Shown piece after piece: positions 1-64,000 of a DNA stretch of 64,000 nucleotides. The translations under genes and the position numbers were made by a program. The notes under the pieces were generated by a model. The model was not told the origin of the DNA. It searched no databases and was given only the letters and a program-made list of their open reading frames with translations. Origin of the DNA: Nitratireductor indicus C115 (lineage in GTDB: Bacteria; Pseudomonadota; Alphaproteobacteria; Rhizobiales; Rhizobiaceae); the NCBI RefSeq assembly GCF_000300515.1, contig NZ_AMSI01000004.1, positions 124,001-188,000 on the forward strand, in the 5' to 3' direction. Within the stretch, counting starts at the first letter, position 1, and each line of letters opens with the position of its first letter.

Positions 1-975
1 AAGAGCCAGGTCGACCTGGAACACCCGGTTCAGATCGCCGTCGCCCGCCATCACATGAACGACCTTCTGCCTTGGGTGCGGAATGGAAAAGAGCGTGAAG
101 CCTTCCATATAGCCCGCACCGATGGTGTTCACGTCGCTCAATGCATCGTTGAGCATCAGGATGAAATCGGTCTCCCGGATATGGGCCAGAAGAGCCGGGT
201 TCGAGCCGATTCCAATCTCGCCCACATAGCAATCAAGCCGATGATCGATGATGTCGCGCCGTCGGAAAGTGGTCACGACCGGCAAGCCAAGGGATGTCGC
301 AAACCGCTGAATGCTCTCACGCGCGGCCTCGCTCCAATCCGAGCCACCGACGACCACCAGCGGCTTTTCCGCCTCGGCCAGCATGGAGAATATCTGCTCC
401 AGGTCTTCCGCGCCCGGCGTTCCGGCATGGGAAGGCTTGGCCGGACGGACCGAAGGCGCAACCTCGCTCCGTTCCTCCAGAACATCTTCAGGAACCACCA
501 GCACCACCGGCCCCTTGCGTCCGGAAAGAGCCGTTGCCCAGGCGCGCTGCACGAATTCGGGTATGCGCGTCGGATCGTCGATCTGCGCAACCCATTTCGC
601 CATCGGCGCGAACATCGTGCGAAAATCGTAGGCCATGAAGGCCTCGCGCTCGAGGATCGAACGCTTCACCTGCCCCACGACCAGAACCATCGGCGACGAG
701 TCCTGAAAGGCCGTGTGAACCCCGTTCACCGCATTGGTGGCGCCGGGGCTGCGTGTGACGAATGCGACACCCGGCCTGCCGGTCAGCTTTCCATGTGCCT
801 CGGCCATCTGCGCGGCACCATTTTCATGACGGCAACTGATGGTGCGGATATCCGGGTGACGGGTGGACAGCGCATCAAGCGCCACCAGAAAGCTCTCACC
901 GGGCACATGATAAACGATCCCCGCTCCATTCAGAGCAAGTTCGTCGGCAAGGATTTCAGCGCCTGTTCTCATCAT
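1..975 (-). CDS. ThDP-dependent enzyme, acetolactate-synthase-like (N-terminal part, cut by window edge)
   Basis: The frame is open for 325 codons and runs off the left edge, so the C-terminal ThDP-diphosphate-binding domain is not visible. The start is ATGATGAGAACAGG at 975, 12 bases after the aldehyde dehydrogenase stop. The N-terminal ThDP (PYR) domain shows VPGES at residues 25-29 and the cofactor-activating glutamate E51 in RHENGAAQMAEAHGKLTGR, then a central domain from about residue 190. This is the acetolactate synthase/benzoylformate decarboxylase/oxalyl-CoA decarboxylase superfamily. Position behind an aldehyde dehydrogenase in a catabolic cluster makes a 2-oxoacid decarboxylase or carboligase more likely than branched-chain biosynthesis (inference). 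Family call is firm; substrate is unknown. Confidence 0.85.
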   Translation of the reverse strand, partial: MMRTGAEILADELALNGAGIVYHVPGESFLVALDALSTRHPDIRTISCRHENGAAQMAEAHGKLTGRPGVAFVTRSPGATNAVNGVHTAFQDSSPMVLVVGQVKRSILEREAFMAYDFRTMFAPMAKWVAQIDDPTRIPEFVQRAWATALSGRKGPVVLVVPEDVLEERSEVAPSVRPAKPSHAGTPGAEDLEQIFSMLAEAEKPLVVVGGSDWSEAARESIQRFATSLGLPVVTTFRRRDIIDHRLDCYVGEIGIGSNPALLAHIRETDFILMLNDALSDVNTIGAGYMEGFTLFSIPHPRQKVVHVMAGDGDLNRVFQVDLAL

Positions 976-987
976 TTCACCTGGGTC

Positions 988-2478
988 TCAGCCGATGACA
1001 AAGGGGTTTGCGATCTCTTCAGCGGTCGAAAGCCAGACAGCCTTGGTCTGCAGATATTCGTAGATACCCGCCACGCCGTTCTCACGGCCGATACCGCTCT
1101 TCTTGTAGCCGCCGAAAGGCGTGGTGTAGGAAATATCGCGATAAGTGTTGACCCAGACACTGCCGGCCTCCAGCTGCTCCGACATCTTCAGCGCAAGCCG
1201 CATGTCGGCGGTCCAGACGCCTGCCGCGAGGCCGAACTCGCTGTCATTGGCAATGGCAAGCGCCTCTTCCGGCTCATCGAAGGGAATGGCGGCCAGGACC
1301 GGCCCGAAGACCTCCTCGCGCGCAATACGCATATCGTTGTTTACGCCCGCAAAGATAGTCGGCTCAATGAAAAAGCCATCGTTGCACTCTTCCAGATCGG
1401 GACGCTTGCCGCCGAGGATAAGTTCCGCCCCCTCCTGCCGCGCGATATCGATATAACCGAGTACGCGGTCATACTGCATCTTGTTGGCGATCGGACCGAT
1501 CTGGGTCTCGACCTTTCGCGGATCGCCGACACGCGCCGTCTTCGTGAAGGCGGCGAGCTTTTCCAGGAAACGGTCGTGCACGGACCGATGCACGAGAAGG
1601 CGCGAACCGGCGATACAGGTCTGCCCCACGGCACCGAAAATTCCACCGACCACACCACGCACGGCATTGTCGAGATCGGCATCGGCGAACACGATGTTCG
1701 GAGACTTGCCGCCGAGCTCAAGGCTCACCCGCTTAACGTCCTTTGCCGCGAGCGAATAAAGGTAAGAGCCGGTCTTGGTGGAGCCCGTGAAACCAAGATG
1801 CCGGGTCAGTGGATGCGTTACGAGCGGCTCCCCGACTTCCGGGCCATAGCCCGTCACCACATTGATGACGCCTTCCGGGAAGCCCGCCTTCTCGACCAGC
1901 TCCATCAGTTTCAGCGCCGTTGCTGATGTCACTTCGGCGGGCTTCATGACCAGCGTGTTGCCCGCCGCGAGCGCAGGTGCTGCCTTGAGCGAGAAAAGAA
2001 GAAGGGGTGCATTCCACGGCACGATGCCGACGCACACGCCAAGCGGCTCATGGCGCGAGAAGCTCAGTGCCGGTTTGTCGCAAGGGTGAACCGTGCCTTC
2101 GATCTTGTCGGCATAGCCGGCATAGTAATGATACCACCGCGGAATGTAGCGGATCTGATGCTTCATCTCCTCGAGCAGGCGGCCATTGTCGCGCACTTCG
2201 ATCGCGGCGAGCTCGTCCGCATGCTCCTCGATTAGCGTCGCAAAACGCTGGATGACGCGGCCACGTTCGGTCGGGTGCATCGTTCTCCACGGCCCTTCGG
2301 TGAAGGCGCGATGCGCAGCACGAACGGCCCTGTCGGCATCTTCCGCATTTCCGCGCGGCACCAGCGCCCAGGCCTTGCCGGTAAAGGGATCGACTGTCTC
2401 GATATAGCTGCCGGAAGCGGGAGGAACCCACTCGCCGCCAATATACATGGACAATTTTTGCAAGCCTTCAGCCGACAT
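988..2478 (-). CDS. NAD(P)-dependent aldehyde dehydrogenase
   Basis: A 496-residue protein of normal length for the family, oxidising an aldehyde to the acid in the cytoplasm. Visible active-site residues are N156 in VPWNAP, E254 in SLELGGKSPN and the nucleophile C288 in GQTCIAGSR. GGGAG lies about 8 bases before the ATG at 2478. It is the first gene of a leftward pair with the ThDP enzyme and is divergent from the GntR/ubiD operon across a palindrome-bearing promoter. A decarboxylase producing an aldehyde followed by this dehydrogenase is a plausible reaction pair (inference). It resembles dehydrogenases of heterocycle or amino-acid catabolism, but the sequence does not fix the substrate. 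Confidence 0.9.
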   Translation of the reverse strand: MSAEGLQKLSMYIGGEWVPPASGSYIETVDPFTGKAWALVPRGNAEDADRAVRAAHRAFTEGPWRTMHPTERGRVIQRFATLIEEHADELAAIEVRDNGRLLEEMKHQIRYIPRWYHYYAGYADKIEGTVHPCDKPALSFSRHEPLGVCVGIVPWNAPLLLFSLKAAPALAAGNTLVMKPAEVTSATALKLMELVEKAGFPEGVINVVTGYGPEVGEPLVTHPLTRHLGFTGSTKTGSYLYSLAAKDVKRVSLELGGKSPNIVFADADLDNAVRGVVGGIFGAVGQTCIAGSRLLVHRSVHDRFLEKLAAFTKTARVGDPRKVETQIGPIANKMQYDRVLGYIDIARQEGAELILGGKRPDLEECNDGFFIEPTIFAGVNNDMRIAREEVFGPVLAAIPFDEPEEALAIANDSEFGLAAGVWTADMRLALKMSEQLEAGSVWVNTYRDISYTTPFGGYKKSGIGRENGVAGIYEYLQTKAVWLSTAEEIANPFVIG

Positions 2479-2780
2479 GATCGCTCCCTATCGCAGCATT
2501 GGAACGGGAGAGACCAGAAGCCTGGAACAGGATCGCCCGCCACCATTAATGTGTTTTCATATAGGAAATGATATTCATTACCTATGTCAAGCGATATCTT
2601 TTATCATAGCTCTGTCATCAAAATTGCACATAAAATAATCACAACCCGATTTTCATCCGGCAAATGCGGTCAAAAAATAGGCATCATTGGCCCGAAAACG
2701 CCCCTGCATGGCGTTTAGAGCTGGGTCTTTGCGCAAAAACGCCAAAACAGCCTTGATTTCGAGCGAGATATGATATGTGA
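2479..2780. promoter_or_regulatory. divergent promoter region between aldehyde dehydrogenase and GntR genes
   Basis: This 302-base gene-free stretch is markedly AT-rich against its GC-rich neighbours, as expected for back-to-back promoters. It holds a 25-bp near-perfect palindrome at 2561-2585, and a related palindrome lies just inside the regulator reading frame at 2796-2807. No open frame with coding character or RNA gene was seen in it. Confidence 0.6.
2561..2585. promoter_or_regulatory. candidate GntR operator, 25-bp palindrome
   Basis: Outer arms ATAGG and CCTAT and inner arms AATGA and TCATT pair perfectly around a TAT centre, with a single A/A mismatch between inner and outer arms (10 of 11 positions paired). 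The inner AATGA/TCATT arms recur at 2796-2807. The likely binder is the adjacent GntR/UTRA regulator (inference). Confidence 0.5.
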
Positions 2781-3566
2781 ATGCAGCAAGGCAATAATGA
2801 TATCATTTTGGATATAAAAGTGCAGTCTGATTTACCCCTCTATGAGCAGATCAAGAGCGTGATCGACCGGCGGATCGAAACCGAGGAGTGGCCCGCCGAC
2901 TTCCAGCTTCCTCCCGAGGATGAGCTGGCAGAGGAATTCGGCGCCTCTCGTCTCACGGTGCGGCGCGCGTTGCGCGAGTTGCAATCCGACGGCGTGCTTC
3001 TTCGCACCCAGGGCCGGGGCACCTTCGTGATCGGCCCGCGCATGCAATGTGCGGTCTTCAACCTGTCAGACATCTCGGAGGAGATCACACTCTCCGGCGG
3101 GGCGCACACCTGCATCGTTCTGGAACATGAAATCCTCGACAAGGAAGGTTCCGGCCGCAACATGCTCCAGCTGGCTCCCGGTGAGGCGGTCTATCACTCC
3201 CGCCTTCTGCACCTGGAGGACGGCACGCCGATCCAGCTGGAAGACCGTTACGTCAACGCTGCCGAAGCGCCCGATTATATCGATCAGGATTTCAGCCAGA
3301 ACACGCCGCATGCCTGGCTTTTGCGCGAGACGACGGTGACCTCTGTGGACAACACCATCCGCGCGATCCGCGCCGATGACGAAATCCGCCAGCACCTGCA
3401 GATCGATGGCAGCCAGCCCTGCCTTCTGCTCGACCGCTACACCTGGCGGGACGGGATTCCCGTCACCCGCAGCCGCTTCATCTACCCCGGCGACCGCTAC
3501 AGGCTTCGCTCGACGCACGAAGCGCGCACCAATCGCATCGTAACCACCCCCCGCAAGGGCAGATAG
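2781..3566 (+). CDS. GntR/HutC-family transcriptional regulator (UTRA effector domain)
   Basis: A 261-residue protein with an N-terminal winged helix (about residues 15-85; LPLYEQIKSVIDRR, LPPEDELAEEFGASRLTVRRA) and a C-terminal UTRA ligand domain to about residue 245. It probably senses the substrate or an intermediate of the flanking enzymes and controls both directions. The start is uncertain. The ATG at 2781 has no clear ribosome site; TTG at 2808 or GTG at 2820 would also give a normal N-terminus and would put the 2796-2807 palindrome upstream of the gene rather than inside it. It ends 34 bases before ubiD, so co-transcription is likely. Confidence 0.9.
   Translation: MQQGNNDIILDIKVQSDLPLYEQIKSVIDRRIETEEWPADFQLPPEDELAEEFGASRLTVRRALRELQSDGVLLRTQGRGTFVIGPRMQCAVFNLSDISEEITLSGGAHTCIVLEHEILDKEGSGRNMLQLAPGEAVYHSRLLHLEDGTPIQLEDRYVNAAEAPDYIDQDFSQNTPHAWLLRETTVTSVDNTIRAIRADDEIRQHLQIDGSQPCLLLDRYTWRDGIPVTRSRFIYPGDRYRLRSTHEARTNRIVTTPRKGR
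2796..2807. promoter_or_regulatory. second candidate GntR operator, perfect 12-bp palindrome
   Basis: AATGATATCATT is a perfect inverted repeat sharing its half-site with the larger palindrome at 2561-2585. It overlaps the first codons of the annotated regulator, a position suited to autorepression (inference). Confidence 0.4.
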
Positions 3567-3600
3567 GCTGCCGCAAAGCGCCCAACAGGGAGCCCACAAT

Positions 3601-4926
3601 ATGAGAGAATTCGTTCGTAAACTGCAGGAACGCGGCGACCTCCTGGTCGTCGAGCGCGAGGTGGATCCGGCTCACGAGCTGGCCGCCGTCACGCATCTTG
3701 CCCAGAAGAAATGGGCAAAGCCCGTCATGTTCACCAATGTGAAGGGCACCCGCTTTCCGGTCGTCACCAATGTCTACAGCACGCGCGAGCGGCTGGGCGA
3801 GGTGATCGGCATCGACGCCGGCGATTTCTGCCGGCAGTGGAGCCGCCTTGCCTCTCTCGGCAGTTCGGAAATGAAGGAACCGCTCGTTTCGGCAAGCAAC
3901 CTTCCCGAATATGAGGAGGTCAAGCTCTCCGACCTGCCGCTGATCACCTATTCGGACCGGGATGGAGCGCCTTATTTCACCTCGGCGATGTTCATCGCAA
4001 GGGATCCCGAAACGGGGGTGGGAAATCTCTCCTATCACCGCTCCATGTTCATCAGCGACGACGAGCTGCGTTGCCGTCTCGCACCGCGCCATCACCTGAC
4101 GATCTATCACGAAAAGGCCGAGAAGATGGGCAAGCCGCTGGAGGCTGCCATGCTGATCGGCCCGCCCGCCCACGCCTTCCTGACCGCGGCCGCGCCGTTG
4201 CCTTATGACGTGGATGAGCTGGAGGTTGCGGCCCGCCTGCGCGGACGCCCGATCGCCATGCGCAAATGCAATCATATCGGCCTTGAAGTGCCCGCGGAGA
4301 CCGAGGTGGTGATCGAGGGACGCTTCCTGCCCAACGAACGCCGTCCGGAAGGACCCTTCGGCGAGTTCATGGGCTATTATGTGCCCGTCGGCCCCAACGC
4401 CGTTTTCGAGGTGCTGGGCGTGACAGTACGCAAGGATGCGCTCTTCCACTCGATCCTGTGCGGTTCCCCCGAAGAGGTGCTGACGCTGGAGCTTTCGGTT
4501 TCGGCCAATATCTACCAGCGGCTCAGTGCAGCCCTTCCCGGCATTGTCAACGTCACCTGCCAGCCATTCGTGAACCATGCCATCGTGCAGATCGAACCCC
4601 AGTTCGAGGGCCACGCCCGACAGGTCATGCTGGCGACCATCGGCGCCGAACCGATATGGGCCAAGCAAATCACCGTCGTCGATAGTGATGTGAACATCTA
4701 CGATATGGACGATGTTCAATGGGCGATCCTGACCCGCTGCCGCCCCGACAAGGACATGATGATCATTCCCGAGACCCCGTCCTTCTACCGTGACGAGGCG
4801 AAGGATCACTGGGGCAGGCTTCTGGTCGACGCCACCAAGCCCTGGGGACGCGAGGAGGAGTTCGAGCGCAAGCGGCTACGTATGGTGGATGATATTCGCC
4901 TTTCCGACTGGTTCGAAGGCGCCTGA
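3601..4926 (+). CDS. UbiD-family prenylated-FMN-dependent decarboxylase
   Basis: A 441-residue cytoplasmic enzyme of the UbiD family, which (de)carboxylates aromatic, heteroaromatic or alpha,beta-unsaturated acids with prenylated FMN. The catalytic triad pattern is present: R147 in NLSYHRSMF and E250/E255 in EGPFGEFMGYY, with the expected five-residue spacing. GGGAG precedes the ATG at 3601. The UbiX-type cofactor enzyme follows after 2 bases. The catabolic neighbours (racemase-fold protein, FAD/FeS dehydrogenase, aldehyde dehydrogenase) argue against ubiquinone synthesis and for decarboxylation of a catabolic acid (inference). The substrate cannot be read from sequence. Confidence 0.92.
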   Translation: MREFVRKLQERGDLLVVEREVDPAHELAAVTHLAQKKWAKPVMFTNVKGTRFPVVTNVYSTRERLGEVIGIDAGDFCRQWSRLASLGSSEMKEPLVSASNLPEYEEVKLSDLPLITYSDRDGAPYFTSAMFIARDPETGVGNLSYHRSMFISDDELRCRLAPRHHLTIYHEKAEKMGKPLEAAMLIGPPAHAFLTAAAPLPYDVDELEVAARLRGRPIAMRKCNHIGLEVPAETEVVIEGRFLPNERRPEGPFGEFMGYYVPVGPNAVFEVLGVTVRKDALFHSILCGSPEEVLTLELSVSANIYQRLSAALPGIVNVTCQPFVNHAIVQIEPQFEGHARQVMLATIGAEPIWAKQITVVDSDVNIYDMDDVQWAILTRCRPDKDMMIIPETPSFYRDEAKDHWGRLLVDATKPWGREEEFERKRLRMVDDIRLSDWFEGA

Positions 4927-4928
4927 CC

Positions 4929-5522
4929 ATGGGCAAGCGGCGGCTGATCGTCGGCATCTCGGGCGCTTCCGGCGCGGCCTACGGGCTGCGCGCGCTCGAC
5001 CTCGCAAAGGCGGCGGATGTGGAAACGCATCTGGTGGTGAGCCGCTCGGCGCTGCTCACGCTCAAGCAGGAACTCAACCTGCAGAAGACCGATATCGAGA
5101 AACGCGCCGACGTTGTCCATTCGCCCGCCGACATCGGTGCCACCATCGCCAGCGGGTCCTTCCGGACCATGGGCATGCTGATTGCGCCCTGTTCGGTAAA
5201 GACCATGTCCGAGATCGCAACCGGCGTCACCTCGACCTTGATGAGCCGGGCAGCGGACGTGGCGCTGAAGGAGCGGCGTCGCCTCGTTCTCATGCTGCGT
5301 GAAACGCCCCTCCATCTGGGACATATCGAAACCATGGCGGCGCTTACCCGCATGGGTGCTATCCTCATGCCGCCGGTTCCAGCACTTTATGCCAGGCCAA
5401 AGAGCATTGACGAGATGATCACCCATTCAACGGCCCGCGCTCTCGATCTCTTCGATATCGATACAGGCGCTATTCGCCGATGGAACGGGCTGAAGGACAG
5501 CCTTGCCGGAGAAACCGCATGA
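4929..5522 (+). CDS. UbiX-family flavin prenyltransferase
   Basis: A 197-residue flavoprotein that makes prenylated FMN from FMN and dimethylallyl (pyro)phosphate, the cofactor of the preceding UbiD protein. Family signatures seen are GISGASGAAYGLRAL at the N-terminus, the SRSA segment near residue 38, APCSVKTMSEIATG and LMLRETPLHLGHIETM. It starts 2 bases after the ubiD stop, and its own stop overlaps the next start (ATGA), so the genes are translationally coupled. A dedicated copy beside a catabolic ubiD is a common arrangement (for example vdcBCD-type clusters). Confidence 0.92.
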   Translation: MGKRRLIVGISGASGAAYGLRALDLAKAADVETHLVVSRSALLTLKQELNLQKTDIEKRADVVHSPADIGATIASGSFRTMGMLIAPCSVKTMSEIATGVTSTLMSRAADVALKERRRLVLMLRETPLHLGHIETMAALTRMGAILMPPVPALYARPKSIDEMITHSTARALDLFDIDTGAIRRWNGLKDSLAGETA

Positions 5523-6241
5523 CACCGCCCGCCACCCCGCCCCGCGCGATACACGGCACCATGATCGGCATCATCGTGCTCGACACCGGCTTCAGGCGCC
5601 TGCCCGGCGACATAGCCCATGCCGATACATGGCCCTTTCCTGTGCAGTTCAAGGTGGTGCGCGGCGTGCGCCCGGCCGATGTCATCGAAGGCGACCCACG
5701 TCATTCGCTGAAAGCGTTTCGCACGGCGATTGACGAGCTCGTCACCCTCGGCTGCACCGCAATCACGACGAGCTGCGGGTTTCTCGCTGCCGTGCAGGAT
5801 GAGCTTGTCCGTCATTCACCGGTGCCTTTTCTCTCCTCCGCTCTCCTGCAAATTCCGATGGTGCAACGCATCCTGCCCGCTGGAAAGAAGCCGGGCCTGA
5901 TCGTTTCCGACCCGCAGGCGCTGAGCGAACGTCACTTTCACGGGGTCGGTGCGACAGCCGGGCTGCCGATGGCTGCTCTGCCCATGAACGGAGTGCTTCT
6001 GAGCAATATGCGTGAGCACGCAACCGAGGTGGACGCCGCTGCGCAAGAAGCCGAGGTGATCTCCACGGTGGCGGAACTGCTTGCCGACCATGAAAATGTA
6101 GGCGCGCTCGTTTTCGAATGCGCAAACCTGCCGCCCTACTCGGCCGCAGTTTCCCGCCACTTCGGCCTACCCGTTTATGACATCGTCACCCTGGTTCACT
6201 GGATACACCTGTCATTGGTACCCCCGGACTATCCCCGATGA
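5519..6241 (+). CDS. Asp/Glu/hydantoin racemase-family protein
   Basis: About 240 residues from the ATG at 5519, which overlaps the ubiX stop (a longer frame back to 5480 would lie inside ubiX). The family carries two catalytic cysteines in symmetric half-domains, and both are here: C86 in [10 protein letters not shown] and C201 in [11 protein letters not shown]. Members include aspartate/glutamate racemases, hydantoin racemases, maleate isomerases and arylmalonate decarboxylases. Next to a D-amino-acid-dehydrogenase-like complex, a racemase or epimerase giving the dehydrogenase its preferred isomer is plausible (inference). A maleate-isomerase-like or AMDase-like role is the alternative. Confidence 0.8.
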
Positions 6242-7353
6242 CACCCGACAGCGACCTGATCGTCATCGGTGGGGGATTGATCGGCTCTGCCCTCGCCTGG
6301 GGCGCCCAGCGCAAGGGCGCGCGGGTTACCCTGCTCGATGAGGGTGACGTCGCCTACCGCGCCTCGCGCGGCAATTTCGGTCTTGTCTGGCTGCAGGGAA
6401 AGGGGCTTGGCCACCCCGACTACATGCATTGGTCCATAAAAGCGGGGCAGCTTTGGCCCGAATTCTCCGCAACCCTCTATGAAGAGACCGGCATCGATAC
6501 GGGCTGGCGCGGCGGAGGCGGATTGCATTTCTGTCTCTCCGAGAAGGAAATGGAAGCGCGCCGCCACCTCATCGCCCGGTCGCGCGAAGAGGGAGCAGCC
6601 ATCCGGATAGAGCTTCTTGATCGGGAAGCCCTCAGCGAAATTGCGCCTGGAATCGGGCCCGAAGTCTGTGGCGCATCGATTTCCGACCTCGACGGTGAGG
6701 TGAGTCCTCTCTTGACCCTTCGCGCCTTGCAGAACGGGTTTCGAAAGCATGGCGGCAGGATCGTCGTGGATTTCACTGCTGAACAGGTTCGCCGCAACCG
6801 GGATGCAGGCTTCATTGTCAAAAGCGCCGATGGCACGGAATTCTCCGGGCGGCATCTGGCCATCGCCGCCGGCCTCGGTGCCAACCGGCTGGCCGCGCAG
6901 CTGGGGCTGGAGCTCGGGCTTCGGCCCGAACGCGGCCAGATCGTCGTGACGGACCGCATCGCACCCTTCCTCCGGCACCCCACCAACATGATAAGGCAGA
7001 CACGGGAAGGAACGGTGCTGCTCGGCAGTTCCCATGAAGATGCGGGCTTTTCCACCGGCACGGACATGGAGACCGTTTCCGGGCTTTGCCGGGCGGGAAC
7101 CCGGCTCTTTCCCGCCTTGCGCGCCGCCCGGTTGGTGCGGGCATGGGGCGCGCTGCGGATCATGAGCGCCGACGGCCTGCCGATCTATGACGAGGCCCCG
7201 GATGCTCCCGGCGCCTTTGTCGTCACCTGCCATAGCGGGGTCACGTTGGCCAGCCTGCATGGGCTCGAGCTGGGCCCAGCGCTGGCGGAAGGCCACCTCG
7301 GTCCGGCCCCTCGTTCCATGCGGAGTAAGCGCTTTGCCCTTCAGACAGCTTGA
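6238..7353 (+). CDS. FAD-dependent amine/amino-acid dehydrogenase subunit (DAO family)
   Basis: A 371-residue protein of the D-amino-acid-oxidase/glycine-oxidase fold. The FAD-binding [13 protein letters not shown] motif is at about residues 11-23, and the C-terminal [10 protein letters not shown] segment is typical. It starts in a 4-bp overlap with the racemase-family gene. With the next two genes it forms the three-subunit set seen in HcnABC, opine oxidase (OoxAB) and D-hydroxyproline dehydrogenase: substrate-oxidising flavoprotein, small [2Fe-2S] protein and a second flavoprotein. It is probably a membrane-peripheral dehydrogenase passing electrons to quinone (family knowledge). Substrate unknown. 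Confidence 0.85.
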
Positions 7354-7651
7354 CGACGACCTTTCCCGAGCCGATGCCGGAGAATTCATGTTCGAGGGCC
7401 GTGCGATCCCCTTTCGTCCGGGCCAGTCCCTGGCGGGCGCGCTTATGGCGGCGGGGGTCGTGCATTTCCGCAGGACCCCGGTCTCTGGCAGCGAACGAGG
7501 CCCCTGGTGCCTCATGGGAATTTGCTACGAATGCCTGCTGCGTGTCGACGGCAGCGACAACCAGAGGGCATGCATGACCGCAGCAAGGCCCGGAATGAAG
7601 ACCGAACGCCAAGACGGTGCACGGCTTGACGCCGCGGGAGAACAGGCATGA
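7334..7651 (+). CDS. small [2Fe-2S] ferredoxin-like dehydrogenase subunit
   Basis: About 105 residues. The best start is TTG at 7334: GGAG lies 8 bases upstream, homologous subunits begin at the equivalent point, and no ATG occurs until well inside the conserved region. It overlaps the end of the DAO-like gene by 20 bases. The cluster ligands are C59, C64, C67 and C80 ([16 protein letters not shown] then QRAC). It matches the small iron-sulfur subunit (HcnA/SoxA-like) of heteromeric amino-acid or opine dehydrogenases. A longer frame back to 7187 is open but lies wholly within the preceding gene and is not credible. Confidence 0.82.
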
Positions 7652-9018
7652 CCGCGTGGGATGCTATCGTCATCGGCGCCGGGCCGGCGGGGATCGGCGG
7701 AGGGTCCGTTCTCGCCGAGAACGGCGCACGGGTTCTGGTGGTCGACGAAGCGCCCGGACCGGGTGGCCAGATCTGGCGCGGTATCGAGACCGTGCCCGAT
7801 AGCCGCGCGCTTCTTCTGGGCCCGGATTATCTCGCCGGCAAGGCAGAAGCCGCCCGGTTGCGTGCCAGCGGCGCGCATCTCGCCTTTGAAACCAGTGTCT
7901 GGCGCGCCGAACCGGACGGAACCGTCTGGCTAAGGGACAACGAGGGTATTCGTCAGGAGCAGGCGCGCCATCTCCTGATCGCCACCGGGGCGATGGAGCG
8001 CCCCGTGCCGCGACCGGGATGGACACTGCCCGGCGTGACAACAATCGGCGGTCTGCAAATCCTGCTCAAACGCGAGGGCCTTCTGCCCGACGGCGAACTC
8101 GTTCTGATCGGGACCGGACCGCTCTTCTATCTTTATGCCGCGCAGTGTCTGGCGGCAGGCAAACGCGACCTGACGCTTCTGGACACCGCGGCGAACGGTG
8201 CACTGTTCGCCGCACTGCCCTCTCTCCCCGCGGCGCTGACGGGTCGCGGCCCCGCCTATCTGGCCAAGGGGCTTAAACTCCTGTGGAAGCTTCGTCGGGC
8301 CGGCATCCGCTTCCATGCCTGCCCGCAGGATCTCCGTATCGAGCGCGATGCGGATGGATTGCGGGTCCGGTTTCGCCGCAACGGCGCGCTCCACAGCCTT
8401 TATGCCAGCCATGTGGGCCTGCATGAGGGTGTCATACCCGAAACCCATATGGTCCGCTCGATGGGCTGCCACATGGACTGGTCGCGGGAAGGCGCCGCCT
8501 TTCATCCCAGACGCGACAACCGCCTGCAAAGCTCGATCGAGCGGGTGTTTGTTGCGGGGGATGCGGGCGGTATCGGCGGCGCGACGGTCGCATTGCTGGA
8601 AGGGCGCCTTGCGGCTCTGTCCATTCTCGAGGAGCTCGGCCGCTCCGTCGACCCGCTGCTGCGCGAGACCACCCGGCGCACGCGCCGAGCGCATCTCTCC
8701 GCCCGGCCTCTGCTAGACGCGTTATACCGCCCGCAAGACGCCCTGCTCTCTCCCGCCGACGAGGTTGTCGCCTGCCGCTGCGAAGAAGTGACGTGCGGTG
8801 AAATCCGCGCGGCACTGATGGCCGACAGTGCCGGTCCGAACCAGGTGAAGGCATTCCTGCGCTGCGGCATGGGACCTTGCCAGGGGCGCACGTGCGGCAT
8901 GACCCTTACGAGCCTTGCAGCCGCAAGCAGAAACCTCACCATGGAAGAGGCTGGATATCTGACCGTTCGGCCTCCCCTTCGGCCCGTCACTCTCGGCGAG
9001 ATCGCCGACCTTTACTGA
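7648..9018 (+). CDS. NAD(P)/FAD-dependent oxidoreductase subunit with C-terminal BFD-like [2Fe-2S] domain
   Basis: A 456-residue subunit. The Rossmann motif VIGAGPAGIGGG opens the protein, and PGPGGQIWRG is the typical next element. The C-terminal 90 residues carry a BFD-like iron-sulfur domain with CRCEEVTCGEIR and LRCGMGPCQGRTCG. This is the large HcnB/OoxA-type subunit that pairs with the DAO-like and small ferredoxin subunits upstream. It starts in a 4-bp overlap with the ferredoxin gene. It is the last intact gene of the rightward operon and converges on hutD. Confidence 0.88.
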   Translation: MTAWDAIVIGAGPAGIGGGSVLAENGARVLVVDEAPGPGGQIWRGIETVPDSRALLLGPDYLAGKAEAARLRASGAHLAFETSVWRAEPDGTVWLRDNEGIRQEQARHLLIATGAMERPVPRPGWTLPGVTTIGGLQILLKREGLLPDGELVLIGTGPLFYLYAAQCLAAGKRDLTLLDTAANGALFAALPSLPAALTGRGPAYLAKGLKLLWKLRRAGIRFHACPQDLRIERDADGLRVRFRRNGALHSLYASHVGLHEGVIPETHMVRSMGCHMDWSREGAAFHPRRDNRLQSSIERVFVAGDAGGIGGATVALLEGRLAALSILEELGRSVDPLLRETTRRTRRAHLSARPLLDALYRPQDALLSPADEVVACRCEEVTCGEIRAALMADSAGPNQVKAFLRCGMGPCQGRTCGMTLTSLAAASRNLTMEEAGYLTVRPPLRPVTLGEIADLY

Positions 9019-9050
9019 GAGGAGAGTGACTGTCATGCGGGAAGATATAC

Positions 9051-9635
9051 TCAAACCGCAGGGCAACCCGGCGGCGTCTTCAATCTCACGAACAGGAATT
9101 CCATCGGATCGGTGCGGCTGGTAAATTCCTCACCGTTTTCGAGCGACAGCGCATCGAAACGGTCGATTGTCAGGGGTTCCCCTCCAGCCTCGATTTGAGC
9201 AGGCGTGTTGAACACCGCCCAGCCGCTGCCCGTGGCCGCGAAGACCGCCCCCGTTGGCAATGACCGCCGTTCCATCCGGTGCGCGCAGACCCCGCGACGC
9301 GTCATGATGTTGAGGTCGATGGTTGCCCCTCCGGCATTGCGGCTGGAAATCTTCCATTCGCCTGGAAAGGGAAAGGGCGCACCACCGGGAAAGAGCTTGA
9401 CCGTGCTCCCGTCCGGCAGGTCGAGCGCCAGTCCCGACCCATCCAGAAGCGCTATCGTGCGGTCGATGCCGGCGAACTCGGAAAAGGCACCGTCGGCCTC
9501 GACATGGGCGATGGATAGCCGCCATTCGAAACTGCCGACGTCGCTGCCTGGCGGGAAGGCCGCCACCTCTTCGGTGAGGCCCTGCCCGTTCTTCCAGGCC
9601 ATGCGCTTGTAGTCGCTCCGGCGCACGATTCTCAT
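9051..9635 (-). CDS. hutD: HutD-family protein
   Basis: A 194-residue cupin-fold protein of the HutD family (conserved N-terminus with RSDYKRMAWKNGQGLTEEVA). HutD is found in hut operons and is proposed to act as a governor of histidine degradation, perhaps binding formylglutamate, rather than as an enzyme (family knowledge). It is the last gene of the leftward hut operon, 8 bases after hutU. The ATG at 9635 is preceded by no other in-frame start outside hutU. Confidence 0.88.
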   Translation of the reverse strand: MRIVRRSDYKRMAWKNGQGLTEEVAAFPPGSDVGSFEWRLSIAHVEADGAFSEFAGIDRTIALLDGSGLALDLPDGSTVKLFPGGAPFPFPGEWKISSRNAGGATIDLNIMTRRGVCAHRMERRSLPTGAVFAATGSGWAVFNTPAQIEAGGEPLTIDRFDALSLENGEEFTSRTDPMEFLFVRLKTPPGCPAV

Positions 9636-9643
9636 GACGACAC

Positions 9644-11329
9644 TCAGTTGCCGAGGATCGCCGGCAGACGCAGGCCCTGTTTACGGGCCCAGTCGAGCGC
9701 GATGTCGTAGCCTGCATCCGCGTGGCGCATGACACCGGTTGCGGGATCATTCCACAACACACGCTCGATACGCCGCGCGGCGTCATCCGTTCCATCGCAG
9801 CAGATCACCATGCCGGCATGCTGGCTGAACCCCATGCCGACGCCGCCGCCATGGTGCAGCGACACCCAGGTTGCCCCGGAAGCCGTGTTCAGGAGGGCGT
9901 TGAGCAGCGGCCAGTCGGACACGGCGTCGGAGCCGTCCTTCATGGCTTCCGTCTCACGGTTCGGCGAGGCGACGGAGCCGGAATCGAGATGATCGCGCCC
10001 GATCACGATGGGGGCCTTCAACTCCCCGCTCCTCACCATCTCGTTGAAGGCGAGACCGAGACGGTGCCGGTCGCCGAGACCGACCCAGCAGATGCGTGCC
10101 GGCAGGCCCTGGAATTCGATGCGCTCTCGCGCCATGTCGAGCCAGTTGTGCAGATGGGCGTTGTCGGGCAAAAGTTCCTTCACCTTGGCGTCGGTCTTGT
10201 AGATATCCTCCGGGTCGCCCGACAGGGCCGCCCAGCGGAAGGGGCCGACACCCCGGCAGAACAGCGGACGGATATAGGCCGGCACGAATCCCGGAAAGGC
10301 GAAGGCATTCTCCAGCCCTTCTTCCTTGGCCATCTGTCGGATGTTGTTGCCGTAGTCGAGGGTGGGAATGCCCATGTTCCAGAAATCGACCATGGCCTGC
10401 ACATGCACCTTCATCGAGGCGCGGGCAGCCTTCTCGACACCCTTGGGATCGCTTTCCTGCCGGGCGCGCCATTCGGCGACCGTCCAGCCAAGCGGCAGGT
10501 AGCCGTGCACCGGATCATGCGCGGAGGTCTGGTCCGTGACCATATCGGGCTTTACGCCCCGCTTGACCAGTTCGGGAAATATCTCAGCGGCATTGCCGAT
10601 CAGCGCGATGGACTTCGCCTCGCCGGCTTTTGTCCAGGCATCGATCCGCGCGAGCGCCTCGTCCAGACTGTCGGTCTTCTCATCGACGTAACGCGTGCGC
10701 AGGCGAAAATCGGCGCGGGTCTCGTCGCATTCCACGGCAAGGCAGCAGGCCCCCGCCATCACCGCCGCGAGCGGTTGCGCGCCGCCCATGCCGCCCAGAC
10801 CGCCGGTCAATATCCATTTGCCCTTGAGGTTGCCACCGAAATGCTGGCGGCCAGCTTCCACGAAGGTCTCGTAGGTGCCCTGCACGATGCCTTGCGCGCC
10901 AATATAGATCCACGAACCGGCGGTCATCTGGCCGTACATGGCCAGGCCCTTCCTGTCGAGTTCGTTGAAATGGTCCCAGTTCGCCCAATGCGGCACCAGG
11001 TTCGAGTTCGCGATGAGCACACGCGGCGCATCCTTATGAGTGCGGAAAACGCCGACCGGCTTGCCCGACTGGACAAGCAGCGTTTCCTCCTCGCTCAACG
11101 TCTTGAGCGTCGCCAGGATACGATCGAAATCGTCCCAGGTGCGCGCGGCGCGCCCGATGCCACCATAGACAACCAGCTCATGCGGGCGTTCGGCGACATC
11201 CGGGTCGAGATTGTTCATGAGCATGCGCAGCGGCGCTTCGGTCATCCAGCTCTTTGCATTGAGCTCATTGCCGCGCGGCGCGCGGACTTCGCGTTCATTG
11301 TGACGGGCATTGTGACGGGGATTGCTCAT
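9644..11329 (-). CDS. hutU: urocanate hydratase (urocanase)
   Basis: A 561-residue enzyme of usual length that hydrates urocanate to 4-imidazolone-5-propionate with tightly bound NAD+. The nucleotide-binding [18 protein letters not shown] segment and the conserved C-terminal region ([19 protein letters not shown]) are intact. The N-terminus has a small repeated [11 protein letters not shown] stretch ahead of the conserved APRG. It lies 4 bases after hutG on the leftward strand, within a hut operon that supplies all five steps. Confidence 0.97.
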
Positions 11330-11333
11330 GGTG

Positions 11334-12146
11334 TCAGTCCTCTTGGCGTTTCAGTTCCAACGCGGTCCGTTCGACGCGTTCGAGAAGAGTTTTCAACGGC
11401 GCGCGCAGCCGCTCGGCGCCGGCAGGGTCGTAGTCGAAGGGCACGGTTTCGCTGGCGAGGTAGTTGACCTGCGCGAGCTCCATCTGGATGGCGTGCACAT
11501 TCTCTTGCGGATGCCCGTAATGACGGGTCGTCCAGCCGCCGCGAAAACGGCCGTTCAGCACATGAGTGTATCCCTCAGCCTGTTCTGCCGCTGAGACCAC
11601 GACAGCTTCGAGCGCTGGATCGCAGGTGACGCCGCCATCGGTGCCGATGTTGAAATCCGGCAGGCGGCCTTCGAACAGAAACGGGATCAATGAGCGGATC
11701 GAATGGCAATCGTAGAGCACGGCAATGCCATGGATCGCCCGGACCCGCTCTATCTCCGCCGCCAGCGCCTCGTGATAGGGGCGGTGAAAGGCATCGCGGC
11801 GGGCCATTATCTCGGCTTCATCCGGCGCCTGACAGTCCTTCCAGATAGCGTTCCCGTCGAAATCGGTCATCGGCACCAGTGTCGTGGTGTTCTGGCCGGG
11901 ATAGAGGCTCACGCCCGCCGGGTCGCGATTGGCATCGACCACATAACGATGGAAACCCGCCCGCACCGTGGTCGCATCCGGGAGAAGGCCTTCGTAAAGC
12001 CGGTGCAGATGCCAGTCCGTATCGGCCAGAAGCCGTCCATTGTCGTTCAGCCTCTCCCAGATCTCCGGTGGAACCTCGACGCTGGTGTGAGGAAAACTGA
12101 GAATGACGGGTGAAGAACCGCGGGAGACTGCAAAAACGCCGTCCAT
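11334..12146 (-). CDS. hutG: N-formylglutamate deformylase
   Basis: A 270-residue zinc amidohydrolase-type enzyme that cleaves N-formylglutamate to formate and glutamate, the last step of the HutF branch. [11 protein letters not shown]-like N-terminal (here [15 protein letters not shown]), [11 protein letters not shown] and the [12 protein letters not shown] segment match the family. It begins 1 base after the hutH stop. Its presence with hutF shows the five-step pathway through formylglutamate rather than the formamide-releasing HutE route. Confidence 0.95.
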
Positions 12147-12147
12147 C

Positions 12148-13683
12148 TCAATCCTCCAGCGCGGGCAGAAGGTCCGGTCCGATGCTGGCGGTTAGCGCCC
12201 CTGCAGCCACGAGACCGGTGGCAGCGGCCAGATCGGGAGCCATATAACGGTCTTCATCGAGGCCGGGAACGGCTTCGCGCAGGCAGGCGGCGGCCTTCTG
12301 CAACAGGGGACTGGTGGTCAGTGGCGCGCGCAATTCCACGCCCTGCACGCCGGCAAGCGCCTCGATGCCGATGATGGCGAACAGGTTTTCCGTCATCTGC
12401 AACAAGCGGCGCGCGCCATGGCAGGCCATGGACACATGATCTTCCTGATTGGCGGATGTCGGCGTGGAATCCACCGAGGCCGGATGAGACATCTGCTTAT
12501 TCTCGCTCATCAGCGCGGCTGAGGTGACCTCAGCGATCATGAGGCCCGAATTCAACCCTGGTTTGCGGGCAAGGAACGGGGGCAGGCCGTAGGAGAGCGC
12601 CGGATCGACCAGAAGCGCGATGCGGCGCTGGGCGATAGCCCCGATCTCGCAGATGGCGATGGCGATCTGGTCGGCGGCGAATGCAACCGGTTCGGCGTGG
12701 AAATTCCCACCCGAAACCACGCTCTCGTCGGACAGGACCAGCGGATTGTCGGTGACCGCATTGGCCTCGATCTCCAAGGTGCGCCCAGCCTGGCGCAACA
12801 GGTCGAGGCAGGCGCCATCGACCTGCGGCTGGCAACGGATGCAATAGGGGTCCTGCACACGCTCATCGCCGTCGAGATGGCTCTGGCGGATTGCCGACCC
12901 ATCGAGCAATGCGCGTAGCGCTGCCGCCGTGTCGATCTGGCCGCGATGACCGCGTAGCGTGTGTATGTCGGCGGTAAATGGAGCGGATGAACCCATCGCT
13001 GCATCCGTCGACAAGGCGCCTGTGATCAACGCCGCCTGGGCAGCCCGATGGGCGCGGAACAGACCGGCCAACGCCAGGGCCGTCGAAGCCTGCGTACCGT
13101 TGATAAGCGCAAGACCTTCCTTAGCGGCAAGCACGACCGGTGCAAGACCGGCGCGCTCAAGCGCAGCACTTCCTGAAAGGCGCTCGCCTTCGAAAAAGGC
13201 TTCACCCTCGCCCATCATCACGGCAGCGAGATGAGCGAGCGGGGCCAGATCGCCCGATGCGCCGACAGACCCCTTTTCAGGGATCAGCGGTGTCACCCGC
13301 CTTTCCAGCATTCCCTCGATGAGGCGCACCAGATCGAGGCGCACACCCGAAGCTCCCCGCCCAAGGGAGATGAGCTTCAGCGCCATGATCAGCCGCACGA
13401 TGTTCTCGGGCAGCGCCGCACCGACGCCGCAGCAATGCGACAGGATCAGATTGCGTTGCAAGGTTGCGGTATCGGCTGCATCGATCTTGATCGAAGCCAG
13501 TTTTCCGAAGCCCGTATTGACGCCGTAAACCGGCTCGTTGCCCGCAGCGATGGCGGCGATGCGAGCCGCCGCCTTCTCAATCTGGGTATCGAAACCGCGG
13601 TCGAGGACCGCGTTCTCGCCGGACCAGTAGATGGAAGCCAGATCTGCAAGGGGGACGGTGCCGGGGTGAAGCGTGATGGTCAT
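12148..13683 (-). CDS. hutH: histidine ammonia-lyase
   Basis: A 511-residue enzyme that deaminates L-histidine to urocanate, the first step. The MIO-forming A142-S143-G144 triad is seen in [13 protein letters not shown], and the catalytic Tyr is Y53 in [12 protein letters not shown]. The protein has full length for the aromatic amino-acid lyase family. It lies 14 bases after hutI and 1 base before hutG, clearly in one operon. Confidence 0.97.
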
Positions 13684-13697
13684 GTTGCTCTTCTCGG

Positions 13698-14924
13698 TTA
13701 CAGGGTGGCGTCACGGCCAGCGCGGATACGCGCATGCAGGGGATTGAAGCCGATGCGGTAAACCAGTTCGGCGGGTTCGGAGATATTCCAGACTGCAAGG
13801 TCCGCTGCCTTGCCCGCTTCCAGAGTGCCTATCTCGTTAAGCTTCCCAAGGGCGCGCGCCGCCTCGCGGGTAACGCCGGCAATGCATTCCTCGACCGTAA
13901 GGCCGAAGAGGGTCGCGCCCATATTCATGGTGAGCAGCAATGAGGTCAGCGGCGACGTGCCCGGATTGCAGTCGGTCGCCAGGGCGATATGGGTCCCGTG
14001 CTTGCGGAAAAGATCGACCGGCGGCTTTCTGGTTTCGCGAATGAAGTAGAAGGCGCCGGGCAAAAGCACCGCGACGGTACCGGAATTCGCCATGGAGGCC
14101 GCCGCCGCCTCGTCCGCATATTCGAGATGATCCGCCGACATCGCCTTGTAGCCGGCAGCGAGTTCCGCGCCATGCAGGTTGGAAAGCTGGTCGGCGTGCA
14201 GTTTCACCGGAAGATCGAGCGCCCGCGCCTTATCGAAGACAAGCCGCATCTCATCGGGCGAAAACGCGATGCCCTCGCAAAAACCATCCACCGCATCGAC
14301 AAGGCCTTCCGAATGCGCGGCCTCAAGTCCCGGCAAAACCACCTCGCGCAGGAACGCGTCGTTGCGTCCCTTGTATTCAACCGGCGTTGCGTGGGCGCCG
14401 AGATAGGTGGCGGCAATCGCCACATCGCGCACCGAACCGAGTGTGCGGGCCGCACGCAGCATCTTGAGCTCGTCCTCGACGGTCAATCCGTAGCCAGACT
14501 TGATTTCGACGGTGGTTGCGCCTTCGGAAAGCAGCGTATCGAGACGCGGCAGGCTTTCGCGCACCAGATCGGCCTCGCTTGCCGCGCGGACATTGGACAC
14601 CGAGGAAACGATGCCGCCGCCCGCCCGTGCAATCTCCTCATAGGAAGCGCCGGCAAGCCGCATCTCGAATTCGCGTGCCCGATTGCCTGCATGAACCAGA
14701 TGCGTGTGGCAATCGATCAGGCCCGGCGTGATCCAGCGCCCCTCGCAATCGATGGTTTCCGCCCCCGCCAGCGTTTCGGACGGCAGCTCCGCCATTGGCC
14801 CGGCAAACAGGATGCGGCCATCGCGCACCGCGACAGCGGCCTTTTCCACGACGCCCAATCCGGCAAGGCGCGGGTCCAGCGTTGCTAGCCGCGCATTGCT
14901 CCAGATGCAATCGCCTTTCGCCAT
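13698..14924 (-). CDS. hutI: imidazolonepropionase
   Basis: About 408 residues; hydrolyses imidazolone-5-propionate to N-formimidoylglutamate. The amidohydrolase metal motif is in [13 protein letters not shown], with later KLHADQL and ATDCNPGT segments. I chose the ATG at 14924 because GGAGGA lies 6 bases upstream; the in-frame GTG at 14930 abuts that site directly. First gene of the leftward hut operon, divergent from hutF across a 109-bp promoter holding a HutC-like operator. Confidence 0.96.
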
Positions 14925-14972
14925 CGTCACTCCTCCGAGACAGGTGTTGCTTCAGCGTCGTATTGCTATTAT

Positions 14973-14980
14973 GTATATAC
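14973..14980. promoter_or_regulatory. candidate HutC operator core
   Basis: GTATATAC is a perfect 8-bp palindrome in the hutI/hutF divergent promoter, in AT-rich context TTATGTATATACTTAA. HutC of pseudomonads binds a CTTGTATATACAAG-like site (known family behaviour), and the core is identical here although the flanks are not. HutC is encoded about 1.5 kb downstream of this site. Confidence 0.55.
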
Positions 14981-15033
14981 TTAATCAAAAATGGCGCAAG
15001 CCAAAAGTCCGATGAATTAGCCGGGAGGCCGCA

Positions 15034-16377
15034 ATGACAGTGATCCATGCCGAAAATGCCCTTCTGCCGGACGGCCTTGCCCATAAGGTTCGCGTCGTCT
15101 TTTCCGCGACTGGCATCGAAAGCGTGGAACGGGACGCAGCACCGCAGCCCGGCGATGAGCGTCACCGCTTCCTGCTGCCCGCCATGGCCAATCTGCACAG
15201 CCATGCGTTTCAACACGCCATGGCCGGTCTTGCCGAACGGCGCGGGCCCGGCGCAGACAGTTTCTGGAGCTGGCGCACGGAGATGTATCGCATCGCCCTG
15301 TCGATGGCGCCGGACCAGGTCGAGGCTGTCGCCGCCCATCTTTACATGGAGATGCTCGAAGCAGGTTTTTGCCGCGTCGGCGAATTTCATTATCTCCATC
15401 ACGACAGGGACGGCAGCTCCTATGCCGACCCTGCCGAGATGGCCGAACGCATAGGCGCAGCAAGCGCCCAAACGGGTATCGCACTGACCCTTCTTCCCGT
15501 TTTCTATGCGCATTCCGGGTTTGGAGGAGCAGAACCCGCTGACGGCCAGCGACGCTTCATTCACACGGTCGATGCCTTCGAAACGCTCATGGGACGTGCG
15601 CGCACTATCGTTGCAGCACTTCCCGGCGGCGTGCTTGGCGTTGCGCCGCACAGCCTGCGCGCCGTAACTGCGCAAGAGCTTGGCGAGGTGCTGCCGCTTG
15701 CCCAGGGAGGGCCGATCCACATTCATGTCGCCGAGCAAGTGAAGGAGGTGGAGGACTGTGTGGAATGGTCGGGATTGCGACCGGTGGAATGGCTGTTCGA
15801 GCATGCCGCTCCCGACGCACGCTGGTGCCTGATCCATGCCACGCACATGACCGATGCCGAGACCACCCGCATGGCGCGCAGCGGCGCCATCGCCGGCCTT
15901 TGCCCTATCACCGAAGCCAATCTGGGCGACGGGGTGTTCCCGGCCCCCGCATTTCTGGAAGCCGGCGGCGCATTCGGCGTCGGCTCAGACAGCAACATCC
16001 TGATCTCGCTGACCGAGGAACTGAGAACGCTGGAATATTCGCAACGGCTCTTGCGCCGCGCGCGCAATGTCGTGGCCGAACCCGGTCAATCGACGGGGAC
16101 AAACCTGTTCCAGCGCACCACGACAGGTGGCGCACAGGCACTGGGAAGCGTGAGCGGCATTGCGGCCGGCCATCCCGCCGATCTGATTACGCTCGATCTC
16201 ACGTCGGTTGACTATCTGCCTGGGGAACGCGTCCTCGATCACTTCATCTTCGCGAAGGGCATTGGCGTGGATAGCGTCTGGGTCAGCGGTAGCAAGAAAG
16301 TGGAAGGCGGGCGGCATCGCAACCGTTCAGTCATCGTGGAGCAGTTTTCCCGAGCCATGAAGGCGCTTGCCGGATAA
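15034..16377 (+). CDS. hutF: N-formimidoylglutamate deiminase
   Basis: A 447-residue amidohydrolase that converts formimidoylglutamate to N-formylglutamate and ammonia. Metal ligands sit in NLHSHAFQHAM, VAPHSLRAV, HATHMTDAE and the final GSDSNILIS aspartate. GGGAGG lies 8 bases before the ATG at 15034. It is transcribed away from hutI; hutC follows after about 125 bases and is probably co-transcribed. Confidence 0.96.
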   Translation: MTVIHAENALLPDGLAHKVRVVFSATGIESVERDAAPQPGDERHRFLLPAMANLHSHAFQHAMAGLAERRGPGADSFWSWRTEMYRIALSMAPDQVEAVAAHLYMEMLEAGFCRVGEFHYLHHDRDGSSYADPAEMAERIGAASAQTGIALTLLPVFYAHSGFGGAEPADGQRRFIHTVDAFETLMGRARTIVAALPGGVLGVAPHSLRAVTAQELGEVLPLAQGGPIHIHVAEQVKEVEDCVEWSGLRPVEWLFEHAAPDARWCLIHATHMTDAETTRMARSGAIAGLCPITEANLGDGVFPAPAFLEAGGAFGVGSDSNILISLTEELRTLEYSQRLLRRARNVVAEPGQSTGTNLFQRTTTGGAQALGSVSGIAAGHPADLITLDLTSVDYLPGERVLDHFIFAKGIGVDSVWVSGSKKVEGGRHRNRSVIVEQFSRAMKALAG

Positions 16378-16501
16378 GGGGCTATTGCCGGTGTTGAGCG
16401 CCAACCGCTGGCAGATTTGCCGTTGCCATACAGGGGCGAGACTTTCCACCCGGCTGCAAAATACCGTAGTGAATGCTGGGCAGAGGAAGAATCGGGATCA
16501 C

Positions 16502-17236
16502 GTGGCGAACCGCAGCGGCAAGGAAGCAACCCTCCATCAAACGATCCTGAGCGAGATCGAAGGGCGCATCGTATCTGGCGAATGGGCGCCCGGTTTCCGC
16601 CTCCCCTTCGAAATGGAACTGGCGGAACAGTATGGCTGTTCCCGCATGACCGTGAACAAGGTCATGACCCAGCTTGCCAATGCGGGTCTGATCGAGCGGC
16701 ACCGCAAGGCGGGCAGCTTCGTGCGCCGCCCGCATGCACAATCCGCCGTCATGGAGATCCACGACATCGAGGTCGAGGTGAACTCGCTTGGCCTTCCCTA
16801 TGCCTACAAGCTTCTTGCCCAAAGGAAACGCAAGGCGAACGCCGAAGACAAGAGCCTCATGAGCCTGCCTGCGGCAACACCGGTCATGGAATTGCTTGCG
16901 GTTCACCGGGCTGGCCGCAGACCCTTCTGCGTCGAGGAACGCCGTATCAATGCCCGCGCGGTGCCCGAGGCGGCGGAAGCCGACTTTTCGCAAACGCCGC
17001 CGGGTCAGTGGCTGATCGCACAAGTGCCGTGGAGCACGGCCGAAAACCGCATTCAGGCTGTTGCGGCCTCTCCCGAAATAGCGCGGCACCTCGACGTGCC
17101 GGAAGGCACCGCCTGCCTGTCCATCGAGCGGCGCACCTGGAGCCCCGCCGAAACAATCACCTTCGTACGGCTGACCTATCCCGGCGACGCCCACACACTG
17201 GTTGCCCGTTTCAAGCCCGCCCAGGGAACGGCCTGA
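16502..17236 (+). CDS. hutC: histidine-utilisation repressor, GntR/UTRA family
   Basis: About 244 residues from GTG at 16502. The frame is open back to 16367, but that overlaps hutF and adds an unconserved tail. The winged helix (GEWAPGFRLPFEMELAEQYGC, SRMTVNKVMTQLANAGLIER) and the UTRA domain (DFSQTPPGQWL, ENRIQAV) match HutC. It represses hut genes until urocanate binds (family knowledge). It is the second GntR/UTRA regulator in the window. It shares only the family fold with the one at 2,781, although the DFSQ(T/N)P motif is in both. Confidence 0.92.
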   Translation: MANRSGKEATLHQTILSEIEGRIVSGEWAPGFRLPFEMELAEQYGCSRMTVNKVMTQLANAGLIERHRKAGSFVRRPHAQSAVMEIHDIEVEVNSLGLPYAYKLLAQRKRKANAEDKSLMSLPAATPVMELLAVHRAGRRPFCVEERRINARAVPEAAEADFSQTPPGQWLIAQVPWSTAENRIQAVAASPEIARHLDVPEGTACLSIERRTWSPAETITFVRLTYPGDAHTLVARFKPAQGTA

Positions 17237-17268
17237 ACCGCTCCAGAGATATATGGAGGATGCCAAAC

Positions 17269-17799
17269 ATGCAGGAAGCTGCTCCCCCTCAACTCGATCT
17301 CGACGGTGAAATCTGGCGTTTCGCACTCGAATTCTACGGTGCGTCCGGCGTTTCGGAAACCTGCCTGCGCCTGCAGGATGAAGCCGGCCTCGATGTCGTC
17401 GCGGCGATCGTCATTCTTTACGCTGAAGCAAAACTTCACCGGCGCCTGACCGCCGGTCAGGTGCAGCAACTGCAATCCGATATGAAGAGCTGGCGCGATG
17501 AAACCGTGCTTCCCTTGCGCGATCTGCGCCGGCGCCTGAAAGCACCGCCTTCCAGTTTTCCAGCCGCTGAAACGGAAGGCCTGCGCAATCTGATCAAGAA
17601 AGCCGAATTGCGTTCCGAGCAAATTCAGCTTGCCATGGGCGAACACTGGCTCGCCACCCTTCCCGCCCTGGAAGGACTGGCCGTGGAAGCTGCGCTTGGC
17701 CTGCTTCTCAACCCATCATCCGGCACCCTGCCGGACGATGCCACGACACTGATCGAACACCTGGTGAAGGCAGCCACGAAAGCAGCCTCAGGCAGCTGA
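17269..17799 (+). CDS. TIGR02444-family (DUF2390) protein
   Basis: About 176 residues. I chose ATG 17269, which has GGAGGA 8 bases upstream; ATG at 17260 overlaps that site. The sequence LDGEIWRFALEFYGASGVSETCLRLQDEAGLDVV is characteristic of TIGR02444 proteins, whose function is not established. It is soluble, helical and rich in Leu and Ala, with no signal peptide. It follows hutC by 32 bases, so it may be co-transcribed with hutF-hutC, and converges on the dCMP-deaminase-like gene 8 bases away with no visible terminator. Confidence 0.8.
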   Translation: MQEAAPPQLDLDGEIWRFALEFYGASGVSETCLRLQDEAGLDVVAAIVILYAEAKLHRRLTAGQVQQLQSDMKSWRDETVLPLRDLRRRLKAPPSSFPAAETEGLRNLIKKAELRSEQIQLAMGEHWLATLPALEGLAVEAALGLLLNPSSGTLPDDATTLIEHLVKAATKAASGS

Positions 17800-17807
17800 C
17801 GCCGCCG

Positions 17808-18284
17808 CTATCGCTCTTGAGCCGATACGGAGACACCCGCCTCGCGAAGCATGATCTCCGATACATCGAAGCTGTGATCGAGCTTGCCGTCATTCTCAGG
17901 CTTCGGCGGGCATTCGACACAGGCAATGCCCGACTGGATGATAGCGCGCGCGCAATCCGCGCAGGGAAACCGGTTCACGTAGAGCGTGCATCCGGCCAAT
18001 GCGGCGCCGGACCGCGCCGCATTGTAGATGGCGTTGCGCTCGGCATGCTCGATCCAGAAGAACTTTTCGCCGCTCGCCCGGTCGAAACGGCGATCATCGC
18101 CGGACGAAACCCCGCGCGGCAGGCCATTATAGCCCGTCGCGCGGATCTCGTGCCCCGGCCCGACGACCACGGCTCCAACCTTGAAGTCGCGATCTTCGGA
18201 CCAGCCGGAAACCTGGTCGCACAGCCCCAGAAAACGATGGCGCCATCCCTCGTTGCCCGATGCCTTGTCGATCATCGCCGTCAT
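17808..18284 (-). CDS. CMP/dCMP deaminase-family zinc protein
   Basis: A 158-residue cytidine-deaminase-fold protein with H80-A81-E82 (WIEHAERNAI) and PCADC (C108, C111) as zinc ligands and proton shuttle. dCMP deaminases have this layout, but this is the last gene of a catabolic operon, overlapping the upstream aldehyde dehydrogenase by 4 bases. It could therefore deaminate an amino-heterocycle intermediate rather than dCMP (inference). The family call is strong; the substrate is open. Confidence 0.85.
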   Translation of the reverse strand: MTAMIDKASGNEGWRHRFLGLCDQVSGWSEDRDFKVGAVVVGPGHEIRATGYNGLPRGVSSGDDRRFDRASGEKFFWIEHAERNAIYNAARSGAALAGCTLYVNRFPCADCARAIIQSGIACVECPPKPENDGKLDHSFDVSEIMLREAGVSVSAQER

Positions 18285-19717
18285 CCTGCGAAGACGTAGG
18301 CGGTCTTGACCGTAGTGTAGAACTCCGCCGCATAGCGTCCCTGCTCGCGCGGTCCGAAGGACGACCCCTTGCGGCCGCCGAAAGGCACGTGAAAATCGAC
18401 GCCGGCCGTCGGAAGATTCACCATCACCATTCCGGCCTGGGATTTCCGCTTGAAGGTGCGTGCGGCTTTCAGGCTCGTCGTGCAGATGCCCGCCGAAAGG
18501 CCGAATTCCGTATCGTTTGCCACGGCCAGCGCCTCGTCGAAATCGCCAACCTTGATCACCGATCCGCAGGGGCCGAAGATTTCCTCACGGTTTATGCGCA
18601 TGGAATTGTTGGTGCCAAGGAAAAGGGCGGGAGCCTGAAAGAAGCCGTTCGTCGCAAGATCGAGCTGTTCGCCGCCGATCACCTCTGCCCCTTCTTTCCG
18701 GGCAAGCTCGACGTAGGAAAGGTTGGACTGAAGCTGCTTGCCATCGACCACCGGGCCGATCTGGGTTTCGGGAGCTAGCGCATCCCCCACCTTGAGGGCC
18801 CGCATGCCGGCGACCAGTTTTTCCACGAACGCATCGTGAATGCCCGCTTCGACGATCAGCCGCGAGGACGCGGTGCAGCGCTGGCCGGTGGAGAAGAACG
18901 TGCCGTTCAGACAGGCAGCGACCGCCACGTCGAGATCGGCATCGTTGAGCACGACCATCGGGTTCTTGCCACCCATCTCCAGCTGGCTTTTGCGCTTCAT
19001 GCGCCCGCAGACTTCGGCGATGTGGCTGCCGGTCGGCACCGACCCGGTGAATGAGAGGGCATCAATGTCGGGATGCGTGACGAGCGTTTCGCCCACCACC
19101 GAGCCGCGGCCCATCACTAGGTTGAACACGCCGGGTGGACAGCCGCATTCATCGAGCAGGCGCGCAATCACATGAGCGCAACCCGGCGTGAGATCGGCGG
19201 GCTTGAGAACGACGCAATTGCCGTAGGCAAGCGCCGGTGCCGTCTTCCAGGCGGGAATGGCAATCGGGAAATTCCAGGGGGTGATCAGGCCGACCACGCC
19301 GACCGGCTCGCGTGTAACCTCGACATCGATATCGGGGCGTACCGAAGCCTGCAGGTCGCCGGCGACCCTGAGCGCCTCGCCGGCAAAGAACTTGAACACC
19401 TGCGCGGCGCGCAGGGTCTCGCCAATGCCCTCGGCGAGCGTTTTGCCCTCCTCGCGCGACAGAAGCCGGCCGATTTCCTGCGAACGCTCGGCGAGCTTGC
19501 GGCCAACGGCCTCGAGCAGATCATGACGGGCCTGCGGGGTGGCATCAGCCCAGCCGGGAGCCGCGGCCTGCGCCGCCTCCACCGCCCTTTCCGCGTCGGC
19601 GGCGCTGCCCTGCGCATAAAGACCGATCACCTCGTCACGGTTCGACGGATTGCGGTTCTCGCCATAGGCGTCGGCGCTGACCCACTCACCGCCGATCAGG
19701 TTGTCGTGCTTGTCCAT
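18281..19717 (-). CDS. aldehyde dehydrogenase, 2,5-dioxovalerate (ketoglutarate semialdehyde) dehydrogenase-like
   Basis: 478 residues from ATG 19717, where GGAGGA lies 5 bases upstream (an open frame to 19735 is ignored). Active-site residues N149 (ITPWNFP), E247 (QLEMGGKNP) and C281 (GQRCTASS) are present. The overall sequence, including TAPALAYGNCVVLKPADLTPG, is close to the KGSADH group that oxidises 2-oxoglutarate semialdehyde to 2-oxoglutarate in sugar-acid and hydroxyproline pathways. Directly after a DapA-family gene, this recalls the deaminase/dehydratase plus KGSADH pair of those routes. Substrate assignment is inference. Confidence 0.85.
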   Translation of the reverse strand: MDKHDNLIGGEWVSADAYGENRNPSNRDEVIGLYAQGSAADAERAVEAAQAAAPGWADATPQARHDLLEAVGRKLAERSQEIGRLLSREEGKTLAEGIGETLRAAQVFKFFAGEALRVAGDLQASVRPDIDVEVTREPVGVVGLITPWNFPIAIPAWKTAPALAYGNCVVLKPADLTPGCAHVIARLLDECGCPPGVFNLVMGRGSVVGETLVTHPDIDALSFTGSVPTGSHIAEVCGRMKRKSQLEMGGKNPMVVLNDADLDVAVAACLNGTFFSTGQRCTASSRLIVEAGIHDAFVEKLVAGMRALKVGDALAPETQIGPVVDGKQLQSNLSYVELARKEGAEVIGGEQLDLATNGFFQAPALFLGTNNSMRINREEIFGPCGSVIKVGDFDEALAVANDTEFGLSAGICTTSLKAARTFKRKSQAGMVMVNLPTAGVDFHVPFGGRKGSSFGPREQGRYAAEFYTTVKTAYVFAG

Positions 19718-19731
19718 CTCGTTCCTCCAGT

Positions 19732-20595
19732 TCAAAGCTCTTCGGCGATGCGGTCGAGAGCATCACGCGAAGCATTGCCGAGCGCCGCGAAAGGCGGAAG
19801 GACACGGCTCCATGCGGCATCGCCGGAGCGCTTGCCGACCAGATATTTTACGGCCGGAACGAGCGGGTGCGCCGCGATGTCGGATCGCAACCCGGCGATC
19901 CGTGCGGCAAGGCCGTCCCTGTCTCCCTCAACCATGAGGCTGGCGCAGAGCGGCGCACTGACATTCACCGTCGCGGAAATACATCCCGCGAAGCCCGCTT
20001 CGTCGGCCTGCGCCAATGCCGTTTCGGAACTGGGGAAGACCTTCAGGCCCGGCACGGTTTCGACAAGCTTTCGGCAATAGGCGAGATCGCCTGAGGAATC
20101 CTTGATACCGGTAAAGCGGCGTGGGTTAGCCTGCACCAACCGTGCAACCACGTCCACCGGAATAGGCACACCCGTCATCTGCGGGAAATTGTAGAAATAG
20201 ACTTCGATCGGCGTGTCGCCGAGAGCCTGGTCAAGTGCCTGATACCAGGCGACAAGGCCGTCATCGCTTACCGGCTTGTAATAGAATGGCGGCAGAACGA
20301 GAGCCACCCGATACCCCAGCTCCGCTGCGGTGAGCGTCAGGTCGAGCGTATCCTCCAGCGCCGGCAGCCCGGTGCCTACCATCAGCTTGTCGGGGCCGAA
20401 CGCCTCCACCGCCCAGGCCATGACCTGCTTGCGTTGCGCCACCCCAAGCGAATTGGCTTCACCGGTGGTGCCCAGCACGTTCAGTGCATCGCAACCATTG
20501 GCCAGCGCCCAATCGCAATGTTCCAGAAAGGGCTCCTTCAGGGCCGCGCCATTCTCGTCCACCGGTGTCGGAACGGCAGCTACTATGCCTTTCAT
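19732..20595 (-). CDS. DapA-family (dihydrodipicolinate synthase/N-acetylneuraminate lyase) protein
   Basis: 287 residues, a class I Schiff-base TIM barrel. The GTTGEA motif is near residue 43, the catalytic tyrosine is in YFYNFPQMTGVP and the Schiff-base lysine in TGIKDSSGD. It probably cleaves, dehydrates or deaminates a 2-oxo acid rather than making lysine precursors, because it sits in a catabolic operon before a KGSADH-like dehydrogenase. It starts in a 4-bp overlap with the ferredoxin gene. Candidates are 5-dehydro-4-deoxyglucarate dehydratase-like, hydroxyproline-route deaminase-like or 2-keto-acid aldolase; sequence alone does not decide. Confidence 0.85.
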   Translation of the reverse strand: MKGIVAAVPTPVDENGAALKEPFLEHCDWALANGCDALNVLGTTGEANSLGVAQRKQVMAWAVEAFGPDKLMVGTGLPALEDTLDLTLTAAELGYRVALVLPPFYYKPVSDDGLVAWYQALDQALGDTPIEVYFYNFPQMTGVPIPVDVVARLVQANPRRFTGIKDSSGDLAYCRKLVETVPGLKVFPSSETALAQADEAGFAGCISATVNVSAPLCASLMVEGDRDGLAARIAGLRSDIAAHPLVPAVKYLVGKRSGDAAWSRVLPPFAALGNASRDALDRIAEEL

Positions 20596-20939
20596 GATAT
20601 TTTTTCCTCGACTGTTCTTCTTGGGAAATCGCGCACTACGGGATGATCCTTAATCGGTGCGTCGCCGCGGCGCCATCCGCCAGGTTCAATGAGTTTTCCG
20701 TCCAGATCGTAAAAGACGTCATTGTTGATGCCGATAAATGCCTCGTCCGCCCCGCTCACCTCGTCGGCGTAGCGGATCGCATCGACGGGGCAGATGCTTT
20801 CGCACATGCCGCATTCGATACATTCCACCGGGTGGATGTAAAACATCCGCTCGCCTTCATAGATGCAGTCGACAGGGCAGCTTGTGGTGCAGATGCCATC
20901 CTTGATGTCGATGCATTCGCTCTTGATGATCAGAGGCAT
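20592..20939 (-). CDS. ferredoxin with two iron-sulfur cluster motifs
   Basis: 115 residues. Cysteines C9, C17, C21 and C25 (first motif, with a long C9-C17 gap) and C40, C43, C46, C50 (CIECGMCESICPVDAI) give two clusters, as in 7Fe/8Fe ferredoxins (FdxA-like). A 60-residue acidic C-terminal tail follows. It lies between an enoyl-CoA hydratase and a DapA-family gene, overlapping the latter. It probably carries electrons to or from the FAD oxidoreductase encoded four genes upstream in the same operon (inference). Confidence 0.88.
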   Translation of the reverse strand: MPLIIKSECIDIKDGICTTSCPVDCIYEGERMFYIHPVECIECGMCESICPVDAIRYADEVSGADEAFIGINNDVFYDLDGKLIEPGGWRRGDAPIKDHPVVRDFPRRTVEEKIS

Positions 20940-20945
20940 TGCACC

Positions 20946-21722
20946 TCACTTTCCCTGCCAGACGGGAGCCCGTTTCTCGCGGAAGGCACGCACGCCCTCA
21001 TCCTGATCTTCCGACAGAAGTGCGGCGGTCAGCTCCGGCGTCTGGAGCGCGCGCGCCTCACGAGGCGAAAGGTGCGCTGTCTTTCGCAGCGTCGCCTTGA
21101 TCGCCTTTGTCGAAAGGGGCGCGCAAGCCAGGATGTCGGCCACCCATGCATCCACTTCCGCATCCAACGCCTCGGCAGGCACGACCGCGTTCGCAAGGCC
21201 GCAAGCGGCAGCCTCGGCCGCACTCATCATCCGGCCCGTCAACATCAACCCGGCAGCGATATTGCGCGGCACGAGCCGCTGCAGCGCGACCATGCCGCCA
21301 TCGAGCGGCAGCCGCCCCACCTTTGCCTCGGGCAGCCCGAACCGCGCCGTGTCGGCAGCGATGACGATATCGCAGCCCAGCACCATCTCCAGACCGCCGC
21401 CCAGCGCCAGCCCGTTGACCCGCGCGATGACCGGCACCGCCAGGCTCTCACGCAATGCGATGCCGCCGAAGCCATTCGGATTCTGCCGCGCCCAATATTC
21501 GAGCCCGGAAAGCCCGGATCCGGATTTGAGGTCGGCGCCCGCCGAAAAGGCGCGCTCTCCCGCCCCGGTCAGCACGACGCAGCGGATGCGCTCGTCCTTT
21601 TCGATCTTCTGCCAGATCGCTTCCAGAGCCCTTTCCGTCTCGGCGTCGACAGCGTTCATGCGCTCCGGCCGGTCGATGGTTACCCGCGCCAGATGGCCAT
21701 CGATGTCGAAACATACACTCAT
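20946..21722 (-). CDS. enoyl-CoA hydratase/isomerase family protein
   Basis: 258 residues of the crotonase fold. The oxyanion-hole segments are GERAFSAGADLKSG near residue 56 and the NGLALGGGLEMVLGCD region near residue 100, followed by LGLPEAK-like sequence. It acts on a CoA thioester made by the CoA transferase encoded just upstream, whose stop it overlaps by 4 bases. Hydration, isomerisation or retro-Claisen cleavage are all possible in this family. Confidence 0.88.
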   Translation of the reverse strand: MSVCFDIDGHLARVTIDRPERMNAVDAETERALEAIWQKIEKDERIRCVVLTGAGERAFSAGADLKSGSGLSGLEYWARQNPNGFGGIALRESLAVPVIARVNGLALGGGLEMVLGCDIVIAADTARFGLPEAKVGRLPLDGGMVALQRLVPRNIAAGLMLTGRMMSAAEAAACGLANAVVPAEALDAEVDAWVADILACAPLSTKAIKATLRKTAHLSPREARALQTPELTAALLSEDQDEGVRAFREKRAPVWQGK

Positions 21723-22900
21723 TCCGCTGCCCTCGCCGCTTGTTGCAGGCCGAATTCATCGATCACCTCGCGGGTGTGCTCGCCAAGGCGCGGCGGCGCA
21801 TGACGCAGCACCAGCGGAGCATCACTCAGATGCACCGGCGAGCCGATGACCCTGAGCGGCCCGAGCACGGGGTGATCGAAGTCGAGCAACATGCCGTTGA
21901 TCGCGGTCTGCGGATCGTCGAGCGCTTCGCCCAGCGCACGCACCGGCGCGCAAAGCAAATCCTGTTCCTCAAGACGCGCGATCCAGTGAGCGGTCGTATC
22001 GGTGGCGAAGACCTCGCGGAAACGACCTTGCAGATAGGGCTTACTGGCGCGCTGGCTGGCCAGGTCGGGATACTCGCCCGACAGATCCTCGATACCGAGC
22101 GCTGTGCATATGTCACGCAGGGGATTTGCCTTGAATGCCCCGACCACGACCAGAGCCCCGTCCGTTGTGTCGAACACGCCGGTGAGCGGCATGGCGGCCC
22201 AGTTCAGCACCTCGCGGTGCTTGCTCCACTGCGCGGCCTCCTGCATCTGCATGGCGATCATGGAATCGTAAAGCGAAACGGAAACCTTCTGGCCATGGCC
22301 CGTCTTTTCACGCGCCAGGAGTGCCGCAAGAACGCCCTGCACCAGATGCATGCCGGCGGTGTAATCGCACAGCGTCGTGGGATAGATGGAGCGCGGAATG
22401 GACGGGTCGGCCGTCTTTTCCATGACGCCGCTCATCGCCTGGGCAAGCACGTCCTGCCCCCCCTTGTGGGCATAGGGGCCCTTTTCGCCGAACCCCGTGC
22501 CCGACGCGCAGATGATGCGCGGGTTGATCGTCTTCAGTGTCTCATAGCCGAAGCCGAGCCGATCCATGACGCCGGCGCGGAAATTGTCGACCACCACATC
22601 GGCCTGGCGCACGAGATCATAGACCATCTGTTTGCCAATCGGGGACTTGGTATCGATTTCCATCGACCGCTTGTTGCGGTTGAGGGAGGAATAGACGGCG
22701 TTGTTCATGCCCTGCTCCGACCGCTGGTCGAAGAAATGGCGCGAGAGGTCGCCGGCGCCGGGCCGTTCGATCTTGATGACGTCGGCTCCGAAATCGGCAA
22801 GCATCTGCGTGGCGCAGGGGCCGAGCATGACCTGGGTGAAGTCCAGAATGCGGACTCCGGAAAGGGGAAGAGTATCGGTATTCACGTTGGTGTCCTTCAT
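21719..22900 (-). CDS. CaiB/BaiF-type (family III) CoA transferase
   Basis: 393 residues. The GVRILDFTQVMLGPCATQMLADFGADVIKIERPGAGD-type N-terminus (shown in part: LADFGADVIKIE) and the catalytic aspartate in TTLCDYTAGMHLVQG are clear. It activates a carboxylic acid by CoA transfer from an acyl-CoA donor. It overlaps the FAD oxidoreductase and the hydratase by 4 bases on either side, showing strict coupling of an oxidation, CoA activation and hydration sequence. Confidence 0.92.
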   Translation of the reverse strand: MKDTNVNTDTLPLSGVRILDFTQVMLGPCATQMLADFGADVIKIERPGAGDLSRHFFDQRSEQGMNNAVYSSLNRNKRSMEIDTKSPIGKQMVYDLVRQADVVVDNFRAGVMDRLGFGYETLKTINPRIICASGTGFGEKGPYAHKGGQDVLAQAMSGVMEKTADPSIPRSIYPTTLCDYTAGMHLVQGVLAALLAREKTGHGQKVSVSLYDSMIAMQMQEAAQWSKHREVLNWAAMPLTGVFDTTDGALVVVGAFKANPLRDICTALGIEDLSGEYPDLASQRASKPYLQGRFREVFATDTTAHWIARLEEQDLLCAPVRALGEALDDPQTAINGMLLDFDHPVLGPLRVIGSPVHLSDAPLVLRHAPPRLGEHTREVIDEFGLQQAARAAE

Positions 22901-24261
22901 TCGGCTGCGACGTTTTCAACGAGTGCATTGGCAGACGGAACGTCGCCCGGATCGGCGCCCTGCGCGCGCATGCGCTTCTGGATGGTCGCGACATCGGCAT
23001 CGCGCAGCGCGCAATTCTGTTCCAGCGCCACCGCAACGGCGACGCCGGCCGCCTCGCCCTGCGCCATGCAGGGCGGGATTTCGCGCGAAAGCTTCTGTGC
23101 CTCGCTCTCGACGGAATAGTGACGCCCCGCCACGATCAGGTTATCGACCCCCTTGGGCAGCAGCGCCCGCAGCGGCGTATAGTAGTCGCGGCCACGGCAT
23201 ACGCTGTCGGCGAAATGGCGGCGCGAGCGCACATCGTCGCGCGTGACCACATACTCGCCCTGTAGGAGCCGCGTCTGGCGAACGCCGATCTGTTCGGCAG
23301 CGCCCAGCATCTTGGCGTTCTCGAAGCCCGGCAGGTTGGCCCGCACGAAGGGCAGGAGGTTCATCATTCGCGAACGGCCTTCCACCTCGGCAGCCAGCAT
23401 GTCCTCCGGCGACAGCCCGTCATAGCCCGGCATATGCGGGCAATTGCACCACACGATGCCCGGCAGGGGCGTCTTCAGCCACCACATGCCCCAGGCCCCG
23501 CCGATGACCCGGCGCACCTGGCGGTCGAGCGCCTTGTATTCCTCGGGGTTCTCATATTCGAAGGCTTCCGCCCTGGCGGTATCGACGTCGCACAGGCGGA
23601 ACACCGTCGTGACGATATATTGCCCGGTCAGGAACGACGCGCCGGCCGAGGACGCGACGTCGAGATCGCCGCTGGCATCGATCACCATTTTGGCGCGGAT
23701 TGCCTGACGGCCAAGCTTGGTCTGGCAGATCACGCCGGTCACGCGGCCATCCTCCACCAGCGCCTCGGAGAACCAGGAATGAAGGCGCAGGTTCACTCCG
23801 GCCTCGCGCACGAGATCAAGACTGACCCGCTTCCAGCAATCCGGGTCGAAGGCAACGGCATGGATGATCGGCTGCGGAGTGCCGGTCTTGTGAAAGTCGA
23901 TGCACCCCCAGCGGGACCATTTCTTCCACATCTCCCAATTGGTCAAGCATTCCTGAGGTGGCGGGTAGACGGCGCCATCCTGCGCGGCCATGCGGTCGAC
24001 GAACTCGCTGACGATGCCGGTGGTGACAATCTCGTTGCCGTCATTGACCATGTCGTCGAGAACGAGAACCATTCCGCCCGACGCCATGCCACCGAGGTGA
24101 TGATAGCGTTCCAGAAGCGTGACGGAGCAGCCGTTGCGGGCTGCCGACACGGCTGCGCTCAGACCGGCCGGGCCGCCGCCCACAACCACGACGTCGCAAT
24201 CGGCGACGACCGGAATCTGCTCGCTGCGGTTCAAGGAAATATGCGTTGTGCTGGTGCTCAT
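22897..24261 (-). CDS. FAD-dependent oxidoreductase (FAD_oxidored family)
   Basis: 454 residues. The FAD motif VVVVGGGPAGLSAAVSAARNG is at about residues 24-44, preceded by a hydrophilic leader. Later DASGDLDVASSAGA and the C-terminal NLIVAGRHYSVESEAQ/PCMAQGEAAGVAVA segments are typical of the family. It is the first enzyme after the importer genes, separated from them by a 78-base gap that contains a GC-rich hairpin. The ferredoxin in the same operon may be its redox partner (inference). Substrate unknown. Confidence 0.85.
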   Translation of the reverse strand: MSTSTTHISLNRSEQIPVVADCDVVVVGGGPAGLSAAVSAARNGCSVTLLERYHHLGGMASGGMVLVLDDMVNDGNEIVTTGIVSEFVDRMAAQDGAVYPPPQECLTNWEMWKKWSRWGCIDFHKTGTPQPIIHAVAFDPDCWKRVSLDLVREAGVNLRLHSWFSEALVEDGRVTGVICQTKLGRQAIRAKMVIDASGDLDVASSAGASFLTGQYIVTTVFRLCDVDTARAEAFEYENPEEYKALDRQVRRVIGGAWGMWWLKTPLPGIVWCNCPHMPGYDGLSPEDMLAAEVEGRSRMMNLLPFVRANLPGFENAKMLGAAEQIGVRQTRLLQGEYVVTRDDVRSRRHFADSVCRGRDYYTPLRALLPKGVDNLIVAGRHYSVESEAQKLSREIPPCMAQGEAAGVAVAVALEQNCALRDADVATIQKRMRAQGADPGDVPSANALVENVAAE

Positions 24262-24281
24262 TTCGGCGCACTCCTCCCGTT

Positions 24282-24301
24282 GGGCCGCCTTGCAGCGGCC
24301 C
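24282..24301 (-). promoter_or_regulatory. intercistronic stem-loop between permease and FAD oxidoreductase genes
   Basis: GGGCCGC and GCGGCCC pair perfectly (7 bp) around the loop CTTGCA, in the gap between the last transporter gene and the first enzyme gene. No T-run follows on the coding strand, so partial termination or RNA processing and stability is more likely than full termination. Confidence 0.5.
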
Positions 24302-24339
24302 GGTTTCAGTTCGAATTGTCGCTTCTTCTCAGGCTGCGC

Positions 24340-25149
24340 TCACCACCGCACCACCAGCCGTTCGGCAATCGTCACCGCCGCAAACAACAGCACCGACAGG
24401 CCCGATGAGAGGAACACCGTGGCGTAGAGCAGGGCGGAACGGAAATTGAAGGTGGCATCGATGATCAACGCTCCCAGTCCAAGGTCCGCTCCCACCCATT
24501 CGCCGACGATGGCGCCGATGACGGATGTGGTGGCCGCGATCTTCAATGCCGAGAAAAGGAACGGCAGCGAGGACGGCAGGCGGATCTTCCAGAACACTTC
24601 CGACTTGGAAGCCGACAGAATGCGGGCGAGCTCGAGCGCCTGCGGACTGACGGCCTGCAGACCGCGCACCATGTTGACCAGCGTCGGAAAGAAGCAGATC
24701 AAGGCCGCGATCACCACTTTCGCCGTTAGTCCCGCGCCGAAGATCAGCACCAGGATCGGCGCAATGGCCAGGATCGGGATGGTGTTGATGAACACGGCAA
24801 TCGGAAAGAAGGCGCGTTCGGCCAGCCGGCTGTGCACGAAAGCAACCGCGATCAGAACCGCGGCCAGATTGCCCACGGCAAAGCCCATCAGGCTTTCATA
24901 GAGCGTCGGCCAGAAATTCCGCATGAGCTGCGGAAACTCCTCGACCAGGGTGGAGGCCACCGCGCTGGGGGTCGGCGCGATGTAATCGGGCACACCGAAC
25001 ACACGGACACCGGCTTCCCACAGAAAGATCAGCGTCGCGGCGGTCGCCACCGGCGTGGCAATCGCGACGAGGCGGTTTCTTCGTGCCGCCGCGATCTCGG
25101 CGGCTTCGTCGCTTGCAATGACATTCAGCGTATTTTCGACAGCGGTCAT
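24340..25149 (-). CDS. ABC importer permease, SsuC/TauC/NrtB type
   Basis: About 269 residues from ATG 25149, which overlaps the ATPase stop by one base (the open frame continues to 25365 inside the ATPase gene). Roughly six hydrophobic helices, and the EAA-loop region (LELARILSASKSEVFWKIRLPSSLPFLFSALKI, in part) that contacts the ATPase. It belongs to the nitrate/sulfonate/taurine/ThiX group, whose substrates are aliphatic sulfonates, nitrate, hydroxymethylpyrimidines or other small organics. Substrate not determined. Confidence 0.9.
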   Translation of the reverse strand: MTAVENTLNVIASDEAAEIAAARRNRLVAIATPVATAATLIFLWEAGVRVFGVPDYIAPTPSAVASTLVEEFPQLMRNFWPTLYESLMGFAVGNLAAVLIAVAFVHSRLAERAFFPIAVFINTIPILAIAPILVLIFGAGLTAKVVIAALICFFPTLVNMVRGLQAVSPQALELARILSASKSEVFWKIRLPSSLPFLFSALKIAATTSVIGAIVGEWVGADLGLGALIIDATFNFRSALLYATVFLSSGLSVLLFAAVTIAERLVVRW

Positions 25150-25946
25150 CAGCACGCCTCCAGCAGCCCGCGCAGATGCGCGGAGTAGCGAGTGAACTCT
25201 GGCGTATCGCGCTGCGCAATGCTGCGCGGATATGGCAGATCGATATCCACGATCTCGTGCAGCCGGCCCGGATGCGCCTTCAGCATCAGCACCTTCTGGC
25301 CCAGAAACACTGCTTCGGGGATCGAGTGGGTGACAAAGAGGATCGTCACCCCCGTCTCTTCCCACACCTTGAGAAGCTGCAGGTTGAGATGGTCCCTGGT
25401 CATCTCGTCGAGCGCACCGAACGGCTCATCCATAAGGAGCAGTTTCGGTTTGCACACCAGAGCGCGGGCAATCGCCACACGCTGGCGCATGCCGCCAGAA
25501 AGCTCGTGCGGCAACGCATGCTCCCGGCCTTTCAGCCCCACCAGTTCCAGAAGCTCCATCGGGCTCTTGTCGCTGACGGGAATGTCGATGCCGCGGCTAC
25601 GGCCGATTTCGAGCGGAAGCTCGACATTCTTCAACGCGCTGCGCCAGGGCAACAGCGTCGCATCCTGGAAAACGAAGGCGAATTCCCGCGCCAGGCGCGC
25701 GGCCTCCGTTGTCTTTCCGAAGACCGAGACCTCGCCCGCCGCCGGCGGAATGAGGTCCGACACCAGACGCAAAAGAGTCGACTTGCCGCAACCGGACGGG
25801 CCGAGGATGGAATAGAAAGCGCCTGCCTCTATCTCCAGGCTGATATCCTGGATGGCCGTGAACTGGCCGAACTTGACCCAGGCATTGCGCAGGCTCGCTG
25901 CAGGGACCTGGGTTCCTGCAGCTGCATTCAGGGAAACGGCGTCCAT
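25149..25946 (-). CDS. ABC importer ATPase, SsuB/TauB/NrtD type
   Basis: 265 residues with Walker A GPSGCGKST, the Q-loop in FVFQDATLLPW, signature LSGGMRQRVAIARAL and Walker B LLLMDEPFGALDE. It energises the adjacent SsuC-like permease. It begins 4 bases after the binding-protein stop and overlaps the permease start by one base. Confidence 0.93.
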   Translation of the reverse strand: MDAVSLNAAAGTQVPAASLRNAWVKFGQFTAIQDISLEIEAGAFYSILGPSGCGKSTLLRLVSDLIPPAAGEVSVFGKTTEAARLAREFAFVFQDATLLPWRSALKNVELPLEIGRSRGIDIPVSDKSPMELLELVGLKGREHALPHELSGGMRQRVAIARALVCKPKLLLMDEPFGALDEMTRDHLNLQLLKVWEETGVTILFVTHSIPEAVFLGQKVLMLKAHPGRLHEIVDIDLPYPRSIAQRDTPEFTRYSAHLRGLLEAC

Positions 25947-25950
25947 CGGA

Positions 25951-26994
25951 TCAACCGACCTTCGGGCGGACGTCGGCGGTCTTGTCCAGAATGTCCAGCG
26001 TCATGATATCGTCGACCGCCGGCGCACCCTTTGCGAACTGGCCGAGACCATCATAGGTGTCGATCTGTGCCTGCCAGTTCTCGCGGGTCATCACACCCCA
26101 GCCGCCAGCCTTCGTTTTTTCGCTGAATGAGTAACCGACGACGAGCGGCACGGCCTTGAGCTCGCTTTCCTTGTCCAGGTTCGGCAGGCGCTCGACCAGA
26201 TAGTCGACGGCCTGTTCCGGATTTTCGCGCACCCAGCCCCATCCCCGTGAGATGGCGCGGATCATCCCCTCAACCTTGTCGCCATGCTCGGCCAGCACGC
26301 CGTCCGTGGTGTAGAAGGGATTGGCATAAAGCTGGATGCCGGCATCCCACAGCGTCATGTCGACCCGCTCGTCGCCGAGCACTGAAAGCGCGTTGATGTT
26401 CGTCTTCCAGCCGGTGATAGCGTCCACCTGCCCGGTCATCAGCGGCGCCATATCGCTGCCGATCACCTTGAGCTCGACCTGATCTTCCGGAATGCCGTTC
26501 TTGGCCAGGAGCGCACGGAACAGGATGCGGCCGGTCGCCTGGGTGCCGATCGTCTTGCCGATCATATCCTGCGGCGTCCTGATCGGCTTCTTCTTGAGCG
26601 AGAAATATGTGTACGGGTGCTGCTGATAACCGACGGCGATGCACTTGATCGGAATGCCCGCCGAGCGCGCCAGAAGCAAGGAAGGGCTTGAGGAGACCTG
26701 TCCGAGATTGGAGCGGCCGGAGGCTACCGAGGCGACGCCATCGATATTGGGGCCGCCTGAAACGATTTCGAACTCCAGACCTTCGTCGGCAAAATATCCG
26801 AGCTTGTCGGCGGCGATCTCTCCGAGATTGCCGTTGCCGGCAAGCCAGCCGAGCTGCATCGAAACCTTGAACTTGTCCTGTGCGGTGGCGCGCGAAATGG
26901 TCACGAAGGTTCCCGTACCCGCCAGGCCGGCGGCAACGCCCATGGTCTTGAGGAGCGAGCGACGGCTCACGCCTTTGGAAATTGCATGTGACAT
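25951..26994 (-). CDS. periplasmic substrate-binding protein, SsuA/ThiY-like (NMT1 family), Tat signal
   Basis: About 347 residues from ATG 26994 (GGGAG 8 bases upstream); the open frame to a TTG at 27015 is not needed. A twin-arginine leader (VSRRSLLKTMGVAAGLAG) precedes an AxA-type cleavage site near TISRATAQ. The mature part is the NMT1/SsuA fold. First gene of the long catabolic operon and divergent from a LysR gene. ThiY-like members bind pyrimidines and SsuA members bind sulfonates; which applies here is unknown. Confidence 0.9.
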   Translation of the reverse strand: MSHAISKGVSRRSLLKTMGVAAGLAGTGTFVTISRATAQDKFKVSMQLGWLAGNGNLGEIAADKLGYFADEGLEFEIVSGGPNIDGVASVASGRSNLGQVSSSPSLLLARSAGIPIKCIAVGYQQHPYTYFSLKKKPIRTPQDMIGKTIGTQATGRILFRALLAKNGIPEDQVELKVIGSDMAPLMTGQVDAITGWKTNINALSVLGDERVDMTLWDAGIQLYANPFYTTDGVLAEHGDKVEGMIRAISRGWGWVRENPEQAVDYLVERLPNLDKESELKAVPLVVGYSFSEKTKAGGWGVMTRENWQAQIDTYDGLGQFAKGAPAVDDIMTLDILDKTADVRPKVG

Positions 26995-27084
26995 ATGCTG
27001 GTCTCCCGGTTCCAACGATTGTGGTGATGGGCCGGCTGTTCCCCTTGCCGGCTTCCATTACGAACAGTAGAAGGGACTTGGCCG

Positions 27085-27130
27085 ATGCAAAAAGTGCAAA
27101 AACATGCTAACAGTGAGGCATATTTTGCAT
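27085..27130. promoter_or_regulatory. candidate LysR-type regulatory region
   Basis: ATGCAAAA at 27085-27092 and its exact inverse TTTTGCAT at 27123-27130 face each other across 30 bases, with an extra direct copy GTGCAAAA at 27094-27101. They lie between the divergent importer operon and the LysR gene, where such regulators bind. Confidence 0.5.
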
Positions 27131-27152
27131 CACCCCATCCCGGAGGTCCGCC

Positions 27153-28058
27153 GTGCATTCCAACTTCCTGCGCTACTTCGACGAAGTCGCCCGGCAAGGC
27201 TCGATCCGCAAGGCTTCGGCGATCCTCAACGTCTCCTCGACAACGGTCAACCGCAAGATCATCAGCACCGAAAACGAGATGGGTGTGCGCCTGTTCGAGC
27301 GGACGCCCGAAGGCGTGACGCTCACCGATGCCGGCGCTATCGTGCTCGAACATTGTCGCAAGACGCTGCACGATTATGAGCGCACGAGAACGCTTCTGGA
27401 CGATATTCGCGACCTGCGCGCCGGGCACCTGAATATCGCCGCCATCGATTCCGTGACCTATGGCCTGTTGCCGCGCATTCTCCTGAGCTTCAACAGCATC
27501 TATCCGGAGGTGACCTATTCGATCACCACGGCGCAACCCGACGAAATCATGCAGGCGGTCGCGGACGGCTTGGCCGACATCGGCATTACCTTCACCTTCG
27601 ATATGCATCCGGACGTGCGCGTCATCTCGGAGAAGACGGCCCCCATCGGCATCATCATGCGGCCCGACCATCCGTTCGCCGGGCGCGCCAACCTGACGAT
27701 AGCCGACATCGCCGGCCAGAAGATGGTACGCACGGTCGATGCCCGCGGCCGCAACTCCATCATCGACCAGGCGATTTCAGGCATGTCGTCCGCCCTGTCG
27801 ACCAATTGCTTCACGGACACACTTCATGTCGCCAAGCAGATGATCCTGGCCGGGCGCGGCCTCGGGCTCTATACGAAGATCGGCTTCTACGAGGACATCC
27901 AGCAGGGTACGCTGTGCTTCGTGCCTCTGATGCATGACGTGCTACTCAACCTGCGGATCGGCGTCGTCATGTCGGCTTCCTCGGGCATATCCCCACCCGA
28001 ACGCCTTCTTGGAAACGAAATCCGGCGCGCGCTGGCCGAGCTCCGGCTCGATTCTTAA
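27153..28058 (+). CDS. LysR-family transcriptional regulator
   Basis: 301 residues starting at GTG 27153 with GGAGG about 6 bases upstream. The N-terminal winged helix (FLRYFDEVARQGSIRKASAILN, STTVNRKI) is followed by a periplasmic-binding-protein-like effector domain from about residue 90. It is divergent from the SsuABC-type catabolic operon and probably activates it in response to the imported compound or a product (inference). The helix has STTVNRKI where many LysR proteins have S(P)AVSRQI. Confidence 0.92.
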   Translation: MHSNFLRYFDEVARQGSIRKASAILNVSSTTVNRKIISTENEMGVRLFERTPEGVTLTDAGAIVLEHCRKTLHDYERTRTLLDDIRDLRAGHLNIAAIDSVTYGLLPRILLSFNSIYPEVTYSITTAQPDEIMQAVADGLADIGITFTFDMHPDVRVISEKTAPIGIIMRPDHPFAGRANLTIADIAGQKMVRTVDARGRNSIIDQAISGMSSALSTNCFTDTLHVAKQMILAGRGLGLYTKIGFYEDIQQGTLCFVPLMHDVLLNLRIGVVMSASSGISPPERLLGNEIRRALAELRLDS

Positions 28059-28150
28059 AGCGCGTCGCGATCTTTCAGATTCGCTCCCTGCACTTTAAGT
28101 TCTTGATCTCACGCATTTCATTTCTCCCTTCCGGGAGACATGCGTTAGGG
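28056..28150. repeat. intergenic palindromic repeat element (Hyphomicrobiales type)
   Basis: It starts at the LysR stop codon and contains nested inverted repeats: TTAAAGCGC near the left end versus GCACTTTAA, GCGATC versus GATTCGC, and ACGCAT (28111-28116) versus ATGCGT (28140-28145) enclosing the hairpin TCTCCC-TTCC-GGGAGA (28123-28138). The segment GCGCGTCGCGATCTTTCAG is one I recall as recurring between genes in Brucella/Ochrobactrum and related genomes; that part is memory, not a search. The rest of the 28,059-28,255 gap shows nothing else. Confidence 0.55.
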
Positions 28151-28255
28151 CATTGCCCAGCCAGACCCGCCACCAGCGTTTCAAAGGAATGCGGAGGTCA
28201 TAAAGATGAAGCTGGATGGCGTTACCATGAAACGACGAACCGATCTGACGGTATT

Positions 28256-29020
28256 CTAAACTCCACCCGACAGGACCATGACCTCGCCGGTCATGAAGCT
28301 GCAGGCATCCGAAGCAAGAAAGATCGCCGCCCCGGTCATCTCCGACGCTTCCCCGGCACGGCCCATCCAGTTCGCATTGTGGCAATAGGCGGCCCATGCC
28401 GCCGGATCGGCATTTTTTCGGTCGGCATTGCGATCCGTATCTATCAGCCCCGGCGCCAGTGTATTCAGCACAACGCCGGTGCCTGCATATTCACGCGCCT
28501 GGCTCTGGATGATGTTATGCTGGGCTGCCTTGGTCGCCGCGTAAGCCGTTACCACCGGCTTGGGTGCAATCTGATTGATCGACCCGATGTTCACCACCCT
28601 GCCCCAGCCCCTCCTGGCCATGCCCGGCAGACAGGCCTGCAGCATCTCGACCGTGGATCGGAGGTTCACGGCGAGCTGGAAATCGAGATCTTCCGATGTC
28701 AATCCGGCCAGGGACGCGTTCTTCTGGGCCGACGCATTTACAACCAGAATGTCGACAGGTCCTGCAACCGCCTCAGCCGCCGCGATCAGTCTTGCTCCGG
28801 CGCCAGGTTCCGAAAGATCCGACGCGACGGCGTCCGCCCGCGCGCCCTGCCCGCGAAGGCGCTCCGCCTCAGACTCCGCCCTGTCCTGCCGCGTACCGTG
28901 GATGACCACATGGGCCCCCGCCGCCGAAAGTCCTCCGGCTATGGCCGCTCCGATACCGCGGGTCGAACCGGTGACGAGTGCGACGCGGCCATCGAGCCCG
29001 AAGATATCGTTCAATGCCAT
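28256..29020 (-). CDS. short-chain dehydrogenase/reductase (SDR)
   Basis: 254 residues from ATG 29020, one base after the IclR-SMP30 stop. The cofactor motif TGSTRGIG is at residues 17-24, NAS near 95, and the catalytic S147, Y160 and K164 (YAATK) are present. In a cluster with aldose epimerase, lactonase, dehydratase, DgoK and DgoA it is a good candidate for the sugar (galactose or other aldose) dehydrogenase that makes the aldonolactone (inference). Last gene of a nine-gene leftward operon. Confidence 0.88.
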   Translation of the reverse strand: MALNDIFGLDGRVALVTGSTRGIGAAIAGGLSAAGAHVVIHGTRQDRAESEAERLRGQGARADAVASDLSEPGAGARLIAAAEAVAGPVDILVVNASAQKNASLAGLTSEDLDFQLAVNLRSTVEMLQACLPGMARRGWGRVVNIGSINQIAPKPVVTAYAATKAAQHNIIQSQAREYAGTGVVLNTLAPGLIDTDRNADRKNADPAAWAAYCHNANWMGRAGEASEMTGAAIFLASDACSFMTGEVMVLSGGV

Positions 29021-29021
29021 C

Positions 29022-30743
29022 TCAGTATGCATCCTCTTCCAACCGCTTCGGCCCTGCACGGAATGGCGGTACCGGCAAACCGCTCGCGCCTGGCCGACAA
29101 GCGAACACCCCCCCCGAAAGCGGCGCCTCGGCAAGTGTACTTGCGGGCAGTCGCGTGCGGGCCGTGGTGATAAAGAGCGTTGCGAGGTCATCCCCGCCGA
29201 AGGTCACGCTGGTCGGGCGAGGCACTGGCAGGTCGATCGTGCGATCCAGCTTTCCATCCGGCCGGTAGCGGTTGATCCGCCAGCCATCCCAGATCGCGCA
29301 CCAGACATATCCCTCACTGTCGACTGTCAGACCGTCCGGTCGTCCGTCATCCTCGGCGATACGCGCAAAAACGCGGCGGTTTTCCAGATTGCCTTCCCCA
29401 GGATTGGCATCATAGGCATAGATGACCCCTGGAACCGTATCGACAAAATAGAAGATGCGCCCATCCGGGCTCCATCCAAGCCCGTTGGACACCGTCAAGC
29501 CGGTTTCAAGACGTGCGGCCTCGCCATCCCGTGTTACCCGATAAAGCGAGCCTGTCGGCCGGCTGGCGTCCATGCGCATGGAACCGACCCAGATCGCACC
29601 GCCCGGCCCCACCTTGGCATCGTTCAAGCGGTTTTCCCGAATCTCGGCTTCGGGATGAACGAAAGGCCTCATCTGCTGTCGTTCGAAATCGAGCCATTCC
29701 AGCCCATCCTGCGAGGCCACGAGCATCGCTCCGTCCGTGGCCGGGATCACCGCGCTCACCAGCTTCCCCGTATTGCAGACCTCATTCACACCCGTTTGAG
29801 GATCGAAGCGGTAGACAGCAGGATGCAGGATATCGACCCAGTAGAGACGCCGGGCTTCCTGATGCCAGACAGGCGCTTCTCCGAGTTGGGCACCCCAGGG
29901 CAAAACACAGTTGAGGTTCAACGCCGGATCTTCCGTTCCCGACCTGGGCCGGGGGCGGGAACTGATCGCTATCGCACCGGACGCACCGGTAATGCGCCTT
30001 GCCGCAGCCATCAGCTCCCTCCCCACCGGATGAATATGCGCCGTATCCAGCCGCTGGGAGGGCCCCAAGGCAACGAGCGCACCGATCGGCTCCCCATTCC
30101 GCCCGGCGATCATGGTTGCGACCGAATTCACGCCCTGGAGATGCTCTTCATATGAAACAGCGTAACCGCGCGCCCGCGTCAGCGTCAGGTCGGCTTCAAG
30201 CCCCGCGGCGTCCCCGATGGTATGGGGCGTAAAGGTCTCGAATGTCTGTTTCTTCAGAAGGGCACGCACCATCGCGGGCTCCTGCCACGCAAGCAGCGCC
30301 TTTCCGGCCGCCGTGCAGTAGACTGGAACACGGCGCCCCGATTCGACGCGCACGCCAAGTCCATCCGGGGAGCGCTCATCCAGATACTGCACCTGCCCGT
30401 CGGACAGAACGCAAAGTGCGACCGTCTCGCCCGTCTCCCGCGTGAGCCGTTCCAGTTCAGGTCGCGCGGCCGCGGCCAGATCGAAGCTTTCCCACACCCG
30501 ATGCGACAGTTCGAGGAACCGGGGCCCCAATGCATAGGTGCCGCGCTGTTCGTCCTGCCGCACCAGGCCGAAGGCGATCAACGTCTTTAGAATGCGGGCA
30601 AAGGTCGGTTTTGGCATGCCCGACAACCGCAGGAGATCGGCGAACCGCAACGGCATATGCGCATCCGCGACAAGATCCAGAAGCGTCAGCCCCTTGGCGA
30701 GTGCGGCTGCCCCGGCGGGCACATCTCCATGCTCGTCATTCAT
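29022..30743 (-). CDS. IclR-type regulator fused to SMP-30/gluconolactonase-type lactonase
   Basis: 573 residues from ATG 30743, in a 4-bp overlap with the epimerase stop. Residues about 10-75 are an IclR winged helix (LTLLDLVADAHMPLRFADLL, GMPKPTFARILKTL), and about 80-255 the IclR effector domain (CTAAGKALLAW, GYAVSYEEHLQGVNSVA). After a short SSRPRPRSG linker, about 270-560 form an SMP-30 six-bladed propeller with the metal-ligand regions GEAPVWH, NRLNDAKVGP, SNGLGWSPDG and RPDGLTVDSEG. No frame break is visible, so the fusion is real in this sequence. The lactonase would open an aldonolactone, and the regulator may sense the same compound (inference). Confidence 0.9.
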   Translation of the reverse strand: MNDEHGDVPAGAAALAKGLTLLDLVADAHMPLRFADLLRLSGMPKPTFARILKTLIAFGLVRQDEQRGTYALGPRFLELSHRVWESFDLAAAARPELERLTRETGETVALCVLSDGQVQYLDERSPDGLGVRVESGRRVPVYCTAAGKALLAWQEPAMVRALLKKQTFETFTPHTIGDAAGLEADLTLTRARGYAVSYEEHLQGVNSVATMIAGRNGEPIGALVALGPSQRLDTAHIHPVGRELMAAARRITGASGAIAISSRPRPRSGTEDPALNLNCVLPWGAQLGEAPVWHQEARRLYWVDILHPAVYRFDPQTGVNEVCNTGKLVSAVIPATDGAMLVASQDGLEWLDFERQQMRPFVHPEAEIRENRLNDAKVGPGGAIWVGSMRMDASRPTGSLYRVTRDGEAARLETGLTVSNGLGWSPDGRIFYFVDTVPGVIYAYDANPGEGNLENRRVFARIAEDDGRPDGLTVDSEGYVWCAIWDGWRINRYRPDGKLDRTIDLPVPRPTSVTFGGDDLATLFITTARTRLPASTLAEAPLSGGVFACRPGASGLPVPPFRAGPKRLEEDAY

Positions 30744-31723
30744 TGCGCCAGCCGCTTTGTCCTTACCTCGGCGGCCTCTTGCAGCATCCGGTCGATTGTC
30801 CATTCCGGTTTGAACCCCAGCCTTTCGCGGATCTTCCTGTTTGACGTATGATAGAAAACGCCCGCGCCGGGAAGATCGACTTTGACAATCGGCAGGCCTG
30901 TGATCTCCGCCATCCTGGCCAGAAGGGGTTCGAAATCGACCGGATCGGTGGCACCGAGATTGAATATCTCCCCGGCTGCCGCCGGATGGGTCATCGCCAG
31001 CAAGATGCCTTGGACCATATCGCGGGTGTCGGTGATGTGCATGCGGAACGGCCTGCCCTGTTCATTGCACGCCAGGATATGCGACGGCCTTCCCGGATCG
31101 GCGGCACGCAACAGATCCGCCACCTTACTGTTTCCGAAGTTCTCCTGTTGGCGCACACGCGGACGCAGGAAGAAACGCGGGCCTGAAAAGAAGCTCTCTT
31201 CGTCCAGAAGTTCCGAGGCATTCTGCGTATGGGAAAAGCGCAGAATCACAGTTTCCATGCGGCCAGCGCGCTGGTGAAAGCAAACAAGCTCCTCTCCCAG
31301 AAGCTTGGTCAGGCCATAGGGCGAATTTGCATTGCGAGGATGATTTTCATCGATTGGCTGGGAGATCGGTGCATTCTCGGGATAGACCTCGCCCGAACTG
31401 GCGAAGACGAAGCGCCGCACGCCGGCTCCGGCGGCGGCATCCAGAAGCACACGCGTGCCCTCCACATTCGCCGCGAACATTTTTGCCTTATCCGCCGGAG
31501 CCCAGGACATAAAGGCACCGAGATGCAGCACCGCATCGGCGCCCGCAGCGGCGACCTGGGCTGCGGCAGCGTCATCCAGAAGCCCCACGGTTTCGGAATA
31601 ACCCGCGGCTTTACGCCCCGATGCACGAGCATCGAGGCCCATAACCTCGTGTCCCTCGGCAAGCAGCCGATCCACGACAGCGCTGCCCACTCTGCCCGAA
31701 GAGCCTGTGACAAGTATTTTCAT
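30740..31723 (-). CDS. NAD-dependent epimerase/dehydratase (extended SDR)
   Basis: 327 residues with the Rossmann motif GSSGRVG (residues 7-13), FASSGEVYPE and the catalytic Y136-x3-K140 (YGLTK). Family members epimerise nucleotide sugars or, as with uronate dehydrogenase, oxidise free sugars. It overlaps the importer ATPase and the IclR fusion by 4 bases each. An aldose or uronate dehydrogenase role would fit the sugar-acid cluster, but the length and C-terminal region resemble epimerases more. Substrate not determined. Confidence 0.85.
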   Translation of the reverse strand: MKILVTGSSGRVGSAVVDRLLAEGHEVMGLDARASGRKAAGYSETVGLLDDAAAAQVAAAGADAVLHLGAFMSWAPADKAKMFAANVEGTRVLLDAAAGAGVRRFVFASSGEVYPENAPISQPIDENHPRNANSPYGLTKLLGEELVCFHQRAGRMETVILRFSHTQNASELLDEESFFSGPRFFLRPRVRQQENFGNSKVADLLRAADPGRPSHILACNEQGRPFRMHITDTRDMVQGILLAMTHPAAAGEIFNLGATDPVDFEPLLARMAEITGLPIVKVDLPGAGVFYHTSNRKIRERLGFKPEWTIDRMLQEAAEVRTKRLAQ

Positions 31724-32814
31724 GACCGGATCGCCCTTTCGGTCTTTGCATCGAAAAGATGGAGATCTTCAGGATTGAAGGAAAGGGTTAGCTCCTCGCC
31801 TTCGGCGAGCCCTCCTGAATGGCTGACCCTCGCGATCAATCCCTTCGAGTTCTCGTCCGCATCGTCCCCATGGATGAAAGCCTGCTGGCCACCATCGAAG
31901 TAAACGTATTTCTCGGAACCCAGGCTCTCAACGAGACTGGGGCGCACCGTAAAGGACACGGCTCCCGTGCCCAGCTGCAGATACTCCGGACGCAACCCGG
32001 CAATGACAGGTGTGCCATCTTCAACGGTCGCGGCGACCGCGACGCGCTGGCCGAAGATTTCCACCGTGCCGTTTTGAACCTTCGCCCGCAGGAGATTCAT
32101 GCCGGGCGAGCCGATAAAGCTCGCCACAAACAGATTGTCCGGGCGCTGAAACAGCACGTCTGGCGCCGCGATCTGCTGAATCTCGCCGTTGCGCATGATG
32201 ACGACGCGATCGGCCATCGTCATTGCTTCCACCTGGTCATGGGTAACGTAGACGGTGGTAACGCCGACCCGCTTGTGCAAGGCACTGATTTCCGCCCGCA
32301 TATGAACCCGCAGCTTGGCGTCCAGATTCGACAGCGGCTCATCCATCAGGAAGGCACGGGGCTCGCGCACGATGGCGCGTCCGAGCGCCACGCGCTGGCG
32401 CTGGCCGCCCGAAAGATCCTTCGGCTTGCGGTCCAGATAGGCATCGACGGCGAGTGTCTTGGCAGCGGTCTGCACGCGGGCTTCGATATCGGTTGCCGAC
32501 ATGCCGCGCATCTTGAGGCCGAAGCCGATGTTCTGGCGAACCGTCAGGTGCGGGTAGAGCGCATAGTTCTGGAATACCATGGCGATATCACGGTCGCCGG
32601 GCGCCAGATCGGTCACCTCGCGGTCGCCGATGAATATCTGGCCGTCCGAAGCCGGCTCCAGACCCGCCAGAATCTTGAGCATTGTCGACTTGCCGCAGCC
32701 GGAAGGTCCGACGAGAACGAGGAATTCGCCGTCCTCGACCTCGAGCGAGAAAGGCTTGAGGACTTGCAACGCTCCATAGCTCTTGGAAACGTCCTTGATG
32801 CTGATATGGGCCAT
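31720..32814 (-). CDS. sugar ABC importer ATPase, MalK/UgpC type
   Basis: 364 residues from ATG 32814, one base after the permease stop (the frame is open to 33018 inside the permease gene). Walker A GPSGCGKST, signature LSGGQRQRVALGRAI and Walker B FLMDEPLSNLD are followed by a C-terminal OB-type regulatory domain (about 240-364). It energises the two permeases encoded upstream for uptake of a carbohydrate or sugar acid. Confidence 0.94.
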   Translation of the reverse strand: MAHISIKDVSKSYGALQVLKPFSLEVEDGEFLVLVGPSGCGKSTMLKILAGLEPASDGQIFIGDREVTDLAPGDRDIAMVFQNYALYPHLTVRQNIGFGLKMRGMSATDIEARVQTAAKTLAVDAYLDRKPKDLSGGQRQRVALGRAIVREPRAFLMDEPLSNLDAKLRVHMRAEISALHKRVGVTTVYVTHDQVEAMTMADRVVIMRNGEIQQIAAPDVLFQRPDNLFVASFIGSPGMNLLRAKVQNGTVEIFGQRVAVAATVEDGTPVIAGLRPEYLQLGTGAVSFTVRPSLVESLGSEKYVYFDGGQQAFIHGDDADENSKGLIARVSHSGGLAEGEELTLSFNPEDLHLFDAKTERAIRS

Positions 32815-32815
32815 T

Positions 32816-33646
32816 CTATTTCTCCGCGCCGGCGGTGAGGCCACCGACGAGATAGCGTTCCAGGAAGATGTAGATGAGCATGATCGGGATCGCGACGAAC
32901 ACAGCGGCAGCAGCGACCTCGTTCCATTCGGTCGTGTATTCACCGCGCATCGTGGTGATGCCGAGATTGGCGGTCCAGCTTTCCGGTGCATTGACCAGGA
33001 AGGTGCGGGCATAGGCATAATCCGCCCAGCTCAGAACGAAGGCATAAAGCGACGTCGCGGCAAGGCCAGGCGTGGAGATCGGCAGCACCACGCGAAACAT
33101 CGCGCCGAGGGGCGAGCAGCCATCCACCATCGCCGCTTGCTCCAGCTCGCGCGGAATGGTGTCGAAATAGCCTTTCAGCATCCAGGTGGTGAAGGGTATG
33201 ATAAGCGTCGAATGCGCGATGACCAGCGACCACAGACTTCCGATCAGGCCGATCTGCCGGAAAATGGCAAACAGCGGGATTACGAGCAAGGTCGCAGGGA
33301 GCATCTTCGCCGTCAGGATGAAGATGCCCATGGACTGTGAGCCGCGCACCGAAAAGCGTGACAATGCATATCCCGCAAGCACGGAAATCACCATCGACAA
33401 CGAAACCGAGCCGAGCGCCGCCAGCGTCGAGTTCAGAAGCCAGGTCGGAATCGGCCGTTCGGCCCATACCCTGCTGAAAGTCTGCACCTGAGGAACTTCC
33501 GGCCAGAAATTAGGCGGCAGCACCGTGAGCTCCGCAGTGGTCGAAAGCGCTGTGACCAGCAGCCAATATACCGGAAACAGGATCAGGACCACGGCGAGAA
33601 CGACGGCGGCATAAAGCACGAGGCTTTGAAGTGGAGTTCGTTTCAT
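32816..33646 (-). CDS. sugar ABC importer permease, MalG type
   Basis: 276 residues with about six transmembrane helices, a first one near residues 8-28 and the EAA loop ELEQAAMVDGCSPLGAMFRVVLP. Second membrane subunit of the carbohydrate importer. It lies 13 bases after the MalF-type gene and 1 base before the ATPase gene. Confidence 0.93.
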   Translation of the reverse strand: MKRTPLQSLVLYAAVVLAVVLILFPVYWLLVTALSTTAELTVLPPNFWPEVPQVQTFSRVWAERPIPTWLLNSTLAALGSVSLSMVISVLAGYALSRFSVRGSQSMGIFILTAKMLPATLLVIPLFAIFRQIGLIGSLWSLVIAHSTLIIPFTTWMLKGYFDTIPRELEQAAMVDGCSPLGAMFRVVLPISTPGLAATSLYAFVLSWADYAYARTFLVNAPESWTANLGITTMRGEYTTEWNEVAAAAVFVAIPIMLIYIFLERYLVGGLTAGAEK

Positions 33647-33659
33647 GAGCCAGCTCCCG

Positions 33660-34565
33660 TCAATACATGGCCTTGGAACCGCGGCCGAGCATGAGAAGGC
33701 TGGCCACGATACAGATCACCAGCGTCACCACACCAACCGCAGAGGCATAACCGAAATTGAAGAACCCGAATGCCTGATCATAGGTCATGATGGAAAGGGT
33801 TTGCGTGGCCTTCAGCGGCCCCCCTTCAGTGAGGGTCTTGATGATCGAAAAGTCGCGGAATACCCACAGAACCACCAGCACCAGCGTGACGCCCAGAACC
33901 GGCATCAGCAGCGGTAGTGTGATCCAGCGAAATCGCTGTATGGCGTTGGCACCGTCGACCCGTGCGGCCGCATAATAGTCGGACGGAATCGACTGCAAGC
34001 CCGCGAGCGTCATGATCGAGACGAACGGGAAGCCCTTCCAGATCATCGTCATGGTCACCGCCCAGAATGCGGGGCCCGGCGTGGAGACCCAGGCGATCAT
34101 CCGGTCGGTCAGTCCGAGCTTGATAAAAAGCCAGCCGAGAAGACCGAAAGATGTGTCGAATATCCGCGCGAAGATCACCACAGCGATGATTTCAGGCACG
34201 GCCCAGGGCAATGCGATGGCAAGTCTGGCAAGTGTCCGTCCACGGAAGCGGTTGTTGACCAGCAATGCAGAGCCCACACCGACGATCAGGCTGCCGATCG
34301 TCACGGTAACAACGAGCTTCAGCGTGACCCAGCACGCCATCCAGAACTCTTGCGAAGAGAAAAGCTTGCTGTAGTTGGCCACGGTATAAGGCGCATGCTG
34401 GCCTGGTCGCGGCAACTTGACGTTCTGAAGGGAAAGATCGATCGACATAAGAAGCGGGTAGACGACGATCAACCCGACCAGCAGGACTGCCGGTGCCAAA
34501 AGAATATATCCGAGAAGATGCTGGCGGCTTGGCCGCGCCAGATCGAGGAGCTTCCTCCGCGCCAT
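33660..34565 (-). CDS. sugar ABC importer permease, MalF/UgpA type
   Basis: 301 residues with about six transmembrane helices. The first spans residues 18-38, and the EAA loop AARVDGANAIQRFRWITLP is near residue 210. First membrane subunit of the importer. A large stem-loop separates it from the binding-protein gene upstream. Confidence 0.93.
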   Translation of the reverse strand: MARRKLLDLARPSRQHLLGYILLAPAVLLVGLIVVYPLLMSIDLSLQNVKLPRPGQHAPYTVANYSKLFSSQEFWMACWVTLKLVVTVTIGSLIVGVGSALLVNNRFRGRTLARLAIALPWAVPEIIAVVIFARIFDTSFGLLGWLFIKLGLTDRMIAWVSTPGPAFWAVTMTMIWKGFPFVSIMTLAGLQSIPSDYYAAARVDGANAIQRFRWITLPLLMPVLGVTLVLVVLWVFRDFSIIKTLTEGGPLKATQTLSIMTYDQAFGFFNFGYASAVGVVTLVICIVASLLMLGRGSKAMY

Positions 34566-34597
34566 CTCTGTCTCCTTTGGGATAATGCAGGAACGGT

Positions 34598-34652
34598 GCG
34601 ACCGGCCTCTTATGCGCGATGCGAAGACAACGCGCCATTCGAGGCCGGTCGC
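34598..34652 (-). promoter_or_regulatory. intercistronic stem-loop after the sugar-binding-protein gene
   Basis: GCGACCGGCCTC (34598-34609) and GAGGCCGGTCGC (34641-34652) are a perfect 12-bp inverted repeat. Within the loop, GCGCG (34614-34618) and CGCGC (34631-34635) can form a second stem. It begins 9 bases past the binding-protein stop and has no T-run, which fits an RNA-stability or attenuation element rather than a simple terminator. Confidence 0.6.
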
Positions 34653-34661
34653 TCTGCGGGT

Positions 34662-35936
34662 TCAGCCGTTCTGAATTGCTTCGGCTTTCTGCTGCATGGT
34701 CTTGACGACATCAGCCGGATCAAGATCTTCGATCAGCATGCGCTGGACCTCTTCCTGAACCATTTTGCCGAACTCGTTGTACTGCAATTCCAGCCCCGTC
34801 GGAATGCGATCCACACCAGCGGCGGACGCCTCGTTCATCGTCTTCAGCAAGAGATCGAAATGCGGCACATCCGCTTCCACGCCGCTTACATCAGCCTTGG
34901 GACTGGGCGGCGTGTTCTTGCCGACGGTCGCATATTTCGACTGCCATTCGGGCGACATGACGAGCTTGATGAAATCCCATACGAGTTGCTTTTCCTCATC
35001 GGGAATTTCGCTGGGCATGGCGATCACGTTGGACGACCCACCCAGCGGTGGATGGAACGGCGGCTCAGCCACCACGGTTTCATCGGCAGCCGCGCCCTGG
35101 ACCATCGTTCCGTAAAGCCAGGGACCGTCCAGCCGCAGCGCGATCTTGCCATCGGAGAAGAGCTTGCGAATTTCGCCAGCACCCATATCGATGGGCGTCA
35201 GCCCTTCCTTCACCACTGTTTTCCAGCGGGTGAGCCCTTCGACCATCTGCGGCGTATCAATGGTGATCTTTCCCTCCTTGTCAGTCCAGTATGCACCGAC
35301 ATCGAGGAGGTAGCTCAGCATCTCGGTCAGATACTGGCCGGCCCCACCCTTCGTTTCGTGCCCCGTGCCGTACTGATCAACGAGGCCGTCGCCATTGAGG
35401 TCTACGGTGGTTTTGCGCGCGACATCCAGGAATTCCTCCCAGTTCGTCGGTACAGCGAGCCCTGCTTCCTCAAGAATGCGCTTGTTATAGGCCATGATGA
35501 AGCCGAAATAGCTCAGCATGACGCAGGCCGTATCGCCGTTCCAGACGCATTTGTCCTGCCCGGCCCAGCCGGTCATGTCCACCCCGTCCTTTTCAAGCCA
35601 GGGACCGAGATTCTCCAGCCAGCCATTCTCCGCGAAGGTCTGATATTCGAACGAAGCCAAATGCACGATCTGCGGAGGCTGGCCGCCGGCAAAAAGTGTC
35701 GTCATCGTATCGCTGTAAGCGCCGCGCTCCACTTTGGTGAACTCGATTTTCACTCCAGGGTGGCTTTCCTCAAAGGCCGCGATGGCGCCTTTCCACCACT
35801 CACCGAGACCGCCATCGTCCACCTGCCAGGAGATGAATTTGAGCGTCGTGTCGGCAAAAGCCGGCACGATAGCCGTCGCTGCCATGAATGTCGCGAGCGC
35901 TGTGGCGCAGCACCCGCGCCTGAATAGCTTTGTCAT
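34662..35936 (-). CDS. periplasmic sugar-binding protein of ABC importer (family 1 type)
   Basis: 424 residues. A Sec signal peptide (positively charged MTKLFRRGCC, hydrophobic core, cleavage near VPAFAD) leads into an extracellular solute-binding domain with FVPGKNTP-like segments (here VGKNTPPSPK) and a C-terminal VQEEVQRMLIE helix. It delivers carbohydrate to the two permeases downstream. The nearby sugar-acid enzymes point to an aldonate, galactoside or aldose as ligand (inference). Confidence 0.92.
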   Translation of the reverse strand: MTKLFRRGCCATALATFMAATAIVPAFADTTLKFISWQVDDGGLGEWWKGAIAAFEESHPGVKIEFTKVERGAYSDTMTTLFAGGQPPQIVHLASFEYQTFAENGWLENLGPWLEKDGVDMTGWAGQDKCVWNGDTACVMLSYFGFIMAYNKRILEEAGLAVPTNWEEFLDVARKTTVDLNGDGLVDQYGTGHETKGGAGQYLTEMLSYLLDVGAYWTDKEGKITIDTPQMVEGLTRWKTVVKEGLTPIDMGAGEIRKLFSDGKIALRLDGPWLYGTMVQGAAADETVVAEPPFHPPLGGSSNVIAMPSEIPDEEKQLVWDFIKLVMSPEWQSKYATVGKNTPPSPKADVSGVEADVPHFDLLLKTMNEASAAGVDRIPTGLELQYNEFGKMVQEEVQRMLIEDLDPADVVKTMQQKAEAIQNG

Positions 35937-35960
35937 GTTGGTCTCCTCCTCTGAAATCAG

Positions 35961-37130
35961 TCAGATTTTCTGCATGAGCCGTTCAGCTTCTTGCGAAGGT
36001 CGAACTCCCAGGCCGCCTCCCTCCGGCAGCCGGTAATATCCGTCCGCGCAATCCATACTTCCCTCCAGCAGTCGCCGGTTCGGCTCGAAGATCGAATGCT
36101 GGAATTCATGACAGCGCAGTGTCGGCAATGCAGCGCTGGCGTGCAGGCTGGCTGCGAGAAAAATGCCGGTGCCAATGGTCGCATGCGGGATAACGTCCAT
36201 GCCGCGCTCAGCCGCGATATGGCCTATCCGCGTGAAATTCGTGATCCCCTTGTGCCCCATTTCCGGCTGCACGATCGCGATATGGCAGCGATCCATACGG
36301 TTCAGCAAATCCCATTCCGTGCGCCATTCCTCACCTACTGCAACAGGGACGGTGCTCTCATCGCAGACACGGGCAAGCGCCGCCATATCTTCGGTTCTGA
36401 CCGGCGCTTCAGCGAACCAAAGACCATGCGGTTCCATTTCGCGGATCAGGCGAAGGGCCGTCTCGGCATCCTGGTTCCAGTGCATGTCCGCCGCAATGCG
36501 TGCTTCGGGACCGAGCGCCGCGCGCAGCGTTTCGAGCTCCTTGGCGGGGCCATCGTCAGCGACCGGCGTCGCGAATTTGAATGCAGTAAATCCCCGGTCG
36601 GCCCAGTGCAGGGCAAGTTCCGCCCGTTCCGGCCGCGTCGCTTTGGGCAAACCCGAAACATAGGCCGGTATCGGCCTTGTCCTGCTACCACCAAGCAGCT
36701 CACAGACCGGCTTGCCGGCGATCTGCCCGGCAATATCCCAGAGCGCGATGTCGATGGCCGCGAGCGCATCTACATAGAAGCCGCCGGTATAACCTCGCAC
36801 ACGCATCAGATCGTAAAGATCGTCGTAGACCGCCGAAGGATCGGAGGGATCCCGACCGATGGTAAAGTCGGCCAGAAGGTCGTTGATGATCGCTGCGACC
36901 GCACCGGGTGCGACGAGCCCATAGGTCTCGCCCCAGCCAACAAGACCGCCCGCGGCTTCAACCCGTACAAGTATGCTGCGGTCAAAGGTTGGATAAACTG
37001 TCCGATTGCCCTTGCGGACGAGATAACCCCTGGCATTTGGCTCCTCGCCCGGCCGGGCGACCCCGAGATAGGGCACGTCTCTCGGCAAGGTCAGGCTGAA
37101 AACCGTGACGGATGTGATCCTGTCGCTCAT
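35961..37130 (-). CDS. enolase-superfamily (mandelate racemase/muconate lactonising) acid-sugar dehydratase
   Basis: 389 residues. Visible catalytic positions are K185 (FKFATP), D215 with H217 (ADMHWNQD), E241 (FAEAP), E267/E268 (VGEEWR) and H316 (PHATIGTG). The D-x-H pattern at the second metal-binding strand is seen in several aldonate dehydratases. In a cluster with DgoK and DgoA the likely reaction is dehydration of an aldonate such as galactonate to the 2-keto-3-deoxy acid (inference). It lacks an obvious KxK motif, so a mandelate-racemase-like role is less likely. It overlaps the DapA-family gene by 4 bases. Confidence 0.87.
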   Translation of the reverse strand: MSDRITSVTVFSLTLPRDVPYLGVARPGEEPNARGYLVRKGNRTVYPTFDRSILVRVEAAGGLVGWGETYGLVAPGAVAAIINDLLADFTIGRDPSDPSAVYDDLYDLMRVRGYTGGFYVDALAAIDIALWDIAGQIAGKPVCELLGGSRTRPIPAYVSGLPKATRPERAELALHWADRGFTAFKFATPVADDGPAKELETLRAALGPEARIAADMHWNQDAETALRLIREMEPHGLWFAEAPVRTEDMAALARVCDESTVPVAVGEEWRTEWDLLNRMDRCHIAIVQPEMGHKGITNFTRIGHIAAERGMDVIPHATIGTGIFLAASLHASAALPTLRCHEFQHSIFEPNRRLLEGSMDCADGYYRLPEGGGLGVRPSQEAERLMQKI

Positions 37131-38047
37131 GCGCCCTCCATTTCCGGAAGAGGGTCTGCAATTCCCAGAGCAGCGAGATTGGCCTCGATATCCATACGCA
37201 CACTTGCATCGAGTTCGGGCGTCGGCGCGCGCACGCCTATGGTTTCCAGAGCGCCGCGCCGCATGAGCACATATTTCGTAAGGCGCATCCGATAGACAGC
37301 CTGCAGGACGAGAAGCGGAAGCGTGCGTACATAGATATCGCGCGCCTCGTCCTTGCGGCCCGCACGCCAGGCACGGTCCATCGCCACATGCTCAGGCGCA
37401 AGCTCGAGCGCAGGCATGGCAGCACAGGCACCACGGGCATACTCGTCCAAAATGTAACGCGCGCCGCCGCCTCCGAACACGCCAAGCAAATTGTCCGGGC
37501 GATGCTTTAGGATATGCGTGATCGCAGGCCCCGCCGGCAAGGTTTCTTCCTTTACATAAACAACCTGCCGCACCGCGCGAACCACTGCAACGATGGTTGC
37601 CGGGCTCAGATCGGAACCGCGCGGCGCTGGCGCATTCTGCAGGATGATCTGTGCATCCGGCAGCGCTTCGGCGATTTTAGACATGAAGGCGATGACGGAT
37701 TCCACCTCACCTCCTAGCGCGTTTGGCGGCTGGATCATGAGATGGTTGATGCCAAGTTCTGCGGCCGTCTTGCCATGTTCAACCACTTCCTCCGCCGTTG
37801 CGGCACTTGCGCCCGCGATGACGGTCGTCCCCTCTCCCGCTGCATCCGCAACGGCTTTCAGAAGCCCTGACCGTTCACCCCGCGCCAGTGTTTCCACCTC
37901 ACTCGCAAAGCCTGGATAGACGACGCCCGCCACCCCGGACCTCACGGCAAAAGCAACAAGACGCGCCAGAGCAACGGCATCGGCTGAACCATCCGCACGG
38001 AACGGTGTCGGCAACACGGGGAAAATTCCAGTCAGGGTCTGCATCAT
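37127..38047 (-). CDS. DapA-family protein (2-keto-3-deoxy sugar-acid aldolase or dehydratase-like)
   Basis: 306 residues of the DHDPS/NAL barrel. The Schiff-base lysine is in VVYVKEETLPAGP. The catalytic tyrosine expected in the Y-N-x-P motif is replaced: the strand reads IILQNAPAPRGSDL, giving Q where Y should be. This departs from typical DapA, NanA and KDG aldolases and suggests altered chemistry or a different proton relay. It is the first gene of the leftward sugar operon, divergent from dgoK. Its role in the pathway is unknown. Confidence 0.82.
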   Translation of the reverse strand: MMQTLTGIFPVLPTPFRADGSADAVALARLVAFAVRSGVAGVVYPGFASEVETLARGERSGLLKAVADAAGEGTTVIAGASAATAEEVVEHGKTAAELGINHLMIQPPNALGGEVESVIAFMSKIAEALPDAQIILQNAPAPRGSDLSPATIVAVVRAVRQVVYVKEETLPAGPAITHILKHRPDNLLGVFGGGGARYILDEYARGACAAMPALELAPEHVAMDRAWRAGRKDEARDIYVRTLPLLVLQAVYRMRLTKYVLMRRGALETIGVRAPTPELDASVRMDIEANLAALGIADPLPEMEGA

Positions 38048-38050
38048 TGT

Positions 38051-38070
38051 TAGTCCATAATATGAGACTA
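38051..38070. promoter_or_regulatory. candidate operator in the sugar-cluster divergent promoter
   Basis: TAGTC and GACTA arms flank an inner CATA-A-TATG palindrome in the 109-base gap between the DapA-family gene and dgoK. The IclR-SMP30 fusion encoded in the same operon is the natural candidate binder (inference). Confidence 0.4.
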
Positions 38071-38156
38071 TGTATTACTAATTGACACTACATTCATGCG
38101 AGCAGTATGACAAGTCCGAAAATCGCAGCCGCCGTTTCGGCAGGAGGGAAAGCCGC

Positions 38157-39110
38157 ATGCAGCCGTCACCACGCAAATCCGCCGCGATCATTCTCGATTG
38201 GGGCACCACCTCGTTCCGAGCGTTCCTTCTGGCCGCAGATGGCAAGGTGCTCGACAGTCTTGAAACGAATGACGGCATCCAATCCTGCACGGACGGCGCA
38301 TTCGAAGCGCTGCTGATGTCGCGCATAGCCCCCTGGACAGCCAGCAACGGCGCCTTGCCGGTGCTTGCACTCGGCATGATCACCAGCCGCAATGGCTGGA
38401 TCGAGGTCCCATATGTCTCCTGTCCCGCCACCCTTGCCGATCTGGCCGGCGGAACACGAAAGATCACCCTGCCGAACGGCGCACCGCTTGTGTTTCTGGC
38501 CGGTCTCAACGATCCGGGGCGAGAGCCTTTTCCTGATGTCATGCGCGGCGAGGAAACGCAGATACTCGGTTATGGGCTCGACAGGGATGCAACGGTCGTC
38601 CTGCCCGGCACCCACAGCAAATGGGCCCGGGTTGAGAAAGGCCGGATTGCGGGCTTCCAGACATTCGTGACGGGCGAAATCTTCAGTCTTCTGTCAAAAC
38701 ATTCCTTCATCGCCCGAAGCGCAGGCGATACTGCTGGCGAGGCCGATTGGGCGGCCTTCGACCGGGGCGTGGCGACGGTCGCTTCGGGCAGCGAACAGGC
38801 CAATGTCTTCCTGTCCCTGATCTTTTCGGCTCGCACCGGCATGCTCGCGGGCCAGCTGAAGCCCGCTGAAATCCTTGATTATGTCTCCGGGCTTTTGATC
38901 GCACACGAATTCCATGAAGCTATGACGGCGAACTGGTGCATCAGCGGGGGCGAGATCGGCATCGTCGGCAATGACGGGCTGAACACGCGCTATGCGCGCA
39001 CCGCCAAAGCCTTCGGGCTTGGCGTTCGCGACGGCGGCGAGATAGCTGCTATCCAGGGCGCCTTGCAGATCGCGGCAACGCTCGACCTTCTGGGAGAACC
39101 CGCCCGATGA
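38157..39110 (+). CDS. dgoK: 2-dehydro-3-deoxygalactonokinase
   Basis: About 317 residues from ATG 38157, with AGGAGGG about 8 bases upstream; the frame is open to 38082 without a ribosome site. The actin-like ATP-binding segments ILDWGTTSFRAFLL and LPGTHSKWARVE and the late SGGEIG region match DgoK. It phosphorylates 2-keto-3-deoxygalactonate at C6. It overlaps dgoA by 4 bases, the standard kinase-aldolase pair. Confidence 0.93.
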   Translation: MQPSPRKSAAIILDWGTTSFRAFLLAADGKVLDSLETNDGIQSCTDGAFEALLMSRIAPWTASNGALPVLALGMITSRNGWIEVPYVSCPATLADLAGGTRKITLPNGAPLVFLAGLNDPGREPFPDVMRGEETQILGYGLDRDATVVLPGTHSKWARVEKGRIAGFQTFVTGEIFSLLSKHSFIARSAGDTAGEADWAAFDRGVATVASGSEQANVFLSLIFSARTGMLAGQLKPAEILDYVSGLLIAHEFHEAMTANWCISGGEIGIVGNDGLNTRYARTAKAFGLGVRDGGEIAAIQGALQIAATLDLLGEPAR

Positions 39111-39733
39111 TGCAGGATTACATGAAAGAACTGCCGCTGATCGCAATCTTGCGAGGATTGACGCCCGATCAGGCAGTGGACGTGGGGGAAACGATTTATG
39201 ACGCGGGCTTCCGGATCATGGAGGTGCCTCTCAATTCCCCCGACCCATTTTCCAGCATCGCGCTTCTGGTGAGGCATTTCGGCGAGAGAATGCTGATCGG
39301 CGCAGGCACCGTCACCTCGGCGGAGGATTGCCGGCGCGTGGCCGAAGCCGGGGCCAGGCTGGTCGTGGCCCCGAACACCGATGCCGACGTGATCGCCACT
39401 GCCCGTGCGGCCGACATGATCGCCGTGCCCGGAGTGGCCACACCAAGCGAAGCCTTCGCGGCAATACGCGCGGGCGCGAATGCGCTGAAGCTCTTTCCTG
39501 CCGATGCGGTAGGGCCTTCGGGCGTGCGCGCCTGGCGCGCCGTGCTGCCTGCAAGATTGCCCCTTGTCGCCGTCGGCGGTGTGGGACCCGACAATATGGC
39601 TGAATGGCGTAAGGCGGGCGTCGACGGCTTCGGCATCGGCTCCGCCCTTTTCCGCCCCGGCATGACAACCTCGGATATTCGCCGCAATGCCGACGCCTTC
39701 ATTGCAGCCTTCCACACCGGGAGCAGCCGCTGA
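39107..39733 (+). CDS. dgoA: 2-dehydro-3-deoxy-6-phosphogalactonate aldolase
   Basis: 208 residues of the KDPG/KDPGal aldolase family, cleaving the DgoK product to pyruvate and glyceraldehyde 3-phosphate. R16 (AILRG), E39 (MEVPLNSPDP) and the Schiff-base K128 (ALKLFPADAVG) are present; LNSPDP is typical of the galactonate enzyme rather than Eda. It overlaps dgoK by 4 bases and galM by 1 base. Confidence 0.94.
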   Translation: MMQDYMKELPLIAILRGLTPDQAVDVGETIYDAGFRIMEVPLNSPDPFSSIALLVRHFGERMLIGAGTVTSAEDCRRVAEAGARLVVAPNTDADVIATARAADMIAVPGVATPSEAFAAIRAGANALKLFPADAVGPSGVRAWRAVLPARLPLVAVGGVGPDNMAEWRKAGVDGFGIGSALFRPGMTTSDIRRNADAFIAAFHTGSSR

Positions 39734-40728
39734 TGCATACCGAGACCTTCGGGTATATGCCTTCCGGCGAAAAAGTCTCCGTCACTGCATTGCAAACCAA
39801 GGATTTGCGCGCACGCGTGATCGGCTACGGCGCGGCCCTCGCCGACCTGCAATTTCGCCATGTCGACGGTTGGCGCCGCGTGGTTCTGGGTCTGAAGACC
39901 CTGGAAGACTATAGGCGCCACTCGCCGCATTTCGGCGCGACAGCCGGTCGCTATGCAGGCCGAATCCGCGATGGCCGCGTGAAGATCGGTGGCCAGATCC
40001 ATCAACTGACCCGCAATACCCCCGACGGACATCATGTCCATGGCGGCACCTGCGGCTTCGGAAAACGCAACTGGACGTTGGCCAGCTGCACGGAGACCAG
40101 TGCAACCTTCGCACTCATCTCCCCCGACGGAGAGGAAGGATATCCGGGACAGCTTAACGCGCGAACCACTTACCGGCTCGCTCGCAACTGCCTCGAAGTC
40201 GAGCTGGAAGCGACGAGTAGCGCAGCCACCCCCGTCAACTTGCTGCACCATAGCTACTTCAATCTCGACGGTGAGGGCACAATCGCAGGGCACCGCTTAA
40301 GGGTCGACGCCGAACGGCGAGCGGAGGTTTGTGCAGCAGGTCTGCCGACGGGCGCATTTGTTCCTGTCGATGGGGCCTATGATTTCCGCAAATTCCGTTG
40401 TCCGGACCCCGCCTACGCCTATGACACGAGCTACCTCCTGAACGGCGAAACCGGCACATGCCGGCCCGTGGCGGAACTCGTTTCTTCCAGTGGCGACCTT
40501 CGGATGGAAGTCTGGACCAACGAACCAGCGCTGCATTTCTATGATGGTTCGAAGCTCTCCGTTCCGGTCTCGGGCCTTGACGACCGCCTGTTTCATCCAA
40601 GATCCGGGCTGTGCCTGGAACCGACCAGGATGAGCGACGCACCCAACATGCCTGGCTTCCCGAACACGATCCTTTCTCCGGGAGAAACCTATCGCCAGAT
40701 AAGCCGCTTCGTCTTCGCGGCTTCATAA
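39733..40728 (+). CDS. galM: aldose 1-epimerase (mutarotase)
   Basis: 331 residues. N95 with H103 (RNTPDGHHVHGG), the second histidine in LLHHSYFNLDGEG and the C-terminal glutamate in CLEPTRMSDAPN match the galactose mutarotase family. It equilibrates alpha and beta anomers of the imported aldose before oxidation. Its ATG shares one base with the dgoA stop. It supports an aldose, not only an aldonate, as the starting substrate of the cluster. Confidence 0.92.
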   Translation: MHTETFGYMPSGEKVSVTALQTKDLRARVIGYGAALADLQFRHVDGWRRVVLGLKTLEDYRRHSPHFGATAGRYAGRIRDGRVKIGGQIHQLTRNTPDGHHVHGGTCGFGKRNWTLASCTETSATFALISPDGEEGYPGQLNARTTYRLARNCLEVELEATSSAATPVNLLHHSYFNLDGEGTIAGHRLRVDAERRAEVCAAGLPTGAFVPVDGAYDFRKFRCPDPAYAYDTSYLLNGETGTCRPVAELVSSSGDLRMEVWTNEPALHFYDGSKLSVPVSGLDDRLFHPRSGLCLEPTRMSDAPNMPGFPNTILSPGETYRQISRFVFAAS

Positions 40729-40972
40729 AACGCAGGCTTTATTCCAGAAATCGGCTCACTTCGACGCCGGTGCCGAGCTTGGAGGTTCGGACATGAAAGA
40801 GCTGCAAACGCACCCTCCACACAACAGTTGACCAGCATCGCCGTAGTGACGGATGCGCCATACGGCAGAACCCGCCGTTCGAGGTGTCATAAGAGTTTCA
40901 CGGAGCAGTCAACCAGCTGTCGCAGCCATCTCCTATCCATACGCAGCAATTGTGATTGCACAGGAGACGGAA

Positions 40973-42232
40973 ATGACACCGAAATTGCGAACCGCACTCG
41001 CCCTCAGCCTGTCTACTCTTTGCGCGACCACCGCATCCGCCCAGGCGGAGGTAACGGTCCAGTTCTGGCACAGCTTCAGCAAGGGCAACGAAAAAGCGCT
41101 CGAACAGATCATCACGAATTTCGAGGCGGCCAATCCCGACATCAAGATCGACGCCGACTTCATCGGCAATTACAACGACATCGTGACCAAGCTGCAGGCG
41201 GCCATTCCAGCCAACCGCGCGCCGGACGCGGTGATCATGGAAGTCACGCGTTACGGCCTTTTTGCCGATCGCGGCGTCTTGGCCGATCTGACGGGCTATC
41301 TCGACGCCGACCCGCTCAAGGAGCAGCTGTTCGACTTCGCCCGCAAGGTCGGAGTCTATAACGGCAAGAACTACATCATACCCTTCAATTCCTCGACGCC
41401 GGTCCTTTACTACAACAAGGATATCCTCACCCGTGCCGGCTTTACCGAAGAGCCAGCGCTGAAGACCTATGACGACGTTCTCAAGGTCGCCCGGCAAATC
41501 ACCGAGAAGCTTGGCAGCGAAGGCATCTCGGGTGTGGCTGCGCCGGGCCAGTTCGCCCGGTGGGGCCTGGTCATGGACAATGACAGCAATCTGATCGACC
41601 CCGACAGCAATGAAGTACTGCTCGATGCACCCAACACCATCGAGGCTTATCAGTGGATGGCTTCGCTCGTTCATGAACACAAGGTCGCCTCGCCCGACGG
41701 CGTGACCGAGGAAGACAACGGCCGCGACGCCTTCTGGGCAGGCAAGGTCGGCATCATGTTCAACTCAACGGGCAACTATACCCAGTCGCGCAAGGCTCTG
41801 GGCGACAAACTGGCCGTCCGCCCGATGCCCTGCAACAAGGTCTGCTCCGTGCCGATCGGGGGCGCGGGTATCGGCATCCTCTCCTCTGCCAAACAGGAAG
41901 TGAAGGACGCGGCGTATAAATTCATCAGCTTTGCCGCTTCGGCCGAATCCAACGCCATCTGGTTTGCCGGCACCGGCTATATGCCCATCAACAAGGGCGC
42001 CGCGCGCCAGCCCGCTGCCGCGGAAGCATTGAAAACCCAGCCGGGTATCGACGTCGCCATCGAGCAGCTCGAATTCGCGCATGGCCGCCCGCGCCCGCCG
42101 GTCGTCACGTGGATGCGTTCGAGCGAATACGACCAGTGGCAGGCAATGGCACTCGGTCAGCGTGATGTCGCCGAAACGCTCAAGGCCTTCGCCACCTCCA
42201 CGCGCAATGAGTCCCAGCGCCTGTCGAACTAG
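40973..42232 (+). CDS. ugpB: periplasmic binding protein of ABC importer, UgpB-like
   Basis: About 419 residues from ATG 40973 (AGGAG upstream); the open frame to 40853 has no ribosome site. A Sec signal (LALSLSTLCATTASAQA) precedes EVTVQFWHSFSKGNEKAL and IIPFNSSTPVLYYNKDI, the latter very like UgpB. With a glycerophosphodiesterase in the operon, glycerol-3-phosphate or a glycerophosphodiester is the likely ligand (inference). The 244 bases before it hold only its promoter region; I see nothing else there. Confidence 0.85.
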   Translation: MTPKLRTALALSLSTLCATTASAQAEVTVQFWHSFSKGNEKALEQIITNFEAANPDIKIDADFIGNYNDIVTKLQAAIPANRAPDAVIMEVTRYGLFADRGVLADLTGYLDADPLKEQLFDFARKVGVYNGKNYIIPFNSSTPVLYYNKDILTRAGFTEEPALKTYDDVLKVARQITEKLGSEGISGVAAPGQFARWGLVMDNDSNLIDPDSNEVLLDAPNTIEAYQWMASLVHEHKVASPDGVTEEDNGRDAFWAGKVGIMFNSTGNYTQSRKALGDKLAVRPMPCNKVCSVPIGGAGIGILSSAKQEVKDAAYKFISFAASAESNAIWFAGTGYMPINKGAARQPAAAEALKTQPGIDVAIEQLEFAHGRPRPPVVTWMRSSEYDQWQAMALGQRDVAETLKAFATSTRNESQRLSN

Positions 42233-42251
42233 ACGGCATCCTCGCAGATGA

Positions 42252-42275
42252 GGCTCCGGCGCTCGCGCCGGGGCC
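42252..42275 (+). promoter_or_regulatory. intercistronic stem-loop between ugpB and ugpA
   Basis: GGCTCCGGCG and CGCCGGGGCC pair over 10 bp (one T-G wobble) around a CTCG tetraloop, 19 bases after the ugpB stop and 23 before the ugpA start. A short pyrimidine stretch follows (CTTCTCTTTCC) but no true T-run. This is the same position relative to the binding-protein gene as at 34,598, 53,048 and 63,397. Confidence 0.6.
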
Positions 42276-42298
42276 GCCTTCTCTTTCCGGACAGACCC

Positions 42299-43168
42299 AT
42301 GCCGCGCAAATTCACACCCTATCTCTTCGTTTTGCCCTTGATCGCGTTCATCGTGGTCTTCACCTACATACCGATCCTCACGAGCTTGAATCTCAGCGTT
42401 CGCGAATGGGATTTCCTTTCGCCCGACAAGCCCTTCGTCGGATTTGAAAACTACCGGCTGCTGCTGGATTCGCACGAATTCTGGAACTCCTTGCGGGTGA
42501 CAGCCATATTCGCGTTCGTTTCCGTTCCGATCAGGCTTGTCCTGGCGCTCCTGATCGCGAGTTTCCTGGTGCGCGAAACGCTGTCCGCTCGCATTCTGCG
42601 CGGAGCACTGTTCCTGCCGTTCGTAACGTCCACCGTCTCGATCGCGGTGATCTTCTCCTGGGTCTTCTCCACCGATTACGGCATGGCGAATGCGCTGCTG
42701 CGGGCAATCGGCGGTGAAAAAGTTCCCTGGCTCCAGGATCCGGCGATTGCGCTCTGGGTGCTGATCCTCGTCAACACCTGGAAGCAACTGGGCTACGACG
42801 TCATCATCTACATCGCCGGACTTCAGGCCATTTCGAACGAGCTTTATGACGCGGCCGCCGTCGACGGCGGCGGACGCCTCCATGTTTTCCGGCGGGTTAC
42901 CGTGCCTCTCGTCATGCCCACGACCTACTTTCTGCTGGTCATCTCGGTCATCGAGGCCTTTCAGATATTCACCATCGTGAACGTGATGACCCATGGTGGA
43001 CCGGCAGGCGCAACGGACATGCTCGTCAACATGCTCTACCGGACCGGCTTCACCCTCTTCGACATCGGCAAAGGCTCGGCCCTGGCGGTGCTTCTGTTCG
43101 CGATCCTGATCACCCTGGCATGGATCAAAGCGCGGGTCATCGGAAGGAAAGTGCATTATGAAGCCTGA
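42299..43168 (+). CDS. ugpA: ABC importer permease, UgpA-like
   Basis: About 289 residues from ATG 42299 (MPRKFTPYLFVLPLIAF). The frame is open to 42248, but that would place the ugpB-ugpA stem-loop inside the coding region and adds an Arg-rich unconserved tail. Six predicted helices and the EAA loop AAVDGGGRLHVFRRVTVP are present. It overlaps ugpE by 11 bases. Confidence 0.87.
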   Translation: MPRKFTPYLFVLPLIAFIVVFTYIPILTSLNLSVREWDFLSPDKPFVGFENYRLLLDSHEFWNSLRVTAIFAFVSVPIRLVLALLIASFLVRETLSARILRGALFLPFVTSTVSIAVIFSWVFSTDYGMANALLRAIGGEKVPWLQDPAIALWVLILVNTWKQLGYDVIIYIAGLQAISNELYDAAAVDGGGRLHVFRRVTVPLVMPTTYFLLVISVIEAFQIFTIVNVMTHGGPAGATDMLVNMLYRTGFTLFDIGKGSALAVLLFAILITLAWIKARVIGRKVHYEA

Positions 43169-43967
43169 CAATCCCCTGGTCACGGGACTGGCGCTGGTCG
43201 CTGGCCTGATTTTTCTATCGCCCGCACTCTACTCGATCTGGATGTCGTTCCAGGCCGCCGATGCGTTCTATGCAGGCAAGCTGAAATTCACGCTGGACAA
43301 CTATGCCCTCGCCATCGGCCAGTATCACTTCGCCCGCTACCTGCTCAACAGCATCATTGTGTCGGGCCTGGTGACCGTCATCGGAATCACCCTCTCCACA
43401 ATGGCCGCCTACGCCTTCGCGCGCTATGAGTTTCCCGGCGGCAACTTCCTTTTCGGGGCGGTCATCGCCACGCTGATGATCCCAAGCCATATCAGCCTCA
43501 TCCCGAACTATCTCACGCTGGCTAAGGTCGACCTCCTCGACACCTATGCCGGTCTCATCCTGCCCGCCATCTCCAACGGGTTCGCCGCCTTCTTTCTCAG
43601 GCAATATATCCGCGGCATCCCCCGCGCCCTGGATGAGGCCGCCTATATGGACGGCGCCCGACCCTGGCAGGTGCTCTGGCGGGTTATCGTGCCAATCGCC
43701 AAACCGGCCATTCTCTCGATGGGGCTGTATGTCTTCATCACCGAGTGGAACAATTATATCTGGCCGCTCGTCGCTGTAGGAAAAGAAGACCTCTACACGC
43801 TTCAGATCGGTCTCGCCCGTCTCTACCGGCTCAATCCGGGCGAAGGTGGCATCGACTGGCCGCTCGTGATGGCCGCCTCCACCATTACCATCCTGCCGGT
43901 CCTGATCGGGTTCGTCCTGATCGAGCGGCATCTCGTGCGCGGCATCACGATGGGCGCAGTCAAATGA
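43158..43967 (+). CDS. ugpE: ABC importer permease, UgpE-like
   Basis: 269 residues with about six transmembrane helices and the EAA loop EAAYMDGARPWQVLWRVIVP. Pairs with the UgpA-like permease. It overlaps the preceding gene by 11 bases and the diesterase gene by 4. Confidence 0.87.
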   Translation: MKPDNPLVTGLALVAGLIFLSPALYSIWMSFQAADAFYAGKLKFTLDNYALAIGQYHFARYLLNSIIVSGLVTVIGITLSTMAAYAFARYEFPGGNFLFGAVIATLMIPSHISLIPNYLTLAKVDLLDTYAGLILPAISNGFAAFFLRQYIRGIPRALDEAAYMDGARPWQVLWRVIVPIAKPAILSMGLYVFITEWNNYIWPLVAVGKEDLYTLQIGLARLYRLNPGEGGIDWPLVMAASTITILPVLIGFVLIERHLVRGITMGAVK

Positions 43968-44743
43968 TCATGAAAGCCAAGGAAACCACATTGACACGGA
44001 TCGCATCTCATCGCGGCGGAACGCTCGAATTCGGAGACAGCACGCCGGCCGGTTTTGCCGTAACGGCGAGGATGCCGCTCGAAGAGGTTGAGTTTGACCT
44101 GCATCCCACGCTCGACGGAAAGATCGTTGTCCACCATGACCCGACGCTGAACCGAACAACCGACAAGGTGGGCGCGATTGTCCAGATGACCTGGCAGGAT
44201 GTCCGCGCCGCGACCATCGACTTTTCCCGCGGGGAGCATCCCCTGCTTCTGGAAGAACTCTGCGAAATCTATACCGATAGTCCCGTGCAATTTCGCTGCG
44301 AAATCAAGCCGGGCGAAAACGGCGGGGCCTATTGCGATTTCGTTCCGAAGGTCATTGCCGGGCTTGACGCCTGCGGGCGACTGATGACGACCAACTTCTC
44401 CTCGTTTCTGATGGAAACGCTCGACGAAATCGCCTCGCATACCGACCGTCCGCGATTGTGGCTCCTCAGCCCGCCGGTGCTGCGGCAGCTTGGCTCGAAC
44501 GCCGTGATCGAACTTGCAACTGCACATTCGGTCCCGGAGATCGGCGTTCACATAGACGACGCAAGCGCGGCACTCATGAACAAGGTCACCGCCGCCGGTC
44601 TCGATTTCGGCTGCTGGGCGGCCCATTCAGCCAGCCAGATCGACAAGGCGCTGAACCTCGGCGTCAAGGTGTTCACCACCGACCGCCCGAGCCTGGCGAT
44701 CTCAAGGCGGGAGAAGCAGTCAAGCGAAGGGCGACCGGCATGA
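43964..44743 (+). CDS. ugpQ: glycerophosphodiester phosphodiesterase family protein
   Basis: About 259 residues from ATG 43964, which overlaps the ugpE stop. Catalytic positions H16-R17 (ASHRGG), E43 and D45 (EVEFDLHPT) and H58 (VVHHDPTL) are present. The usual PEN(T) segment after the first motif is replaced by LEFGDST. No signal peptide, so it acts in the cytoplasm on imported diesters, as UgpQ does. Its place between the permease and ATPase genes supports import of glycerophosphodiesters. Confidence 0.86.
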   Translation: MIMKAKETTLTRIASHRGGTLEFGDSTPAGFAVTARMPLEEVEFDLHPTLDGKIVVHHDPTLNRTTDKVGAIVQMTWQDVRAATIDFSRGEHPLLLEELCEIYTDSPVQFRCEIKPGENGGAYCDFVPKVIAGLDACGRLMTTNFSSFLMETLDEIASHTDRPRLWLLSPPVLRQLGSNAVIELATAHSVPEIGVHIDDASAALMNKVTAAGLDFGCWAAHSASQIDKALNLGVKVFTTDRPSLAISRREKQSSEGRPA

Positions 44744-45777
44744 GCAGCATCGTTCTTCAAGATATCCGCAAGTCCTACAAGAGCGGCCCCGAAGTGCTGC
44801 ATGGCGTTTCGATGGACATCGAGCCGGGTGAATTCATCGTCATCGTGGGCCCTTCCGGATGCGGCAAATCCACCCTGTTGCGGCTCATCGCCGGGCTGGA
44901 GCACTGCTCGTCCGGCACGATCTCCATTGACGGAAAAACCGCGAACGACCTGCCCCCGCAGGATCGCGATATCGCCATGATCTTCCAGAACTATGCGCTC
45001 TATCCGCATATGACGGTGCGTGAGAACATCGCTTTCGGGCTGGAATTGCGCGGCATGCGCAAGGCCGAGCGCAATGCACGTGCTGAAAGCGTTGCCGAAA
45101 CCCTGCAACTGACGCCTTATCTCGACCGGAAGCCGGGCGCGCTTTCAGGCGGGCAGCGTCAACGCGTCGCCATGGGGCGCGCCATGGCCCGGAATGCTTC
45201 GACCTTCCTGATGGACGAACCGCTTTCCAATCTGGACAACGCATTACGCGTGGCCATGCGCACCGAGATCAAGGAGCTGCACCGCCAGTTGGGGGCAACG
45301 ATGATCTACGTCACCCATGATCAGACGGAAGCCTTGTCGCTTGCGGATCGCATCGCCGTGATGAAGGACGGGCATCTGCTGCAGTTCGCCAGACCGGAAA
45401 CGATCTACGATCGGCCGCAGAACCGTTTTGTCGCAAGTTTCCTCGGCATGCCGGCAATGAATTTTGCCCCCGCCGGAAAACTGCCCGGTCTGGAAGCCGC
45501 CGGGGATGCTATGGTCGGGCTGCGCCCCGAAATTCTCAGTGTACAGGAACAACGGCCCAATGGGCCGGCCGTCAACGCCCGGCTGCTTTTTTCCGAGATG
45601 ACCGGCTCCGACACTATCCTGCATTGCGATACGCCCGCCGGCCGCATGACGGTCACCGCCACCCGCAGGGCAATCCCCGAAGGAAAAAAAGAACTCTGGA
45701 TCGGCTATGACGCGAAGGATGCACTCTTCTTTGCCGCCGATAGCGGCGCGCGGATCGAACCATCGCTCCAGGATTGA
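44740..45777 (+). CDS. ugpC: ABC importer ATPase, UgpC/MalK type
   Basis: 345 residues from ATG 44740 in a 4-bp overlap with the diesterase gene (the frame is open to 44458 inside it). Walker A GPSGCGKST, signature LSGGQRQRVAMGRAM, Walker B FLMDEPLSNLD and a C-terminal regulatory domain are present. It energises the UgpA/UgpE-like permeases. Confidence 0.9.
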   Translation: MSSIVLQDIRKSYKSGPEVLHGVSMDIEPGEFIVIVGPSGCGKSTLLRLIAGLEHCSSGTISIDGKTANDLPPQDRDIAMIFQNYALYPHMTVRENIAFGLELRGMRKAERNARAESVAETLQLTPYLDRKPGALSGGQRQRVAMGRAMARNASTFLMDEPLSNLDNALRVAMRTEIKELHRQLGATMIYVTHDQTEALSLADRIAVMKDGHLLQFARPETIYDRPQNRFVASFLGMPAMNFAPAGKLPGLEAAGDAMVGLRPEILSVQEQRPNGPAVNARLLFSEMTGSDTILHCDTPAGRMTVTATRRAIPEGKKELWIGYDAKDALFFAADSGARIEPSLQD

Positions 45778-45812
45778 GGCGAGGCGCGTACAGCTCTCGA
45801 AGACAGCCACTG

Positions 45813-46700
45813 ATGGACAAGACATTGGAACACCCGAAATTTCTGGGCGACCTCGTCGCGCAAAACTCCGCCAAATTGACGGAGGCGGATGCACGGCTTC
45901 TCGACATTCTCATGCGCGACCCGATACGCGCAGCAATGAACAATGGAAAGGAAGTCTCTCTCCTGGCCGGCGTTCATCCGGCATCCGCCGTGCGACTGGC
46001 GCGCCGGCTGGGATTTTCAGGCTATCCGGAATTCCGTTCCTACCTGCAATCCAATCTTGTCCGGGGCCATGGGGAAGACTTCGACAATCCGGCTGCGCGC
46101 ATCGCCGCGCGGCTGGTGCGCGCCGAGGAGGGCGAGCTTCTTTCAACCATACTGGACAGCGAAATTGCGGCACTTGAACAACTACGCAACAGCGTTTGCG
46201 ACGCCGATATCCGCGCATTCTCGAAGAGCCTGCGGGATGCGCGTCGGATTTTCATCATGGGCCGAAGCCATGCGACAAGCCTCTCGGCGTTGATTGCGTT
46301 GCGCCTCAGGCGATCCGGTTATGACGCTGTTGATCTGGCCGCTGCGCAGGGGCAATTTGCGGAAACCGCCATGACCATGAGGGAGGACGATGTGGTCTGG
46401 CTGTTGTCTTTTCGCAAGCCCGCGACAGTAATGGTCGACCTGAGATGCATCGCTGCGGAGAAGGGCGCTACAACCTTGCTGCTGGCCGATCCGCACGGCG
46501 CCCGCATCAACCCGGCACCCGATCATCAGATTGCCGTGTCGCGGGGCGGTGCTGGTCAGTCCCAATCGCTCGTCGTGCCGATGACCATCGCCAATACGAT
46601 CATTCTCGACCTTGCTGCGATCGACAATGGGCGCTCGATGCAGGCCCTTGAGACCTTCAGAACATTCAGAGACAGCCTTCCGGCGCGGCTCGACCGATAA
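45813..46700 (+). CDS. RpiR/MurR-family transcriptional regulator
   Basis: About 295 residues from ATG 45813. An N-terminal HTH_6 helix-turn-helix (about 15-85, HPASAVRLARRLGFSGYPEF) is followed by a SIS sugar-phosphate-binding domain (about 120-260, IFIMGRSHATSLSALIALRL). It closes the ugp-like operon, 35 bases after the ATPase gene, and probably senses a phosphorylated product of the imported compound (inference). Classical ugp operons are under PhoB, so this control is different. Confidence 0.9.
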   Translation: MDKTLEHPKFLGDLVAQNSAKLTEADARLLDILMRDPIRAAMNNGKEVSLLAGVHPASAVRLARRLGFSGYPEFRSYLQSNLVRGHGEDFDNPAARIAARLVRAEEGELLSTILDSEIAALEQLRNSVCDADIRAFSKSLRDARRIFIMGRSHATSLSALIALRLRRSGYDAVDLAAAQGQFAETAMTMREDDVVWLLSFRKPATVMVDLRCIAAEKGATTLLLADPHGARINPAPDHQIAVSRGGAGQSQSLVVPMTIANTIILDLAAIDNGRSMQALETFRTFRDSLPARLDR

Positions 46701-46771
46701 GGGGATCGAATTACCGGCTTCGGCCCAAAACGCCGGCGGCATTGCGCTTCCATCGCATTACCCATGACGAT

Positions 46772-46785
46772 TTGATCGGTATCAA
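46772..46785. promoter_or_regulatory. perfect FnrL/FixK (anaerobox) site
   Basis: TTGATCGGTATCAA matches the TTGAT-N4-ATCAA consensus exactly. Its centre is about 61 bases before the trxC start, so a start site about 41 bases downstream would still leave a leader. No other gene lies close enough downstream on either strand. Confidence 0.65.
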
Positions 46786-46839
46786 TGCCTTTTGCACACC
46801 GCCGTTCATTTTTGGGTGCCAACCATGAAAGGGCCCGCC

Positions 46840-47286
46840 ATGGCGGAAAATCTGATCGTTTGCAGCCATTGCGCCAGCGTCAACCGGATTGCTGAGACCC
46901 GTCCTGCCTCATCCGCGAAATGCGGCAAATGCGGCCGCAAGATTTTCGAGGCTCATCCGCAGGACGTGGACAGTGCGACATTCAAACGGCATCTTGCACG
47001 CACGAGCCTGCCCGTCCTCGTCGATGTGTGGGCGCCCTGGTGCGGCCCGTGCCGCATGATGGCGCCAGCCTACCAGGAAGCCGCCGGCCAACTGGAGCCC
47101 TTCGTGGTATTGGTCAAGCTCAACTCCGATAAGGAACAGGCACTTTCCGCCGAGCTGGGCATTCGAGGCATACCCACCATGATCCTGTTTCAGCACGGTC
47201 GGGAGATCGGGCGGACATCCGGCGCCATGTCAGCAGGCCAGATCGTGCAATGGGTTCGCGGACGGCTGCCCGCAACGGCAGCCTGA
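46840..47286 (+). CDS. trxC: thioredoxin 2 with zinc-ribbon N-terminus
   Basis: About 148 residues from ATG 46840 (AAAGGG upstream; an in-frame ATG at 46825 is possible). A Cys4 zinc motif (C8, C11, C28, C31) precedes a thioredoxin domain with the active site W67-C-G-P-C71 and the cis-proline in RGIPTMILF. It reduces disulfides in the cytoplasm; TrxC proteins are usually stress-linked (family knowledge). The next gene starts 6 bases later. A perfect Fnr/FixK box upstream suggests oxygen control. Confidence 0.93.
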   Translation: MAENLIVCSHCASVNRIAETRPASSAKCGKCGRKIFEAHPQDVDSATFKRHLARTSLPVLVDVWAPWCGPCRMMAPAYQEAAGQLEPFVVLVKLNSDKEQALSAELGIRGIPTMILFQHGREIGRTSGAMSAGQIVQWVRGRLPATAA

Positions 47287-47292
47287 CCTCCC

Positions 47293-48546
47293 ATGGACGC
47301 CCTTCTTGCCCGCCTAGGTCTGGCGCTTGCCATCGGGCTGCTCGTCGGCCTCGAACGCGGCTGGAGGGAGCGCGATGCACCGGATCGAAGCCGCACTGCC
47401 GGCATCCGAACCTATGGTCTGTCAGGATTGCTCGGCGGCATCTTTGCCGCACTCGCGGAGACATTCCAAACCGCCTCGGTCCTGATCGCCGGATTCCTCG
47501 CCTTCACGGCCGTCTTCGCCATCTACAAGGCGCGGGAGGCGGCTCATGATGAGGATTTCAGCGTTACTGGCGTGATCGCGGGGCTCGGCGTTTTCGCGCT
47601 CGGAGCGCTGGCAGTCTCCGGGGACCATCTGGCTGCGGCCGGCGCGGGCGCCGCGCTCGCGGGCATTCTGGCGAGCAGGGACGTCCTGCATCAAGTGCTG
47701 AAGCGCCTGACATGGATAGAGCTGCGCTCGGCGCTCATTCTGGCGGCGATGACAGCGATCGTGTTGCCGCTTCTGCCCAATCGCGCGCTCGATCCCTGGG
47801 GCGGCCTCAATCCATGGGAAATCTGGTTCTTCACCGTCCTCACGGCTGCTATTTCCTATCTTGGTTATGTCGCCACACGGATTTTCGGCACCACCCGCGG
47901 GCTGATCGTCAGCGCCGTCAGCGGTGCGGTGCTTTCGTCGACCGCCGTCACGCTTGCCCTTGCCCGCATGGCGAAATCAGGAGGCGATGCCTTTCCGCTG
48001 GCGGGGGCGGCTTCACTGGCGGCCATGGTCTCCATTGCGCGCGTATGCCTTGTCGTGAGCATCGTGGAGCCCCGCGTATTGGGCTCCATGGGCCCGGCGG
48101 CACTGGCCGCCGCAATCGGCTTCGGAGCCTGCGGCGCATTTCTGCTCAGCAGACCGCAAGGCGAAACGGGCGTCGAGATGCCGGCGCGAAGCCCCTTCGA
48201 TCTCAGCGCGCTCCTCTTGTTTGCATTCCTGTTCGCGGTCGTGGCGACAGCCAATGCCGCTTTGGCGGGACAGGCCGGCGCCCGCGGCCTCATTGCGACC
48301 GCCGCCATTTCCGGCTCGTTCGACGTAGATGTCGCCGTGCTCAGCACATTGCGCCTGGTCGGCGCTTCCGCGACCGCGATCACCGCCGGCCAAGCCGTCC
48401 TTGCCGCCGTCGCCACCAACGCGCTTGTGCGGTTCGCACTGGCATTTGCCCTGTCTCCTCCCCGCTTCTGGCTCGCACTTTTCGGCGCGACGGCAGTTGC
48501 CCTCGCTATGGGCGCATCGATCTTCTTCTTTGTTCCTTCGTTCTGA
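47293..48546 (+). CDS. MgtC/DUF4010-family membrane protein
   Basis: 417 residues, strongly hydrophobic, with about 11-12 predicted transmembrane helices. The N-terminal part (LALAIGLLVGLERGWRERD, RTYGLSGLLGG) is the MgtC-like domain; the C-terminal 250 residues are DUF4010. Function of this fusion is not established; MgtC relatives are linked to magnesium limitation and membrane energetics. It lies 6 bases after trxC and is probably co-transcribed with it. The 35 bases to the converging thioesterase gene show no convincing terminator. Confidence 0.85.
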   Translation: MDALLARLGLALAIGLLVGLERGWRERDAPDRSRTAGIRTYGLSGLLGGIFAALAETFQTASVLIAGFLAFTAVFAIYKAREAAHDEDFSVTGVIAGLGVFALGALAVSGDHLAAAGAGAALAGILASRDVLHQVLKRLTWIELRSALILAAMTAIVLPLLPNRALDPWGGLNPWEIWFFTVLTAAISYLGYVATRIFGTTRGLIVSAVSGAVLSSTAVTLALARMAKSGGDAFPLAGAASLAAMVSIARVCLVVSIVEPRVLGSMGPAALAAAIGFGACGAFLLSRPQGETGVEMPARSPFDLSALLLFAFLFAVVATANAALAGQAGARGLIATAAISGSFDVDVAVLSTLRLVGASATAITAGQAVLAAVATNALVRFALAFALSPPRFWLALFGATAVALAMGASIFFFVPSF

Positions 48547-48581
48547 TGCAGGCCTTCCCATGCCGGGGACCCGGATCAGTT

Positions 48582-49022
48582 TCACCGCGCCTCTTTCACC
48601 AAGCCCTGAAGCGCTGCACGGGTTTCTTCCGGAATAGGGCACGGCCGGCGCGACTTCGCGTCCACATAGACGTGAACGAAAAAGCCTTCCGCCGCCGCAA
48701 TATCCCCATCGTCGGCAAACAGGCCGATTTCATAACGCACCGACGACGCGCCGAGCCTTGAGACCTTGAGCCCGGACGTTATGACCTGAGGATAAGCCAA
48801 TTCCGCGTGGTAGCGGCAACCGGTCTCCACCGCGAGGCCGATGGACGCGCTGTTCTTCACGTCGAGCAACCCGTTCCTGATCAGCCACTCGTTCACGGCA
48901 CTGTCGAACAGAAGATAGTGCACGACATTGTTCAGATGGCCGTAGACATCATTGTCGTTCCAGCGCGTGGTGTGCTGGCGGAAATGCACGTAGTCGGCGC
49001 GAGTTCCGGGCGGCGCGCGCAT
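48582..49022 (-). CDS. hotdog-fold acyl-CoA thioesterase
   Basis: 146 residues of the 4-hydroxybenzoyl-CoA thioesterase/YbgC group. The catalytic aspartate D25 lies in RWNDNDVYGHLNN. Last gene of the leftward Pot-type operon, directly abutting the iron alcohol dehydrogenase gene. It would hydrolyse a short or aromatic acyl-CoA; the substrate is unknown. Confidence 0.88.
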   Translation of the reverse strand: MRAPPGTRADYVHFRQHTTRWNDNDVYGHLNNVVHYLLFDSAVNEWLIRNGLLDVKNSASIGLAVETGCRYHAELAYPQVITSGLKVSRLGASSVRYEIGLFADDGDIAAAEGFFVHVYVDAKSRRPCPIPEETRAALQGLVKEAR

Positions 49023-50180
49023 TCACCAGGCTTCCGAATAGATGGCCAGAGCGTCGGCCTCGGTCACGGGACGGGGATTGTTCACCAGCAGACGCTGCTG
49101 CTTCATGGCCTCGGCCGCCATACGCGGCAAGGCTTCAGCAGGTATCTCGACGTCACGAAGGCGCGGCGGCATCTGCAACTTCCCGATCAGGCCCTGCAAC
49201 GCCACAACGAAGGCCTCGGCGCGGCTTTCGTCCGGCACATCGGCCAGATGCGGAAAGGCATCGGCCGCGATCTCGGCATAAATGGGGGCCGCTGCCGGAA
49301 GGTTGAAGCGCAACACCGCGGTCAGCACCAAGGCATTCGAAAGTCCATGCGGAATATGGAAGATGCCCCCGACGGGATAGGCAAGCGCATGGACCGCAGC
49401 AACCGGCGAATTGGCAAAGGCCTGCCCGGCCAGCATGGAGCCAAGCAGCATCGCCTCGCGCGCCGCGACATTGCCGCCATCCGAAACCGCCGTCTCGATA
49501 TTCGCGCCGAGCAGCCGAAGCGCCTCACGGGCCAGCATGCGCGAGAGCGGGTTGTTGTTGGCATTCGCCGAGGCATAAGCCTCAATGGCGTGCACCATGG
49601 CATCGACACCCGTCGCCGCCGTGATCGAAGGTGGCAGGCCGAGCGTCAGCTCGGCATCCAGAAGGGCGATGTCGGGAAGGATCACCGGGGAAGACACACC
49701 GCGTTTCTCCTCGCCACCGACCGTCAGAATGGCAACAGGCGTTACCTCCGATCCGGTACCGGCGGTGGTGGGTACCAGAACCAGCGGCAAACGCGGCCCG
49801 CGTGCATTGTTCACGCCCCAGGCATCATCCAGGGGCTGGTCGGACCCCAGAAGGAGCGCCGCCACTTTCGCTACATCCAGCGAAGACCCTCCACCGAAAC
49901 CGAGCACCCCGGTCGCACCTGAGGCTCGGCCCAGTTCAACCGCCGCCATCAAAGTGGCGACGGAAGGATCCGCCTCGACCGCATCGAAAACGGCAACCTC
50001 GTGCCCGGCCTCCGCGAGTGCGGCGATTGCCGGTTCGGCCAGGCCCAGCCTTCGAAGACCGGGGTCGGTGACCAACAACACCCTCTCCCCCAGAAGGTTG
50101 CCTGCGTGCCGGTCGATCTCCCTTGCTGCGCCTGAACGGAAGAGGATGGATTTGGTCGTATTGAAAACGAAGGGGTTCAT
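49023..50180 (-). CDS. iron-containing (group III) alcohol dehydrogenase
   Basis: About 385 residues from ATG 50180 with GGAGG just upstream (an open frame to 50255 has no ribosome site). The cofactor motif GFGGGSSLDVAK is near residue 95, and the metal-binding region includes HALAYPVGGIFHIPHGLSNA. It interconverts an alcohol and an aldehyde. It follows the Pot-type permease gene by 101 bases, so it may be part of catabolism of the imported amine or alcohol (inference). Confidence 0.9.
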   Translation of the reverse strand: MNPFVFNTTKSILFRSGAAREIDRHAGNLLGERVLLVTDPGLRRLGLAEPAIAALAEAGHEVAVFDAVEADPSVATLMAAVELGRASGATGVLGFGGGSSLDVAKVAALLLGSDQPLDDAWGVNNARGPRLPLVLVPTTAGTGSEVTPVAILTVGGEEKRGVSSPVILPDIALLDAELTLGLPPSITAATGVDAMVHAIEAYASANANNNPLSRMLAREALRLLGANIETAVSDGGNVAAREAMLLGSMLAGQAFANSPVAAVHALAYPVGGIFHIPHGLSNALVLTAVLRFNLPAAAPIYAEIAADAFPHLADVPDESRAEAFVVALQGLIGKLQMPPRLRDVEIPAEALPRMAAEAMKQQRLLVNNPRPVTEADALAIYSEAW

Positions 50181-50281
50181 GTTTCCTCCCATGGCCTGCT
50201 CTGGAACGCCGGCAATTCCCCCGCATCTTACCCAATAGCTGCCGGGGAGAAACAAGACGTTTGGCGGGCGCGCATGGCTGC

Positions 50282-51088
50282 CTAAGCCGCCCCGCCCGCC
50301 TTTGCCCGCCTGCGGCGCGCCACTTCATAGGCAACCGCGCCCAGAATGGTGATTGAAATCATGATGAGGGCAAGCGCATTGACAGCCGGCGTCAGCCCGG
50401 TGCGCACCTTGGTGGCGATGAAGACGGTGAGCGGTGTGTCGAAGCCGCGCACGAACAGGGTGGTGTTGTAATTCTCGATCGACTGAAGAACGGTGAGAAA
50501 CGCGGCCGCGATCAGCGCGGGCTTGAGGAAAGGCAGCAGGATGCGCCGGAACACCATGAACTTCGAGGCGCCGAGACCGAGTGCCGCCTCTTCCTGCGTG
50601 CGATCGAAACGCTGCAGACGTGCGGCAACCATGAGCATCACGTAGCAGATGATGAAACTCGCCTGGGCAACGACAATGAGAAACACACCGCCCCCAACCC
50701 CCAACTGCCGCCACAGGACGAGCGTGGCGATGCCGATGACCACACCCGGCGTGAGCAGCGGCGAGACCATGACGGCATAGAGGAAGCCCCGCGCACGCGC
50801 ATGCAGGCTGGTGAGTATCAGCGCCGCGGCGGTCCCGACCGGCAGCGCGATGAGCACGACAAAGAAGGCGACAACGGCGGAAGTCCAGAGAGACTGCCAC
50901 ATGGCACCATCCGACCACAGTTCGGAGAACCATCGCAGCGTCGTGCCCTGCCACGGCGTCACCGTTGGGAACCGGCTCGTGTTGAAGGTTGCGGCCCCCA
51001 TGATTGCAAGCGGCGCGAAAAGATAGACGAAGAACGCGATCAGGTAGAACCCGAAGAGGGCGCGCGAGATGCGGTCGGCAGCACTCAT
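50282..51088 (-). CDS. ABC importer permease, PotC type
   Basis: 268 residues, about six transmembrane helices, EAA loop EEAALGLGASKFMVFRRILLP. Second membrane subunit of a spermidine/putrescine-type importer. It overlaps the PotB-type gene by 4 bases. Confidence 0.92.
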   Translation of the reverse strand: MSAADRISRALFGFYLIAFFVYLFAPLAIMGAATFNTSRFPTVTPWQGTTLRWFSELWSDGAMWQSLWTSAVVAFFVVLIALPVGTAAALILTSLHARARGFLYAVMVSPLLTPGVVIGIATLVLWRQLGVGGGVFLIVVAQASFIICYVMLMVAARLQRFDRTQEEAALGLGASKFMVFRRILLPFLKPALIAAAFLTVLQSIENYNTTLFVRGFDTPLTVFIATKVRTGLTPAVNALALIMISITILGAVAYEVARRRRAKAGGAA

Positions 51089-51966
51089 TTCGCCACATCC
51101 GTCAGGTTCACGCGCGCCAGTTTCAACGTCACCAGCACCACGGCCAGACAGAGCACCAGAAGCACCAGCGCATAAGCGGCGCCGCGGTTCCAGTCGCCGC
51201 CTTCGAAGAACCAGTTATAGATGATCTGGGTGAACCAGCGGCTGCCGGGCGCGCCGAGCAGCGCCGGGGCGACATAGGAGCCCGCTGCCAGCATGAAAGT
51301 AAAGACACAACCGGTGGCGATGCCTGCCTTGGCATGCGGCATCACCACGCGCCAGTGAATGCGCCAGGTCGAGGCCCCGAGATCGCGAGCGGCCTCGATC
51401 TGGGCTTTTTCCAGGCTTTCGACCGCATTGTAGATGGGAAACAGCATGAACAGGATGTAGGCATAGATCATGCCCGCCAGAACGCCGCCATTGCCATACC
51501 AGCGCACCGGCTCATCGATGAGGCCGATGCTCAATAAGAGTGCGTTGAGCGGCCCGCGGAACGCAAGCAGGATGTACCATGCGAGCGTGCGCAGAACCTC
51601 GTTGACCCAGAACGGTATGGTGAGCGCGATGAGTGCGACGGCCGTCTGGCCCGGCGTTGCATGCTGGGCAAGCCAGTAGGCCAGGGGATAACAGACGACG
51701 AAGGTCGCAAAGGCCACGAAAGCGCTTGCCCATATCGTCTTGAAGAAGATTGACCGGTGCACGGCCTCGTTGGCCAGATAGAGCACATTGTCCAGCGAGT
51801 AGACATCGTTCGGCCCGCCGATCTGAGCCGGGGGCAGGTTCGGCCGCAACGCGTAATCGATCATCATCACGTTGGGCGCGAGCACCATGCCCGCGATCCA
51901 CAGCAGCACCAGCGCCAGGAAGATCGTGGCAAGACCGCCCCCGAACCTTCGGTAAAGCTCAGCCAT
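51085..51966 (-). CDS. ABC importer permease, PotB type
   Basis: About 293 residues from ATG 51966 (the frame is open to 52242 inside the ATPase gene). Six helices, a periplasmic loop after the first helix and the EAA loop IEAARDLGASTWRIHWRVVMP. It overlaps the ATPase gene by 8 bases. Confidence 0.92.
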   Translation of the reverse strand: MAELYRRFGGGLATIFLALVLLWIAGMVLAPNVMMIDYALRPNLPPAQIGGPNDVYSLDNVLYLANEAVHRSIFFKTIWASAFVAFATFVVCYPLAYWLAQHATPGQTAVALIALTIPFWVNEVLRTLAWYILLAFRGPLNALLLSIGLIDEPVRWYGNGGVLAGMIYAYILFMLFPIYNAVESLEKAQIEAARDLGASTWRIHWRVVMPHAKAGIATGCVFTFMLAAGSYVAPALLGAPGSRWFTQIIYNWFFEGGDWNRGAAYALVLLVLCLAVVLVTLKLARVNLTDVAK

Positions 51967-53029
51967 CGGCGAGCACCACCGCATGACGCCGGTCGAAAGC
52001 AAAGGAAGCGCGTGCACCGATGGACGGCGCATCGGAGAGCTTCGTGCTCGATATCGACGCCACCAGTTCGGACCCGTCGTCGAGCCGTCCATGGGCAAGG
52101 GCGAAAGCCCCCTCGAAATCGATGCGCTCCACCGTGGCGTCGAGCCTGTTGTCGCCACCCTTGGCGGAAACGACCAGCGCTTCCGGCCGCACATAGAGCC
52201 GGGCCGCCTGCCCCGCCGCAACTCCGGGCCCCGCCTTGCCATGCATGGCGCCGAGACTGGTTTCGACGGTTGCGATGCCGGATGCGAGGCTCGTCACCTT
52301 TCCCGCAAGCGCATTGGTTTCACCGACAAAGCTCGCCACGAATGACGTGGCCGGATTGTCGTAAAGCTCTCGAGGCGCCCCGACCTGTTGCAGAACACCG
52401 GCGCTCATCACCGCGATGCGGTCGGACATTGCAAGCGCTTCCGACTGGTCATGGGTGATGTAGATGAAAGTGACGCCGGTGCGCTTCTGCAGGGCGCGCA
52501 GCTCCGCGCGCATATGCTGACGCAGTTTCAGATCGAGCGCGGAAAGCGGCTCGTCGAGCAAGAGCACCTGCGGCTCCACCGCAAGCGCGCGGGCTATCGC
52601 CACGCGCTGCCGCTGCCCGCCGGAAAGTTCGCCGGGCATTCGTTCGCCGAACCCCTCCAGCGCGATCAGTTTCAGCAGCTCATCCGCCCGTTTGCGGCGC
52701 TCGGCTTTTGAAACCCCACGTGCCTCCAGGCCGAAGGCGATGTTCTCCCACACCGTCATCAGCGGAAACAGCGCCAGCGATTGAAAGATCATGGCCGTCG
52801 GTCGCTGGTCGGGTCCAAGACCCGCCATATCGCGTCCGCCGATGACAATCTGTCCCTCGGAGGGTGTCAGGAAGCCTGCAATCATCCGCAGGATTGTGGT
52901 CTTGCCGCAACCGGATGGGCCAAGGATCGAGAAGAACTCGCCGCCTTCCACGGTGAACGAAACGTCGCCCACGGCGCGCGTCTGGCCGAAGGTCATGCCG
53001 ACCTGATGCAGTTCGACGGAATGAGACAT
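51959..53029 (-). CDS. ABC importer ATPase, PotA type
   Basis: 356 residues. Walker A GPSGCGKTT, signature LSGGQRQRVAIARAL, Walker B LLLDEPLSALD and a C-terminal TOBE domain (about 270-356). It powers the PotB/PotC-type permeases. It lies 53 bases after the binding-protein gene, with a hairpin in the gap. Confidence 0.94.
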   Translation of the reverse strand: MSHSVELHQVGMTFGQTRAVGDVSFTVEGGEFFSILGPSGCGKTTILRMIAGFLTPSEGQIVIGGRDMAGLGPDQRPTAMIFQSLALFPLMTVWENIAFGLEARGVSKAERRKRADELLKLIALEGFGERMPGELSGGQRQRVAIARALAVEPQVLLLDEPLSALDLKLRQHMRAELRALQKRTGVTFIYITHDQSEALAMSDRIAVMSAGVLQQVGAPRELYDNPATSFVASFVGETNALAGKVTSLASGIATVETSLGAMHGKAGPGVAAGQAARLYVRPEALVVSAKGGDNRLDATVERIDFEGAFALAHGRLDDGSELVASISSTKLSDAPSIGARASFAFDRRHAVVLADG

Positions 53030-53047
53030 ATGCCCTCTCGGAGGTGA

Positions 53048-53073
53048 GGAAGGGGCAACAGGCCGCCCCTTCC
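53048..53073 (-). promoter_or_regulatory. intercistronic stem-loop between PotD- and PotA-type genes
   Basis: GGAAGGGGC (53048-53056) and GCCCCTTCC (53065-53073) pair perfectly over 9 bp around an 8-base loop, 9 bases after the binding-protein stop. No T-run follows on the coding strand. Confidence 0.6.
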
Positions 53074-53082
53074 GGGAAGTGA

Positions 53083-54207
53083 TCAGGCCGAGAGGAACCG
53101 ATCCTGATATTCATTGCGCTTGGTGACGTACCAGCTTTCCTGGATCGGCCACCACCAAAGCTTGTCGAGCGCATCGCCCGGATAGGCGGCCGCGAAAAAG
53201 GCCTTCGCCTCGTCGGAAAGGAGATCCGACGCCCCCACCGCGGTCGAATTGATCGAGGTGGCGTTGGAATACATGGCGCCGGCTTCCGGCGTCAGGAACC
53301 AGTTGATGAACGCATAGGCCTGGTCGATGTTCTCCGCGCCCTTGGGTATGGAAACGCCTTCCATCCAGGCCAGCGCGCCTTCCTTCGGTGCGATGAAACC
53401 GATGGGCAGACCTTCCTTGGAAAGGGCAGCGCCAGTCGAATCCCAGGTCTGGCCGATGGCCGCGCCATTCACGCGGAAAGCGCCCTGCGCTTCATTCTCG
53501 TTCGACCAGAACTGAATGATGTTGCCCTTGCGCGCAATGGCCTCGGCGAGGATGACGTCGAAGATTTCGACCTGTGCTTCCGGGCTGCCGAACGCATCGA
53601 GCAGCGGACGGGGTAGCTTGCCTTCGGCTTCCAGCCACAGGCCGAGACCGACAAGGCTCGAGTGACCGCGCACGGTCGCCTTGCCCGCCATCTCCTTCTT
53701 CCAGATATCGCCATAGGAAGCGGTGCCATATTCGAGCGGCGCCTGCTGCTTGTCGAAGGCAATCGCCTCGGTGCCCCAGTCGGTCGGCACCTGATAGCGC
53801 TTTCCGTCAACCACAGCGCCGTATTTGGCAGAATTCGCCCAGGCGCTCGGCAAGCATTTCGCTACCTCGATCTTGGCTTCGTCGAGCGGCTGGACCAGAC
53901 CGAATTCGACGTAATTGGGCACACGGTCAACCGTCGGCCAGATGATGTCGAAACCGGCGCCATTGTTGGCGCGGAGCTGGTTCAGCAATTCGTCATTGGT
54001 GCCGTAGGGCGTGTATTTCGCCTTGATGCCGGTCGCCTTTTCGAACGCAGCCAGCATCTCATCATTGATATAGCCGGCCCATGCAAAGATATTGACCGTG
54101 CCGGAGGAGCCCTGCGCAAAACTTGTGCGGGACACAAAGGGGGCAGCGAGCGAAAGCCCGGCCACACTTGCCGCGCCCTTGAGAAGCGCGCGTCGCTGGA
54201 ACGTCAT
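53083..54207 (-). CDS. periplasmic polyamine-type binding protein (PotD family), Tat signal
   Basis: 374 residues. A twin-arginine-type leader (FQRRALLKGAASVAGLSLAAP) precedes the mature PotD fold (VNIFAWAGYINDEMLAAFEKATGIKA in part). WWWPIQESWYVTKRNEYQ near the C-terminus is usual for the family. Ligands in this group include putrescine, spermidine, gamma-aminobutyrate precursors and other amines; not assignable here. Confidence 0.92.
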   Translation of the reverse strand: MTFQRRALLKGAASVAGLSLAAPFVSRTSFAQGSSGTVNIFAWAGYINDEMLAAFEKATGIKAKYTPYGTNDELLNQLRANNGAGFDIIWPTVDRVPNYVEFGLVQPLDEAKIEVAKCLPSAWANSAKYGAVVDGKRYQVPTDWGTEAIAFDKQQAPLEYGTASYGDIWKKEMAGKATVRGHSSLVGLGLWLEAEGKLPRPLLDAFGSPEAQVEIFDVILAEAIARKGNIIQFWSNENEAQGAFRVNGAAIGQTWDSTGAALSKEGLPIGFIAPKEGALAWMEGVSIPKGAENIDQAYAFINWFLTPEAGAMYSNATSINSTAVGASDLLSDEAKAFFAAAYPGDALDKLWWWPIQESWYVTKRNEYQDRFLSA

Positions 54208-54404
54208 GAAGGATCTCCCTGTCAGATTGCGTATTGCCCGCGTTTATTTTCGCTATGATACAGTTCGATGACGATCCCGCAATTATATTGATGAACGATG
54301 CCTGGTCCGCAAGGAATGTGATTCGCCGGCTAATATACAGGCCGAGATGTTCTGGCGGGCGTCTTGCAGGGGGCGGGAATTCCGGTTTTGCAAAGGCGTT
54401 TACT

Positions 54405-54440
54405 CCGCCATACGGGCTTCAGGGCAAACCCGTATGGCGG
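54405..54440 (-). terminator. strong stem-loop, probable terminator of the leftward VOC/SRPBCC genes
   Basis: CCGCCATACGGG and CCCGTATGGCGG form a perfect 12-bp stem with a 12-base loop, 20 bases past the SRPBCC stop on the coding strand. There is no T-run, so it may be a weak or factor-assisted terminator. It sits in the 252-base gap upstream of the PotD-type gene; the left half of that gap is AT-rich and is presumably that gene's promoter. Confidence 0.5.
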
Positions 54441-54459
54441 GGAAATTTCCCTGGGATTG

Positions 54460-54903
54460 TTATTGCGTGATTTCGGGCTCTACCAGCTTGGCCAGTTTGC
54501 GCAGCGATTCCTGCCAGCCGAGATAGCATGCCTCCAACGGGATGATATCCGGCACGTTTTCCTGGACCACCGTCATCTCGGTGCCGACGGAGACCGCCTT
54601 AAGGGTGACCGTCACCTTCATCTCGCCCGGAAGGTTGGGGTCGTCGAACACATCGCTGTAGATGAGCAGTTCGCCGGGAACGAGCTTCAGATAGGTGCCG
54701 CCGAAGGAATGGCTCTGCCCGGTGGTGAAGTTCCGGAAAGACATTCTGTGCTTGCCGCCCTCCCTTGCCTCGAGCTCGTGGACCGTACAGGTGAACCCGA
54801 AAGGCGGAATCCAGCTTGCAATCGCATCGGGCTCCAGGAAGGCGCGGTAGACCTTTTCAGGCTTCGTGGCGAAAACCCGGTGCAGTTTGACCGTGTTCGG
54901 CAT
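54460..54903 (-). CDS. SRPBCC (AHSA1-like) protein
   Basis: About 147 residues from ATG 54903 (GGAG 6 bases upstream, better than the ATG at 54915). The START-like fold is recognisable from the FATKPEKVYRAFLEPDAIASWIPP N-terminus (in part) and the C-terminal GWQESLRKLAKLVEPE helix. Proteins of this type bind small hydrophobic ligands; function unknown. It follows a VOC-family gene by about 50 bases, a common pairing in bacteria. Confidence 0.85.
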   Translation of the reverse strand: MPNTVKLHRVFATKPEKVYRAFLEPDAIASWIPPFGFTCTVHELEAREGGKHRMSFRNFTTGQSHSFGGTYLKLVPGELLIYSDVFDDPNLPGEMKVTVTLKAVSVGTEMTVVQENVPDIIPLEACYLGWQESLRKLAKLVEPEITQ

Positions 54904-54954
54904 GATCGTCTCCATTCATTGTTTGTCGCGGTGCGATATCGCCGCGGATCGCGG

Positions 54955-55434
54955 TTATTCCGCCACGGCGGCTTCCAGCGCCGCTATGTCGATCTTCCTC
55001 ATGGTCATCATCGCTTCCATTGCACGCTTGGCCTTGGCGCGATCCGAGCTCGTCGTCAGTTCCATCAGACGCCTTGGCGTGATCTGCCAGGAGAACCCCC
55101 ACCGGTCCCTGCACCAGCCGCATGCATTCTCGGTGCCGCCGTTTTCGACGATGGCGCTCCAGTAGCGGTCGGTTTCTTCCTGATCTTCGGTAAGCACCAT
55201 GAAGCTGACGGCTTCATTCGCCTTGAAATTGGGGCCACCGTTCAACCCTATGAAAGGCCGGCCCAGCACGGTGAACTCGACAGTCAGTTCGGTGTCTTTC
55301 GTGCCACCGGGAAAATCGGTCGGCGCCGCATTCACCCGGCTCACCCGGCTGTCGGGAAAGGTGGCGGCATAGAAGGCGGCAGCCTTGCTCGCCTCGCCAT
55401 GATCGAACCACAGGCAGTTTACGATCTCAGTCAT
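54955..55434 (-). CDS. VOC-family (PhnB/glyoxalase-fold) protein
   Basis: 159 residues. The sequence [24 protein letters not shown] and [15 protein letters not shown] is typical of the 3-demethylubiquinone-9-methyltransferase-like/PhnB subgroup of the vicinal-oxygen-chelate fold. Enzymatic role not established. It lies 215 bases after the OCD-family gene; that gap contains a 7-bp hairpin at 55,464-55,485 and no gene, so the VOC/SRPBCC pair may have its own promoter. Confidence 0.85.
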
Positions 55435-55463
55435 GTCTCGTCTCCTCGGTCTTCGATGTGTGT

Positions 55464-55485
55464 CCGGGTCTTCACAGCGACCCGG
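55464..55485 (-). promoter_or_regulatory. stem-loop between OCD-family and VOC genes
   Basis: CCGGGTC (55464-55470) and GACCCGG (55479-55485) pair perfectly around TTCACAGC. It is about 165 bases after the OCD-family stop and 30 before the VOC start, so it could end the upstream operon, although no T-run follows on the coding strand. Confidence 0.35.
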
Positions 55486-55649
55486 CTTTCACAGCTGATA
55501 CCTCTAGGACGAAGCTGACGCACATTTGCCGACAGGCCAATCGCAAAGGTCGGAATTTTTTTGAAAGCCGGTCGTTCCTCCAGCTTTCACGCCTACGATT
55601 TTCGCTGTCGAATGCTTGCCTGAGAATGACTGACACCGCGAACCGCGGG

Positions 55650-56600
55650 CTATATGTGCCTGCCGGTTGCGGCCTGAAGCCGGGACCACACCAGCCACGC
55701 AATGGCCAGATCCGCAGTTGCGTGTCCCTGAAAAACGAAGAGTGCCCTTTGGGCTTCCGATACCCGACCCGGATGAACACCTCCGGCCAATTCCGACAGG
55801 TCGCAGTCTATCCTCATCCCCGGCTTCATCTCGATACCGTGATGAAGCCGGCTATCGGTCGCCATGCAATCGAAAACCTTGAAGCCACCCGGATGCCAGG
55901 AACGACCGATATCCACCGCCGCGACGAAGACGCCGGGCGCCAGATTCGACGCGTCCAGAAAGGGCTCGAAACCCGCGTTCATGGGAACCGTGGTGACGAC
56001 GATATCGCTCTCGCTCAGAAGCCGCGCGGGGTCGGAACAGACCTTGCCTTCCAGCCCAAACGTGCCAGCAAGGTCGGCCAGTCGGCGGGCGGATTGCTCC
56101 GATCTGCTGTTGCAAAGCACCACCGCCAGACCTGGAAAGAGATCGTGCATTGCTTCGAGATGCATGCGGGCCTGAAGCCCGCAACCGACGAAGCCGATCG
56201 TCCTGCTGTTTTCCCGGGCGAGAAAACGTGCTGCCAATGCGGACATTGCCGCCGTGCGCAATCCCGTCATCGCATTCGCGTCCATGACGGCAAGCGGTGC
56301 GCCCGAATTGAAATCGTTCAGCACGGCCAGCGCGTGGATGCCGGGAGATGGGTCCCCCGCCCCGCGAGGCGCGACGCCGAGCCACTTTACGACCGCCAGA
56401 TCAAGCTCCTCACAGGCCGCGCACATGGCCTGGAACTTGTGCCCCGGTGCAATGTCGAGAGACGTTTTCGGCTTAACCCGAACATGTCCCGCGTGCTGCA
56501 ACCGATAAGCATGCGAGAGGGCATCCCGCGCCTCACCCGGCGTCAGGCCAAGCCGGCGAAGCTCTTCCTCGCCGATAAAGAGTGGCTGCGCGCCGATCAC
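55650..56600 (-). CDS. ornithine cyclodeaminase/mu-crystallin family protein
   Basis: 316 residues. The NAD-binding motif GFVGCGLQARMHLEAM is near residue 135, and the substrate lysine region is around VKPKTSLD and VVKWLG. Family members include ornithine cyclodeaminase, alanine and opine-type (tauropine-like) dehydrogenases and ketimine reductases. It overlaps the DadA-like gene by 4 bases, so an imine-forming oxidase coupled to an imine reductase or cyclodeaminase is plausible (inference). Confidence 0.88.
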   Translation of the reverse strand: MIGAQPLFIGEEELRRLGLTPGEARDALSHAYRLQHAGHVRVKPKTSLDIAPGHKFQAMCAACEELDLAVVKWLGVAPRGAGDPSPGIHALAVLNDFNSGAPLAVMDANAMTGLRTAAMSALAARFLARENSRTIGFVGCGLQARMHLEAMHDLFPGLAVVLCNSRSEQSARRLADLAGTFGLEGKVCSDPARLLSESDIVVTTVPMNAGFEPFLDASNLAPGVFVAAVDIGRSWHPGGFKVFDCMATDSRLHHGIEMKPGMRIDCDLSELAGGVHPGRVSEAQRALFVFQGHATADLAIAWLVWSRLQAATGRHI

Positions 56601-57865
56601 CGGAAGCGTTCCGCTTCATAGGGATTCGGGTCGATGGCAGGATGCCCGCCACCACAAAGATCGGCAATGAGCCTGCCCGTCATCGGCGCCATGGTGATGC
56701 CGCTATGGCCGTGTCCGAAACCATAGATGATATCGGGAGACAGGCGCGATGGACCGATGCAGGGAATGCCGTCAGGCGTCGAGGGACGATTGCCCATCCA
56801 TCGATCGATGACACCTTCCTCCAGTCGATCCGCCATGGCGGGAAATGCCCGTTCGAGATGCTTCAGGAGGATGTCGGCGCGCCGCCAGTCAGGTTCGGCA
56901 CCAAGGCTGGCCAGCTCCACCTGCCCTGCGATCCTGAGGCCTGCCTGCGTCCGCGTGAAAACCATCTTCCCATCCATCATCATGACGGGATGGCGCGGGC
57001 CGCCTTCGATATCCGGCACCACCACATGGTAGCCCCGCTCCGCTTCGAGCGGCACCCTGTCACCGCATTGCAGTGCAAGATCACGCGCATTTATGCCCGC
57101 CGTCAGGATGGCCCTGCCGCAATCGATGTCGCCCTGATCGGTTTTCACGGCGCGCAGCCGGTTCCCCTCGAACCGGAAGCCCGTCGCCCGCCCCCGTTGC
57201 AGAACCGCGCCTCGCCGGGCCGCGCCTTCGACCAGACCGGCAATAAAGGCCCCGGGATCGGAAAGATTTGCACCCGCACGAATGTAGACACCGAACCGGT
57301 GATGCGCTCCCAGCCCCGGCTCGAAGGCGTGCAGCGCCTCGCCTTCCAGCTCCTGCCACTCGATGCCGTAGCGCCGGCGCAGCCCCCAGGCGAGGCCGTC
57401 GGCCTCGTAGGTTGCTCTGTCGGGGTAAAGGAAAAGATGCCCGTCATGCCTGAAAAAGGAAGCGAGGCCGTTTGCCTCCGCGACCGCCTCGTAGCGCTGC
57501 AATGCCCCCTGCGTCAGCGCGTGGCGGAAACCGGCCGTCCGTTCGATCTTTCCGACACTTGACCCCGCCAGAAGGAACCGGGCGAGCCATGGCGTCAACG
57601 CGGGAAGATGAGACCAGCGAATGGCGAACGGACCAAGGGGGTCCATGAGATAGCCCGGAACCTGCCGCCACAGGCCCGGGACGGAAACCGGAAGCAGCGA
57701 GCTTTCCATGATCCACGCGCCATTGCCATAGCTGGCGCCCTGCCGCCCGCCCGGCTCTTCGGCATCCAGAATGATGACGTCATGACCATCCTCGAGCAGT
57801 TCCCATGCCGCAAACGCGCCGATGATGCCGGCACCGATGACAACCACCTTCCGTGCATCGCCCAT
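56597..57865 (-). CDS. D-amino-acid dehydrogenase-like (DadA family) FAD oxidoreductase
   Basis: 422 residues from ATG 57865 (GGAGGGG 7 bases upstream; the frame is open to 58369 inside the next gene). FAD motif VVIGAGIIGAFAAWELLEDGHDV near residue 8, C-terminal GNRPSTPDGIPCIGPS and GFGHGHSGITMAPMTGRL are typical of DadA. It oxidises an amine or D-amino acid to an imine, with electrons to the quinone pool in DadA relatives. It sits 14 bases after the preceding gene in a nine-gene leftward cluster. Confidence 0.9.
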   Translation of the reverse strand: MGDARKVVVIGAGIIGAFAAWELLEDGHDVIILDAEEPGGRQGASYGNGAWIMESSLLPVSVPGLWRQVPGYLMDPLGPFAIRWSHLPALTPWLARFLLAGSSVGKIERTAGFRHALTQGALQRYEAVAEANGLASFFRHDGHLFLYPDRATYEADGLAWGLRRRYGIEWQELEGEALHAFEPGLGAHHRFGVYIRAGANLSDPGAFIAGLVEGAARRGAVLQRGRATGFRFEGNRLRAVKTDQGDIDCGRAILTAGINARDLALQCGDRVPLEAERGYHVVVPDIEGGPRHPVMMMDGKMVFTRTQAGLRIAGQVELASLGAEPDWRRADILLKHLERAFPAMADRLEEGVIDRWMGNRPSTPDGIPCIGPSRLSPDIIYGFGHGHSGITMAPMTGRLIADLCGGGHPAIDPNPYEAERFR

Positions 57866-57879
57866 GGCACCCCTCCAGT

Positions 57880-58977
57880 TCAGGCCGGCTGCCGGCTCAA
57901 CGCATCGCGCAGAAGCGCGAGATCCCGATAGGCCTCCTCCAACCGGCCGATCTCGAAGCCGCCGGCATGGGCGAAGCCAACCCGTTCGAACGCCGCTTTC
58001 AGCCGGCCCGTGAAATGCGCATGCTGACCGTCCAGCACCAGACCGTTTTTCGCCTCGAAGGCGTGGTTCCACGAAATGGCTTCTTCCCGGGCGAGACCTT
58101 CGGGGAGATCCAGATGCAGCTTTCCCGCTTCGAGCCGCACCGGATATCCGCCGGGCAGGCCGCCCGGTCCCGGCACATGCCCTGCCCAGGGCCGGCCCGC
58201 CGCGTAGGCGCAGATCAAAGTCACACCCGAGGCCCCGGAGACCTCGATCGCCGGTTCGGCGGTCAGCTTGATCGAGGCAAATGCCTCGAACACATCCGCA
58301 ACCTCCCGGCCGTCCAGAAACACGCGCGGTGGCGTGGCCCCCGCCCTGCGCTCGCGCGGCAAGCGCCATGCGGCAAGGTTCTGATAATGGGCAAGCACGC
58401 GCAGGCGCTCCGGGGCGTCAGCCCCCCGGGCGCCCGCAAAAACATTGGAAAGGATTGCCACATTGCCTGTGCCGCAAAGCACGTCATGCCCAAGCGCCTG
58501 GATCATGGCATTCACCACGTCTGGAAAGCAGCAATTGATCAGGGCACTCCTGGGGGAGTGTTCGCTGATCGCCTTGCCGACCCGGCTCGTCAGCAACGCC
58601 TGAAAAATGGCCGTTGCGCTCAAGCCGCCTTCGGCCACCAGCGCCGTCCAGGCATTTCCGGTATCGGAAATGACCGAGGAGGTCTGTACGGACGCGGCCT
58701 GAACGACGATCTTCGGCCGGGTCTGAAGGATCATGCGCTCCGCTGCCCCCTCCTCGAGCAGGTCCACCTCCATGGTCGAAAAGGTGGCGGGGCGCGAAAA
58801 CATCGAGGCGCGCGCGTTGCCGGCCGTCCTCAGCCAATCCAACCGGTCACGGTTGCGACCGGCGATCACGACATTGACCGGCTCCGGCGCTGTCGAGGCG
58901 ATGTCAAGCGCGATGCGGCCTGCGAAGGCGCCGGTTCCCGAAATCAGGACATCGGTCTTGAATGTGCCGCTCATCAT
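57880..58977 (-). CDS. NAD(P)-binding protein, possibly opine- or saccharopine-dehydrogenase-like
   Basis: 365 residues from ATG 58977 in a 4-bp overlap with the ligase gene. The N-terminus has a Rossmann glycine motif (ISGTGAFAGRIALDIA) and a following IAGRNRDRLDWL strand. INCCFPDVVNAMIQALG in mid-sequence recalls malate/opine-dehydrogenase chemistry. I cannot place it in a named family with certainty. Context (ligase, DadA, OCD, Pot importer) points to amine or opine catabolism (inference). Confidence 0.7.
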   Translation of the reverse strand: MMSGTFKTDVLISGTGAFAGRIALDIASTAPEPVNVVIAGRNRDRLDWLRTAGNARASMFSRPATFSTMEVDLLEEGAAERMILQTRPKIVVQAASVQTSSVISDTGNAWTALVAEGGLSATAIFQALLTSRVGKAISEHSPRSALINCCFPDVVNAMIQALGHDVLCGTGNVAILSNVFAGARGADAPERLRVLAHYQNLAAWRLPRERRAGATPPRVFLDGREVADVFEAFASIKLTAEPAIEVSGASGVTLICAYAAGRPWAGHVPGPGGLPGGYPVRLEAGKLHLDLPEGLAREEAISWNHAFEAKNGLVLDGQHAHFTGRLKAAFERVGFAHAGGFEIGRLEEAYRDLALLRDALSRQPA

Positions 58978-60485
58978 GCGCGCTCCCTTTCCGCCATCCG
59001 GTCCCAGCAATCATCGGTGGAACCCGGCAGCCTGTGCTTCATGATCCGTTGGCTGGGGGTGCGGTCGAACGCCTTCACGAAGGCGATGTAGCGCGGCACC
59101 TGGAAGCCCGCCAGCCGTTGGCCCAGCCACGCGCCAAGCGCATCTGCGTCCGCTACCGCGCCCGGCTTAAGCTGCACGAACAGCTTGATGTCCTGCTCGC
59201 CCACATCGGTGGCCACGCCGATCATGGCACTGTCTTCCACATCGGGATGCTGTGCCGCCACATGCTCCACCTCCCAGGACGATACGTTTTCACCGCGGCA
59301 ACGCACGCTGTCGGATTTCCGGCCGTGAAAAAACAGATTGCCGCCGGCATCCCACGAACCGACGTCGCCGGTACGAAAGCCCTCTGGGCGAAGCGCTTTC
59401 GCGGTCGCCTCGGGATTGCGGAAATAGCCGGGGAAGATGGCGCCGGGAACGGACGTCGTGATGACGATTTCCCCGCGTCCGTCGAGTATTTCCTGGCCGC
59501 TATCGTCAAGCAGGCGCACGTTGAACCATGGCATGGGCTTTCCGACAGAACCGACAAGGCCGGTATCGTTATAGGTCGTCAGGCTCGACGCCTCGGTCAT
59601 GCCGTAGCACTCCCTGATATGAATGCCGAACCGCTCCTCGAAGGCCCGCCAGACTTCCCTGGCGCATCCCCCTCCCCACGCGATCCGGACATTATGGCCT
59701 CTGTCGAGCGGCGATGGCGGCTGCTTGAGCAGGATCTGGATGACACCGCCGAGATGATGAATATGCGTGGAACCGGCTGCGCTGACATCCTGCCAGAAAC
59801 GGCTTGCGCTGAAGCGGCTTCCCAGAGTGAGGGTAACCTCGCGCACCAGGGGCAGGAGCAGGGTCTGCGCGCCACCGATATGATAGAAGGGCTCCCAGAC
59901 ATAATAGTCGTCGCCGGGGCGTGGCGCCGAACACAAGGCAACCGCTTCGGCGGCAAGACGCAGCATGCGATGGGTCACGATCACGCCCTTCGCCGGACCT
60001 GTCGTTCCCGAGGTGTACATGATGGCCGCCGCGTCATCGGGCAAGGGTAGGGCCTCGTCGAATGCGACGGTGCCAGCGGGCAGGTCGCGCTCGCGGTTTG
60101 TGATGACCGGGACGCCGCTTGCCGCCCGGCAGCCGGCGATCAATTCGGCGAACTCCTCATCGGCGACGATCAGGGCAGGATCGCTATGGCCGATGATATA
60201 TTCCAGCCCCTCTCCCTTGAGAGCCGCATTGACCGGAACCCACACATTACCGGCACGGGTGATTGCATAGATCATGGCCATCGCGAATGGGCTGTTGCGC
60301 ATGACCACTGCGATGCGGTCGCCGCGCTTGACGCCCTTTTCGCGGATCGCCACCGCCAGCAGGGCAGAGGCGCGTTCCAGATCGCCGAATGAGACCGCGG
60401 CACCCTCGTGCCGGGCGAATATTCTTTCCGGACTGTCGGCCGCATGCCGGCAAAGCAGGTCGATGAAACCTTCTGACATTTGCAT
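58974..60485 (-). CDS. acyl-CoA synthetase (AMP-forming), CaiC-like
   Basis: 503 residues of the ANL superfamily. The P-loop-like AMP motif is YTSGTTGPAKGV near residue 160; later YGMTEASSLTTY, the hinge FRTGDVG and the catalytic lysine in TPSQRIMKHRLPG are present. It activates a carboxylic acid to its CoA ester. Members of the crotonobetaine/carnitine-CoA ligase group look similar. It starts 62 bases after the fused permease gene. Confidence 0.9.
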   Translation of the reverse strand: MQMSEGFIDLLCRHAADSPERIFARHEGAAVSFGDLERASALLAVAIREKGVKRGDRIAVVMRNSPFAMAMIYAITRAGNVWVPVNAALKGEGLEYIIGHSDPALIVADEEFAELIAGCRAASGVPVITNRERDLPAGTVAFDEALPLPDDAAAIMYTSGTTGPAKGVIVTHRMLRLAAEAVALCSAPRPGDDYYVWEPFYHIGGAQTLLLPLVREVTLTLGSRFSASRFWQDVSAAGSTHIHHLGGVIQILLKQPPSPLDRGHNVRIAWGGGCAREVWRAFEERFGIHIRECYGMTEASSLTTYNDTGLVGSVGKPMPWFNVRLLDDSGQEILDGRGEIVITTSVPGAIFPGYFRNPEATAKALRPEGFRTGDVGSWDAGGNLFFHGRKSDSVRCRGENVSSWEVEHVAAQHPDVEDSAMIGVATDVGEQDIKLFVQLKPGAVADADALGAWLGQRLAGFQVPRYIAFVKAFDRTPSQRIMKHRLPGSTDDCWDRMAERERA

Positions 60486-60547
60486 TCTCTTACCTTGGGT
60501 ATCTCAAATGACGTCTTCCCCGCTACCCGGCAGCAACCGTCCGCGCC

Positions 60548-62287
60548 TCAGCGGCGCAGACGGTCGGCAACGAGCAGGATCGCGGTGACGATGACAAGCA
60601 CCACCACCGAAACGGCAGCCAGGGTCGGATTGAGTTGCAGGATCATGTCGTCCCACATCTGCTTTGGAAGCGTGGATTTCAGCCCGCCGCTCACGAAGAT
60701 GGCGATTGTCAGTTCGTCAAAGGACGTGACGAAGGCGAACAGGAATGCCGAAATCACCCCACCGCGGATCAAGGGCACGGTGATCAGGCGCAGAACCTGA
60801 AACCGGCCGGCGCCAAGCGAGGCGGCGGCCTGATCGAGACGCCAGTCATACCCCTTGAGCACAGCGGCAATCGCAACGAAGGTGAAAGGTATGGAAAGGA
60901 CCGTGTGCCCGATCACCAGGCCCAGATTGGTCGCCACCAGCCCCATCTGCGCGAACAGATAGAACAGACCGACCGCGATCACGATGCGTGGCACGATCAT
61001 CGGCGCCAGCATGAAGGCGAACACGACACCGCCGAAACGCGAACGCGAGCGGGCGATGGCGAGAGCGGCAAACCCGCCGATCACCGTGGCGGCTATGGCT
61101 GTTGCGAAGGCGACACCGAAAGAACGAACCGTCGCGGAAATCCAGATCGGCGAATTGAAATAGAGGCTGAACCAGCGTGTGCTGTAGCCCGGTGGCGGAA
61201 ACTCCAGAAAATCTGAGCTGGTGAAGGCGATCGGGATCACCATCAGCGTCGGCACCACAAGGAAAAACACGATCAGCGCGACATAGGCCGGCAGGAGCCT
61301 TCCGCGGCTTTTGCCAGCAAAGCGGTTGGTCACCGCCGATGTCGCCCATGCGAGCTTTTCCAGAATGGCAAAGCCGAAACGGCGGGTCCAGGCGGACGAG
61401 GTCTTGTCGGTCGTGCTGTTCCCCGCCGAAAGCGATGCCAGGCCGAAAAGATGATTGTAAATCCAGCAGGCGATGAGGGCCGACACAAGCAGCATGGTCG
61501 CAAGGACCCCGGCAAAAGCCCAGTTCACCAGTTCCTGCACCTGAATGATGATCAGCTGCGCCAACATGGTCTGTTGCCGCCCGCCCAGGAAGGCGGGGAC
61601 GATGAAAAAGCCGAGCGACGTGATGAATGTGAGGAGACCACCTGCCGCCATTCCGGGAATGGACAGCGGAAAATAGACCATCCAGAAGCGATGCGCGCCA
61701 TTGGCGCCGAGCGTGCCGGCTGCTTGCGACAGGCGCGTATCGATGCCGCTCATCACGGGCATCATCGTGAGAACCGCCAGCGGCATCATCGCATGCACCA
61801 TGCCGACGATTACGCCGAACTCATTGTACATAAGCGGCAACGGACCATCGATGATCCCCGCACCGCCCAGAAGACGGTTCAGCACGCCCTGGTTGCCGAG
61901 CAAAAGCATCCACGCGAAAGCCTTCACCAGATAACTCGTCCAGAACGGCACCAGTACCAGCAGAAGCATCTGATTGCGCCGGTTCTCCCTGAGCTGGGAG
62001 AGCCAATAGGCAAGCGGATAGCCGAGAAGCAACGAGAAGAAGGCGGTCAAACCCGCGATCCGGAACGTGATGATTAGGATACGCCAGTACACCTCCGTGT
62101 GGAGGAGGCGCGAATAGTGCTCCGCAGTCAGATTGCCGGTGTCCCCCTGAACGCTCAGGAAAAGAAGCCGGCCCACGGGAATGAGGAAGAAGACGATCAG
62201 GAACGCTATCGCGGGCGCGGCGAGCCACAATGCGTTGGCGCGCAGACGGAGGTTTCGTGGCGAGGCGGAAAGGCTGGCGGCAGTCAT
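60548..62287 (-). CDS. fused double permease of Pot-type ABC importer
   Basis: 579 residues, about twice the usual permease length, with two BPD_transp_1 domains: about 20-280 (EAA-like LSQAAGTLGANGAHRFWMVYFP) and about 320-570 (DQAAASLGAGRFQVLRLITVP). PotB and PotC types are thus one polypeptide, replacing the usual two subunits. It overlaps the ATPase gene by 4 bases. About 12 transmembrane helices are expected. No frame irregularity is seen at the junction (around residue 290, an SAWTRRFGFAILEKL linker). Confidence 0.92.
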   Translation of the reverse strand: MTAASLSASPRNLRLRANALWLAAPAIAFLIVFFLIPVGRLLFLSVQGDTGNLTAEHYSRLLHTEVYWRILIITFRIAGLTAFFSLLLGYPLAYWLSQLRENRRNQMLLLVLVPFWTSYLVKAFAWMLLLGNQGVLNRLLGGAGIIDGPLPLMYNEFGVIVGMVHAMMPLAVLTMMPVMSGIDTRLSQAAGTLGANGAHRFWMVYFPLSIPGMAAGGLLTFITSLGFFIVPAFLGGRQQTMLAQLIIIQVQELVNWAFAGVLATMLLVSALIACWIYNHLFGLASLSAGNSTTDKTSSAWTRRFGFAILEKLAWATSAVTNRFAGKSRGRLLPAYVALIVFFLVVPTLMVIPIAFTSSDFLEFPPPGYSTRWFSLYFNSPIWISATVRSFGVAFATAIAATVIGGFAALAIARSRSRFGGVVFAFMLAPMIVPRIVIAVGLFYLFAQMGLVATNLGLVIGHTVLSIPFTFVAIAAVLKGYDWRLDQAAASLGAGRFQVLRLITVPLIRGGVISAFLFAFVTSFDELTIAIFVSGGLKSTLPKQMWDDMILQLNPTLAAVSVVVLVIVTAILLVADRLRR

Positions 62288-63372
62288 GAAACAACCACCG
62301 CAACATCGATGGGCCAGTGATAGGTGAGGGAATCGCCGAGCGCCGGTAGCGTTGCTGCCGGATCATGGCGCACCGACAGGGTTTCACCGTCTTGCAAAGT
62401 CAGTACCAGACGCGTGTCAGAGCCGACATAAATGATTTCCGTGACCGTTCCGGTGATGTCGTTCTCGCCAGCTCCCGCCGGGCCGGGACGCAATTGCTCG
62501 GGCCGCAGAACGAGCCCGGCCTTGCCATTGACAAGCGGTCCGCAATTCTCCTGCCGCGCCTCGAAGCTGCCATTGGAATTGGCCACCACGATACGGCCGT
62601 CGCCGGCATCGGAAACCTTGCCGACGAACAGGTTCGAAAGCCCGATGAAACGGGCGGAGAAAATGCTCTTCGGACGCGAATAGATTTCGCGCGGCGTGCC
62701 GATCTGCTCGACGCGTGCATGGTTCATCAGGCAGATGCGATCTGAAAGGACCAGCGCTTCCTCCTGATCGTGAGTCACATAGATGACGGTGGTGCCGAAT
62801 TCCCGATGCAGCCGCTTGATCTCGAATTGCATATGCTCGCGAAGGTTCTTGTCGAGGGCGCCCAGCGGCTCATCCATGAGAACGACCTGCGGGCGATAGA
62901 CGAAGCAACGGGCCAGCGCGACGCGTTGCTGCTGACCGCCGGAAAGTTCACGCGGGAAGCGATCCCCGTATTGTTCAAGCTGCACCTTCGCCAAGGTCTC
63001 GCGGACGCGTTCGCGGACCTCGCTCGCCGGCGTTCCACGCATCTTCAACGGAAAGGCTATGTTCTCCCCGACTGTCATGTGGGGAAAGAGAGCGTAGTGC
63101 TGGAACACCAGTCCCATGTCGCGCCGATGTACGGGCGTTGCCGTCTCGTCGCGGCCGTCCACATGCAGGGTTCCCGTGGTCGGTTCGGTCAAACCCGAAA
63201 TCATCTGCAACAGCGTCGTCTTGCCTGACCCCGAGGGTCCAAGCAGCGTCACGAATTCCCCCGCATCCACCGTAAGGTCGGTCGGCTCCAGCGCGACAAC
63301 CTCACCATAGCGCTTGCCAAGTCCGCTGATCTTCAGCTTCGGCTGCACATTTGTCGTGTCCACATTCACCAT
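62284..63372 (-). CDS. ABC importer ATPase, PotA type
   Basis: 362 residues with Walker A GPSGSGKTT, signature LSGGQQQRVALARCF, Walker B VLMDEPLGALD and a C-terminal TOBE domain. It drives the fused permease encoded next. The 95 bases before it contain a hairpin after the binding-protein gene. Confidence 0.94.
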   Translation of the reverse strand: MVNVDTTNVQPKLKISGLGKRYGEVVALEPTDLTVDAGEFVTLLGPSGSGKTTLLQMISGLTEPTTGTLHVDGRDETATPVHRRDMGLVFQHYALFPHMTVGENIAFPLKMRGTPASEVRERVRETLAKVQLEQYGDRFPRELSGGQQQRVALARCFVYRPQVVLMDEPLGALDKNLREHMQFEIKRLHREFGTTVIYVTHDQEEALVLSDRICLMNHARVEQIGTPREIYSRPKSIFSARFIGLSNLFVGKVSDAGDGRIVVANSNGSFEARQENCGPLVNGKAGLVLRPEQLRPGPAGAGENDITGTVTEIIYVGSDTRLVLTLQDGETLSVRHDPAATLPALGDSLTYHWPIDVAVVVS

Positions 63373-63396
63373 CGTTCATCCTGAATAGGTCAAGGC

Positions 63397-63418
63397 GCAC
63401 GCCCGGGCTCGGGCGTGC
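63397..63418 (-). promoter_or_regulatory. intercistronic stem-loop between binding-protein and PotA-type genes
   Basis: GCACGCCCG (63397-63405) and CGGGCGTGC (63410-63418) form a perfect 9-bp stem with a GGCT loop. It lies about 50 bases after the binding-protein stop and 25 before the ATPase start. No T-run follows on the coding strand. Confidence 0.6.
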
Positions 63419-63467
63419 CCATGCGCGACCGGCGCAATGCTTGCCGGCCGCTCACCAGAAGCAGATG

Positions 63468-64000
63468 CTAGATCAGAAGCCAGGCGTTGAAACGCTCGGT
63501 CACATCCGCACGGTTCTCGCTCCACCAGTCCTCGCTCGCCAGCCGCATCTGCGAGATGTTCGCGGGCGCGGTCGGCAGAACCTTGGCGCGTTCCGCATCG
63601 ATGCTGTCATAGGCTTTCTGGTTCGTGGGCCCATATGCGAGCTCGCTCGTATAGAGCGCCTGCTGTTCAGGCCGCGTGCAGAACTTGACGAATTCGCGCG
63701 CGGCGTCGGCCTTCGGATTCCCCTTGGGAATGCCCCAGCCCTCAACCGAATAGAGCCCCTGGTTCCAGACCAGTTCGGCCGGCGCTCCGCCATCAATGGC
63801 CGCCTGAAGGCGCGCGTTCCAACCGGAAATCAAGTCCACTTCGCCGCTTTGGAGCAGCTGCGTCGATTGCGCGCCACCTGTCCACCACACGTCGACATGC
63901 GGCTTGATCTTGTCGAGGCTGGCAAAAGCCCGATCCAGATCGAGGGGGTACAACTCTTCAAGCGGCACACCGTCGGCCAGAAGTGCCTGCTCCAGCGTGT
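63468..64000 (-). CDS. periplasmic polyamine-type binding protein, C-terminal part (cut by window edge)
   Basis: The frame is open from the right edge to the stop at 63468 (about 176 codons visible); the signal peptide and N-lobe are outside the window. VDVWWTGGAQSTQLLQSGEVDLISGWNARLQAA (in part) and the C-terminal WWSENRADVTERFNAWL match PotD-like extracellular solute-binding proteins. First visible gene of the leftward operon with the fused permease. Confidence 0.88.
   Translation of the reverse strand, partial: TLEQALLADGVPLEELYPLDLDRAFASLDKIKPHVDVWWTGGAQSTQLLQSGEVDLISGWNARLQAAIDGGAPAELVWNQGLYSVEGWGIPKGNPKADAAREFVKFCTRPEQQALYTSELAYGPTNQKAYDSIDAERAKVLPTAPANISQMRLASEDWWSENRADVTERFNAWLLI

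Follow-up and report, generated by a model that had tools for sequence, protein, structure and literature searches.

Positions 17808–26994 of the window, the 64,000-nucleotide stretch of Nitratireductor indicus C115 that we analysed, raise the question of which compound is imported and degraded by a run of genes that combines an ABC importer with CoA-dependent enzymes, an aldehyde dehydrogenase and a deaminase. The initial annotation had described ten leftward genes, mostly overlapping or abutting, as a single catabolic operon with CoA-thioester chemistry, probably acting on a nitrogen heterocycle and ending at 2-oxoglutarate or succinate-level intermediates.

Layout and conservation of the operon

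The region contained ten open reading frames (Table 1), and the coordinates, the strand and the junctions all agreed with the earlier description. The nine junctions comprised five overlaps of 4 bases, one overlap of 1 base and three gaps (4, 6 and 78 bases); the overlap between the aldehyde dehydrogenase (ALDH) and DapA genes hinges on a TTG start, and using the next ATG instead leaves a short gap. The Pfam family assignment was borne out for each of the ten genes.

Table 1. Genes of the operon and its divergent regulator (positions in the window)
Feature	Coordinates	Strand	Family match and remarks
Aminohydrolase, 158 aa; CDA fold, dCMP-deaminase branch	17808–18284	−	PF00383, E 2.7e-20
Aldehyde dehydrogenase (ALDH), TTG start or ATG a few codons in	18281–19735	−	PF00171
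DapA-family lyase/aldolase	19732–20595	−	PF00701, E 1.9e-38
FdxA-like ferredoxin	20592–20939	−	Fer4
Enoyl-CoA hydratase/dehydratase (ECH)	20946–21722	−	PF00378, E 7e-55
Family III CoA-transferase, CaiB-like	21719–22900	−	PF02515, E 1.7e-110
FAD-dependent oxidoreductase	22897–24261	−	PF12831, E 1.8e-87
ABC permease	24340–25149	−	PF00528 (longer ORF 24340–25365 scanned)
ABC ATPase	25149–25946	−	PF00005
NMT1/THI5-type binding protein	25951–26994	−	PF09084, E 6.8e-48 (longer ORF 25951–27015 scanned)
Divergent LysR regulator	27153–28058	+	PF03466 and PF00126

We compared 80 relatives, 66 of which were fully flanked, with 42 control stretches at the same thresholds. Gene counts were taken from tblastn because the codon-usage ORF caller overlooks some genes, among them the permease and an SDR of the window. 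CaiB and ECH accompanied the flavoprotein in all 66 fully flanked relatives and were also present in 27 of 27 further loci, the ferredoxin was found in 62 of the 66, and each of the three importer genes in 60. A LysR homologue was likewise present in 60 of the 66, indicating that the regulator travels with the operon. The operon's gene order recurred in relatives. In the 42 control stretches none of the eleven proteins (the ten plus LysR) reached the thresholds. The operon is a conserved module, beyond chance, and its description as a single catabolic operon with CoA-thioester chemistry was supported. Counting against the main reading given below, an aminohydrolase was not seen at the thresholds used in 16 of the 66 fully flanked loci and a recognized DapA was absent from 16 of the 66, so that neither branch is universal.

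Two Falsigemmobacter loci carried an SSADH-like ALDH ahead of LysR. HUT genes adjoining the operon were taken as chance neighbours; across 100 loci there was no match over more than half of HutF or HutC.

Importer, CoA and redox core, and the DapA/ALDH branch

The importer had been called SsuABC-like, a label that the binding protein did not bear out: it is of the NMT1/THI5 type and reached 62.5 bits against the SsuA family model TIGR01728 (cut-off 163.5). Its best solved relatives by phmmer were the thiamin-bound 4nmy and the FAMP binder 3ix1, and Foldseek placed 3ix1, 4nmy and THI5 first, with taurine and sulfonate binders ranked after them; identity to the FAMP and thiamin binders in the Foldseek matches was only 22–23 %. 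Sequence and fold alike place the binding protein closest to proteins related to FAMP, thiamin and HMP. The permease and the ATPase matched SsuC, TauB/TauC and nitrate-transporter models, all below cut-off.

Within the core, residues E112 and E132 of ECH, which we take to be both catalytic glutamates, aligned with glutamates of carnitinyl-CoA dehydratase entries (phmmer, 3r0o and 3r9s), and two of its best solved relatives carry that name. The AlphaFold2 model of the flavoprotein (pLDDT 83.3) gave Foldseek matches at a TM score near 0.45 to the geranylgeranyl-reductase (GGR)-like 3oz2, to monooxygenases and to FixC (7koe_C), so that its predicted fold would belong to the GGR/FixC/monooxygenase group. 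With such neighbours the enzyme could oxidize or reduce, the FAD oxidation proposed for it earlier being one of the two possibilities. Matches to Thi4 and thiazole-synthase models were partial and confined to the Rossmann region. A distant flavoprotein relative (34 % identity), far outside the clade, adjoined aconitase X genes. The ferredoxin scored 107.6 bits against FdxA_Actino, below its cut-off of 125.

The lysine of GIKDSSG in the window DapA, presumably the Schiff-base lysine, was aligned in 10 of the 10 DapA-family proteins compared. Among the best 60 of 138 matches, this DapA was nearest to DHDPS, YagE and NAL entries, not to known dehydratases. The one Actinobacterial DapA tested (L096) had as its best match 3dz1, deposited as a dihydrodipicolinate synthase (E 2.6e-25); the next two places went to L-2-keto-3-deoxyarabonate dehydratases (E 9.3e-16 for the second match, 1.8e-15 for the third). 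For the window ALDH, the best match of 44 NCBIfam families was AlphKGSA_gudD (504.8 bits, cut-off 770), followed by 2,5-dioxovalerate dehydrogenase (504.4 bits, also below cut-off); it possibly acts on 2-oxoglutarate semialdehyde, a reading against which it counts that the protein lay under every curated cut-off among the matches listed. The one Actinobacterial ALDH tested (L094) had 2,5-dioxovalerate dehydrogenase on top, at 517.8 of 750 bits. With these caveats, DapA and ALDH point to a five-carbon fragment that would be drained through 2-oxoglutarate semialdehyde. The proposed end of the route at 2-oxoglutarate is plausible, favoured by the L096 DapA and L094 ALDH matches and weakened by the sub-cut-off score of the latter. 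An ALDH from another clade, near 3v4c/1eyy, occurred in 6 of the 80 loci.

Degradation of dipicolinate by reversed biosynthesis was rejected: the window DapA has QM at the position where DHDPS has GR in YNxPxxTG, and the aminohydrolase would be superfluous.

Aminohydrolases and nucleobase context

The deaminase contains H80-A-E82 and P107-C108..C111, residues that all 15 aligned proteins share and that we take, as HAE...PCxxC, to be the zinc motif. Its nearest solved proteins were mostly dCMP deaminases, and it fell below the cut-off of the curated ComEB model (50.5 bits, cut-off 219.45). An aminohydrolase was found at 77 of 108 loci, nine of which had themselves supplied the queries, and at none of the 42 controls. 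These enzymes belonged to three Pfam families (PF00383, PF01979 and PF00962) and six sequence groups, which swapped along the flavoprotein tree with 21 label changes, losses included, compared with a shuffled mean of 48.7. Given this recurrence and the replacement of one family by another, ring deamination is probably part of the pathway. CDA2, 41 % identical to the window deaminase, may be a divergent orthologue of it. At the AHS2 loci and at four of the five CDA2 loci, the aminohydrolase gene adjoined the binding protein and not the operon's end. These points, and the origin of the queries, count against the main reading given below.

Nucleobase or nucleoside genes adjoined the operon or lay near it in a few lineages. 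Such neighbours were found at 9 of 108 loci versus two weak matches in 42 controls, a difference that is not significant alone; the nine comprised four sources of the queries, four Silicimonas/Boseongicola kin and L082. The window's genome held three nucleoside hydrolases and no RutA above cut-off, indicating that ordinary nucleosides would use another route, which also counts against the main reading.

Proposed pathway and its alternatives

The nitrogen-heterocycle substrate suggested by the initial annotation was supported by the FAMP/thiamin/HMP neighbourhood of the binding protein and by the recurrent aminohydrolase. Tentatively, and at somewhat under an even chance, we propose that the operon imports a small conjugate, probably an anion, of an amino-substituted N-heterocycle (aminopyrimidine or aminopurine type, possibly nucleoside-like) and degrades it via CoA. 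The ThiY-like ABC importer would take the conjugate in, and CaiB would move CoA onto its carboxylate. The CaiD-like ECH would then dehydrate or hydrate the acyl-CoA, with a redox step by the FixC-like flavoprotein and the ferredoxin, whereby the ring would be split off; the aminohydrolase would deaminate the ring before or after its release. The DapA-type lyase would convert the five-carbon remainder to 2-oxoglutarate semialdehyde, which ALDH would take on to 2-oxoglutarate. We infer every substrate, the order of the steps and the redox direction.

A bolder proposal, which we hold to be very unlikely, is that the substrates are nucleoside 5′-carboxylates (riburonosyl or 2′-deoxyriburonosyl bases) or close analogues. 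CaiB would form the 5′-thioester and the CaiD-like crotonase would eliminate the 3′-OH, beta to it; collapse of the furanose would free the base and leave a C5 acid to be converted to 2-oxoglutarate semialdehyde and 2-oxoglutarate. The formula of the 2-deoxy sugar acid fits exactly (C5H8O5 minus H2O gives C5H6O4), and the aminohydrolase would match the base, the dCMP-type enzyme going with cytosine and the ADA-family enzyme with an adenine-type base. If true, this would be a glycosidase-free, CoA-dependent breakdown of nucleosides.

Three other explanations were weighed against the conjugate reading. An aromatic N-heterocyclic carboxylate of the pyrrole or pyridine type, first activated as a CoA thioester, then reductively dearomatized by the flavoprotein with the ferredoxin, and finally opened after hydration by ECH, would let CaiB, FAD, ferredoxin, ECH, DapA and ALDH form one line (by reasoning), with an end resembling hydroxyproline degradation, from pyrroline-4-hydroxy-2-carboxylate to 2-oxoglutarate. 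The GGR/FixC-like fold matches this, and the aconitase X linkage of the flavoprotein's distant relative would as well, but that relative lies far outside the clade and the recurrent aminohydrolase is left without a clear role; we consider this explanation unlikely. Degradation of thiamin or an HMP-type vitamin pyrimidine, in which the 4-amino group would be lost to the aminohydrolase and a pyrimidine or thiazole carboxylate would be the target of the CoA chemistry, agrees with the two nearest solved binding proteins and with the suitability of CDA-type enzymes for a 4-aminopyrimidine. However, identity to those binders is low, none of the ten genes had a thiamin enzyme family among its best matches, and HMP offers no obvious source for the 2-oxoglutarate-semialdehyde branch, so that we regard it as quite unlikely. 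The third explanation, a conventional importer of sulfonate, taurine or nitrate beside unrelated enzymes, would share the superfamily and the permease and ATPase matches described above, but both the SsuA score and the Foldseek ranking speak against it, and no sulfonate monooxygenase or taurine dioxygenase family was found among the ten genes; this is extremely improbable.

Two further candidates were rejected. Homarine lacks an exocyclic amine on which the aminohydrolase could act, and no paper among those listed by a literature search dealt with homarine degradation genes; for the breakdown of cytokinin side chains, a C5 chain with a branch is, by reasoning only, unsuited to DapA/KGSADH.

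Carnitine metabolism of Escherichia coli uses CaiB/CaiD with FixABCX, and the operon resembles it in the CoA-transferase III, the crotonase near carnitinyl-CoA dehydratase entries, the FixC-matching flavoprotein and the small ferredoxin. It differs by the aminohydrolase, the DapA/ALDH branch and the ThiY-like importer, and the FixA/FixB electron-transfer flavoprotein family was absent from the matches of the ten genes. ThiY-type (FAMP) and thiamin-precursor importers, the source of the nearest solved binding proteins, are matched here at the low identity given above, and here the importer is coupled to CoA-dependent catabolic genes instead of thiamin genes. The 2-keto-3-deoxypentonate and hydroxyproline routes reach 2-oxoglutarate via a DapA-type dehydratase or deaminase and KGSADH; the operon likewise has a lyase of the DapA family and, after it, a KGSADH-like ALDH, the L096 DapA being close to L-KDA dehydratase, but has a CoA-transferase and a crotonase instead of a racemase and a sugar-acid dehydratase, and neither proline racemase/epimerase nor sugar-acid dehydratase was among the family matches of its ten genes. 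Genes of the Rut pathway or of nucleoside salvage adjoin the operon in single lineages, outside the conserved module.

The earlier statement that no named pathway has this composition stood, in that we found no description in the literature, judged from search listings alone; a search with Rhizobium johnstonii 3841 locus tags (pRL1100xx, a form that we guessed) found no paper. To our knowledge, no route of this make-up has been assigned to a nitrogen-ring compound, and the ten-gene operon looks like an undescribed pathway. If the conjugate reading is right, a nitrogen-ring compound is consumed by a pathway of marine alphaproteobacteria, rhizobial plasmids and Actinobacteria, which is relevant to how dissolved organic nitrogen is turned over and to nutrition in the rhizosphere. 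Because other families replace the deaminase, the question of the substrate can be put directly to the test. The operon's distribution, which takes in these three groups, is scattered over marine, soil and plant-associated bacteria.

Organisation, recurrence and distribution of the operon

The coordinates and strand that the initial annotation assigned to the ten ORFs were borne out in the sequence, and profile matches confirmed their families, the importer subtype apart. The genes are as tightly packed as claimed, five of the nine junctions being 4-base overlaps and one a 1-base overlap, with gaps of 4, 6 and 78 bases at the others; the ALDH–DapA overlap holds only with a TTG start. The LysR gene runs in the opposite direction and starts 158 bases from the operon. 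On the other side, hutF and hutC are oriented convergently toward the last operon gene. Because the SDR ORF shares 170 bases with the IclR/SMP-30 ORF, its real start probably lies further inside.

Coordinates of features in the window and in relatives' loci
Sequence	Positions	Feature	Remark
Window	12148-17236	hutH, hutI, hutF, hutC (histidine-utilisation group)	each above an NCBIfam cut-off; adjoins the operon's last gene
Window	17254-17799	DUF2390 gene	between hutC and the last operon gene
Window	17808-26994	ten-gene operon	minus strand
Window	27153-28058	LysR gene	plus strand
Window	28256-29191	SDR ORF	
Window	29022-30803	IclR regulator and SMP-30/gluconolactonase domain	fused in one 593-aa ORF
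L064	814-4173	genes before the operon	Silicimonas
L107	3517-9853	distant flavoprotein relative and neighbours	
L122	19179-22542	genes beside the operon	Rhizobium jaguaris

Relatives were collected by searching genome contigs with the flavoprotein; from at least 590 matching stretches, at least 99 loci were confirmed, the best 80 of these were used, and 66 of the 80 were fully flanked (over 4.5 kb of sequence ahead of the flavoprotein and over 6.5 kb behind it). As controls, 42 stretches were taken, 20 from the window's own genome, 20 from the genomes of five relatives and two from the window itself, beyond the operon. Around most of the best 80 relatives, a divergent LysR gene is followed by those for SBP, ATPase, permease, FAD oxidoreductase, CaiB, ECH and ferredoxin, after which DapA, ALDH and deaminase come in variably complete form; the LysR gene lies behind ECH instead in the Limimaricola and Rhizobium types. 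This neighbourhood search, which the initial annotation had proposed as a check, recovered the gene set repeatedly: among fully flanked loci, CaiB and ECH were each present in 66/66, ferredoxin in 62/66, and each importer gene and LysR in 60/66, while at the same thresholds every operon protein, and LysR too, scored 0/42 in the controls. DapA was found in 47/66 (plus three with an Actinobacterial type), window-type ALDH in 36/66 (plus six with another clade) and an aminohydrolase in 50/66. A further 27 loci, from plasmids and other genomes, contained CaiB and ECH in all cases, ferredoxin in 22 and LysR in 25.

The distribution of the operon is patchy. Within the order, 13 of 397 genomes, one being that of the window, have the flavoprotein at E <= 1e-120; in a phylum sample the figure is 4 of 398 at E <= 1e-60 (the own genome, one protein 59% identical and two 36-37% identical). 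Plasmids carry it as well: 59 records out of 72,556 had the flavoprotein, including some from Rhizobium, Ensifer, Roseibium, Paracoccus, Arthrobacter and Rhodococcus. Agrobacterium salinitolerans (L138) has the operon on a 147-kb plasmid, in a region that also contains genes for an integrase and an IS3 transposase and is bordered by a gene annotated as a predicted tetracycline-resistance determinant. One contig (L078), assigned to a Kiritimatiellae MAG, has operon genes that share 73-79% identity with those of the window; since it is placed among alphaproteobacteria in the flavoprotein tree, misbinning or recent transfer is likely.

Aminohydrolases associated with the operon

Comparison with solved proteins placed the window deaminase in the dCMP-deaminase branch, and its zinc-motif residues were invariant in 15/15 aligned proteins. 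Loci without this type often have other aminohydrolases in its stead. Limimaricola (three of five loci), two further alphaproteobacteria, Rhizobium and Ensifer have an amidohydrolase, one gammaproteobacterial locus has a different amidohydrolase, and two of the six Actinobacterial rows encode a member of the adenosine-deaminase family; other Hyphomicrobiales show additional types of CDA and amidohydrolase. Some aminohydrolase was present in 77 of 108 loci as compared with 0 of 42 controls, the 108 including nine query sources, some short contigs and two entries (L058 and L139) with identical rows and contigs of equal length that appear to be one Roseibium contig.

On a flavoprotein tree of 107 rows, built by a quick method and labelled by aminohydrolase type (CDA1, the window type, 52; AHS1, 14; CDA2, 5; AHS2, 3; ADA, 2; AHS3, 1; none, 30), the label changed 21 times, the minimum possible being 6 and the shuffled mean 48.7. 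CDA2 shares 41% identity with CDA1 and could be a divergent orthologue of it; it is safe to state that the same place is filled by three Pfam families of aminohydrolase (PF00383, PF01979 and PF00962), which argues that the pathway includes deamination of an amino-substituted ring.

Importer, CoA and redox core, and proposed C5 end

The proposed SsuABC-like importer did not hold up, as the binding protein scored 62.5 bits against an SsuA cut-off of 163.5. Its best solved relatives by sequence were 4nmy and 3ix1, and its AlphaFold2 model (mean pLDDT 77.2) matched 3ix1 (FAMP-binding), 4nmy (thiamin-bound) and THI5 proteins ahead of any taurine or sulfonate binder. MFS transporter genes replace the importer in six loci (four Actinobacterial, two gammaproteobacterial), and two Actinobacterial plasmids likewise carry them.

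In CaiB, ECH, flavoprotein and ferredoxin the operon looks like the carnitine system (CaiB/CaiD/FixC/FixX), although it is without the FixA and FixB of that system. ECH retains both catalytic glutamates, its E112 and E132 aligning with those of entries that bear the name carnitinyl-CoA dehydratase. For the flavoprotein, which may catalyse an oxidation or a reduction, the model (pLDDT 83.3) gave modest fold matches (TM-scores of about 0.45) to a geranylgeranyl-reductase-like protein, flavin monooxygenases, halogenases and FixC. In locus L107, a distant flavoprotein relative (34%) stands beside genes for the aconitase X large and swivel parts, an IlvD/EDD dehydratase and an MFS transporter.

The initial annotation had the route apparently ending at 2-oxoglutarate or succinate-level intermediates, and the evidence on 2-oxoglutarate is divided. 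Of 44 families, 2-oxoglutarate-semialdehyde dehydrogenase models fitted the window ALDH best, yet below cut-off; the one Actinobacterial ALDH compared (L094) had 2,5-dioxovalerate dehydrogenase as its top family (517.8 against a cut-off of 750 bits). Six of 80 loci have an ALDH of another clade, the one compared being nearest to 3v4c and 1eyy, the clade to which other KGSADHs belong. For the sole Actinobacterial DapA compared (L096), the best match was 3dz1 (E 2.6e-25), whose deposited name is dihydrodipicolinate synthase; next came two dehydratases of L-2-keto-3-deoxyarabonate (E 9.3e-16 and 1.8e-15), the latter favouring the 2-oxoglutarate end. Against it, the window DapA was nearest, among the matches listed, to DHDPS, YagE and NAL entries, so by sequence it may be a pyruvate-yielding aldolase, counter to the 2-oxoglutarate-semialdehyde reading.

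Candidate substrate and neighbouring genes

The probable function of the operon is CoA-dependent breakdown of an anionic conjugate of an amino-heterocycle, in which the deaminase would serve a ring branch and DapA and ALDH a C5 branch. A nucleoside-like acid would account for all the genes, because a thioester at C5' would make the 3'-OH a beta-hydroxyl, a target for a CaiD-like enzyme, and loss of water from a 2-deoxy sugar acid gives, as chemistry on paper, the formula of 2-oxoglutarate semialdehyde. Nucleoside oxidases make such acids. As for the statement that no named pathway has this composition, none of the papers listed by full-text searches of the open-licence literature dealt with this gene set.

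Genes of nucleobase or nucleoside metabolism adjoin the operon, or lie close to it, in a few lineages. In five Silicimonas/Boseongicola loci the deaminase gene is followed by those for xanthine dehydrogenase (in L069 both subunits score above cut-off; the remaining four have homologues). In Rhizobium sp. ACO-34A the annotation gives pyrimidine utilisation proteins A-D, malonic semialdehyde reductase and FMN reductase, with RutA scoring 684.1 against a cut-off of 498.3. R. jaguaris carries a gene resembling adenine deaminase (351.6 against 472.5) and one for a BMP-type transporter. A nucleoside hydrolase occurs with ABC permeases and an amidohydrolase in one genome (G783), and a 38% nucleoside-hydrolase match lies close to a contig end in L082. 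Such neighbours, found in 9 of 108 loci (four of them query sources) as compared with two weak matches in 42 controls, are suggestive but not proof. In the window's genome, a profile search found no RutA above cut-off; three nucleoside hydrolases and one D-hydantoinase-family gene exceeded theirs.

Other genes adjoin the operon in single loci. In R. jaguaris (L122), genes for a GMC oxidoreductase, an SDR and a second DapA-family protein are grouped beside it, the SDR being similar to that of an Actinobacterial DapA and SDR pair. In a Silicimonas locus (L064), it is preceded by genes for a phosphonoacetaldehyde dehydrogenase (735.5 bits against a cut-off of 635.65) and an MtgC-like corrinoid protein (197.3 against 370 bits).
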